Source: an uncultured Flammeovirgaceae bacterium (GTDB lineage: Bacteria > Bacteroidota > Bacteroidia > Cytophagales > Cyclobacteriaceae). From it: a stretch of DNA of 35,476 bases. The notes beneath the pieces were generated by a model that had not been told where the DNA came from, searched no databases, and saw nothing but the letters and a program-made list of their open reading frames with translations. Location of the stretch: NCBI GenBank assembly GCA_937884755.1, contig CAKZYJ010000156.1, forward strand, positions 1 to 35,476. Direction: 5' to 3'. Position 1 is the stretch's first letter; every line of letters starts with the position of its first letter. The translations under genes were made by a program, and so were the position numbers. Shown in pieces: positions 1 through 35,476 of this stretch.

Positions 1-1
1 T

Positions 2-505
2 ATTGAAAACCAGAACATACTCATTACCGACCCCAACACTGGGCTGTTTGTTCAGCGAGGCGGCGAAGAAGCGCAAGGGATTGAATTAGATGTTAACGGA
101 CAAGTATTACCCGGATTGAGTTTGTCAGCTAACTACGCCTACAGCGAAGCCCGTATTACCGAAAGTGATAACGAGGAACTGATTGGCGAGTTTAAAGAAA
201 ATGCGCCTCGGCACTCCGGAGGCTTCTTTGCCAAGTACGCATTTGGTAACGGTGCCCTGAGCGGTCTCAATGTCAACATCGGAGCCAATTTTGTCACTGA
301 GCGTAACACTTTTGAACAAGCTCTTCAATTACCTGGCTACACGGTATTTGACGCCGGGGTAGCTTATCGGGTGAACAAAGTCAATATGGCTTTCACGTTG
401 AACAATGTCTTTGACAAAACCCACTGGGTAGGCGGCTACAGCTTCGTACGTTTGTTTCCGGGCGCACCCCGAAACTTCCTGTTGAGTGTAGGTTATACCT
501 TCTAA
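2..505 (+). CDS. TonB-dependent siderophore receptor, C-terminal fragment (5' end outside window)
   Basis: The reading frame is open from base 2, so only the last 167 residues are in the window. They look like the final beta-strands of an outer-membrane siderophore receptor: alternating aromatic/polar strands, the typical LPGYTVFDAGVAYR and NVFDKTHWVGGY stretches of ferrichrome/pyoverdine-type receptors near the end, a PGAPRNF segment, and a terminal Phe, the usual signal for insertion of barrels by the BAM machinery. The family imports ferric siderophores with energy from TonB-ExbBD. The PepSY gene follows after 49 bases and the rest of the small operon after that, so this is probably its receptor. 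The substrate cannot be told. Plug and any signalling domain lie outside the window. Confidence 0.9.
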   Translation: MENQNILITDPNTGLFVQRGGEEAQGIELDVNGQVLPGLSLSANYAYSEARITESDNEELIGEFKENAPRHSGGFFAKYAFGNGALSGLNVNIGANFVTERNTFEQALQLPGYTVFDAGVAYRVNKVNMAFTLNNVFDKTHWVGGYSFVRLFPGAPRNFLLSVGYTF

Positions 506-554
506 GAATAGCTGCTATTCGGGCATAAGCAATGAATTGACTAAAATGAGATAG

Positions 555-1853
555 ATGAAACTGGATAAGAAAAAATTCTTCCGCATTCACAGTTGGATCG
601 GCATTAAGCTGAGTGTGCTGTTCTTCATTGTGTGCCTCTCCGGTACGTTGGCCACGGTAAGCCACGAGATGGACTGGTTGTTTAATCCCGAAATCCGGGT
701 TTCGCCTCAAGGTGAACTGGTATCACGCAACCTACTAGTGGCCAACGTACAAGCAGCTTTTCCCGAAAGTGAGATCCTCTACTGGAGTGTACCCAATGAG
801 CCGTACTTGTGCAATATTGTCCAAGTGTACCAAGGCAAACAGGGGCACTACGTCTTTGTCAATCCTTACACCGGTGAAGTGCAGGGTAGCGCCAAGCTGA
901 CTTTTCAGCGCTTCTTTCGCGACCTGCACTATTACCTATTTGTGCCTTTCCAAATTGGCCACTTCACGGTGCTGATCTTCGGGTTTTTGCTGCTGTTTTC
1001 GTTAGTCACCGCCCTGGTATTCTACAAAAAGTGGTACCGCAAGTTGTTTGACCTTAAAACCGGCAAAGGACCCGTTGTTCTGTATCGGAGCCTACACCGA
1101 TTGGTAGGGGTATGGTCGGTACCCTTCGCCCTTTTATTTTCGGTGACCGGTATTTGGTACTTTGCGGAGCGCACCAACCTGGGCGGAGTTTCTGAGATCG
1201 CCAACACCCGGTCTCCTGAACTAGCCGAGCCAGTCGCTGATTCGGCTTCCTTCGTGGAGCTGAGACGCACGATCGACCTTGACCAAGCCGTAACAGTGGC
1301 CCAACAGCAGATTCCCGGCTTAGAGGTGAAGGATATGCTGCTGCCGATACAACCCGACGATGCTCTTTATCTAACGGGCAAGAGCGATGTTCCTTTGGTA
1401 CGGAACCGGGCCAACCGCGTCTATCTGCACCCCACCACCTATGAAGTGCTGAAAGTACAACGGGCCAACGCCCTGCCGACGGTTACCTGGCTAAACGATA
1501 TTGCCGATCCGCTTCACTTTGGCTACTGGGGTGGTTTAGCGACCAAGCTTATCTGGTTTGTATTCGGGCTGGGAATTTCCTCGTTGGTACTCACCGGCAT
1601 CTGGATCAGCCAAAAACGAAAAGTGAAAGGGGCAGCAAAAATCCGAGCTCAAAAGATGGGTCCCTGGAAGTACGTGAATTGGATTTTCTACGGGGTGATG
1701 CTAGCGTTTATGTATATCATTTTGATTACCCGCTACCATGCTTCGGTTCCGGCTATACTGCTGATTACTGCCGGCTGGACGGTCTTTGTGGGGGGTGCCT
1801 GGTACCTCTTTGAGTACCGAATGAAGAAGGTTGTTCAACGTGAATTAGCGTAA
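555..1853 (+). CDS. PepSY-associated transmembrane protein, siderophore-linked inner-membrane protein
   Basis: 432-residue PepSY_TM-type protein. TM1 (about 15-37) carries RIHSWIGIKLSV with His12 at its cytoplasmic edge; PepSY-like periplasmic segments follow (about 40-115 and 240-310); His125 (DLHYY), His181 (LHRLVGVW) and His321 (DPLHFGYWGG) border further membrane segments, and there are additional hydrophobic segments at the C-terminus (about 370-425). Membrane-edge histidines are the family hallmark and are thought to support redox chemistry; related proteins such as Pseudomonas FpvG take part in reductive iron release from siderophores. It follows the receptor fragment and precedes a methyltransferase by 3 bases, so it is in one operon. 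Unlike the other four PepSY proteins of the window it lacks the K-P-x-H tail. Reductase activity is inferred from family and context. Confidence 0.88.
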   Translation: MKLDKKKFFRIHSWIGIKLSVLFFIVCLSGTLATVSHEMDWLFNPEIRVSPQGELVSRNLLVANVQAAFPESEILYWSVPNEPYLCNIVQVYQGKQGHYVFVNPYTGEVQGSAKLTFQRFFRDLHYYLFVPFQIGHFTVLIFGFLLLFSLVTALVFYKKWYRKLFDLKTGKGPVVLYRSLHRLVGVWSVPFALLFSVTGIWYFAERTNLGGVSEIANTRSPELAEPVADSASFVELRRTIDLDQAVTVAQQQIPGLEVKDMLLPIQPDDALYLTGKSDVPLVRNRANRVYLHPTTYEVLKVQRANALPTVTWLNDIADPLHFGYWGGLATKLIWFVFGLGISSLVLTGIWISQKRKVKGAAKIRAQKMGPWKYVNWIFYGVMLAFMYIILITRYHASVPAILLITAGWTVFVGGAWYLFEYRMKKVVQRELA

Positions 1854-1856
1854 AAC

Positions 1857-2729
1857 ATGAATACCTCAACAGTTCAACTCGGCGAAGTGCAGGAAACCCT
1901 GCTAATCCCTCTCTATGGTCGGGCAGTAGCTATTCGACCGCCTAAACCGCTGTTGAATGACACCAAAGCCCGGGAGATTGTAAAGCAACTGGATTACGAT
2001 TTTAGCCTCATAGACGGTCAGCCCTCGCTCAAAGGAGCGGTGCTTCGGACCCTGACCTACGATCACCTTCTGAAAGAATTATTGGGTCCCTATCCAGAAG
2101 CCACGGTGGTGGAGCTGGGCTGCGGATTGAATACCCGTATTGAACGACTCAATGATAATCGTTTACATTGGTTTGATCTGGATATGCCCGATGTGTACGA
2201 GTTGTGGCAACAGTTTTTTGAAGAAGACGATCGAAGAACCTTTCTGCCCTACTCCGCTTTTGACGAAGCTTGGGTAGCCCGGGTAAAAAAGGTTGCTCCT
2301 CCCCCACCCTACATCTTTATTTCCGAAGCTTCTACCATTTACTTTTCCGAAGCTAAAAACCGCCAACTGTTTGCTTTGCTGGCCAAGCATTTTCCGGGTT
2401 GCTACTACCTTTTTGATACGGCCACCAACTATTTCATCCAGAGGCAAGACAAGCACGATGTGCTTAAGTTCTTTTCCGCTCGCATTCAGTGGGAAGTCAA
2501 CGATATTCAGGAAGTAGCCACTTGGGATAAGGAGTATCGTCACCTAAAATCGGTCAACTTTTTCACCGATCCTCCTGAGCATCTGAAGCAGCATATTCCG
2601 CTGGGCTACCGCATCCTGGGAAAAATCCTCGGTATTTTCAATGCCCCCTTTATCCGACAGTATCAACTCAATGTATTTCAGTTGGGGTCCACCGTGGACG
2701 CGGGGCACCCCACTGAGCAAGTCCCCTAA
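1857..2729 (+). CDS. Class I SAM-dependent methyltransferase of the leucine carboxyl methyltransferase (LCM/TcmP-like) type
   Basis: 290 residues. The SAM-binding motif I is seen as VVELGCGLNTR (about 82-92), followed by an acidic motif II-like HWFDLDMPDVYELW, typical for the LCM family, whose bacterial members (for example TcmP) methylate carboxyl or hydroxyl groups of polyketides and other small molecules. A later ISEASTIYFSE matches the LCM motif around the E-G/A segment. It starts 3 bases after the PepSY stop and is 11 bases from the next gene, so it is translationally linked to the siderophore uptake operon. A small-molecule substrate connected with the siderophore is plausible but not shown by the sequence; a biosynthetic or detoxifying role is equally possible. 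No signal peptide, so cytoplasmic. Confidence 0.8.
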   Translation: MNTSTVQLGEVQETLLIPLYGRAVAIRPPKPLLNDTKAREIVKQLDYDFSLIDGQPSLKGAVLRTLTYDHLLKELLGPYPEATVVELGCGLNTRIERLNDNRLHWFDLDMPDVYELWQQFFEEDDRRTFLPYSAFDEAWVARVKKVAPPPPYIFISEASTIYFSEAKNRQLFALLAKHFPGCYYLFDTATNYFIQRQDKHDVLKFFSARIQWEVNDIQEVATWDKEYRHLKSVNFFTDPPEHLKQHIPLGYRILGKILGIFNAPFIRQYQLNVFQLGSTVDAGHPTEQVP

Positions 2730-2740
2730 AACCTAGAATT

Positions 2741-3085
2741 ATGAAAAAGAGTCCCTTTGAACTTCTGGAAGAAAATACCTTCGCCTACGTAGCTCACCGT
2801 AAGCATCCCAAAACACTGCAATTAAGCTTTGGCAATGTAAGCTTGCAGTTGAACCCTAGGGAGTTTTCCCGTCTTCAGGGACAGGTAGCTGAAACCCTCG
2901 GTCAGATTCAGATTGTACGAGATCCCTACTATCGAGAGTTTATCATTTCTACCTCGGTCAAGAATATGGTTTTTACCTTTAGCTACTGCGAACTCTGCCA
3001 GATCAACCAGGTGATGGTTAATACCCAGACGATGCTGGAGGTAGGCCAGATCATCAATCCACCTGATTCGCAATCTAACTACTAA
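2741..3085 (+). CDS. Small DUF6686-like protein, copy 1
   Basis: 114 residues, cytoplasmic, no signal peptide or membrane segment. It contains LQLSFGNVSLQLNPREFSRL near residues 27-46 and a CELC pair (about 86-89). The pattern 'FGN-h-x-L-x-h-x-x-x-[ED]F' resembles the Bacteroidota-restricted small family DUF6686, function unknown, which I recall from similar iron-uptake neighbourhoods; the family name is from memory and was not checked. The next gene (3113) has a similar size and an N-terminal C-x(n)-C-x-x-C set, so the two look like divergent members of one family. The CxxC could bind a metal. Tight spacing puts it in the operon. Confidence 0.6.
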   Translation: MKKSPFELLEENTFAYVAHRKHPKTLQLSFGNVSLQLNPREFSRLQGQVAETLGQIQIVRDPYYREFIISTSVKNMVFTFSYCELCQINQVMVNTQTMLEVGQIINPPDSQSNY

Positions 3086-3112
3086 TTCATCAACCAATAA
3101 TTAATCAAATCA

Positions 3113-3439
3113 ATGTGTAACCGCCATTCCCCAATCAATCTAAACGAAACTGATGTGGCCCAAATAAGTTGGTGCCCGGGTTGCCAAAGCTACTCGTTAG
3201 TGTACCGCAACGCTTGTGTCTCATTCTACCGCAACGAATTAGATCAGTTTGTCCGGACCTTAGATGCTCTAAGTCCAGAAAATTTTTGTTACGATTTCTT
3301 GGATCAGCCTCATGCCATTATTCGTAGTTCCCAGTCCTATATGGGGTTTTGTCTGAACCGCGAGGATGTAAACGCCCTCCAAAAGCTTATCCGCGAAGCC
3401 CTAACCATCCACGAAGCCTATAAAATTATTCACTCTTAA
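3113..3439 (+). CDS. Small DUF6686-like protein, copy 2, with N-terminal Cys cluster
   Basis: 108 residues, soluble. It starts MCNRHSP and has WCPGCQSY at about residues 21-28, giving a C-x-x-H ... C-x-x-C set that could form a small zinc or iron site. The middle RNACVSFYRNELDQFVRTL aligns in pattern with the FGNVSLQLNPREFSRL segment of the preceding protein. Cys/His at the N-terminus are characteristic of DUF6686-type proteins in Bacteroidota (family name from memory). Start 27 bases after the previous stop. A metal-binding accessory role in iron homeostasis is a guess from position only. Confidence 0.6.
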   Translation: MCNRHSPINLNETDVAQISWCPGCQSYSLVYRNACVSFYRNELDQFVRTLDALSPENFCYDFLDQPHAIIRSSQSYMGFCLNREDVNALQKLIREALTIHEAYKIIHS

Positions 3440-3450
3440 TCCCCATTCTT

Positions 3451-3621
3451 ATGGACACCATCCAAGATTTTGACCGTTTTTTACTGGAATTACATCGCCG
3501 AATTGAGGAAAATCCCACCCAAAAATGGCGTATACTGTTAAAAGCCCAGCAGGAAGCAGATTGTCCTTTTTTAAAACGTAGAATCAAAAATGTCTACAAC
3601 CAGTACTTGAAGCAGCCCTGA
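3451..3621 (+). CDS. 56-aa small protein of an operon-end family (D-R-F-x-x-E-L-H-R)
   Basis: ATG at 3451 opens a 57-codon frame ending TGA at 3619-3621, 11 bases after the preceding gene. The protein is charged and predicted helical. It is clearly homologous to the 63-aa protein at 25370-25561: both contain D-R-[FY]-x-x-E-L-H-R, then N-P-x-Q-x-x-[WY]-R-I-L-L-[KR]-A, then a D-x(3)-[LR]-[KR]-[KR] basic helix. The two copies stand at the 3' end of two different siderophore operons, which argues that this is a real gene. No membrane segment or signal peptide. I do not recognise a named family; function unknown. Confidence 0.75.
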   Translation: MDTIQDFDRFLLELHRRIEENPTQKWRILLKAQQEADCPFLKRRIKNVYNQYLKQP

Positions 3622-3815
3622 GCAACTTGTTACCGTATTTTTGACTGGTTGAGTTTAGGTAAAACCCGACTTGACGTAAATCCGAAGCAATACAATTATG
3701 CATAAAAAATAAGTTCAATTCCTTTACTTGGTATTGCGCCTGAAGATCAAATTTAGTCTGGCATCCAGGATCCAGGAGTCGATGATGTCAGACTTTCGTT
3801 CTACCCCGCACCCAT

Positions 3816-4808
3816 ATGAATTTACTCGATTTTTACTACCACGTCAATTCATTAACTTTTTACAGCATTTTGCTATGCATGCTAGTGATTTGGAAAAATC
3901 GAGAGAAAGTTAAAAATCTGGCGGATACCTTTTTTTTTCTAACCTGCGTTGGGGCGTACTTAATGTTCGATGAAATCGAGATTCTGGTCGTTGAGCGTTT
4001 TCTCATCATAGGAGCTTTTTTGTTGCCGGTGTCCCTTTGGATTTTTTCCCGCTCAATTTTTGACGGCGATAAAATTCCAGTCAGGCAGAGAGCTTTCTCA
4101 ATAGCTGTCTCCCTATTACCTTATCTGTGCCTATTTCTTCCAAATACCGAAAGCAAAGGGGTAATCATTGCGGTATTGTCGCCATCGCTTACTGCTTTCT
4201 TTATAGTGATGACGTTGGTAGAACTCCAAAAAAGAAAAAATACTAGTCGGAAACCAGTTAAGCTAAAAAGAACTATCATTTATTTAATAGTAGCAATTAT
4301 TCTTTTTTCCGTAATAAGCGACATCATATACTCCGGTGAGGCCTGGTTAATCACGGTAGTTATTGAGCGGCTATTCATTTTGTCGCTGACGATCTTTTTC
4401 ATCTTTACGAACTTTGCTATTAAACATGAAGTGCTTTCCAAAAAGAAAAGACTCGGTGCTCAAGACCCGATTTTAGTCGATAAAATACAAGCTAAGATGG
4501 CCCAAGAGAAGTTATATCAACTGGAAAAATTGACGATAGGGCAGTTGGCTAAACAACTGAACGAACAAGAATACAAAGTGAGGCGAGCTATTAACCAGGA
4601 TCTGGGGTTTAATAACTTTCTCGATTTTGTAAATTCCTTCCGCATCCAGGAAGCAGCCGCAATGTTAGGAGATCAGTCTAATGTTGACCTAACAATTTTG
4701 CAAATTGCTTACCAGACCGGATTTAATTCTATTGCTCCCTTCAACCGGGCCTTTAAATTATACACTGGAATGACGCCTACCAATTACCGCAAGAGTAGAA
4801 GTTATTAA
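3816..4808 (+). CDS. Membrane-anchored AraC-type transcriptional regulator
   Basis: 330 residues. The N-terminal two thirds (about 10-200) form roughly seven hydrophobic segments; the C-terminal about 95 residues form an AraC-type DNA-binding domain with two helix-turn-helices: KLTIGQLAKQLNEQEYKVRR for the first and ILQIAYQTGFNSIAPFNRAF with the G-F-x-S-x-x-x-F-N-R-x-F signature for the second, then the terminal G-x-T-P-x-x-Y-R. Such 7TM-AraC proteins are common in Bacteroidota and sense signals at the inner membrane. It is separated from the upstream operon by 194 bases and followed by a hairpin at 4840-4873, so it is probably monocistronic. Its targets are unknown; the flanking iron-uptake modules are candidates. 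The segment is more A+T-rich than the operon before it. Confidence 0.88.
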   Translation: MNLLDFYYHVNSLTFYSILLCMLVIWKNREKVKNLADTFFFLTCVGAYLMFDEIEILVVERFLIIGAFLLPVSLWIFSRSIFDGDKIPVRQRAFSIAVSLLPYLCLFLPNTESKGVIIAVLSPSLTAFFIVMTLVELQKRKNTSRKPVKLKRTIIYLIVAIILFSVISDIIYSGEAWLITVVIERLFILSLTIFFIFTNFAIKHEVLSKKKRLGAQDPILVDKIQAKMAQEKLYQLEKLTIGQLAKQLNEQEYKVRRAINQDLGFNNFLDFVNSFRIQEAAAMLGDQSNVDLTILQIAYQTGFNSIAPFNRAFKLYTGMTPTNYRKSRSY

Positions 4809-4839
4809 GAAACCAACCTTTCTCCGGGCTAGTAGCATT

Positions 4840-4873
4840 AAATCCTTATTGATTCTGAAATCAATAAGGATTT
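4840..4873 (+). terminator. Hairpin after the AraC-type gene, probable terminator
   Basis: A perfect 13-base inverted repeat, AAATCCTTATTGA (4840-4852) and TCAATAAGGATTT (4861-4873), separated by an 8-base loop, 31 bases after the stop of the AraC-type gene. The U-tract following the stem is short (ending in TTTATGG), so it may work in both directions or with help from Rho. Confidence 0.6.
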
Positions 4874-4940
4874 ATGGATTTTGAGGAAAACCAACCCCAG
4901 CGTACCCGGTTCATCACTGCGTAATAACCTAATCTAAAGT

Positions 4941-5401
4941 ATGAGCATCCGAGCAACCGAGTTTACTTGCTGGGTACTTATCGTACTAGTATCCGTACCC
5001 TCTTTGGCGCAACATGAATCGTTACAATTGAAGGGTATTGTGGTTGATGCTAATCAAGTTCCCATTCCTGGGGCAGCGGTGACCGTGGCTAAAACTCGCC
5101 AGGGTGCAATTACCGATGCGAACGGCAAATATACACTTGAATTTAATCGGGCCGGAACCTACCAGATTGAAGTATCCTCGTTAGGCTTTAAATCCCAACG
5201 GAGCAAGGTTACCATCAACAGTGATCAAACCACAGCGGCAAACTTCCAGCTCATTGAGGAGGTGTCTGAGTTGAATGAAGTCATTATACGGGGTAAATCA
5301 CTGGAACAGGAGAAACGCGAGGAGCCGATTAGGGTCGACCTATTAATACTGAAAAGCCCCAAGTGCAGTCATTGAGCTTGCCCCAGGTCATCAATCAAAC
5401 T
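4941..5401 (+). pseudogene. Remnant of a TonB-dependent receptor: signal peptide, carboxypeptidase-D-like domain and start of plug only
   Basis: The first about 133 codons encode a signal peptide ending SLAQ, a carboxypeptidase-regulatory-like beta-sandwich (GIVVDANQVPIPGAAVTV ... GAITDANGKYTLEF) and the linker ELNEVIIRGKSLEQEKREEP seen in the intact receptors at 19097 and 27716. The frame is then lost near 5340-5344; from 5345 the +1-shifted frame continues the homology as NTEKPQVQSLSLPQVINQT, matching VVNTKKLQTKSISLPQVINQT of the 19097 protein, so one base is missing. Homology ends abruptly at 5401 and the leader of the next gene begins at about 5404. The whole plug and barrel are missing, so the gene is dead. 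The reading frame as it stands ends at 5375 (144 residues). Confidence 0.85.
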
Positions 5402-5403
5402 AC

Positions 5404-5496
5404 CTTCTTTGCTAGGGTCTTTGATCTTACCATGGGCAGCGACCAGGACAAGTCTTTTATATCAAAATCAATTGAACAATTTTAAATTTTAACTTA
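5404..5496 (+). repeat. 93-base leader repeat, copy A (upstream of XusB-like gene)
   Basis: This segment aligns without gaps to 10508-10600: both start CTTCTTTGCTAG, share ATCAAAATCAATTGAACAAT and the following TTTTAA, and end directly at the ATG of an XusB-like lipoprotein gene. Together with those genes (1287 bases each) they form two 1380-base paralogous units. Upstream of the repeat the two copies are unrelated (TBDR remnant here, FecR gene at the other copy), so the 5' edge of the duplicated or conserved unit lies here. It may hold the gene's translation leader; I see no clear promoter in it. Confidence 0.75.
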
Positions 5497-6783
5497 ATGA
5501 TGAGTATGAAAAGTGAATCTAAAATCAATAGCCAATGGACATGGCTGACCATGCTGCTAATTGGAATGCTTACCCTAGGAATTACTTCTTGTGATGAAGA
5601 TGATAGCAATACCTTGACTCCTGAGCCGGAGGAACCCGAAGAAGTTGGGTCGGCCTGGGTTTATGGGTTCTCTAACAATTCACCCCAGGGAGCGGTCATT
5701 TATATGGGCGTAGCTGAAGAAATACCCACTCAGCTTGATCTGAATACTAGTATTGAACTTGGTAGCAGCGTAAGTACCTTTAGCTATGGTGAAAACATCT
5801 ACACGTGGAACAGCAACGCATCCACCATAACCAAGTGGGGCGTTGACCGGAGTACACTTGAGGTGTCAGTAGAAAATATTTTGAGTCTGGCCAGTATAGG
5901 TATTACTGGAAATGCAGGAGGGAACCCGGCATTCCTCTCTGATACGAGGGCTTTTGTATCCGATCTTGCCGAAGGGGTTATGATAGAGTGGAACCCCGAA
6001 ACGATGGAGATTACCCAAACCTATCAGGTTGATCCTCTTCCAAAACAAGATGACCTCATCGGGAATGTGTTTTTTAGTGAAAATAGAAGGTCGGTAAGTT
6101 CTGAGGGTAAGATACTGATGCCTGTTCAATACATACCATTTGACTGCTGCGAATATTATGACGTTGGTGGGGCTTACCTGGCAGTTTTTGACCCGGCAAC
6201 CGGTACTATTGAATATAACCAAGATAGCAGGCTCATAAGCTCTAATGGAATTTTCTTATCTGACGAAGCTGGTAATAAATATCTAGCACCCACTGAATAC
6301 AACTTCATGGTCACGAACTATTTTGATGTTAATGAAAATGAAATAGGCAGCCCCTTCCCGATTTTGAGAGTTAACGACGATGGCACTTACGATCCTGATT
6401 TTATATTTGATGTTACGGATTTTATTGATACTAAGCTGATAGCGGGTGTGGTAACAGTTTTTGATAACAACGTAGTGGTCCGACACGTCGAAGAAGATTT
6501 TGAATTCCCCGAAGCATACGCCGACCGATGGTCATTCTGGGGCGACGGTTTTAAATCTTCTATTGTAAACTTTGAGACCAGCGAAGTTAGAGATTTTACC
6601 GCTTTCGATGGGTTTAGTTACGACTTCTTTGTCGGAAGTATTGATGGAAGCAACTATTTCTCCGCTGGATTAGGCGGCGATAATGTAACCGGTACGATAA
6701 TTAGGCAAGACGGTGCCGAGCAGTTCACGACGGTTACTGAGGTTGATGGCGGTGTAATCCAGCACATCAATAAACTCTGGTAA
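5497..6783 (+). CDS. XusB-like surface lipoprotein (DUF4374-type beta-propeller), orphan copy
   Basis: 428 residues. Lipobox GITS-C with Cys32 after a hydrophobic stretch (about 15-30), followed by DEDD; acidic residues right after the Cys are the Bacteroidota lipoprotein export signal for surface display. The mature part shows repeated beta-strand blades; conserved elements shared with the other XusB-like proteins here are an [EW]NPETMEIT-type strand (about 166), a V-F-D-P-x-T-G-T strand, and D-P-D-F near residue 300. In B. thetaiotaomicron XusB is a beta-propeller lipoprotein that binds ferric enterobactin and hands it to its receptor. This copy has lost its receptor (remnant just upstream) and is equal in length to the broken copy at 10601. 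Family assignment rests on pattern and context and is less direct than for 21765, 30131 and 31409. The first of three possible ATGs was used. Confidence 0.75.
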   Translation: MMSMKSESKINSQWTWLTMLLIGMLTLGITSCDEDDSNTLTPEPEEPEEVGSAWVYGFSNNSPQGAVIYMGVAEEIPTQLDLNTSIELGSSVSTFSYGENIYTWNSNASTITKWGVDRSTLEVSVENILSLASIGITGNAGGNPAFLSDTRAFVSDLAEGVMIEWNPETMEITQTYQVDPLPKQDDLIGNVFFSENRRSVSSEGKILMPVQYIPFDCCEYYDVGGAYLAVFDPATGTIEYNQDSRLISSNGIFLSDEAGNKYLAPTEYNFMVTNYFDVNENEIGSPFPILRVNDDGTYDPDFIFDVTDFIDTKLIAGVVTVFDNNVVVRHVEEDFEFPEAYADRWSFWGDGFKSSIVNFETSEVRDFTAFDGFSYDFFVGSIDGSNYFSAGLGGDNVTGTIIRQDGAEQFTTVTEVDGGVIQHINKLW

Positions 6784-6910
6784 TAAACGAATTGCCCCTA
6801 CAAGGCGTAGTTGTGTACCGCTGGGTGTAAATAAAAAAAGAATAGTCTGGGCATAGAACCCTGCCTGCTGATAAAGGCAGATCCGCTGTGCCCCCACCCT
6901 TGGCCAGTCG

Positions 6911-7660
6911 GGGGAGATTAATCTATCGAATGATCTTGAACCGTTGCTACCGAGCGATACCGCCGTGGTTGTTCTGGAAAGTTTTCTTATCGAGCGAAAT
7001 GGAAGTCTAGTGACCCAGATGCATATCGAAACGCGGCAGTTTGGCTTTGACGCGTTGGCCGGGGATAAGACGTTCTTGGTGACGATTGATGTAGCTTCAG
7101 AATCGGCCGAGGTATCGACTTACGAGGAAGAAGAGTTACGATTTGGCTACTTCGGGATTATGAATTACAACAACTGGAACGGAGCGGACGATGGTCATCT
7201 TTACCTGGCATCCCGGTTCAAAAATCCAATTATTGGTGAAGACGGAAAAATCGTAAGGCTACAGACCAACAGCAACGAGATCGATCCTAATTGGATGATT
7301 GATCTGAGTGATCCGCAGTACGTGGGTGGTCCGGCCCTTATCTTAGGTGGACCCACCCCAGTGGGAGATAAACTATATATGCAGTACTACGCTACCCCTT
7401 TCGAGAACTACGAAATGACGAATTGCTTCGCCTACGAGATTGATATAAACACCCGCGAAGCTAGGCGCATTGAGGGTATTCCCGCCAATGCAAACATTTA
7501 CGTAAACGGACCTACTGTTTTTGGGGATAAAGTATTCTTTGCAGTATCTAACAGCACGTTTAACGGTTATTATTCGTATAACCCGACTACCCAAGAGGTA
7601 CGGCAAGAAATGGAACTAAGCGGTGGATCACCCCACGGCCTGTACGCATTAGATGAATAG
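6911..7660 (+). pseudogene. 5'-truncated XusB-like lipoprotein gene (C-terminal half)
   Basis: An open frame runs to the stop at 7660 and matches the C-terminal 60% of the XusB-like proteins at 21765, 30131 and 31409. Homology begins at GEINLSNDLEP (base 6911), which corresponds to GEIDLSAQLDP in the 30131 protein, and ends with the shared F-x-G-Y-Y-S-Y-N-P-T-T x(n) G-x-P-H-G-L-Y-A-L-D-E. The lipoprotein signal, lipobox and first blades are missing; sequence upstream (6784-6905) shows no homology. A TTG at 6944 would allow a 238-residue product, but without an export signal it would stay in the cytoplasm. I therefore call it a pseudogene. Alternatively the N-terminus may have been lost with the same rearrangement that removed the nearby TBDR barrel. 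Confidence 0.8.
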
Positions 7661-7688
7661 TGTCACTTATAAATAGTAAATTTATACA

Positions 7689-8207
7689 GTGGATAGTGCT
7701 GTAAAAAGTCAATTTTTGCTACTGGTATTTACACTAGCAGTCGGCGCCTCGGTAGGGTACGCCCTGAGACTCACGGTTCCTTTTATGAGCACTGGGATGA
7801 GTAATTGGGGATTGATTATCCTTTCCGGGGCAGCTATGCTACTGTTTTTGCCATCCTGGTTGACCTACCTACTCCACGAAAACTACTGGGCCGCTACGCT
7901 TATTCAACTGGTGGTAGGTGTTAGTGCAGGCATGGTATCGAGTTATTTCTGGGATAGCCTGCTCTCCTGCTTATTAGTGGGAATAATGGCGAGTCTTACC
8001 CTTTGGATTGTTACTTTCTTCCGAGATGAGTCAGGGGTGGTGTACTGGGCTGCCGGAGCGGTAGCTTTACTCGCCAGCCTCCTCAATGTGGTGGGGCACT
8101 CACTGGGTGACCGGCCACCATCCGTTTACGTTGGATTAGGTCTGAGTACCTTAATCGTTTCACTCTTGGCTGCCCTACTAGCTCATTGGGCAAGTCAATG
8201 GCTATAG
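7689..8207 (+). CDS. Unknown polytopic membrane protein (172 aa)
   Basis: The frame begins with GTG at 7689, 28 bases after the truncated XusB-like gene, and encodes about five to six hydrophobic segments (roughly 8-28, 38-58, 66-88, 92-108, 116-134, 150-170) with very few charges. In the intact modules the XusB-like gene is followed by two small membrane proteins (DUF3325-like and DUF3649-like); this gene occupies the same relative place but has no visible similarity to either and is about twice as long, so it may be an analogue or an unrelated gene. Function unknown. It is the last gene before the module-3 promoter. Confidence 0.6.
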   Translation: MDSAVKSQFLLLVFTLAVGASVGYALRLTVPFMSTGMSNWGLIILSGAAMLLFLPSWLTYLLHENYWAATLIQLVVGVSAGMVSSYFWDSLLSCLLVGIMASLTLWIVTFFRDESGVVYWAAGAVALLASLLNVVGHSLGDRPPSVYVGLGLSTLIVSLLAALLAHWASQWL

Positions 8208-8288
8208 TCTTCTCGCTCTCATTAACTTAGCATAGCAAAAGAATAATAATTACAACTACTAGTAGAATAATTTAGCCATTACTAGCTA

Positions 8289-8345
8289 TTGTATACTAAA
8301 CAATTCCCAATGATATTCGCTTTTATATAGAATTATTCTAAATAA
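8289..8345 (+). promoter_or_regulatory. Promoter with Fur-box-like palindrome for the sigma/O-methyltransferase/FecR operon
   Basis: A -33 TTG (8289-8291) and a -7 GATATTCG (8312-8319; consensus TAnnTTTG) are 20 bases apart, followed 8 bases later by the palindrome TAGAAT-T-ATTCTA (8328-8340) and AAATAA. The same arrangement, with the same 20-base spacing, occurs at 17380 and 27654. The stretch ACTAGCTATTG(T/C)ATACTAA and the later CTCAACCTAC are also shared with the 27.65-kb promoter, so the two are paralogous promoters. The palindrome position at the likely transcription start fits repression by Fur with iron; Fur identity is inferred. Confidence 0.65.
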
Positions 8346-8479
8346 AAGCACTCAACCTACTCCTTACTACTGGTTCGCCCGCGAAAGAAATTTACTTAAC
8401 CTAATCTATCAGTAGATGATTAGAGAAATTCACTTTTCTGGCTGACACTTATTGGGCGAAGGTTGCCACTACTTTGTCA

Positions 8480-9025
8480 ATGCAATTTAAGAGAAGAAGC
8501 CATAAAGCACCTCTTGCCAATATCCAAACTTCTAAAGAGTTCAGCTTACTCTATGATCACTACTGGGAGAAAGTCTACGCAGTTTGCTACCATCATACCG
8601 GAGATGTAGACCTGGCACAGGATATGACCCAAGACATTTTTACTTCGGTATGGGAAAGAAGGGATAATCTGCGGATAGAAAAGTCAATGGAACACTACCT
8701 AGTAAAATCGGCCAAAATGAAGGTGTTTGAGCACTTTAGAAACCAGGCAATACGGGAAAAACACGAGGTGGCTATTGCCCAAACACAGTCTACCTCGGTG
8801 GCCGACACGGATGGCAAAGTGGCTCATTCGTTACTCTCCCAGGAAATAAACGTGTGGGTGAGTCGGCTTTCCGAGCGGTGTCGCCGGGTGTTTCTGATGA
8901 GTCGCGAACAAGGCTTAAGCAATAAGCAGATTGCTCAAAAGCTCAGGGTCAGCGAACGGGCCGTTCAACAGCATATCAGCCACGCATTGGAAAAGCTAAA
9001 GCAGAATCTCCGGGCAAATAGCTAA
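8480..9025 (+). CDS. ECF-type RNA polymerase sigma factor
   Basis: 181 residues from ATG 8480 (an in-frame TTG at 8474 is less likely). Sigma region 2 is seen around residues 22-85 (YDHYWEKVYAVCYHHTGDVD, then DMTQDIFTSVWERR, the -10 recognition helix), and region 4 around 130-178 with EQGLSNKQIAQKLRVSERAV, the -35 helix-turn-helix. Family role: transcription of iron-uptake genes when a receptor signals through a FecR-type anti-sigma factor. A FecR-type gene is present at 9888 but an O-methyltransferase gene lies between, and no intact receptor follows. The gene has the iron-type promoter described at 8289. Confidence 0.92.
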   Translation: MQFKRRSHKAPLANIQTSKEFSLLYDHYWEKVYAVCYHHTGDVDLAQDMTQDIFTSVWERRDNLRIEKSMEHYLVKSAKMKVFEHFRNQAIREKHEVAIAQTQSTSVADTDGKVAHSLLSQEINVWVSRLSERCRRVFLMSREQGLSNKQIAQKLRVSERAVQQHISHALEKLKQNLRANS

Positions 9026-9061
9026 GTTTCTATTACGCAATATGTCCATAAATAGAGCACT

Positions 9062-9781
9062 ATGCCCAAAGTAACTCCTGACTTATTTGAAGTACTGCAC
9101 GACCCCCAGGCTGAAGCGGTACTAGCCCGACTGTACCGAGCTGCATTGAAGCAAGGGCGAACCGTAATGCTACACCTTTTGCCAAAAGCTTTCCAACTGC
9201 TGGGCAAGGGTATTGACTGGAAAACGGAAGACGAGGCTTTTTACGACGATAAATACATTCCCATTCATCCGGCTCAGGGTAGCTTCTTGTATATGCAAGC
9301 CCGGGCACTGAACGCTAAAAACATCCTGGAATTTGGTACATCCTATGGCATATCGACCATTTATCTGGCTAAAGCCGCTCAGGAGAACTCCGGATCAAGT
9401 CCGGAGCAGGTTAGAGGAAAAGTGATTACGACCGAATATTTACCTCACAAAGCGGCGGCTGCCCGGCGAAATTTGGAAGCCGCCGGTTTATTCGATTACG
9501 TTGATATCTGGGAAGGTGATGCTCGGGAAACCCTTAAAAATCTAGATACAGAATTAGATTTGGTACTGCTCGATGGCTGGCCCGATCTGGTATTCCCAAT
9601 ATTCAAGCTGATAGAACCCCATTTGAAACCGGGGGCGGTGATTGCGGTAGACGATGTAGAAGGCTTTAAACCCTCCATGCAAGACTACCTCGACTACGTA
9701 CGCAATCCCACTAATGGGTACATCTCCACCACTATCCATCCCAAGAAGGGCCTGGAGTTTACCGTTAAGATCCGTCCGTAA
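9062..9781 (+). CDS. SAM-dependent O-methyltransferase, inserted between sigma and anti-sigma genes
   Basis: 239 residues. The Rossmann-type SAM site shows NILEFGTSYGISTIYLAKAA (about 94-113, motif I), an acidic ITTEYLPHKA (motif II), EGDARETL, and DLVLLDGWPD (motif IV region), in the order usual for family-3/COG4122-type O-methyltransferases, which methylate catechols and other small phenolics in many cases. It starts 36 bases after the sigma gene stop and ends 106 bases before the FecR-type gene, all on one strand, so it is probably transcribed with the sigma gene. Catechol is the iron-binding group of many siderophores, so a link is conceivable but is inference. No export signal, so cytoplasmic. 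Confidence 0.85.
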   Translation: MPKVTPDLFEVLHDPQAEAVLARLYRAALKQGRTVMLHLLPKAFQLLGKGIDWKTEDEAFYDDKYIPIHPAQGSFLYMQARALNAKNILEFGTSYGISTIYLAKAAQENSGSSPEQVRGKVITTEYLPHKAAAARRNLEAAGLFDYVDIWEGDARETLKNLDTELDLVLLDGWPDLVFPIFKLIEPHLKPGAVIAVDDVEGFKPSMQDYLDYVRNPTNGYISTTIHPKKGLEFTVKIRP

Positions 9782-9837
9782 ACTGAGAGAAAAGTCTCGG
9801 CGAGAAAAAAATTTCACCATCCTCCTTCGCCTGAGCG

Positions 9838-9853
9838 GTAGTTGTGCAACTAC
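9838..9853 (+). promoter_or_regulatory. Inverted repeat upstream of the short FecR gene
   Basis: GTAGTTG (9838-9844) and CAACTAC (9847-9853) form a perfect 7-base inverted repeat with a 2-base centre, 34 bases before the FecR-type ATG. An A-tract, AAAAAAATTT, lies upstream near 9804-9814. The other FecR gene (18137) also has an A-tract of the same kind and a 7-1-7 inverted repeat upstream. It could be a regulator site or an RNA hairpin controlling the anti-sigma gene; no more can be said. Confidence 0.35.
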
Positions 9854-9887
9854 TATATAAAGAAGCACAAAACCAAACTACCCGCTC

Positions 9888-10502
9888 ATGAAACCAGTAG
9901 ATAACGAACTACTCAAAAAGTATCACCGGGGCCTCTGCACCGACGAAGAAAAGCAAGCGGTAGAGCAGTGGCTTGCCTCAGGCGAGTTCGAGGGCTCTCT
10001 CGACCTACCCGACTCAGAAAAGACCGCCCGTAAGCAGCAAATCTGGCAAACCATTGCCCGTAACGCGGGCTGGACTGAGCCTCAAGTGGTACCGATGTAC
10101 CAACGATTTTACCGCTATGCCGCGGCCGCCTGCGTAATTATCGGAGCCTTCTTTATCGGTTACTTCGCCGCACTGCCCAGTGCCCAGGCGGATACGGTTG
10201 AGAAGGCTAGGCAACTGACTGACTTACTGCATATCTACGGAGGTGATGGTGCTTACGGAACGGTAGCTGGAAGTAGATTTAGAGTAAAGTTTGAGGGAAG
10301 TTTAAGGCTATATAATGAGGCTCAACAAACCAAACAAATTGTGTGCGGTGAGCAAAAATTTACCTTAGAGCCTTACGAAACTTATTGCCTCATCGGTTCT
10401 GATGAAAAAGCAGCTTTATTAGGCGAGAATCAAATTTATGATATCGACCATGAGGAAGATGAACTAACGCGTGATTTTTTAGTCCAACGGTTGGATGATT
10501 AA
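9888..10502 (+). CDS. Short FecR-type anti-sigma factor
   Basis: 204 residues. The N-terminal cytoplasmic part has LLKKYHRGLCTDEEKQAVEQWL (in two pieces, residues 8-29), the sigma-binding segment shared with the FecR at 18137. One membrane segment lies at about 73-96 (AAAACVIIGAFFIGYF). The periplasmic part (about 100-204) is only about half as long as in the 317-residue FecR at 18137: the FecR core is weak and the C-terminal domain that contacts the receptor's STN domain is absent. It is followed directly by the XusB leader repeat at 10508 rather than by a receptor gene. Either it was shortened when the receptor was lost, or it is a naturally divergent short form. Anti-sigma role for the 8480 sigma factor is inferred from position. 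Confidence 0.78.
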   Translation: MKPVDNELLKKYHRGLCTDEEKQAVEQWLASGEFEGSLDLPDSEKTARKQQIWQTIARNAGWTEPQVVPMYQRFYRYAAAACVIIGAFFIGYFAALPSAQADTVEKARQLTDLLHIYGGDGAYGTVAGSRFRVKFEGSLRLYNEAQQTKQIVCGEQKFTLEPYETYCLIGSDEKAALLGENQIYDIDHEEDELTRDFLVQRLDD

Positions 10503-10507
10503 AGCCA

Positions 10508-10600
10508 CTTCTTTGCTAGAGTCTTTGATTCTACTATGGACAGAAACCAGGACGAGCTTTTTACATCAAAATCAATTGAACAATTTTAAAATTTCACACA
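10508..10600 (+). repeat. 93-base leader repeat, copy B (upstream of interrupted XusB-like gene)
   Basis: This is the partner of 5404-5496: gapless alignment over all 93 bases up to the ATG, with a few scattered substitutions and strongest identity at the start and over ATCAAAATCAATTGAACAAT. Here it begins 6 bases after the FecR stop codon. Confidence 0.75.
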
Positions 10601-11887
10601 ATGATAAATACCATGAAAACAAGTAAAAAATGGGCATGGCTCACCATGCTATTAATAGGCATGCTCTCAGTAGGAATTACTTCCTGCGATGAGAATGATA
10701 ATAATACCGTAACCCCTGACCCTAGTGATGGACAAGAAGCCGAATCGGCCTATTTCTTTGGTTATCGCGATTTTACTCCTCAAGGATCTGTATACTATAT
10801 TGAAGTTCAGGAAGAAATTGGTTCTGGAACAAATAAATCAAATGCGGTAGAAATAGGGCTCAATGCCTACGTCACGTCCTATGGAGAACATCCTTATTCC
10901 TTTAATGGAAACGCCGGTACCATCACTAAATGGGATGTGGATAAAACTGCGCTGGAACTATATACTAGCGACATATTGAGTTAGGCTGGTTCTACAGGAT
11001 TATCGGGTAGCGTGCGGACAGTATTCTTGTCTGAAACAAGGGCCTTTATAAACAAACTTGAGGAGGGGCTGATTGTAGAATGGAATCCCAGTACCATGGA
11101 TATCACTGAAGTCTACAATGTAGATCCTTTGCCTGATTTAGGTGCGGAAGTAGTAGCATACAGACAACATTCGGGCTATATATCTTCTGAAGGTAAAATT
11201 ATCTTGCCTGTGTGGGTTGCTGAACCGGCTAATTGCTGCGAAACTTCTCATTTACCCCAACCACCACATTCTCTGGTAGCTGTTTTTGACCCGGAGACTG
11301 GTACTTTGCAGTACAACAGGGACAGTCGTCAATATGCAAATGAGGGAACTTTGTTGCAAGACCCTGTTGATGGTTCTTATTATCTTTATCCAGCCTCAAG
11401 GAATGATTTTATTGAGCCTTATTTCGTTACGGAAGGTCTCCCCGATCTAAGGAGTGTTTTAAAAATCAATCAGGATGGCAGTTTTGATCCTAATTTCCAC
11501 TTCGACATTTCGGAAGTCATTGGTGCTACTTACCAGCGCTCGGCTAATTTTGTTTACGATGGTAAAATGGCTTACAATTATGTAGATACTGCTGATTACA
11601 CGTACCCTGATGCCTACACAGAACGCACCGAAATTTGGTCTGTAAATGGACCGTTGCTCAGAAAAGTGCTTATCGACCTCAATACTGGAGAAGTAACACC
11701 TTTTACAGGTCTCGATGATTATAGTGGCTCTTTTCAAGTCAATACAATTAACGGGGTTGCCTATTTTTCTGCCAGCAACAGTGACAATGATGTGTATTCT
11801 ATTGTGCGTCAAGATGGTGCTAATGAATTCACCCCACTGACGACTCGCAGTGAAGGTAATTTCATGTCATTCGGTCAACTTTGGTGA
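10601..11887 (+). pseudogene. XusB-like surface lipoprotein gene interrupted by an in-frame amber codon
   Basis: The frame of 10601 is open to 11887 apart from a single TAG at 10982-10984. Around it the sequence reads ...DILS-stop-AGSTGLSG..., where the paralogue at 5497 reads ...NILSLASIGITG..., so a Leu codon (TTG) has become TAG by one change. Total length (1287 bases) is exactly that of the paralogue. The N-terminus has a lipobox GITS-C (Cys29) followed by DEND, an export signal for the cell surface, and later the shared WNPSTMDIT and FDPETGTL strands. Without suppression only 127 residues are made; internal initiation at GTG 11012 would lack the signal. It stands where a receptor plus lipoprotein would be expected downstream of FecR. 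A sequencing error is a possible alternative. Confidence 0.85.
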
Positions 11888-11918
11888 CTATCTGTATTAA
11901 TGAGCGATGACTATTATC

Positions 11919-11957
11919 AAAAAACAGGCTTTAGGAATGTTCTAAGGCCTGTTTTTT
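11919..11957 (+). terminator. Strong Rho-independent terminator
   Basis: A 16-base stem, AAAAAACAGGCTTTAG (11919-11934) with CTAAGGCCTGTTTTTT (11942-11957), one G-U wobble, 7-base loop and a terminal run of six T. The A-run on the left arm makes it potentially bidirectional. It separates the interrupted XusB-like gene from the PepSY gene at 11993, so that gene must have its own promoter or depend on read-through. Confidence 0.88.
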
Positions 11958-11992
11958 CTAACATCAGAATAAAACTCAAAGGATGACTAAGT

Positions 11993-13261
11993 ATGACAGT
12001 AAAAAAACTTATAGGCAAAATTCACCTCTGGTTAGGGCTAGCGTCTGGGTTGGTAGTGTTTATTTTGGGTATCACCGGCTGCGTCTGGGTATTTGAAGAA
12101 GAAATAAAATCGGTAGTGTATAAAGACAGGATGTTTTCAGATCAACAGACTTCAGCGCAGTTGCCTCTCGCCCAACTCTATGAGAATGCAAGGAACTCTT
12201 TGCCTACTGATATGTCCATTGATCGTGTGATGGTTTATAACAATCCGAAACGAACCGTGATGTTTCGGGGAAGCCAGCCTCAAGAAAATAACGAGGGTAT
12301 TTGGTATTGGAATAATCGGGATTTTGTTTTTGATGCTTATTTCGACCCTTACACCGGAAAGCTAAAGAAATTAGAAAATCGTACGTTTGAATTTTTTATG
12401 GTAGTAGCCGCCTTGCACATGACGCTACTTTTGGATTACGAGATTGGCACCACCATTGTAGGCATATCCGTCTTGATTTTTGTCATTACCTTAATTACTG
12501 GCCTGATGCTATGGTGGCCCAAAAACAAATCTGCCGCTAAGCAAAGGGTTTGGTTTCGCTGGAAGCCTACCACGAAGTGGAAACGCAAAAATTACGATCT
12601 GCACAACATAGCGGGTTTCTACATGATGTTTTTTGCCCTCATCCTGGCACTTACAGGACTCATGTGGTCATTTCAATGGTTTTCTGATGGTATGAAATGG
12701 ATAGCCAACGGTGGTAAAACCATAGAAGTAAAGCAAGAAAAAGTTGCTTCGGACACAGCATACACCTCAGCCCAATATCCTATTGATAAAGTCTTACGGA
12801 CTTTACGACAAGATTTTTCTGAAGCGGACATGTATTTTTTTGTATTTCCAAAAAAGCCATCCGATCCTTATACTGTTTTTACTTTTTTTGAGCATAATTA
12901 CGATCATATCTACTCATACTTTGATCAATATACTGGAAAACAGCTAAACCAGATCAAATTTACGGATAGAGATAATGGCGATAAGCTTAAAAAAATGAAT
13001 TTCGATATTCACACGGGAAAAATTCTCGGTCTACCCGGCAAAATCCTAGCATTCTTCGCCAGTCTGGTTTCCGCTAGTCTACCTGTTACGGGCTTTCTAA
13101 TTTGGTGGAGCCGAAGGAACAAAAAGCGGATCATGTCCACGGCGGATGCTGCCCGAAAGAGAAAGCGTCCGGTAAAAGCAGGTGTCCATCTCAATGTAAA
13201 ACAACCTTCTCACCCTAAAGCAGCGCACGTTCGTCCTTGTATTCCGTCTTCTTCCAAATGA
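11993..13261 (+). CDS. PepSY-associated transmembrane protein, tandem copy 1
   Basis: 422 residues, start ATG 11993 with AAAGGA about 10 bases upstream. N-terminal GKIHLWLGLASGLVVFILG places a His at the edge of TM1; further membrane-edge histidines are in AALHMTLLL, YDLHNIAGFYMM and NFDIHTGKILGLPGK, each followed by a hydrophobic segment, giving four main TM helices with PepSY-type periplasmic domains between. The family is linked to siderophore iron handling at the inner membrane. The basic C-terminal tail contains KAAHVRPCIP, related to KPAHV, KPLHA and KPIHA tails of three other PepSY proteins in the window. It overlaps the next gene by ATGA, and is a clear paralogue of the protein at 13834. 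Confidence 0.9.
   Translation: MTVKKLIGKIHLWLGLASGLVVFILGITGCVWVFEEEIKSVVYKDRMFSDQQTSAQLPLAQLYENARNSLPTDMSIDRVMVYNNPKRTVMFRGSQPQENNEGIWYWNNRDFVFDAYFDPYTGKLKKLENRTFEFFMVVAALHMTLLLDYEIGTTIVGISVLIFVITLITGLMLWWPKNKSAAKQRVWFRWKPTTKWKRKNYDLHNIAGFYMMFFALILALTGLMWSFQWFSDGMKWIANGGKTIEVKQEKVASDTAYTSAQYPIDKVLRTLRQDFSEADMYFFVFPKKPSDPYTVFTFFEHNYDHIYSYFDQYTGKQLNQIKFTDRDNGDKLKKMNFDIHTGKILGLPGKILAFFASLVSASLPVTGFLIWWSRRNKKRIMSTADAARKRKRPVKAGVHLNVKQPSHPKAAHVRPCIPSSSK
12533..12588 (+). repeat. 56-base identical block shared by the two PepSY genes (copy 1; copy 2 at 14374-14429)
   Basis: The 56 bases starting GCCGCTAAGCAAAGGGTTTG and ending AAACGCAA are identical at 12533-12588 and 14374-14429, and encode the cytoplasmic loop AKQRVWFRWKPTTKWKRK. 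Third codon positions are also identical here although elsewhere the two genes differ widely at both DNA and protein level, which suggests local gene conversion. Confidence 0.85.
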
Positions 13262-13569
13262 TCTTAAACTACATTGAACAACATCTCGACCGTCAAATGG
13301 ACTACGAAGTACTGGAGTACTGGGAAAGGTATAGTGATAATACCCGAGTCCCCACCGATGGGCTTAGCACCCCTCGCGCAAAAAACATGGACGAACTGTA
13401 CCAAGACTGTGTCTCTGATGCCGAAGGAGTACACTACAGTGATACCGGTCATAGAATGATCTATAGTTTTCGGGTAAACCGCGAGGGCTACGTTGCTAGC
13501 TGTGGCCTCTATAATGAATTCCTTCAGGATGGCGGGCTGGAGGTCTTTAACATTATAAAATTTAACTAG
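13258..13569 (+). CDS. Unknown 103-aa protein translationally coupled to the PepSY gene
   Basis: The ATG at 13258 overlaps the PepSY stop in an ATGA (13258-13261), a typical coupling arrangement; an in-frame TTG 21 bases upstream is less likely. The protein is soluble, acidic in its middle (DELYQDCVSDAEGVHY), with a C-terminal beta-rich half (MIYSFRVNREGYVASCGLYNEF, in part). No signal peptide, no membrane segment, no family I recognise. It sits between the two PepSY paralogues. A role linked with the PepSY protein is possible by position only. Confidence 0.6.
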   Translation: MILNYIEQHLDRQMDYEVLEYWERYSDNTRVPTDGLSTPRAKNMDELYQDCVSDAEGVHYSDTGHRMIYSFRVNREGYVASCGLYNEFLQDGGLEVFNIIKFN

Positions 13570-13833
13570 ACGTCTAATTAAGAAAAGTATTATGTTGGCA
13601 TATGTCAGTACCGAGTAACACAGTCATAATAGGCTGTTACCAGTTTGCGCTGCCCATTTTTAGCAGATGGCTTTTAGTGAGTATCTAGAAAACTATTTAT
13701 TCCATTTTCGGAAAACGATTTAATGACTATCTTGTTAAAGTAATACTATCACTTTATATATCTGAGAATTTTTGCAATCTAGTAATCTGGACTAAATAAA
13801 CGTAAGAAGACCACAACTCATAAACCTTGCACC
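13570..13833. other. Intergenic region between the PepSY paralogues with a weak candidate iron promoter
   Basis: 264 A+T-rich bases without a gene. Near the end AATTTTTG (13767-13774) resembles a -7 element and is followed by TCTAGTAATCTGGACTAAAT (13778-13797), a degraded version of the palindrome seen at 8328, 17413 and 27693 with the same trailing TAAATAA. It may drive the PepSY gene at 13834, but the palindrome is imperfect and I saw no good -33 element. Confidence 0.35.
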
Positions 13834-15069
13834 ATGACTGCTAAGAAAATTATTGGCCAAATACATTTATGGTTAGGACTAGCCTCCGGGCTGGTAGTAG
13901 TGATTTTGGGGATCACCGGCTGTATCTACGTTTTCATTGATGAAATTAAACCTCTCGTCTACCAAGACCGTATGTTCGTGGACTCCGAGTCATCAGACCG
14001 CATGCTGTTGGGCGAATTAACTTCTGTCGCTCAGGATGCCATAGAACCTGGTCAGTCAATTCGGGGGGTAACCATATACAATGACCCAGCAAGGACAGTT
14101 CAGTTCAACGGATACAAAGCCCTTGAGGAGCCTCAGAGCATCTGGTTCTGGGACGAGATTGATTATAACTTTAACCTCTACCTCAATCCCTATACGGGCA
14201 CCGTTAGCAAGTTGGAGAACCGCACCTTTGAATTTTTTAACCTGGTGCTTTGGCTGCACTGGAGTCTATTTCTCCGCAATGATATTGGTCAACCTATTGT
14301 GGGCATTGCGGTGATCATTTTCGTCATTTCACTAATTACCGGACTGGTACTCTGGTGGCCTAGAAACAAATCCGCCGCTAAGCAAAGGGTTTGGTTTCGC
14401 TGGAAGCCTACCACGAAGTGGAAACGCAAGAACTACGATTTGCACAATATTGCAGGGTTCTATACTCTCATTCTGGCGTTGATCATCGCCCTTACCGGTC
14501 TGGTATGGGCCTTCGACTGGTTTGAAGATGGTGTCAAGTGGCTAGCCAATGGCGGAAAAACCATTGAAAACGAAACCAAAATAGCTTCCGATACTTCCCT
14601 GATAACCGCCCAGTATCCGATTGATAAAGTTTACCAAAACGTCCGACAAGACTACCCTGAAGCGAAAAGCTACTACATTTCTTTTCCCAAAGAGGATGCA
14701 GCAACTTATTATGTCTATATCGCTAATGATGGAGTGACCGGGAGAGTCAACGCTCAGTATGATCAATATACTGGCGAGCAACTGAGCTTGAGCACATTTT
14801 CCGATAAGAACAACGGAGACAAACTACGATCGCTCAACTACGATATTCACGTAGGCAGTATTTTGGGCTTACCGGGTAAAATTCTGGCATTTTTTGCTAG
14901 CCTGGTCTCCGCTAGCTTACCAATCACCGGTTTTTATATTTGGTGGGGTAGAAGGAAGAAGAAAAAGCGGAAGCTACAGAGGAGAATGTCCGACCGACCA
15001 ACCACCAGACGTACCCATCGGACTAAGCCTGCGCACGTTCGGGCGAAGGTGCCATCGCCAGCCGATTAA
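13834..15069 (+). CDS. PepSY-associated transmembrane protein, tandem copy 2
   Basis: 411 residues, paralogous to 11993-13261 along its whole length: GQIHLWLGLASGLVVVILG at TM1, VLWLHWSLFLRND, the shared loop AKQRVWFRWKPTTKWKRKNY, YDLHNIAGFY, and NYDIHVGSILGLPGKILAFF before the last helix. Membrane-edge histidines are all kept. The basic tail ends TKPAHVRAKVPSPAD. Local DNA composition is closer to the host average than that of copy 1, which is more A+T-rich. Two PepSY genes in one module may serve different siderophores, or one may be spare after the loss of a receptor. A weak palindrome lies upstream (13778-13799). Confidence 0.9.
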   Translation: MTAKKIIGQIHLWLGLASGLVVVILGITGCIYVFIDEIKPLVYQDRMFVDSESSDRMLLGELTSVAQDAIEPGQSIRGVTIYNDPARTVQFNGYKALEEPQSIWFWDEIDYNFNLYLNPYTGTVSKLENRTFEFFNLVLWLHWSLFLRNDIGQPIVGIAVIIFVISLITGLVLWWPRNKSAAKQRVWFRWKPTTKWKRKNYDLHNIAGFYTLILALIIALTGLVWAFDWFEDGVKWLANGGKTIENETKIASDTSLITAQYPIDKVYQNVRQDYPEAKSYYISFPKEDAATYYVYIANDGVTGRVNAQYDQYTGEQLSLSTFSDKNNGDKLRSLNYDIHVGSILGLPGKILAFFASLVSASLPITGFYIWWGRRKKKKRKLQRRMSDRPTTRRTHRTKPAHVRAKVPSPAD

Positions 15070-15123
15070 TTCTTCTAGTAGAGATCGCTGTATTGCTCAA
15101 GTAACTAAACCACTGAACTAGCT

Positions 15124-17313
15124 GTGTCGCAGGCCTCTTTATGCTTTTTTCTCGTACTTTTATCGCTCGGAGCGAGCTTAGTACTATCTAGTACACTCGT
15201 AGCCCAATCGGCCTTTCCGCCTCCTGATACACCCGCCGAAATTTACGCTACGCAGGTGGCCAAAGGAGTCATCATGCTGGACGGTGTCCTGGACGAACCC
15301 ACCTGGCAGAGGGCCGAGGTTGTTTCGGGCTTCACGCAGCGGGACCCCCTACAGGGGGAGGCAGCCACCGTAGATACCGAGGTACGTATACTGTTTAATG
15401 CCACTTACTTATACCTGGGGGCGATCTGCTACGATAGCTTAACCGACCGTCGTAGGGTGCGGGTACGCAATATGCAACGGGATTTCAGTGCCTACGGTAA
15501 CGACCGTTTTGGGGTGGCTTTGGATGGACTGATGGATCAACGTAACGCTGTAGGATTCGAGGTTACTCCCTACGGTTCCCAACGAGAAACCCAGGTTATT
15601 GACGGTAACGAGTTTGACGGAAATGATAACTGGGACGCCCTGTGGTACGTTCGCACCCGGATTACCGACTCAGCCTGGATCGCCGAAATGGCCATTCCCT
15701 GGAAAACGCTGCGCTACCAGGAAGGCAGTCAGGAGATGCTCATTTCCTTCAATCGCAACATTCGCCGCTTAAACGAGGTCACCACCTGGCCCGCTTACCC
15801 CCGAGCCTTTTCCCACTTTCGGATGGCTTATGCGGCCGTTCTAAAGGGCATCCAGCCCCCCCCGCCGGCAGCTAATCTACTGATCAATCCTTACCTGTTG
15901 GGTAACGTAGGTGAAACCCAGGATGGAGAAGCCTATGAAGATCATCGCAACCTAAAGGTAGGCGGTGAGTTCAAGTGGGCCATCACTCCCAACGCCGTGC
16001 TGGACGGTACGATTAACACTGACTTTGCCCAGGCGGACGTAGATCAACAGGTACAAAACCTCACCCGTTTTTCGGTTTTATTTCCCGAACGGAGACAGTT
16101 CTTTTTAGAAAATGCTAATATCTTTCGTACCAGCAGGGCACGCTACATTCAGCCCTTCTTCAGCCGCCGCATCGGTCTGGATGATAACGGGCAACCCATC
16201 CCGCTCGACGGAGGCTTACGCTTTACCAGTCAAACCAGTAAGCAAACCTCGGGTTTACTGGCCATGCGGCAACGGGCTACCGCTACTACTCCCACCACGC
16301 ACTTTGCAGTTGGGCGCTACGTACGTAATTTTTCGGGCCAAAACCGCTTGGGTGGTATGCTCACCTACCGGCAGGATGAAGCCTTTACGGCGGACGGCCT
16401 AACCCACCCGGTAAAAACCAACGCCACAGCTACGGTCAATAGCTTTCTGCGTCCTCGGCAGTCGCTGTCCTGGGATAATATGGTGTCAGTATCCACCGAC
16501 TCGGAAGTGGGGAATGGTATTGCCGCCCACACTTGGCTATGGCAAGAAAAGAATTGGGGCTACCTGGGCCTGATCGGTCAGTACGCCTCTCCCGACTATC
16601 TGCCCGGTACCGGTTTCTTGGCCCTCAGCGATTACATGTTAGTAGCCCCGGCCGTAGACCTCGATCTTCGTCCGAAATGGCTTCCGGCTTTTGTGCGGAG
16701 TTTCGGCCCGGATGCCTTATCGGATATCATCTGGCGAGCTTCCGACGGGGCCTTTCAGCAAGCGGTGGCAGGTATCGCTCCGATAGACTTAGAGTTTCAG
16801 ACCGGGGGGGACGTGGAAATTCGTCTGCAACGGGAGTGGCAACAGTTAGATGAAACCTTTCGGCCGCTGGATATTCCCATTGCTCCGGGATTCTATGCTT
16901 TTAGCCGGGTAGATTTCGGCTTTACCACTGACTTCTCCCGAAAGATTGCCGCTGAAGTTCGCTACCAAACCGGGGGTTACTACGACGGAAAACTAAACAG
17001 TTGGGAAACCTACGTTCGTCTTTCGCCTCTTCCGCACATTGAGTTTACGGGCAGTTATGAGTACAATCAAATCCGGCAGCTAGGGGAGCTGCGGCAAGAC
17101 TTAAACGCGCATCTGCTGTTTACCCGCGCCCGACTGGCGTTAAACCCCCGAATTCAGTTGATTGGCTCCTACCAGTGGAATAGTGCTACCCAAACCGACA
17201 TCTGGAACGTGCGCCTCTCGTGGGAATACCAACCGCTTTCTTTCATCTACGGGTTGTTTAATTTCATCCAAAGCGATGACTTGCTCCCGGAATACCGCTA
17301 CGACGCCCAGTAA
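15124..17313 (+). CDS. DUF5916-type outer-membrane protein with N-terminal carbohydrate-binding family 9-like domain
   Basis: 729 residues starting with GTG (15124), the only suitable start after the previous gene. Signal peptide (about 1-28, ending LVAQS). Residues about 45-235 form a CBM9-like beta-sandwich: LDGVLDEPTWQRAEVVSGFT, then DTEVRILFNATYLYLGAICY and WIAEMAIPWKTLRY are the usual family motifs. The rest (about 250-729) is a DUF5916 region with repeated amphipathic strands, RRQFFLEN and FFSRRIG motifs, predicted to be an outer-membrane barrel. Function of the family is not established; it is widespread in Bacteroidota and found in many contexts. It is 54 bases after the PepSY gene, so may be co-transcribed. 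Composition is typical of the G+C-richer host genes. Confidence 0.9.
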   Translation: MSQASLCFFLVLLSLGASLVLSSTLVAQSAFPPPDTPAEIYATQVAKGVIMLDGVLDEPTWQRAEVVSGFTQRDPLQGEAATVDTEVRILFNATYLYLGAICYDSLTDRRRVRVRNMQRDFSAYGNDRFGVALDGLMDQRNAVGFEVTPYGSQRETQVIDGNEFDGNDNWDALWYVRTRITDSAWIAEMAIPWKTLRYQEGSQEMLISFNRNIRRLNEVTTWPAYPRAFSHFRMAYAAVLKGIQPPPPAANLLINPYLLGNVGETQDGEAYEDHRNLKVGGEFKWAITPNAVLDGTINTDFAQADVDQQVQNLTRFSVLFPERRQFFLENANIFRTSRARYIQPFFSRRIGLDDNGQPIPLDGGLRFTSQTSKQTSGLLAMRQRATATTPTTHFAVGRYVRNFSGQNRLGGMLTYRQDEAFTADGLTHPVKTNATATVNSFLRPRQSLSWDNMVSVSTDSEVGNGIAAHTWLWQEKNWGYLGLIGQYASPDYLPGTGFLALSDYMLVAPAVDLDLRPKWLPAFVRSFGPDALSDIIWRASDGAFQQAVAGIAPIDLEFQTGGDVEIRLQREWQQLDETFRPLDIPIAPGFYAFSRVDFGFTTDFSRKIAAEVRYQTGGYYDGKLNSWETYVRLSPLPHIEFTGSYEYNQIRQLGELRQDLNAHLLFTRARLALNPRIQLIGSYQWNSATQTDIWNVRLSWEYQPLSFIYGLFNFIQSDDLLPEYRYDAQ

Positions 17314-17379
17314 CTGATTGGCTTAGTTAGCTACCTGCGGCAGTTTTAGCTACCGACGTAAAAATACCTACGACAGTTC

Positions 17380-17429
17380 TTGACCAGTATCTCCTATCAG
17401 TTTATATTTGATTTTAGAATTAGTCTAAA
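17380..17429 (+). promoter_or_regulatory. Promoter with Fur-box-like palindrome for the module-4 sigma gene
   Basis: -33 TTG (17380-17382), 20 bases, then a perfect -7 TATATTTG (17403-17410; consensus TAnnTTTG), followed by TTTAGAAT-T-AGTCTAAA (17413-17429), an 8-1-8 palindrome with one mismatch, then TAATAA. The architecture equals those at 8289 and 27654. The palindrome lies over the expected start of transcription, so binding would block the promoter; Fur with iron is the likely regulator by analogy of layout, but this is inferred. Confidence 0.7.
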
Positions 17430-17526
17430 TAATAAAGAGTATAATTAGTTCATCAGTGCTCTACTACAGCCTCCCCAGTATTGAAATTCCCACATTATTC
17501 TGGGGTCATATTCAAAAAGATACGCG

Positions 17527-18033
17527 ATGACCGCTCAGCGTTTTGAAGAAATCTACCGGCATTATTCTAAAAAGTTATTTCGAATCTGTATGGTCTTTGT
17601 GAAGGACGAAGAAATCGCAACAGAGATGGTACAGGATATTTTTTGTTCTATCTGGGAACGAAAAGACACTATTTCTTTAGAAACCAATTGGGAAAAGTAT
17701 CTCTACCGATGCGCTAAGCTCCAGTACTATAATCACTCGAGAAACCAAACAACCCAAGAGCATCATCTCGAGCAATATTCTCTTAAGCAGCCCAGGGAAA
17801 CTAACACTACCGAAGAAACGGTAGAGGTTCGGCAGATGGCCGAGCAAGTTGACCAACTGGTAGCAGATATGCCTGAAAAAAGAAGGCAGGTATACCGCTT
17901 AAGCCGACAAAAAGGACTCACTAACAAAGAAATCGCTCAACATCTGTTTATCTCAGAAAAAACGGTAAAGAACCATCTCACCAAATCGCTGGCCTACCTG
18001 CGTACGGGCTTGAAAAATTCGGGCTATGGCTAA
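17527..18033 (+). CDS. ECF-type RNA polymerase sigma factor
   Basis: 168 residues. Region 2 includes FEEIYRHYSKKLFRICMVFV, MVQDIFCSIWERKD; region 4 includes KRRQVYRLSRQKGLTNKEIA and SEKTVKNHLTKSLAYL. It is followed by a full-length FecR (18137) and an STN-containing receptor (19097), the complete FecI-FecR-FecA-type signalling set: ligand binding to the receptor is passed via its STN domain to FecR, which frees the sigma factor for transcription of the uptake genes. The iron-type promoter is at 17380-17429. Confidence 0.93.
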   Translation: MTAQRFEEIYRHYSKKLFRICMVFVKDEEIATEMVQDIFCSIWERKDTISLETNWEKYLYRCAKLQYYNHSRNQTTQEHHLEQYSLKQPRETNTTEETVEVRQMAEQVDQLVADMPEKRRQVYRLSRQKGLTNKEIAQHLFISEKTVKNHLTKSLAYLRTGLKNSGYG

Positions 18034-18103
18034 GTAAGGATCAAAAAAAATTTATAGTTCGAGTAGGACTATCAGGGTAGTACGGGTACTGATAAGATAG
18101 AGA

Positions 18104-18118
18104 GGGAGAATTTCTCCC
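18104..18118 (+). promoter_or_regulatory. 7-1-7 inverted repeat directly upstream of fecR-type gene
   Basis: GGGAGAA-T-TTCTCCC is a perfect inverted repeat 18 bases before the FecR ATG. An A-tract AAAAAAAATTT is at about 18042-18052 and a GGGTAG...GGGTAC element between (18074-18088), resembling the layout of ECF-dependent promoters found before fecR genes in Bacteroidota. The repeat could form a short RNA hairpin near the ribosome-binding region or be an operator. Confidence 0.4.
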
Positions 18119-18136
18119 CACTACTTATCCCTACCT

Positions 18137-19090
18137 ATGAAAGATATTACCCCCGAATTACTGGAAAAATACTACAACAATACTTGCAGTGAGGAAGAAC
18201 GCAAGGCTGTAGAGGCTTGGCTAAACGCCCCGGAAGGGCCAAGCCCTCGCGAAGAAAAACTGCTAGCCAGTAGCTGGCAGAACATCCAATCCAATATTCA
18301 GCAGCGGGATCAGCCGGCGGCAATTACGCGACGATTATCTCCTCGGTTTTGGCTGGGTATGGCTGCTTCGGTAGTGCTGGTACTGGGCATTGGTTTCTAT
18401 ACCTACGATAGTTTCTTCCGTAACTCGTCGGAAAGCGCAATTAGCCAAAGTCAGTACCACAATTTTACTACCCAACGCGGAGAAAAAAGAACCCTCACGC
18501 TGGCCGATGGCTCTACTATTCGCATGAATTACGAAACGGAAATCCGAGCCCCGAAGCAGTTTGAGGGTAATGAACGAATTGTCTACTTGACTGGCCACGC
18601 CCACTTTGATGTTGTGCGTAACCCTGATAAGCCCTTTATCATCTATACCGAGGATACCAAAACCCAGGTACTAGGGACCTCTTTTGACGTACGAACCTTT
18701 CCCAATTCCGAGAAAACCGAAGTGGTAGTATCCAGCGGAAAAGTTGAGTTTTCGTCGAAGGAAGATACCCAAAACAAGGTGCAGCTTACGGTTAACGACC
18801 GGGCGCTGCTGCTACCGGGCGAAAAGATTAGCGTCAGTGAAGTATTCGCCGCTGACTACACTGCCTGGAAAGATAACCGCTTGGTGTTTGAAGATGCTCC
18901 TTTGGAAGAAATTGTATTAGTGCTAGAGCGCTGGTACGATATTGATATTACGGTTCGGAATACCAAACTACTCGGTAACCGCTATACTTTTGCGTACGAC
19001 AATCCTCCCTTACCGACCCTACTGGAACGAATAAGTTTCGTAGCCAAGTTTGAATACACTATTGAGGGCAAGCAAGTAACGATCTACTAA
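18137..19090 (+). CDS. FecR-type anti-sigma factor / receptor signal transducer
   Basis: 317 residues. N-terminal sigma-binding domain with LLEKYYNNTCSEEERKAVEA (residues 8-27); one TM helix at about 71-88 (WLGMAASVVLVLGIGFY); periplasmic FecR domain with TQRGEKRTLTLADGSTIRMN and HAHFDVVRNPDKPFIIYT-type strands, then VLGTSFDVRTF; C-terminal DUF4974-type domain from about 250 (LVFEDAPLEEIVLVLERWYD), which is the part expected to contact the receptor STN domain. It lies between sigma (103-base gap) and TBDR (6-base gap). Full family length, no defects seen. Confidence 0.93.
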   Translation: MKDITPELLEKYYNNTCSEEERKAVEAWLNAPEGPSPREEKLLASSWQNIQSNIQQRDQPAAITRRLSPRFWLGMAASVVLVLGIGFYTYDSFFRNSSESAISQSQYHNFTTQRGEKRTLTLADGSTIRMNYETEIRAPKQFEGNERIVYLTGHAHFDVVRNPDKPFIIYTEDTKTQVLGTSFDVRTFPNSEKTEVVVSSGKVEFSSKEDTQNKVQLTVNDRALLLPGEKISVSEVFAADYTAWKDNRLVFEDAPLEEIVLVLERWYDIDITVRNTKLLGNRYTFAYDNPPLPTLLERISFVAKFEYTIEGKQVTIY

Positions 19091-19096
19091 GCCAAT

Positions 19097-21781
19097 ATGA
19101 GTATAATCAAACTTCATGGCGTAGGAAGGCTACTTGGGCTGATGCTGACTTGCCTGATTTACAGTCAAACTGCTTTAGGTCAAAGCAGTATTCTAGATCA
19201 GAAAATCAACCTGAGCGTCAAGGATGCATCCGTTACTGAAGTGATGCGGCTGCTTCGGAAGGAGACTGGTTACTTTTTTAATTACGCCAACTCCGATCTA
19301 CCGACCGAACGGAGAATCACCAAAGTATATAAAAACGAAAGCTTGCGAAAGCTGTTAAGGGACGTTTGGGGCAGCGAAGCTATTAACCTGAAGGTAGTAG
19401 GAAAGACCATTGATATTCGAAGTGAGAATCGGAAGCCCCGAGGAAAACCTGGAAATATTGAGGGCCAGGTGCTCGATGCTAGGGGGAAACCACTCGCCTA
19501 CGCTACGGTAGGTCTGAAGGGAACCAACCTAGGGGTGCTGACTGATACAGCAGGTTACTTCAGCTGGCTCACAGTAGCGGCCGGTACCCAATCCCTAGTG
19601 ATCTCGTCAATGGGATACGCTCCGCAGGAAGTGGAAGTCAATGTACCCGATGGTCAGACTATTCATGTGGAGATTAGCCTTACTGAAGCGACCAATGAAC
19701 TAGATGAAGTCATCGTCGAGGGAAAAACTCTGAATCAGCAAAAAATGGAAGAACCCATTAAAGTGGAAGTAGTCAATACAAAAAAGCTACAAACAAAATC
19801 CATCAGCTTACCTCAGGTCATTAATCAAACTCCTGGCGTTAAAGTTCGCCAAGGAGGTGGAGTTGGTAGCTCAACTATTATTAATGTAAATGGTTTACAG
19901 GGGAATGCCATTCGTTTTTTTAGAGATGGAATTCCTATGGATTATCTCGGAAGAGCCTTTGATTTAAACTTAATTTCAACCGATCAATTAGATAATATTG
20001 AAATTTACAAAGGTGTTTTACCAGCGGAATTGGGTGCTGATGCCTTAGGGGGAGCATTTAACCTAACCAGTCGCCAAAATTTCAATAACAATTTAGATTT
20101 AGCCTACAGCACAGGTTCATTTAATACCCATCAAATAAATGTTAATGGATATCTCAATATTCCTCAAAGTAAGCTATTCGTTTCTCTCACCTCATACTAC
20201 TTATATTCAGATAACAATTACAAAGTAATTGTTCCAATTGCTGATGAAGAAACAGCCAATTTGGTTGATACTGAAGTGGAGCGGTTTCACGATGGAATTG
20301 AAACTTTTTTTGCCGAGACAAAAATTGGCCTTCGAGACTTTAAATATGGAGACTTATTAGTGTTTGGGTACTCTCATTTTGACTTGGAAAAAGAGCGTCA
20401 AAATGGTTTGCAATTGGATCCAAACTCCGCTTTAGGTGAGGTGATGGATTATGAAACTTCAGATGTTTTATCATTAAGGTATAAATTAAACAAAGGGAAG
20501 TTTTCAACGGATGTCTTTGGGGCATATAGTAACCAAAACACCCTTTTTGTTGATGATCCGGAATCACGATGGAATTGGTTAGGAGAACGAATTCCATTGA
20601 GAAACCAAGGTGGGGAAAGCAGTCCTTTTTCAAGGTATTACAGAGATTTAAACTTTAAAACTTGGACTGCCCGAGTTAATGTTGGTTATAAATTATCTGA
20701 AAACCATAAACTAGTGTTCAACCATAATTTCATTTCTAAAGATAGAATTGGTTCTGACACGCTTGAAATCATCTTTGGGACCGATGTAGATCCTTTAACC
20801 TTTCCAACAAATTATACCCGACACATTTCAGGATTAGGTTTAACCTCATCATTATGGAAAAATAAAATTCAAAATGTACTTACAGTTAAGCAATTTCATT
20901 TGAATACATCTACTACACAAGCAGGTTTGGTCGCTGATGATGATCCTATTGTAGTAAATAAAACAAGCCACGGAATTGGTAACTCAACAAAATTTAGTTT
21001 AAATAAAAACCGATTTTTAAGATTCTCTTACGAATACGCAACCCGAATACCAGAGGCTATTGAATATTTGGGAGATGCCTTATTTATTCTTGCAAATCCC
21101 AACTTAACTCCTGAAACAAGCCATAATATCAATACTGGCATATTTTCTAATATTGGTAAAAAGAAAAAACATTGGCTGGATTTAAATGTTTTTTATCGTT
21201 TTGTTCAAAATAATATTATTCTATTTCAATCTGGATTTGCAAACGGTATTTTCCGAAATGCCAATGACGCTCGAGTTTTAGGTAGTGAGCTTTCATTGAG
21301 AGGACAAATAATTCCGGGTTTAAGATATAATTTCTCAGTAACCTATCAGGATTTGAGAAGAGTAAATTCGTCTAATGTTAATTTTTCAAGCTCCAGACAG
21401 CCCAATATCCCTTATTTTTTCTCCAATACCGGTTTAAGATATACCCATCCAAAAGTATTTATAAAGGGAAATTGGGACGGTTACTTGAATTACGGATTTG
21501 TTGAGCAATTTCTACTTGGATCTGTTCCAAGAGAATTAGAACCAAGGCTATTTGAAAGAGAGTATCAATTCGATAGTAAAACCATCATTGATGCACAGCA
21601 CACCTTGGATATTGGAATGACTTACAAATACTCAGACATGCCACTTTGGGTAAGCCTTGAAGTGAACAACCTACTGGATATACCAGTTTTTGATGGTTTT
21701 CGTGTTCAACTGCCCGGAAGAAATTTTCGAATCAAACTTAAATACACAATAGAAGGAAAATCAAATGAGAAAATCAATTAA
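19097..21781 (+). CDS. STN-containing TonB-dependent receptor (XusA-like), mosaic gene
   Basis: 894 residues: signal peptide (about 1-28), STN signalling domain (about 33-105, KINLSVKDASVTEVMRLLRK), carboxypeptidase-D-like domain (about 116-198), plug (about 215-330, PQVINQTPGVKVRQGGG ... NGLQGNAIRFFRDGIPMDYL ... LGADALGGAFNL) and a full beta-barrel ending RNFRIKLKYTIEGKSNEKIN. Role: import of a ferric siderophore and signalling to the FecR at 18137. The first about 640 bases have the G+C content of FecR and its neighbours (53% in 19441-19500); from about 19.75-19.83 kb on the gene becomes A+T-rich (about 32% G+C in 20101-20160, about 20% in 21181-21240). The switch lies at the start of the plug. 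The end overlaps the next gene by 17 bases. Confidence 0.95.
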   Translation: MSIIKLHGVGRLLGLMLTCLIYSQTALGQSSILDQKINLSVKDASVTEVMRLLRKETGYFFNYANSDLPTERRITKVYKNESLRKLLRDVWGSEAINLKVVGKTIDIRSENRKPRGKPGNIEGQVLDARGKPLAYATVGLKGTNLGVLTDTAGYFSWLTVAAGTQSLVISSMGYAPQEVEVNVPDGQTIHVEISLTEATNELDEVIVEGKTLNQQKMEEPIKVEVVNTKKLQTKSISLPQVINQTPGVKVRQGGGVGSSTIINVNGLQGNAIRFFRDGIPMDYLGRAFDLNLISTDQLDNIEIYKGVLPAELGADALGGAFNLTSRQNFNNNLDLAYSTGSFNTHQINVNGYLNIPQSKLFVSLTSYYLYSDNNYKVIVPIADEETANLVDTEVERFHDGIETFFAETKIGLRDFKYGDLLVFGYSHFDLEKERQNGLQLDPNSALGEVMDYETSDVLSLRYKLNKGKFSTDVFGAYSNQNTLFVDDPESRWNWLGERIPLRNQGGESSPFSRYYRDLNFKTWTARVNVGYKLSENHKLVFNHNFISKDRIGSDTLEIIFGTDVDPLTFPTNYTRHISGLGLTSSLWKNKIQNVLTVKQFHLNTSTTQAGLVADDDPIVVNKTSHGIGNSTKFSLNKNRFLRFSYEYATRIPEAIEYLGDALFILANPNLTPETSHNINTGIFSNIGKKKKHWLDLNVFYRFVQNNIILFQSGFANGIFRNANDARVLGSELSLRGQIIPGLRYNFSVTYQDLRRVNSSNVNFSSSRQPNIPYFFSNTGLRYTHPKVFIKGNWDGYLNYGFVEQFLLGSVPRELEPRLFEREYQFDSKTIIDAQHTLDIGMTYKYSDMPLWVSLEVNNLLDIPVFDGFRVQLPGRNFRIKLKYTIEGKSNEKIN

Positions 21782-23033
21782 TCAATTAGTAGTACAATGC
21801 ATTTTAAAACCAATTCTGCGAAATGTGTTAACGGTCGCTATATTATCAAGTACGGTCTTTTTTACCAGCTGTAATGATGATAATGACCCTCAACCGTCAT
21901 CATCTGAAGATAACTTAGGTTATGCTTTGTTTACGACTGGAGGAGGAGCATTACTAACTTTCAGCGACACTCTATTTTCAGGTATAATAAATCCTGCAAA
22001 TTTTGAAAATCCTATTCAATTCGCTGACCAAAATAGAGTTATAGGTGTAGGGTTTGAAGGTGGATTTTATACAGGAATCAATCAAACCTTGGATATTGGT
22101 ATTCAAAAATTCACAGAAAATGATCTTGGTGAATTTGAAGATGCGGGTTTTATATCAATAGGAGAAGGAGGTGGGCTTTTTGATTTCGCAAGTCAATCAA
22201 AAGGTTATTACATTGATGAATTACGTAATGATCAAGCCTTACAAACGTTTGATCCAACTACTATGCAAAGAACAGGAGAAGTTGATTTTTCCGCATCAGT
22301 TGCACAATTTGCCAATAATGACAGTGTGGTAAATATTACATTGAATAGTTTCGTACAAGCCTCTGGGGACTATGTTTTCACTCAAATTAATTTTTTGAAG
22401 GCAGATGGTCAAAACGTCTTTGATTCTACTTTTGTTGTGGCAATCAATTCTACAACCGATATGGTTGAAAATGTAATGATTTACCCACAGGCTATAGGTG
22501 GTATGGATGAAGGTTTAAGTAAGGAGGTTATTACTGAAGACTCTAATGGCGATCTTTATTTTATAGGTAATACAGGTCTGTTAACGTCTGAATTAATTTT
22601 ACGTGTTAAAGCTGGTACTACAGCTTTTGATATGTCTTTTGGAACTAACGGTATAGCAAACTTAGAGGGCATTGCACCAAACTTTGCTGGAACTGGTGCA
22701 ATTCTTACAGTTGGAGGTGGACAGATGAAAGATGGTAAAATCTATGTTAGAATGAATGAAGAAGATGCTGTATTTACAAATATTTTCACACTTGAAGGCT
22801 TTGCTTGGGAAATAGATTTAAATACATTAACAGGAACTAAAATTCAAGGTATTCCCGGAAGTTCATTTGCAGGAAACACCCTTAATGGAACTACAATAAT
22901 TGAAGGAAAAGCATATTTCCCTGTGGCTAACAATGAATTTCAAGGTTATTACACATACGATTTAACTACGGGAGAAGTAGTTAAAGCAATTGAGCTTGAA
23001 AGTGGTAAAATAGGAGCCATTGCAAAACTATAG
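21765..23033 (+). CDS. XusB-like surface lipoprotein (DUF4374-type)
   Basis: 422 residues, start ATG inside the end of the receptor gene (17-base overlap, translational coupling). Long N-terminus with lipobox FFTS-C (Cys36) followed by NDDND, a surface-export signal. The mature protein has repeated blades: QTFDPTTMQRTGEVDFS, VFDSTFVVAINSTTDMVEN, ILRVKAGTTAFDMSFG, FAWEIDLNTLTGTKIQGIPG and FQGYYTYDLTTGEVV, all with counterparts in the 30131 and 31409 proteins and the fragment at 6911. In the Xus system such a protein binds the ferric siderophore at the cell surface and delivers it to the TBDR. The A+T-rich composition matches the barrel part of the receptor, so the two probably moved together. 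Confidence 0.88.
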   Translation: MRKSINQLVVQCILKPILRNVLTVAILSSTVFFTSCNDDNDPQPSSSEDNLGYALFTTGGGALLTFSDTLFSGIINPANFENPIQFADQNRVIGVGFEGGFYTGINQTLDIGIQKFTENDLGEFEDAGFISIGEGGGLFDFASQSKGYYIDELRNDQALQTFDPTTMQRTGEVDFSASVAQFANNDSVVNITLNSFVQASGDYVFTQINFLKADGQNVFDSTFVVAINSTTDMVENVMIYPQAIGGMDEGLSKEVITEDSNGDLYFIGNTGLLTSELILRVKAGTTAFDMSFGTNGIANLEGIAPNFAGTGAILTVGGGQMKDGKIYVRMNEEDAVFTNIFTLEGFAWEIDLNTLTGTKIQGIPGSSFAGNTLNGTTIIEGKAYFPVANNEFQGYYTYDLTTGEVVKAIELESGKIGAIAKL

Positions 23034-23070
23034 GATATAGAATAGTCATTTCAGTCCAAGTCCCTTGAAC

Positions 23071-23355
23071 ATGATTCTAACAGCTATTTCGTTAACTCTT
23101 TTATCGATCACCTGCTTCTATGTAGCGGCAGATCGGACCGAATTAAATCCAAGAGTCATTCCTGATTTTCTATCCAAGTATCCTCAGTTGTTGAGGATGC
23201 TTGGATGGACTTTTACCGTCGCAAGCCTACTTCTATTTGCCGTTGATTTGAGTTTAGCAAAGGGAGTTTTCACGGTCTTGGTACTGTGGCCCACGCTTGC
23301 GTCTGTCATTATTCTAATAGTTCCTTTTTTTTCTAAAAAGATAGCAAAAAACTAA
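23071..23355 (+). CDS. DUF3325-like small inner-membrane protein
   Basis: 94 residues from ATG 23071 (in-frame TTG at 23065 is less likely). Three hydrophobic segments: about 1-20, 43-62, 66-86. The layout TM1-[A]-D-R-x-x-x x(n) LR-x-x-G-W-TM2-TM3 resembles DUF3325, a small family found with PepSY and DUF3649 proteins in siderophore operons of proteobacteria. Its counterpart at 32640 shares the VADR motif after TM1 and the order of neighbours. It ends 6 bases before the DUF3649-like gene. Probably an accessory subunit of the PepSY protein; role inferred from context. Confidence 0.72.
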   Translation: MILTAISLTLLSITCFYVAADRTELNPRVIPDFLSKYPQLLRMLGWTFTVASLLLFAVDLSLAKGVFTVLVLWPTLASVIILIVPFFSKKIAKN

Positions 23356-23361
23356 CACACC

Positions 23362-23649
23362 ATGCCAGCAAATAAAAAGTATCTATTGAAAACCAAACTA
23401 GCCAGAACCAGTAAAGTGCTTGCTTCTGCAATTGGAGGTCTGGCCGCTACGATCGGCATATTATCTCTGTTAGGACTGCTGGGGTTTGATGAACTGATGG
23501 TGTTGACCATTTGGTTTGTTTTTCCTTCACTTTGGGCATTCTTCATTGCGGTGGTGTATTGGATCAAAAAACCAGGAAAAGCCTGGGCTGTCCTGGGTGC
23601 CGTGATCGTGGTATCAGGATTCGGTATTTTCTTGTTAAAAACACTTTGA
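23362..23649 (+). CDS. DUF3649-like small inner-membrane protein
   Basis: 95 residues, three hydrophobic segments (about 17-38, 46-66, 72-92). It starts MPANKKYL, closely matched by MPANTKYL at 32987, and keeps SKVLASAIGGLAA ... WAFFIAVVYWIKKPGKAWAV in the pattern of DUF3649, known from siderophore operons as a companion of PepSY and DUF3325 proteins. Stop at 23649 is 2 bases before the PepSY ATG (23652), so translation is coupled. A partner in iron handling at the inner membrane is likely but inferred. Confidence 0.72.
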   Translation: MPANKKYLLKTKLARTSKVLASAIGGLAATIGILSLLGLLGFDELMVLTIWFVFPSLWAFFIAVVYWIKKPGKAWAVLGAVIVVSGFGIFLLKTL

Positions 23650-23651
23650 TA

Positions 23652-25361
23652 ATGAAGGATATAAAAGAACATCAATCGGATAAAAGAGTCTACAATACAT
23701 TTTTCAATACGCATACCGTCGCTGGCATCATCATCAGTATTGGGGTATTCGTAATTTTCCTGGCAGGAGCTTTTGCGCTCTTTCAAAAGGAAATCAATAA
23801 CTGGGAAGTCAATAGTCAGCGGAGTAAGATTAATCTGAAGGATGTGGATTATGACCGGATACTCGCTGAGGTGGCTAAAAAAGGGTATCAAATGTATGCA
23901 CGTGATTTTCGTATTCAGCTAGGTGAAAATCGTGGTACTCATTTGGGTATTAGGGCAGGAATACCATCCAATATGATTTCCAAAGATTCATTGGGTCAGT
24001 TAACTACTTCCGACAGCCTGATATATGCGGAAGCCACTGCTCAAATTAATTATGTTGTTGACATCCAGTCTTATGAATTGATGAAACCTAATGAGTATGG
24101 CAAAGCAGGACAAATAGGTTGGATACTGACCCAACTACATTACTTCCGACAAATCCCGGTTGTAGGGATCTACCTGGCAGGAATACTTTCAATATTACTA
24201 CTATTCGCTTTAGTGTCTGGTGTGGTGATACACTGGAAGAAAATCGTCTCTAACTTCTTCACCTTCAGGTTAAAAAGTTCCATTAAAAACCTCTGGACAG
24301 ATGGGCATGTGGCGCTAGGTGTGCTTGGTCTTCCGTATCAGTTCATGTATGCCGCCACCGGGACGATATTTGGGTTGACTATTTTAGCCCTGCCAATCAT
24401 TTACCTGGTCTTCGGAGATGTGAATAAGGGAGCAGCCATTATCCTTCCTAGGAATGAAAACTATGAGCTGATTGGTGAAGCGGATCAAGTACATTCCATA
24501 AATACCCATGTTCAGGAGTTTTTGGGAAATCTACCTAGCCAGGATGTTAAAGGATTTCAAATGACGGTTAAGAGCTATGGAGATCAAAATGCCCATCTAA
24601 ATCTTACGTCAAATATTGATACGAAATTAAATTTTGCTGGATTTGCACAATCAGAATTTAGATTGGATGATGGCGAGCTCGTATACGAAAAGCGTTTGGA
24701 GGAAAGTTCTTTTCGTACCTCTTCATTGAGTTACTTCATAGGCTTGCACTTCGGAAACTTTGGTGGCTTATTTGTTCAAATTATCTACTTTATCATGGCC
24801 ATTCTGACTTGTTTTGTCATTATCAGTGGCGTAATGATTTGGCTGGTAGCTAGAGACAAAAAAGCCTATGCCACCAAAGCAAGATTCAATCGTAATGTGG
24901 GAGCCATCTATTTGGGAGCTTGCTTGGGACTTTATCCCGCGATTGCGTTACTATTCGTCATAGCCAAGGTATTACCTCTAGAAATGGAGATCCGCTATCA
25001 ACTTATTAATGCGGTTTTCTTTGGTTTTTGGTTGGCCTTTACCATCTATGCCTTTTTCATTAAAAGCAGCTATAAGATTAATAAACATGCCTTGCTAATT
25101 GCGGGAGGTTTAGGGCTACTCATCCCGGTACTCAACGGTTTACAAAGTGGGCTATGGCTTTGGAAGTCTTGGGACGGGGGATACGAAGATTCTTTTATCG
25201 TGGATGTATTCTGGTTGGTATCCGGAGCAGTTACGCTATACATCGGCCTTAGACTAAAACCCCAGACCGAACCCGTAAAAGCCAATCGGAAGAAACGGAC
25301 GTATACCAACGTTGCAGCCAAACCATTGCATGCTATTAATCCTACTCCCCGCACCCAATAG
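23652..25361 (+). CDS. XusC-like PepSY transmembrane protein
   Basis: 569 residues from ATG 23652, which is 2 bases after the previous stop; the frame stays open upstream but that part overlaps the DUF3649-like gene and is not likely to be used. TM1 region NTFFNTHTVAGIIISIG, then LTQLHYFRQIPVVGIYLAG, NLWTDGHVALGVLGLP and FIGLHFGNFGGLFVQIIYF show four membrane-edge His motifs; three more hydrophobic segments follow at about 415-530, so it is longer than the 411-432-residue PepSY proteins. The tail reads AKPLHAINPTPRTQ. The paralogue at 33375 has the same organisation. Family role: inner-membrane step of ferric siderophore use, probably iron release or reduction. Composition goes back to host-like values towards the 3' end. 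Confidence 0.9.
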   Translation: MKDIKEHQSDKRVYNTFFNTHTVAGIIISIGVFVIFLAGAFALFQKEINNWEVNSQRSKINLKDVDYDRILAEVAKKGYQMYARDFRIQLGENRGTHLGIRAGIPSNMISKDSLGQLTTSDSLIYAEATAQINYVVDIQSYELMKPNEYGKAGQIGWILTQLHYFRQIPVVGIYLAGILSILLLFALVSGVVIHWKKIVSNFFTFRLKSSIKNLWTDGHVALGVLGLPYQFMYAATGTIFGLTILALPIIYLVFGDVNKGAAIILPRNENYELIGEADQVHSINTHVQEFLGNLPSQDVKGFQMTVKSYGDQNAHLNLTSNIDTKLNFAGFAQSEFRLDDGELVYEKRLEESSFRTSSLSYFIGLHFGNFGGLFVQIIYFIMAILTCFVIISGVMIWLVARDKKAYATKARFNRNVGAIYLGACLGLYPAIALLFVIAKVLPLEMEIRYQLINAVFFGFWLAFTIYAFFIKSSYKINKHALLIAGGLGLLIPVLNGLQSGLWLWKSWDGGYEDSFIVDVFWLVSGAVTLYIGLRLKPQTEPVKANRKKRTYTNVAAKPLHAINPTPRTQ

Positions 25362-25369
25362 GCTCATGT

Positions 25370-25561
25370 ATGGAACAGAACCGCCCTGAACCTGAGAACC
25401 AACAGAACTTAGATCGCTACTACTGGGAGCTGCATCGTTGTCTGCGCCAAAACCCCCAACAACACTACCGCATCCTGCTGCGAGCCATGAAGCAGACGGA
25501 TGCCTTGCGGAAGAAGATCAAACAACTCTACGAAGAGCAAGAAAAAAAGGTCAGCGGATAA
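25370..25561 (+). CDS. 63-aa small protein of the operon-end family (D-R-Y-x-x-E-L-H-R)
   Basis: It starts 8 bases after the XusC-like stop. Homologue of the 56-aa protein at 3451: DRYYWELHRCLRQNPQQHYR aligns with DRFLLELHRRIEENPTQKWR, and RILLRAMKQTD with RILLKAQQEAD, followed by a basic Lys/Arg-rich helix. Predicted soluble and helical. Composition has returned to host-like G+C, unlike the genes before it. Function unknown; presence at the ends of two siderophore operons is the only clue. Confidence 0.75.
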   Translation: MEQNRPEPENQQNLDRYYWELHRCLRQNPQQHYRILLRAMKQTDALRKKIKQLYEEQEKKVSG

Positions 25562-25581
25562 AAGATATCTTAGATATCTTT
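25561..25581. terminator. Inverted repeat between convergent genes
   Basis: AAAGATATC (25561-25569) and GATATCTTT (25573-25581) form a perfect 9-base stem with a 3-base loop, placed right at the stop of the 63-aa gene and 50 bases from the end of the convergent serine hydrolase gene. It may terminate in both directions, although the stem is A+T-rich. Confidence 0.5.
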
Positions 25582-25630
25582 CCATCAATGAATCGATTTC
25601 TCTCGTCGAAAAAGAGCAAAGTCTTACAAT

Positions 25631-27280
25631 TCATAAGTTCTGACGATTGAAGATCACGTTTAGGGTCCGGCCGCTATTAATGCTTAATCCGATTAGTTCA
25701 TCCGCCTCATTACGATTGAAGTTTACGTAAAAACCGTAGTTGGTTCGGAAAAAATCAGAGGAGATGGGTTCCAACGTAATTTCACCCAGCCAACGGTGGT
25801 GAATACTCAGGTGGTCTTCCTCAACCTGTAGGTGGTACACGGTTTCTAGCTCATCGCTCCAGTAATCGCCTTCAAAATCTTTTAGATCATCCGTACTCGG
25901 GCTCCAGGGTTCTACCTGCGTAAAGGTCTGACGCGCATTCCCGCTCATTTCCATTTGCAGGTTACCATCATCAAGTGTTTCAAACTTCACTTCTTCTTTG
26001 CTCCCTTTGATCCGAAATACCCTAGCACCCATAGGAATGAGTCTGGTCTGACCACCGAGAGAAAGAGTATCCTCATCCATACGTAGTTTGGTGGACTGGT
26101 TCAAGGTAGATGCCCGGTACAACCCCGACAGTTTTTCCAGTTCAGCTTTATCAACTGCCACTGATTCAGGAACCATTTCTTCGGTAGGAATCATGTGCTC
26201 GGACAGCAAAAGTTCAGCTATTTTGGTACTGGAAATGACTCCCTTACCCCCAAAATTGGAGATTAAAATGATACCAGTATCGTGGTCAGGATAATAGCTC
26301 AGCTGAGTTAGAAAGGCTTCGTGTCCTCCAGTGTGGCGATACCGCCGCAGACCCCGGTAGGTGTTAATCCCAATACCCAGGGCGTACTCAGCGTCTGTAC
26401 CGTCGTTCAGTGTAAAAGGATCCAAAAACACCTTATTAGCTTCTGGGCCTCCAATCTCGGCAGTTCGGTAGTTGTTCGCCCATTTAGCTAAATCTTCTAC
26501 GCTGGTAACAATGTCGGCCGCCCCAAAAATTGCCCGATTGCTTTTTTCGTTGGCGTAGCTTTGATCACCTCGGTAGGAGTAGGATTCGGCGGCGTTGGGT
26601 ATTACTTCACCTACGTAGGTTTCAATGCGGGTGGCTTGCATCCCCAGCGGTTGGAAAATATTGGTTTCAATCCAGGTCTCGGCCGTCTCGCCGGTTACTT
26701 TCTCGAAGACTTCGGCTAAAATCACCCAGGCGGTGCTGTTGTAGGTGTAGCGCGAACCGGGGATAAACTCCAGTTGAGGCTGCTGGCGTACCACCTTCAG
26801 GCACTCTTCCCGCGAAAGCCGATCAACCCCGATAAACCGGCCCGCTAAGTTAGACATGGTATAGGCTTCGCGGTAACCGCTGGTATGGGTCAGTAGATGA
26901 TGCAAGGTTACCGTCTGCTCAAACTCCGGCCAGTCCTCCAAATACCGATGAACCGGGTCATTAATGCTTAACTTCCTCTGAGTGTGTAGTACCGCAAAGG
27001 CATACCCCAGAAACTGTTTGGTAACCGAGCCGATGTTATAGACCATCTTGGGGTCATTAGCAATACCGTAGGTCAGATTAGCCATTCCGTACCCCTTGCT
27101 AAAGATTAACTCACCACCCCGCACAACACCTACTACCAGTCCGGGGGTAGAATCATTAATATCAGGTGGGACCAAAGCATCGATGCTAGCTTCCAATTGA
27201 ACAGGATCAATGGATTGGCCCGCAACCGGAAGCGTGAAAAATCCGATGATCAGTACCAGAACAAAGTTTTTGTATCGCAT
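25631..27280 (-). CDS. Secreted serine hydrolase of the beta-lactamase / PBP4-like family with C-terminal lipocalin-like domain
   Basis: 549 residues, on the opposite strand from all other genes. Signal peptide MRYKNFVLVLIIGFFTLPVAGQ. Catalytic motif S-x-x-K is SVTK (Ser85, Lys88); the second motif is YNS within RYTYNSTAW (about 180); the third is HTGG within RYRHTGGHEAF. This is the class C beta-lactamase/DD-peptidase/esterase fold (PF00144). The C-terminal about 180 residues (from LSGLYRAST on, and DLKDFEGDYWSDELE) form beta-rich domains often attached to such enzymes. Substrate cannot be predicted: these are usually peptidases or esterases rather than true beta-lactamases. Esterases can cleave siderophores, but nothing here shows that. 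It splits modules 4 and 5. Confidence 0.9.
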   Translation of the reverse strand: MRYKNFVLVLIIGFFTLPVAGQSIDPVQLEASIDALVPPDINDSTPGLVVGVVRGGELIFSKGYGMANLTYGIANDPKMVYNIGSVTKQFLGYAFAVLHTQRKLSINDPVHRYLEDWPEFEQTVTLHHLLTHTSGYREAYTMSNLAGRFIGVDRLSREECLKVVRQQPQLEFIPGSRYTYNSTAWVILAEVFEKVTGETAETWIETNIFQPLGMQATRIETYVGEVIPNAAESYSYRGDQSYANEKSNRAIFGAADIVTSVEDLAKWANNYRTAEIGGPEANKVFLDPFTLNDGTDAEYALGIGINTYRGLRRYRHTGGHEAFLTQLSYYPDHDTGIILISNFGGKGVISSTKIAELLLSEHMIPTEEMVPESVAVDKAELEKLSGLYRASTLNQSTKLRMDEDTLSLGGQTRLIPMGARVFRIKGSKEEVKFETLDDGNLQMEMSGNARQTFTQVEPWSPSTDDLKDFEGDYWSDELETVYHLQVEEDHLSIHHRWLGEITLEPISSDFFRTNYGFYVNFNRNEADELIGLSINSGRTLNVIFNRQNL

Positions 27281-27653
27281 AGTCAGATTGTTAGTCGATA
27301 GGAAACGTTTTTAAAGTAATGGTGGGAATATACTATTTTCGTAGACAATTTCGAGGAAGCAACTACTTAAGCATTATTGGACTTAGGCATCGTACTTTCT
27401 AGTTTTTTGCGAAATATCAATCTTTCTCAGATGCTATCCATGCCTGGATCAGTACCCCTAAAACACCACCGGTAGCGAAAGTAATATTGGATTAACTCTT
27501 GATTGAGCCTCTAATTCGCAAGGCACGAAAATGTAGGCTTTGTAAGCGAATATGCATATAGTTTTCTTTTTCTCGGCACTGAATGGTTGAACTGAACCAT
27601 TTTTCAATCCAAATATACTACCTCTAGTGCTAAAATTTGACTACAACTAGCTA
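27281..27653. other. Intergenic region between divergent genes
   Basis: 373 A+T-rich bases upstream of both the serine hydrolase (minus strand) and the module-5 promoter. CAAATATA at 27610-27617 reads TATATTTG on the minus strand, a -7-like element, but it is about 330 bases from the hydrolase start and lacks a -33 partner at the right distance, so I do not call a promoter. No gene or remnant was recognised here. Confidence 0.5.
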
Positions 27654-27705
27654 TTGCATACTAAGGTAGGCTGGTGGATATTTGCCACTGTATAGAATCA
27701 GTCTA
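27654..27705 (+). promoter_or_regulatory. Promoter with Fur-box-like palindrome for the module-5 receptor operon
   Basis: -33 TTG (27654-27656), 20 bases, -7 GATATTTG (27677-27684), 8 bases, then TAGAAT-C-AGTCTA (27693-27705) followed by AATAA. The receptor ATG is at 27716, so the mRNA leader is only about 20-25 bases. Spacing and motifs equal those at 8289 and 17380, and ACTAGCTATTG(C/T)ATACTAA is shared with the former. Iron control by Fur is inferred. Confidence 0.68.
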
Positions 27706-27715
27706 AATAATACTA

Positions 27716-30115
27716 ATGCCCTCAACCTACCTACGCTATACGATCAGCGCACTGCTGATGGTATGCCTGTGCCCCTATTTGTACGCCCAATCGGCTACCT
27801 TGGAAGGATCTGTTTCGGACGCCAGTGGCGAACTAATGCCCGGTATCACTGTCATATTAGATAACGACCAAGGGGTCGCTACCGATGTGTCTGGTAATTT
27901 TATCCTGCGTAATATCTCTCCGGGAAAGCACACGCTTGCTATTTCGGGAGTAGGATATGCGGCTAAAACTCAGGCTGTCAGCCTGAAAGAGGGACAAACT
28001 CTTCGATTGAGCATTCAACTGGAAGAAGGTTTGTTGGAAATGGACGAAGTTATCGTTCAAGGAAAGTCCGAAGCTCAGGTTAAAATGGAGCAGCCTATTA
28101 AGGTAGAAGCGATGGATATCAGTCGTATCCAGGAACGCTCTACCCCGGTTCCTCAGCTAATCAACCAGATGCCAGGGGTCAACATCCGCCAATCGGCGGG
28201 GGTAGGCAGTACGGTGACCGTTAACCTTAATGGTTTGCAAGGCAATGCCATTCGCTACTTCCGCGATGGTATTCCGCTAGACTACCTGGGCAAAGCCTTT
28301 GACATCAGTATCGTGCCTATCGGCCAGCTAGGCGGGGTGGAAGTGTATAAGGGTATTTTGCCCGCTAGCTTAGGAGCTGATGCCTTGGGTGGGGCTATCA
28401 ACCTGATCAGTAACAATCTCTACGAGAGCCAACTAGACGTATCCTACGGTTTTGGCTCATTTAATACCCACCAAGCCAATGTCAACGGATTTTTCCAAAT
28501 ACCCGGTACCAAGCTTTATACTAAACTGTCTTCCTATTACGTCTCGGCCGAAAACAACTACGAAATGGAAGTTCAGGTGGTGGATGAAGAATCGCAAACC
28601 CTGAAACCCGCCAACGTGACCCGCTTTCACGACGGGGTAGAAAGTAAATTTGTGGAAGTAGCGGCGGGGGTTACTGATATTCGCTACGCCGACTTATTTG
28701 AGATTGGTTACGCCTACTTCGATAATGAAAAGGAAGAGCAGCACGGCTTCAACGTAAGCAAGCCCTTCGGCGAAGTGATGAATTACGAAAACTTTGATGC
28801 CTTTCATACCCGCTATAAAAAGGCCCTTGGTAAACTGGAGATAGACCTATTCGGGGCTTATAGTATGAAGAATACGCTCTTTGCCGACACCAGTGGTAAC
28901 CGCTACGATTGGAACGGTGATGTAGTAGCCGTGGTAAGCGGTACCGAGGGCGAAGCCAATACCAAATCATTCCGTAGCCTTGATTTTGAGAACTTTGTCG
29001 GGCGGTTCAACCTGACTTACCAACTGGGTAAAGCAGCCATTACCCTAAATCATAATATCACTACCGACCGCCGGGTAGGCAACGACCCTTTCGGTCAACG
29101 GATAGGAATTGATGGAGAAACGATTGACCCTTTTAGTATTCCGGCTAGTTACGACAAGAATATTTCGGGTTTACAGGTGACTTTTCCTCTATGGAAAGAG
29201 CGAATTACCCAGGTAGTAACGGCCAAGCGTTACGCCATTACTACCAGCTCGCTAAGTCAGTGGGGCATTGGTGATCTTACCCCAACTTTTTCGGATGAGA
29301 GCTACGGAGTTGGTACTTCGTTGAAGTTTTCCTTCAGCCCCGACCGATTTATCCGGCTATCCTACGAAAATGCAACCCGCATTCCCGAATCTCGGGAATA
29401 CTTCGGAGACGGTGCATTCCTGATTGGAAACCCCCTCCTAAATCCCGAACAAAGTCACAATATAAACTTAGGCCTCTACACGAATCTAGACCAAAATAAG
29501 GATTGGTGGTTGGACGTAAACGCCTTTTACCGCCACGTGCAGGACCAAATTATCCTACAACCACTGTGGTTGATCTTTTCTCAGTACCAGAACAAGGATG
29601 AAGCTAAGATCCAGGGGGTGGAGGCTAGCGTCAGGACAACCCTGTTTGACAAACTAAAAATAAGCGCCAACATTACCTATCAAGATGCCAGAAGGTTTAA
29701 TATCGAGACCCGTAGTGAACAAGTGATGGAGGGTGCCCGTCTCCCCTTCCGTCCGTTCTTCTACACCAATCTGAATTTTAATTACGACCTACATGGGTTG
29801 TTCGGTAGCAGCGATCGGCTTTCACTGTACAGCAATTACAGTTTTGTTGAAAAGTACATCTTCATTCAAATCCCTCAGTCACAGGAGCCGGGTATCTTTG
29901 AAAACGTAGAAGGCTCGCAACTAAGTAATCTGGAAGACTTCCTGATTCCGACTCAGCATATGGTGAATGCCGGGGCTTCTTATAAATTTAATGACCTCCC
30001 CTTGTGGCTGAACCTGGAAGTGAACAACGCCCTGAACCTAGAACTGTACGACAACTTCCGGATACCTAAGCAGCCTATTAACTACAATATAAAAATCAGA
30101 TACCAACTTAAGTAA
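27716..30115 (+). CDS. TonB-dependent receptor (XusA-like) without STN domain
   Basis: 799 residues: signal peptide (about 1-26, ending LYAQS), carboxypeptidase-D-like domain (about 28-110, LEGSVSDASGELMPGITVIL), plug (about 125-240, PQLINQMPGVNIRQSAGVG ... NGLQGNAIRYFRDGIPLDYL ... LGADALGGAINL) and a 22-strand-type barrel ending INYNIKIRYQLK. It is paralogous to the 19097 receptor from the carboxypeptidase-like domain on (same plug signatures, same FHDGVE and DLFGAYSMKNTLFAD-type loops) but lacks the STN domain, in line with the lack of a sigma/FecR pair in this module. Composition is host-like throughout. Two lipoprotein genes follow after 15 bases. Function: import of a ferric siderophore or xenosiderophore. 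Confidence 0.95.
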   Translation: MPSTYLRYTISALLMVCLCPYLYAQSATLEGSVSDASGELMPGITVILDNDQGVATDVSGNFILRNISPGKHTLAISGVGYAAKTQAVSLKEGQTLRLSIQLEEGLLEMDEVIVQGKSEAQVKMEQPIKVEAMDISRIQERSTPVPQLINQMPGVNIRQSAGVGSTVTVNLNGLQGNAIRYFRDGIPLDYLGKAFDISIVPIGQLGGVEVYKGILPASLGADALGGAINLISNNLYESQLDVSYGFGSFNTHQANVNGFFQIPGTKLYTKLSSYYVSAENNYEMEVQVVDEESQTLKPANVTRFHDGVESKFVEVAAGVTDIRYADLFEIGYAYFDNEKEEQHGFNVSKPFGEVMNYENFDAFHTRYKKALGKLEIDLFGAYSMKNTLFADTSGNRYDWNGDVVAVVSGTEGEANTKSFRSLDFENFVGRFNLTYQLGKAAITLNHNITTDRRVGNDPFGQRIGIDGETIDPFSIPASYDKNISGLQVTFPLWKERITQVVTAKRYAITTSSLSQWGIGDLTPTFSDESYGVGTSLKFSFSPDRFIRLSYENATRIPESREYFGDGAFLIGNPLLNPEQSHNINLGLYTNLDQNKDWWLDVNAFYRHVQDQIILQPLWLIFSQYQNKDEAKIQGVEASVRTTLFDKLKISANITYQDARRFNIETRSEQVMEGARLPFRPFFYTNLNFNYDLHGLFGSSDRLSLYSNYSFVEKYIFIQIPQSQEPGIFENVEGSQLSNLEDFLIPTQHMVNAGASYKFNDLPLWLNLEVNNALNLELYDNFRIPKQPINYNIKIRYQLK

Positions 30116-30130
30116 GAATAAAAACTACTC

Positions 30131-31351
30131 ATGAAAAATCAATTTAGCCTTTACGTATTAGCATTGCTGATGTTATCAGTCAGCTTCTTGGTTTCCTGCT
30201 CAGAAGATTCTCCCGAACCGACAGCAGTAGTAGACCCTACTGATGATGATAAGTTCGTGTTATCCATGATTACCGACGTTAGCAACGGTAGCGGGATTTT
30301 GATCCCGTACGATTCCATGCCCCACGGCACCGTAAATCCGGCCGATGCCTCAGGACTTTCTTTTGCATCGGTAAGGTCGGCCGGATACACCTACAAGGAC
30401 GCTATCTTCGAGAATAATAATCCCGCGGGTGATCCGGGTATTCAAAAATTAACGTTGTCTCCCAGTGGTCAACTGGTGGAGTCTGGATTTATTGCCAACG
30501 CCGTAATCAGTACAGTCAAAGACGATGATTTAGGCTATTACTGGAATCCCGATCTGAACCCCAAGGCGATCCAGACTTTTAATCCTACCACTATGGAGCG
30601 CACTGGGGAAATTGATCTCAGCGCCCAGCTCGATCCCTATATCACCGAGGAGGCTCAGGCGATTAGTTTTAACTGGTTTATGGAAATAGCTGACGATAAG
30701 CTCTATACTATGGTTTCTTTTGAAGATGTTAACGCCACACCAGTTTATGACTCATCCTTCGTGGCAGTGATCAATACTAATACCAACCAGTTTGAGGCCA
30801 TGGCCATCCACCCTGAGTTCTTTATGTTCGGTTATTTTGGCCAGCCCAACATTGAGTATACTGGAGTTGGTAGTGACGGTTACTTATATCTGGCTGCTTG
30901 GGGAGGTAGAAATTTTCAAATTAAGGGCACTATCCTGAGAATCAGGGCGGGCGAAACGTCCTTCGATCCAAACTTTGCAATCAAGTTAGATGATTTTGTA
31001 GGTGGGGCAGCAATGATGTACGGTGGCTCCTGTTACCATAATGGCAAATTATACTGTCGAATGAAAGATACTGCTGTCTTACCTGATTTTAGCAATTTTA
31101 ATGAAGTGCCTGACATATACCCTTACGAAATTGACTTAGCAACCGGTACGGCCAAGAAGATTGGTGGCACACCGGGTAGCAATCACAATTCTATTCACGG
31201 CCCGTTCCTGTACAACGAAAAAATATACTTCCCCGCTAGTAACCCCGACTACCAGGGCTACTACGAGTACGACCCCACAACCGGCGACTTAGCGGAAGAG
31301 ATATTACTTATTACTTCCGGGGTTCCCTCCCAAATTTACATTTTAGACTAA
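30131..31351 (+). CDS. XusB-like surface lipoprotein (DUF4374-type), tandem copy 1
   Basis: 406 residues. Lipobox FLVS-C (Cys23) followed by SEDSPEP, a surface-export type N-terminus. Blade motifs QTFNPTTMERTGEIDLSAQL, VYDSSFVAVINTNTNQFEAM, FGYFGQPNIEY, ILRIRAGETSFDPNFAI, YPYEIDLATGTAKKIGGTPG and YQGYYEYDPTTGDL are shared with the next gene, 21765 and the fragment at 6911. It starts 15 bases after the receptor stop. Expected to capture the ferric siderophore at the surface and pass it to the 27716 receptor. Cys residues in GGSCYHNGKLYCRM are specific to this copy. Confidence 0.88.
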   Translation: MKNQFSLYVLALLMLSVSFLVSCSEDSPEPTAVVDPTDDDKFVLSMITDVSNGSGILIPYDSMPHGTVNPADASGLSFASVRSAGYTYKDAIFENNNPAGDPGIQKLTLSPSGQLVESGFIANAVISTVKDDDLGYYWNPDLNPKAIQTFNPTTMERTGEIDLSAQLDPYITEEAQAISFNWFMEIADDKLYTMVSFEDVNATPVYDSSFVAVINTNTNQFEAMAIHPEFFMFGYFGQPNIEYTGVGSDGYLYLAAWGGRNFQIKGTILRIRAGETSFDPNFAIKLDDFVGGAAMMYGGSCYHNGKLYCRMKDTAVLPDFSNFNEVPDIYPYEIDLATGTAKKIGGTPGSNHNSIHGPFLYNEKIYFPASNPDYQGYYEYDPTTGDLAEEILLITSGVPSQIYILD

Positions 31352-31408
31352 CCCTCACTGTGATGGTAATTTCGTCTGATTACTACCCTCACCCTAATCT
31401 CACTAATC

Positions 31409-32617
31409 ATGAAAGATTTAATCCACTATACTCTCTTTTCTCTTCTGATTTTATCGGTAAGCCTCTTGGCATCCTGCTCCGAGAATGAACCAGCGGCCGA
31501 AGCTCCTATAGATCCGACAGAAGACGATAAATTTGTACTCTCGATCAATATGGGTCAGGAAAGTGCGATGTTGGTAGCCTTCGACAGCTTTCCTTCCGGC
31601 GATATTGATCCGTCGACGTTGAATGGTATTGCGATGAATAATGCTAGTTTCGGGAGCGAGTCGCACGGAGATGCTATCTACTACGGCGTTAATCCGGCTG
31701 GTGATCCTGGTATTCAGAAGTACGAAATTAATAGCGCGGGTCAGCAAGCTTCTGGTGGTTTTTTTGCTGGTGCAGAAATGTTCGGATTAGTAAATGAAAA
31801 CAAAGGTTACTATTTTAATCCCAACCTGAGTGATAAAGGTTTACAGATTTTTGATCCTACCAGTATGGTTAAGACAGGAGAAATTGACCTTACTGAACAG
31901 ATCAACACCTATGCTGCCGACACGGCTGTTAAAAACGTGACGATGGCTGGATTCATGAAAATGGCCAACGACAAGTTCTACGCCCAAGTACGATTTGATA
32001 ATGCCAATGGATTCCCTATTTACGATTCTACTTTTGTGCTAGTTATTGATCCTACAACCGACAGTTTTGTTGATTGGGCCGTATATCCGGAATATTTTCT
32101 TTTTGGCTATTTCGGGGTAAAAAGTGCTCATTTAGTGGAGTATGCCGATGACGGATACTTGTATCTTTCCGCATTTATGTCTGATTTCGTGGAGGGACCT
32201 AACTCCACAACTGTAAGGATTAAGGGCGGTGAAACTACTTTTGACCCCAACTTCAAAATAGACTACAACCAACTAGTGGAAGGAAATGCTTTTATCCTGG
32301 GGGGAGGGGTGTACCATAACGGCAAGCTCTACGCTAAAGTAAAACCAGTGGCACCCGACTGGAGCAACTCTGGTGATGTGAATATGTACCCTTACGAAGT
32401 TGACGTGGCTAGCGGTCAGATTACCAAGATTGATAACATACCGGTAGGTACTTGGGGCTCGGTTCAAGGCCCTTTTACCTACAATGGAATGGTATACATT
32501 ATATCCAGCACCGCTGATGGTGAGCATTACTATTCCTACGATCAGGAAACCAAGGCGACTGAGAAAGTATTTTCCCTCACCGCAGGGGTTCCGACCGATC
32601 TCTATATTATAGACTGA
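31409..32617 (+). CDS. XusB-like surface lipoprotein (DUF4374-type), tandem copy 2
   Basis: 402 residues. Lipobox LLAS-C (Cys23) followed by SENEPAAE. It aligns along its length with the preceding gene: PTEDDKFVLSI against PTDDDKFVLSM, NPAGDPGIQKYE against NPAGDPGIQKLT, DPTSMVKTGEIDLTEQI, FGYFGVKSAHLVEY, IKGGETTFDPNFKI, HNGKLYAKVK. The two diverged clearly, so the duplication is not recent. It may widen the range of ligands for one receptor or form a pair at the surface. 57 bases separate the two; a DUF3325-like gene follows after 22 bases. Confidence 0.88.
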   Translation: MKDLIHYTLFSLLILSVSLLASCSENEPAAEAPIDPTEDDKFVLSINMGQESAMLVAFDSFPSGDIDPSTLNGIAMNNASFGSESHGDAIYYGVNPAGDPGIQKYEINSAGQQASGGFFAGAEMFGLVNENKGYYFNPNLSDKGLQIFDPTSMVKTGEIDLTEQINTYAADTAVKNVTMAGFMKMANDKFYAQVRFDNANGFPIYDSTFVLVIDPTTDSFVDWAVYPEYFLFGYFGVKSAHLVEYADDGYLYLSAFMSDFVEGPNSTTVRIKGGETTFDPNFKIDYNQLVEGNAFILGGGVYHNGKLYAKVKPVAPDWSNSGDVNMYPYEVDVASGQITKIDNIPVGTWGSVQGPFTYNGMVYIISSTADGEHYYSYDQETKATEKVFSLTAGVPTDLYIID

Positions 32618-32639
32618 TAGTATTAGTAAATCCAAGAAA

Positions 32640-32981
32640 ATGTACACCCTAAGCATCGTTACTTCTTTTTTATCGGTACTTGCCCTCTACGCTGTTGCCG
32701 ATCGGGTGGAATTTGACAAGCCTGACTGGATGCAGTGGTTGGATGCTCACGCTACCGTGGCGCGCCTTTCGGCAGCCATCTTGTTTGGGGTGAGCACTTT
32801 CTTACTGACCGTTACTATGGGTTTAGCCACGGGTATCTTTGCCAGCCTTACTCTCTGGATGCTGCTAGCCGGCCTGATGGTGCTGTTTGCTCCCTTTGAG
32901 CGCATAAGCCAATTCCATTTAGGTTTGATTCTGCTAGCTAGCATCGGTATTGAAGTATTATTACTCACCCTACAGTCCTAA
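32640..32981 (+). CDS. DUF3325-like small inner-membrane protein
   Basis: 113 residues, three to four hydrophobic segments (about 3-20, 42-62, 64-84, 94-111). It shares YAVADRVEFD after TM1 with YVAADRTELN of the 23071 protein, and the same place between XusB-like and DUF3649-like genes; it has an additional C-terminal hydrophobic segment. Accessory role with the PepSY protein is inferred from the conserved gene order. Confidence 0.72.
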   Translation: MYTLSIVTSFLSVLALYAVADRVEFDKPDWMQWLDAHATVARLSAAILFGVSTFLLTVTMGLATGIFASLTLWMLLAGLMVLFAPFERISQFHLGLILLASIGIEVLLLTLQS

Positions 32982-32986
32982 TCGCT

Positions 32987-33265
32987 ATGCCCGCTAACAC
33001 CAAGTACCTTACTCAATCACCCTGGATCAAATTCGGTAGACTCTCCGCCGCCATCCTGGGGAGCCTAATTGCTGCCGTTGCCTTTCATCTCGCTCTGGCC
33101 GCTTGGCTCGACCCAGCTATTGTATTTGGAACCTCTATTTTCACCATCTTCATTCTCTGGACGGGGTTGATGCTGGTTACCTACTGGCTGCGTAAGGTTT
33201 GGCAAGTGTGGAGCTTGCTACTCTTACTAATTGGAGTAAGTAGCTTAATGATTTACCTAAACTGA
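32987..33265 (+). CDS. DUF3649-like small inner-membrane protein
   Basis: 92 residues, three hydrophobic segments. MPANTKYLTQSPWIKFGRLS aligns with MPANKKYLLKTKLARTSKVL of the 23362 protein, and SAAILGSLIAA with ASAIGGLAAT; both end in W-x-x-W/AW-x-[LV]-L...-hydrophobic. It begins 5 bases after the DUF3325-like gene. The next gene, the PepSY protein, is here 109 bases away rather than coupled as in module 4. Confidence 0.72.
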   Translation: MPANTKYLTQSPWIKFGRLSAAILGSLIAAVAFHLALAAWLDPAIVFGTSIFTIFILWTGLMLVTYWLRKVWQVWSLLLLLIGVSSLMIYLN

Positions 33266-33374
33266 TGGAGGATAGAGCAGGTGGCCGCCGTTGCCCAGTT
33301 GGGAGCTTAGTGTGCATACTCCCCGCCCCTTGCTCTCTTTCATTTAACAATCGAACCATCGAACAATTGAATCC

Positions 33375-35054
33375 ATGAACAATCGCGATTACAACGTCTT
33401 TTTCAATACCCACACCGTAAGTGGTATTGTCATTAGCATCGGGCTCTACGTCATTTTCTTGGCGGGAGGCTTTGCACTGTTTCTCGAGAATATCAACCAC
33501 TGGGAAGCCAATGAACCGGCTGAGTCGGCGGTTACCGTTATTGATTACGACCGGGTGCTGGCGCAGGTAGAGGCCGAAGGCTACGCTATGCACGGCCGGG
33601 ATATGTTCATTAACAACCACCACGGTCATATTTCGGTATTTTCTCAACCGTTGTCCGATTCCACTTTACAGGGAAGCCAATTGAGTTTACTGCCCGACTC
33701 AGTCGCCCGAGGGAATATTAATCTGGAATTAGATGGTGACACCTATGCCGTAGCCCCATCGGAAGAAGAAGCTCAGGAAGCTGCTCTGGGTGATTTTCTG
33801 TACGATCTTCACTTCTTCCGCCAAATCCCGGTGGTGGGCATTTATCTTGCGGGACTGGTTTCCGTGTTCTTTCTGTTTGCTATTATCACCGGGGTGATCG
33901 TTCACTGGAACAAAATATTTTCCTTCTTTTTTACCTTTCGCCTCAAGGCATCGCTCAAAAATTTATGGACCGATGCCCATACTGCACTGGGAGTGATCGG
34001 ATTACCCTTTCAGTTTATGTACGCCGTTACCGGGGCGATCTTTGGCTTAGTGATTCTGATCTTTCTGCCCTACGCTCAGATCCTTTACGGAGGCGATCAG
34101 CAAGCGATGTTTGAAGAGGTTTATCCGGCTTTCTTTTCCCAACAGTTTGAAACGAAGGGCTACACCGAAGCGCAGGTATCCATCAATAAGTTGGTTGAAC
34201 AATCAGTGAGCAAGATACCTACGGAGCACGTGGAGTTTATCAGCGTTGGTATCAAAAACTATCACGATCAGAACGCCCACGTTGGGGTGACGATTGGCAC
34301 TGACTTGACCAGCCATTTTTTTAATACTACCGAGATTGCCTATCGCCTATCCGACGGGCAAATGGTACACGAAGTAGCGGTAGCCGATAACCCACCCTAC
34401 GTGGTGGGGGTAGTTGATTTTGTGCATAGAATTCACTTTGGCAATTACGGGGGTTACTTTATCCGAGTGCTATACTTTTTAATGGCATTGGTTACCTGCT
34501 TTGTCATCATTTCGGGAGTAATGGTATGGCTAAAGGCTCGCGATAAGAAAAAGTATGAAGCGAAACAGCAATATAATACTAACGTAGGGGCCATCTACCT
34601 GGGGGCTTGCCTGGGGCTGTTTCCCGCCATTGCCCTGATGTTTATCTTAACCAAGACCTTTCCCGCCGAAATGGCTCACCGCTTCGGTTGGATCAGTTGG
34701 TTGTTTCTGGCCTTTTGGGTGGGTTACACTGTCTACGCTTACTTCGTCAAAAACTACTTTACCATTAACCGCAACGCGCTGTTGTTAGCGGGAGTGATGG
34801 GCTTACTCATCCCGGTTTTCAATGGTTTGCATTCCGGGTTATGGCTTTGGCAGTCTCTTCCAATGGGCTACCCCGACTCATTTTTCGTCGACCTGGCCTG
34901 GCTGCTAACTGGCGCTCTCACGACCTTCGTGGCTTTACGCCTTACACCACAAGCCGAACCAGCGAAGGCTACCCGGAAAAAACAGAAATTGACTACTATT
35001 CGGGTAAGCAAGCCGATCCACGCTGTAAACCCCGGTCCACGGCCTATTCAATAA
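33375..35054 (+). CDS. XusC-like PepSY transmembrane protein
   Basis: 559 residues, paralogue of the 23652 protein: VFFNTHTVSGIVISIGLYVI at TM1, FLYDLHFFRQIPVVGIYLAG, NLWTDAHTALGVIGLPFQFM, VHRIHFGNYGGYFIRVLYFL, NVGAIYLGACLGLFPAIALM, GLHSGLWLWQSLP. All four membrane-edge His motifs are kept. Periplasmic parts are more divergent, as expected if they meet different siderophores. C-terminal basic tail with SKPIHAVNPGPRPIQ. Host-like composition. A short set of degenerate 8-base repeats lies just before the start codon. The azurin-like gene follows after 45 bases. Confidence 0.9.
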   Translation: MNNRDYNVFFNTHTVSGIVISIGLYVIFLAGGFALFLENINHWEANEPAESAVTVIDYDRVLAQVEAEGYAMHGRDMFINNHHGHISVFSQPLSDSTLQGSQLSLLPDSVARGNINLELDGDTYAVAPSEEEAQEAALGDFLYDLHFFRQIPVVGIYLAGLVSVFFLFAIITGVIVHWNKIFSFFFTFRLKASLKNLWTDAHTALGVIGLPFQFMYAVTGAIFGLVILIFLPYAQILYGGDQQAMFEEVYPAFFSQQFETKGYTEAQVSINKLVEQSVSKIPTEHVEFISVGIKNYHDQNAHVGVTIGTDLTSHFFNTTEIAYRLSDGQMVHEVAVADNPPYVVGVVDFVHRIHFGNYGGYFIRVLYFLMALVTCFVIISGVMVWLKARDKKKYEAKQQYNTNVGAIYLGACLGLFPAIALMFILTKTFPAEMAHRFGWISWLFLAFWVGYTVYAYFVKNYFTINRNALLLAGVMGLLIPVFNGLHSGLWLWQSLPMGYPDSFFVDLAWLLTGALTTFVALRLTPQAEPAKATRKKQKLTTIRVSKPIHAVNPGPRPIQ

Positions 35055-35099
35055 ATGTCAATAAAAAAACAAATTTCATTTTTGTTGAGTTTTAAGCGC

Positions 35100-35476
35100 A
35101 TGAAAACACCAATTATGATTTTAGCTCTAGCTTTTGTTTTTTTCCAGTGCGGGGGCAGTTCCAACAGCACCGCTAGCCAGCAGGAAACTACGTCTGCTGC
35201 CGAAGCTTCTTCGGAGAGTTCCTCAGAGAGTTCCCCGGCAGACGAGGTCACATTGGTGCTGAACACTGGAGATCTGTTGGAGTATGATAAAACCGAACTA
35301 CGAGTAAAGGCGGGTCAACAAGTTACTCTGACCCTGAATCACAGCGGGCAAATGGCTAAAGAAGCCATGGGACACAACTTTGTGCTGCTGAAACCGGGTA
35401 CCGATATTCCCACCTTTGCCAACGAGGCATTAGATGCTCGTGAAAACGAATACTTTCCCGCTGGCAGTGAGCAGGT
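35100..35476 (+). CDS. Azurin-like cupredoxin lipoprotein, 5' part (runs off window)
   Basis: ATG at 35100 and an open frame to the window end (125 codons). Signal sequence with lipobox FFQ-C (Cys17) followed by GGSS, a Ser/Glu-rich linker (about 20-45), then VTLVLNTGDLLEYDKTELRV and VTLTLNHSGQMAKEAMGHNF. MGHNFVLL is the azurin motif with the first copper-ligand His; the distal Cys-His-Met ligand loop is beyond the window. Azurins carry electrons in the periplasm. The residues after Cys17 are not acidic, unlike in the XusB-like proteins, suggesting it faces the periplasm. Close spacing to the PepSY gene suggests co-transcription. Confidence 0.88.
   Translation, partial: MKTPIMILALAFVFFQCGGSSNSTASQQETTSAAEASSESSSESSPADEVTLVLNTGDLLEYDKTELRVKAGQQVTLTLNHSGQMAKEAMGHNFVLLKPGTDIPTFANEALDARENEYFPAGSEQ

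Follow-up and report, generated by a model that had tools for sequence, protein, structure and literature searches.

A receptor gene with a host-like signaling end and an A+T-rich barrel: a probable natural mosaic in an uncultured Cyclobacteriaceae bacterium

Has a cell-surface signaling receptor exchanged the part that recognizes its ligand while keeping the part that signals? This question is raised by a receptor gene (19097-21781) on a 35,476-nt stretch of DNA (the window), which is contig CAKZYJ010000156.1 (C156) of assembly GCA_937884755.1, from an uncultured Flammeovirgaceae bacterium (Cyclobacteriaceae). A first-pass annotation had proposed that a native signaling domain is joined here to an imported ligand-specific part. 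That proposal is sustained insofar as, near the plug start, a host-like signaling end gives way to a barrel that differs in composition and ancestry, followed by a lipoprotein that differs in composition; the import itself is stated below as probable. Our analysis favors, with a probability of about 0.7, a natural mosaic receptor in which a native signaling cassette carries an exchanged ligand-recognition unit consisting of plug, barrel, and lipoprotein. The same reading makes the locus a siderophore-type uptake and sensing system of the XusA/XusB/PepSY type, controlled by ECF sigma/FecR cell-surface signaling. In what follows, C plus a number denotes another contig of the same genome, G099 a genus-mate genome, and L plus a number other retrieved loci.

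The receptor is preceded by genes for an ECF sigma factor and FecR, in the order sigma-FecR-receptor (Table 1). It matches Bacteroides XusA (PDB 9GBC_A) by sequence with an E value of 2.9e-73, and the same structure ranks first by fold (E 4.3e-46). The adjoining gene encodes a lipoprotein whose 12-member family profile matches B. fragilis XusB (9HQE) with an E value of 1.5e-20, and 9HQE is also the first-ranked fold match of its predicted structure (mean pLDDT 77.4; TMq 0.66). Pfam gave no match for the window lipoprotein itself; DUF4374 matches eight of the 12 family members at E values up to 1, the window protein not being among them. Read by eye, a lipobox-like ..FTSC is followed by acidic residues. 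A pattern scan over a collection of 84,980 species, with XusB as the query, returned no relative; such a scan reaches close relatives only and missed those at 34-36% identity. Downstream, the PepSY-TM protein is probably a ferric-siderophore reductase resembling XusC. The labels DUF3325 and DUF3649, given earlier to the two small membrane proteins, find no support in Pfam or NCBIfam.

Table 1. Features of the receptor locus and of related elements in the window
Feature	Position	Strand	Basis or remark
Relic: N-terminal receptor part that stops at the plug start and is joined to a different lipoprotein leader	4941..5404	+	
ECF sigma factor, host-like composition	17527..18033	+	Sigma70 r2/r4 Pfam; NCBIfam TIGR02985 above cutoff
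FecR-type anti-sigma factor, host-like composition	18137..19090	+	FecR and FecR_C Pfam
Receptor N-terminal part: signal peptide, putative STN-type domain (aa 36-109), carboxypeptidase-like domain (CTD; aa 119-194)	19097..19720	+	AF2 model; CarbopepD_reg_2 match
Composition switch point	19619..19850 (best 19721)	+	GC3 change point; CTD-plug linker
Receptor plug and barrel, A+T-rich, XusA type	19721..21781	+	XusA match by sequence and fold; codon LOD -0.08/-0.12
XusB-type surface lipoprotein, 422 aa, A+T-rich	21765..23033	+	Family profile and fold match XusB
3' end of A+T-rich stretch	23007..23170 (best 23104)	+	Three-segment GC3 model
Small membrane protein 1, no Pfam family	23065..23355	+	Same place in the operons of L104 and L106
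Small membrane protein 2, no Pfam family	23362..23649	+	Counterpart at 32987-33265
PepSY-TM inner-membrane protein, host-range composition	23652..25361	+	PepSY_TM 6.4e-48, scanned as longer frame 23511-25361
Second same-clade operon without STN, host composition	27716..35054	+	XusA 27716, XusB 30131, XusB 31409, small TM 32640 and 32987, PepSY 33375

The putative STN-type domain is assigned from a structural model, from similarity to receptor starts, and from weak profile matches. In the AF2 model, the order of strands and helices at these residues fits STN, and the receptor start resembles the N-terminal parts of SusC-type and XusA-type receptors. The Pfam STN profile matches the receptor start weakly (E 0.008; 16.4 bits, under the cutoff of 28.4). 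A four-row profile of the STN-type part has the PilQ secretin N-domain as its best match, which is also weak (E 0.0038).

The composition of the receptor gene changes abruptly. Four G+C values quoted previously were reproduced exactly: 0.533 (19441-19500), 0.317 (20101-20160), 0.200 (21181-21240), and 0.433 (23761-23820). GC3 of the whole gene is 0.32, and a two-segment model lowers it from 0.495 to 0.269 at codon 208 (the interval in Table 1 is the 2-unit support interval). The log-likelihood gain of 17.9 is the largest among 198 ORFs of at least 400 aa from the same genome, the window included; the next is 13.2, and the receptor of C337 has the third strongest step. This ORF sample (39 stretches and the window, 687,858 bases, with the overlapping stretch L203 left out) is non-random, because the contigs were picked for carrying earlier matches. 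A family comparison used 135 XusA-family receptor rows, in which one Flavivirga gene was entered twice, whole and truncated; 133 rows were usable, two having no start. Among these 133, the window receptor has the largest GC3 step and also the largest difference between pre-plug and post-plug GC3 (+0.216, where the mean is -0.033 and the sd 0.059). The switch point falls in the low-confidence linker (aa 200-208) that precedes the plug in the AF2 receptor model (mean pLDDT 80.5), in agreement with the annotation, which had placed it just past the carboxypeptidase-like domain. The break is found in GC3 and in codon usage, and it is real.

The one genus-mate with such a receptor, G099, does not share the step. 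Its receptor is flat, with GC3 of 0.41, 0.41, and 0.40, and the other two genus genomes yielded no match reaching the STN part when the whole receptor was the query (E 1e-60). The STN-bearing receptors of C66, L184, and L245 have no comparable step either, the largest gain being 4.7 at codon 382 of C66.

A three-segment GC3 model of the region from sigma to PepSY (gain 66) places the 5' border at 19721 (19649-19850) and the 3' border as listed in Table 1, with GC3 of 0.482, 0.229, and 0.401 in the successive segments. By gene, GC3 is 0.47-0.51 for sigma and FecR and 0.40-0.43 for the small membrane proteins and PepSY. That of the lipoprotein gene (0.201) is the lowest among the 277 sampled ORFs from this genome that reach 300 aa. 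Codon usage was scored as a LOD of host (426 ORFs; mean 0.44, sd 0.20) versus Flavivirga (36 ORFs). The signaling end scores as host-like (sigma 0.39, FecR 0.66, STN 0.61, CTD 0.56). Plug, barrel, and XusB (-0.27) score low, with z values from -2.6 to -3.5. The three genes of 23.07-25.36 kb score 0.13, 0.31, and 0.27 (z of -1.52, -0.65, and -0.84). Because these three lie within the host range, we delimit the A+T-rich segment to about 19.72-23.10 kb; of the stretch to about 25.1 kb given in the annotation, it takes in plug, barrel, and the XusB gene only. GC3 borders and codon usage therefore define the unusual unit as plug, barrel, and lipoprotein.

A longer unit, which we consider possible though doubtful, would be a whole five-gene A+T-rich operon that was imported and fused in frame behind the native STN and CTD, with a 3' border near 25.36 kb. 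Its 3' genes would appear host-like through class effects or amelioration, and the signaling end would have been added instead of the barrel being exchanged; the receptor would be a mosaic on this account as well. The loci L104 and L106 have the same order of five genes (XusA, XusB, two membrane proteins, PepSY), and the PepSY and XusB trees do not separate the window genes from these two operons. GC3 in the L104 operon (0.36, 0.34, 0.38, 0.45, and 0.43) likewise rises towards PepSY and is below that of most flanking genes, which are mostly near 0.5; the operon is an A+T-rich island with no strong step inside its receptor. The Flavivirga operon is as A+T-rich as its surroundings. However, the 3' change point lies well inside such a unit, at 23104, and by identity the closest PepSY gene among the retrieved loci is the organism's own (33375-35054; 48%). 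In addition, the C271 receptor of the same genome, which belongs to another clade, likewise has a small membrane protein behind it and the beginning of a PepSY gene, truncated where the contig stops.

The ancestry of the barrel differs from that of STN-bearing XusA proteins. When contigs were scanned with three barrels of this genome, L104, L105, L106, and L107 stood out at 43-49% identity, the next relative being at 32% (among the best 80 of 112 relatives). The barrel clade has eight members: the window receptor, L104-L107, a second Flavivirga copy, and two paralogues from the same genome (C356 and the receptor at 27.7 kb). None of the other seven members found has an STN match, and 129-137 residues precede their barrels versus 230 in the window receptor (the L106 copy is cut at the locus edge, and its start was read from L238). 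The six that were scanned with Pfam begin with a carboxypeptidase-like domain at residue 21-30; L105, which is near-identical to L107, was left out. In a tree of 36 receptors hand-picked from the 135, starred sets of 6 and 8 rows include the window barrel, with support of 98/98 and 100/98. The STN-bearing XusA proteins of C66, G099, and Flavivirga fall in another barrel clade. Joining the window barrel to these three is rejected (AU p 1.7e-73), as is placing it inside the wider clade of STN-bearing XusA (p 5.7e-5). The barrel phylogeny suggested by the annotation consequently places this part far from STN-bearing relatives.

The spread of the barrel clade is sporadic. At an E value of 1e-110, the barrel is found in one of 395 genomes of the class (three candidates scored per genome) and in one of 96 genomes of the family (up to 12 scored per genome), in both cases the organism's own. 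The next best family genome, G068, has a match at 2.8e-110 that falls outside the eight-member clade, with 33% identity. Searches of contigs, a species collection, and a plasmid collection returned no high-identity donor for the A+T-rich part, and the plasmid collection gave no match. In the main model, Flavivirga is the sister of the window barrel (93/88). This placement was not taken as proof of a donor, because support falls to 54/65 and 43/54 under Dayhoff recoding and LG+F+R4.

It is improbable, in our estimate, that the barrel came from a paralogue in the organism's own genome or lineage, akin to those of C356 and the 27.7-kb operon, which drifted to a high A+T content and was fused without foreign DNA. 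The two paralogues belong to the same clade and are 42-45% identical to the window barrel, and grouping them with it is not rejected (p 0.13). However, both have host composition, with barrel GC3 of 0.43 and 0.54, and the main-model sister is Flavivirga, albeit with support that is absent in the other models.

For the signaling end, the nearest relatives point to the host lineage. The window sigma is 65% identical to that of the G099 cassette, at 230 bits versus 130 bits for the next gene, and by BLAST the window FecR is 53% identical to that of G099 and 50% to that of C66 (next best 160 bits). Among the retrieved loci, the closest relatives of receptor residues 1-215 are G099 (137 bits) and C66 (123 bits), followed by a match of 95 bits. 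The G099 cassette is composed of sigma, FecR, STN-XusA, XusB, and, where PepSY is expected, a 449-aa frame that owes its name to position and start only. Judged by sequence, the window sigma and FecR are the counterparts of this intact cassette, whose receptor has no step.

The receptor start is less decisive. Global identities between window and G099 are 66% for sigma, 53% for FecR, 40% for STN, 36% for CTD, 41% for plug, and 30% for barrel. Between window and C66 they are 55% for FecR, 32% for STN, 38% for CTD, 45% for plug, and 33% for barrel; G099 and C66 share 49%, 36%, 47%, 49%, and 34% in these same five parts. For the CTD, G099 and C66 are closer to each other (47%) than the window is to either (36% and 38%), and the window CTD is equally near L104 (38%) and C66 (38%). 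With slightly different plug limits, window and L104 are 74% identical in the plug and 46% in the barrel. A jump in protein identity at the plug start (with L104, from about 30-38% to 75-85%) was dropped as evidence of a mosaic, because the CTD evolves fast family-wide (pairs with plugs 0.65-0.69 alike have a median CTD identity of 0.27-0.29) and gives the same profile in pairs across the family. In a CTD tree of 100 columns, placement with the barrel clade has a p value of 0.056, and placement with the STN-bearing rows, which is also not the best tree, has 0.305. Separate phylogenies of the receptor parts, another suggestion of the annotation, thereby give a clear barrel ancestry at the level of clades and an N-terminal part that only leans towards STN-bearing relatives.

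A still less probable account is that the gene descended vertically, without recombination, and that the step reflects a composition to which barrels and surface lipoproteins in this genome are intrinsically prone. Nine of 10 loci inspected in this genome have a lipoprotein gene adjoining the receptor, and in seven of these nine, GC3 of the lipoprotein gene is below that of the receptor start. Barrel GC3 is below plug GC3 in C66, C205, and C337, and another plug of low GC3 (0.32) occurs in C271. Part of the GC3 trend may for this reason be an effect of gene class; the pattern looks like such an effect, or like older exchanges that are already blurred. However, the plugs of C66, C205, and C337 stay high, whereas GC3 of the window plug is 0.26 and everything after it is low as well. 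The first rank of the window step in the family, the absence of such a step from the STN-bearing receptors of C66, L184, and L245, the absence of STN from the seven barrel relatives found, and the distinct barrel ancestry also argue against this account.

An assembly chimera, in which contigs of two organisms were joined at the conserved plug start, is very improbable even for an 8.35-Mb draft of 528 contigs with 3.74% contamination. It would take two joins, one of which would have to keep the reading frame. The sequence around the joints occurs only once in the genome, except for one 80-bp stretch at 74% identity, and the assembler had little to join on, because the ungapped DNA identity of residues 200-232 to seven related receptors is 0.49-0.78. 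As for signs of mobile elements, the window has no tRNA gene, and no repeats of at least 24 nt were reported at either joint. Promoter-like sites in the window are not in excess (22, versus 23.6 in shuffles), and terminator-like sites number 13, versus 8.8 in shuffles (sd 2.8).

On the mosaic reading, the signaling cassette, from sigma factor and FecR to the STN-type and carboxypeptidase-like domains, would be native to the host lineage. Plug, barrel, and partner lipoprotein would be a single A+T-rich unit from a different XusA clade. This unit would have entered from a presumably foreign donor through recombination, perhaps homologous, in the linker before the plug. The XusB-type propeller would capture a ferric ligand and hand it over to the barrel. 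Ligand loading would then move the plug, and the old STN domain would pass the signal on to the resident FecR for release of the sigma factor; the old switch would be driven by a new ligand. The host-like PepSY protein would reduce the iron. In known systems, the signaling domain of FoxA makes contact with FoxR, its FecR-type regulator, through the latter's C-terminal domain (available text of PMC11637429), and in the PupBA chimera, specificity follows the barrel and signaling follows the foreign STN (Koster 1994, as summarized in the accessible part of PMC9249621). These two precedents lead us to infer a mosaic with a retained switch and a new ligand.

More tentatively, the plug-barrel and XusB-type lipoprotein may be an exchangeable cassette that has recombined repeatedly at the linker or plug start and re-addresses one sigma/FecR switch to new iron carriers, the resident ends being perhaps either signaling or carboxypeptidase-like. 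Hints of this are the step in C337, the relic that is cut at the plug start, and the N-domains of C356 and of the 27.7-kb receptor, which resemble the N-domains of genus-mates at 56-66%, against only 33-34% for the barrels. CTD tests for a second exchange are not significant (p 0.066 for C356 and 0.199 for the 27.7-kb receptor); the reverse barrel test gives p 1.7e-4.

STN and barrel are independent modules in the laboratory, and if the mosaic reading is true, evolution has used that independence: the sensed ligand was exchanged and the manner of signaling kept. In this case both the joint and the exchanged unit are defined, the cassette of a genus-mate is available for comparison, and a change of ligand in surface-signaling systems is directly testable on the window receptor. 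It also suggests that receptor and surface lipoprotein travel together as a unit of specificity. Natural recombination occurs in pyoverdine receptors. Among the titles and abstract openings listed in our literature search, in which subscription journals are thinly covered, there was no natural STN/barrel mosaic of this kind. The parts and their logic are already known; the natural joint with a co-transferred lipoprotein is a variant absent from those listings.

Like XusABC, which takes up xenosiderophores in Bacteroides and whose structures (9GBC for XusA/XusB; 9HQE for B. fragilis XusB) are the best solved matches to the window receptor and lipoprotein, the locus combines a TonB-dependent receptor, a lipoprotein of putative beta-propeller fold, and a PepSY protein in one row of genes. 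Unlike XusABC, it adds a putative STN-type domain, FecR, and an ECF sigma factor, and it has two small membrane proteins between XusB and PepSY. For B. fragilis XusB, the source of these structures (accessible part of PMC13142918) reports binding of ferrichrome, and it gives two length peaks for XusB proteins, at 410 and 465 aa; the window lipoprotein is near the short kind. Signaling of the Fec/Pup/Fpv type is resembled in the order of sigma, FecR, and receptor, in the Pfam and NCBIfam matches of sigma and FecR, and in the putative STN-type fold of the model. However, the window receptor is of the XusA type, carries a carboxypeptidase-like domain in addition, and is paired with a lipoprotein, and its signaling is putative.

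As in PupBA and PupAB, STN and barrel would come from two different receptors; signaling was lost in the reverse chimera, PupAB, according to the available text of PMC9249621. These chimeras were engineered, whereas the window joint would be natural, lies after STN and CTD, and would bring along the partner lipoprotein. The closest parallel for transfer is the RagAB receptor-lipoprotein pair of Porphyromonas gingivalis, likewise from Bacteroidota, which the accessible part of PMC11817032 reports as horizontally transferred. There, the ragAB locus moves, and that part of the source describes no signaling-domain joint; in the window, the ligand-recognition unit would have been joined to a resident signaling end.

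The window holds, at 4941-7660, the remains of a receptor that resembles the window receptor (the XusA-type gene at 19097-21781) in kind, with the N-domain and the start of the plug retained. Its break point, at ~5404, lies within the conserved plug-start stretch, and joined to it there is a 103-nt leader that is 83% like 10508-10610. The plug-start DNA of the relic aligns to the joint region of the window receptor with a score of 94, versus 32-89 for five other receptors of its barrel clade.

Features of the receptor relic and of the receptor fragments in another DNA stretch, L209
Feature	Coordinates	Placement or content
428-aa lipoprotein	5497-6783	After the leader, in the relic region
XusB C-terminal remnant	6944-7660	3' of the 428-aa lipoprotein, relic region
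Receptor fragment, 255 aa	L209 1911-2678	N-domain and plug only
Receptor fragment, 255 aa	L209 6803-7570	N-domain and plug only

Both L209 fragments share one and the same match to the query, and each is followed by a 440-aa lipoprotein.

A cassette of an ECF sigma factor, a short FecR-like protein (~200-220 aa) and a lipoprotein (~420-440 aa) recurs at window 8474-11887 and in stretches L197, L198, L209, L210 and L219. The sampled 8% of the genome contains ~10 of the lipoproteins and ~10 of the short FecR-like proteins. In a Pfam scan, the window copy of the FecR-like protein lacked the FecR domain, and the window lipoproteins matched no family. The lipoprotein frame at window 10601-11887 lies in two pieces (10601-10984 and 11012-11887) and is apparently a broken gene.

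Two further receptors, L217 3149-5554 (of the same genome) and window 27716-30115 (second operon), have N-domains 56-66% identical to those of genus-mates' loci L191 and L192, and barrels merely 33-34% identical. These sequence identities may reflect a second instance in which N-domain and barrel were exchanged; when the N-domain was tested formally, no result reached significance.

Another XusA-type receptor of the genome (L219 2264-6209) has a strong step in third-position G+C (GC3) at codon 221, close to where the plug ends: the value drops from 0.59 to 0.41, and the lipoprotein gene that follows has a GC3 of 0.29. The same five-gene operon as that of the window receptor occurs in a Flammeovirgaceae metagenome bin (L104 7614-13612), where it forms an A+T-rich island, the host's GC3 lying mostly close to 0.5.
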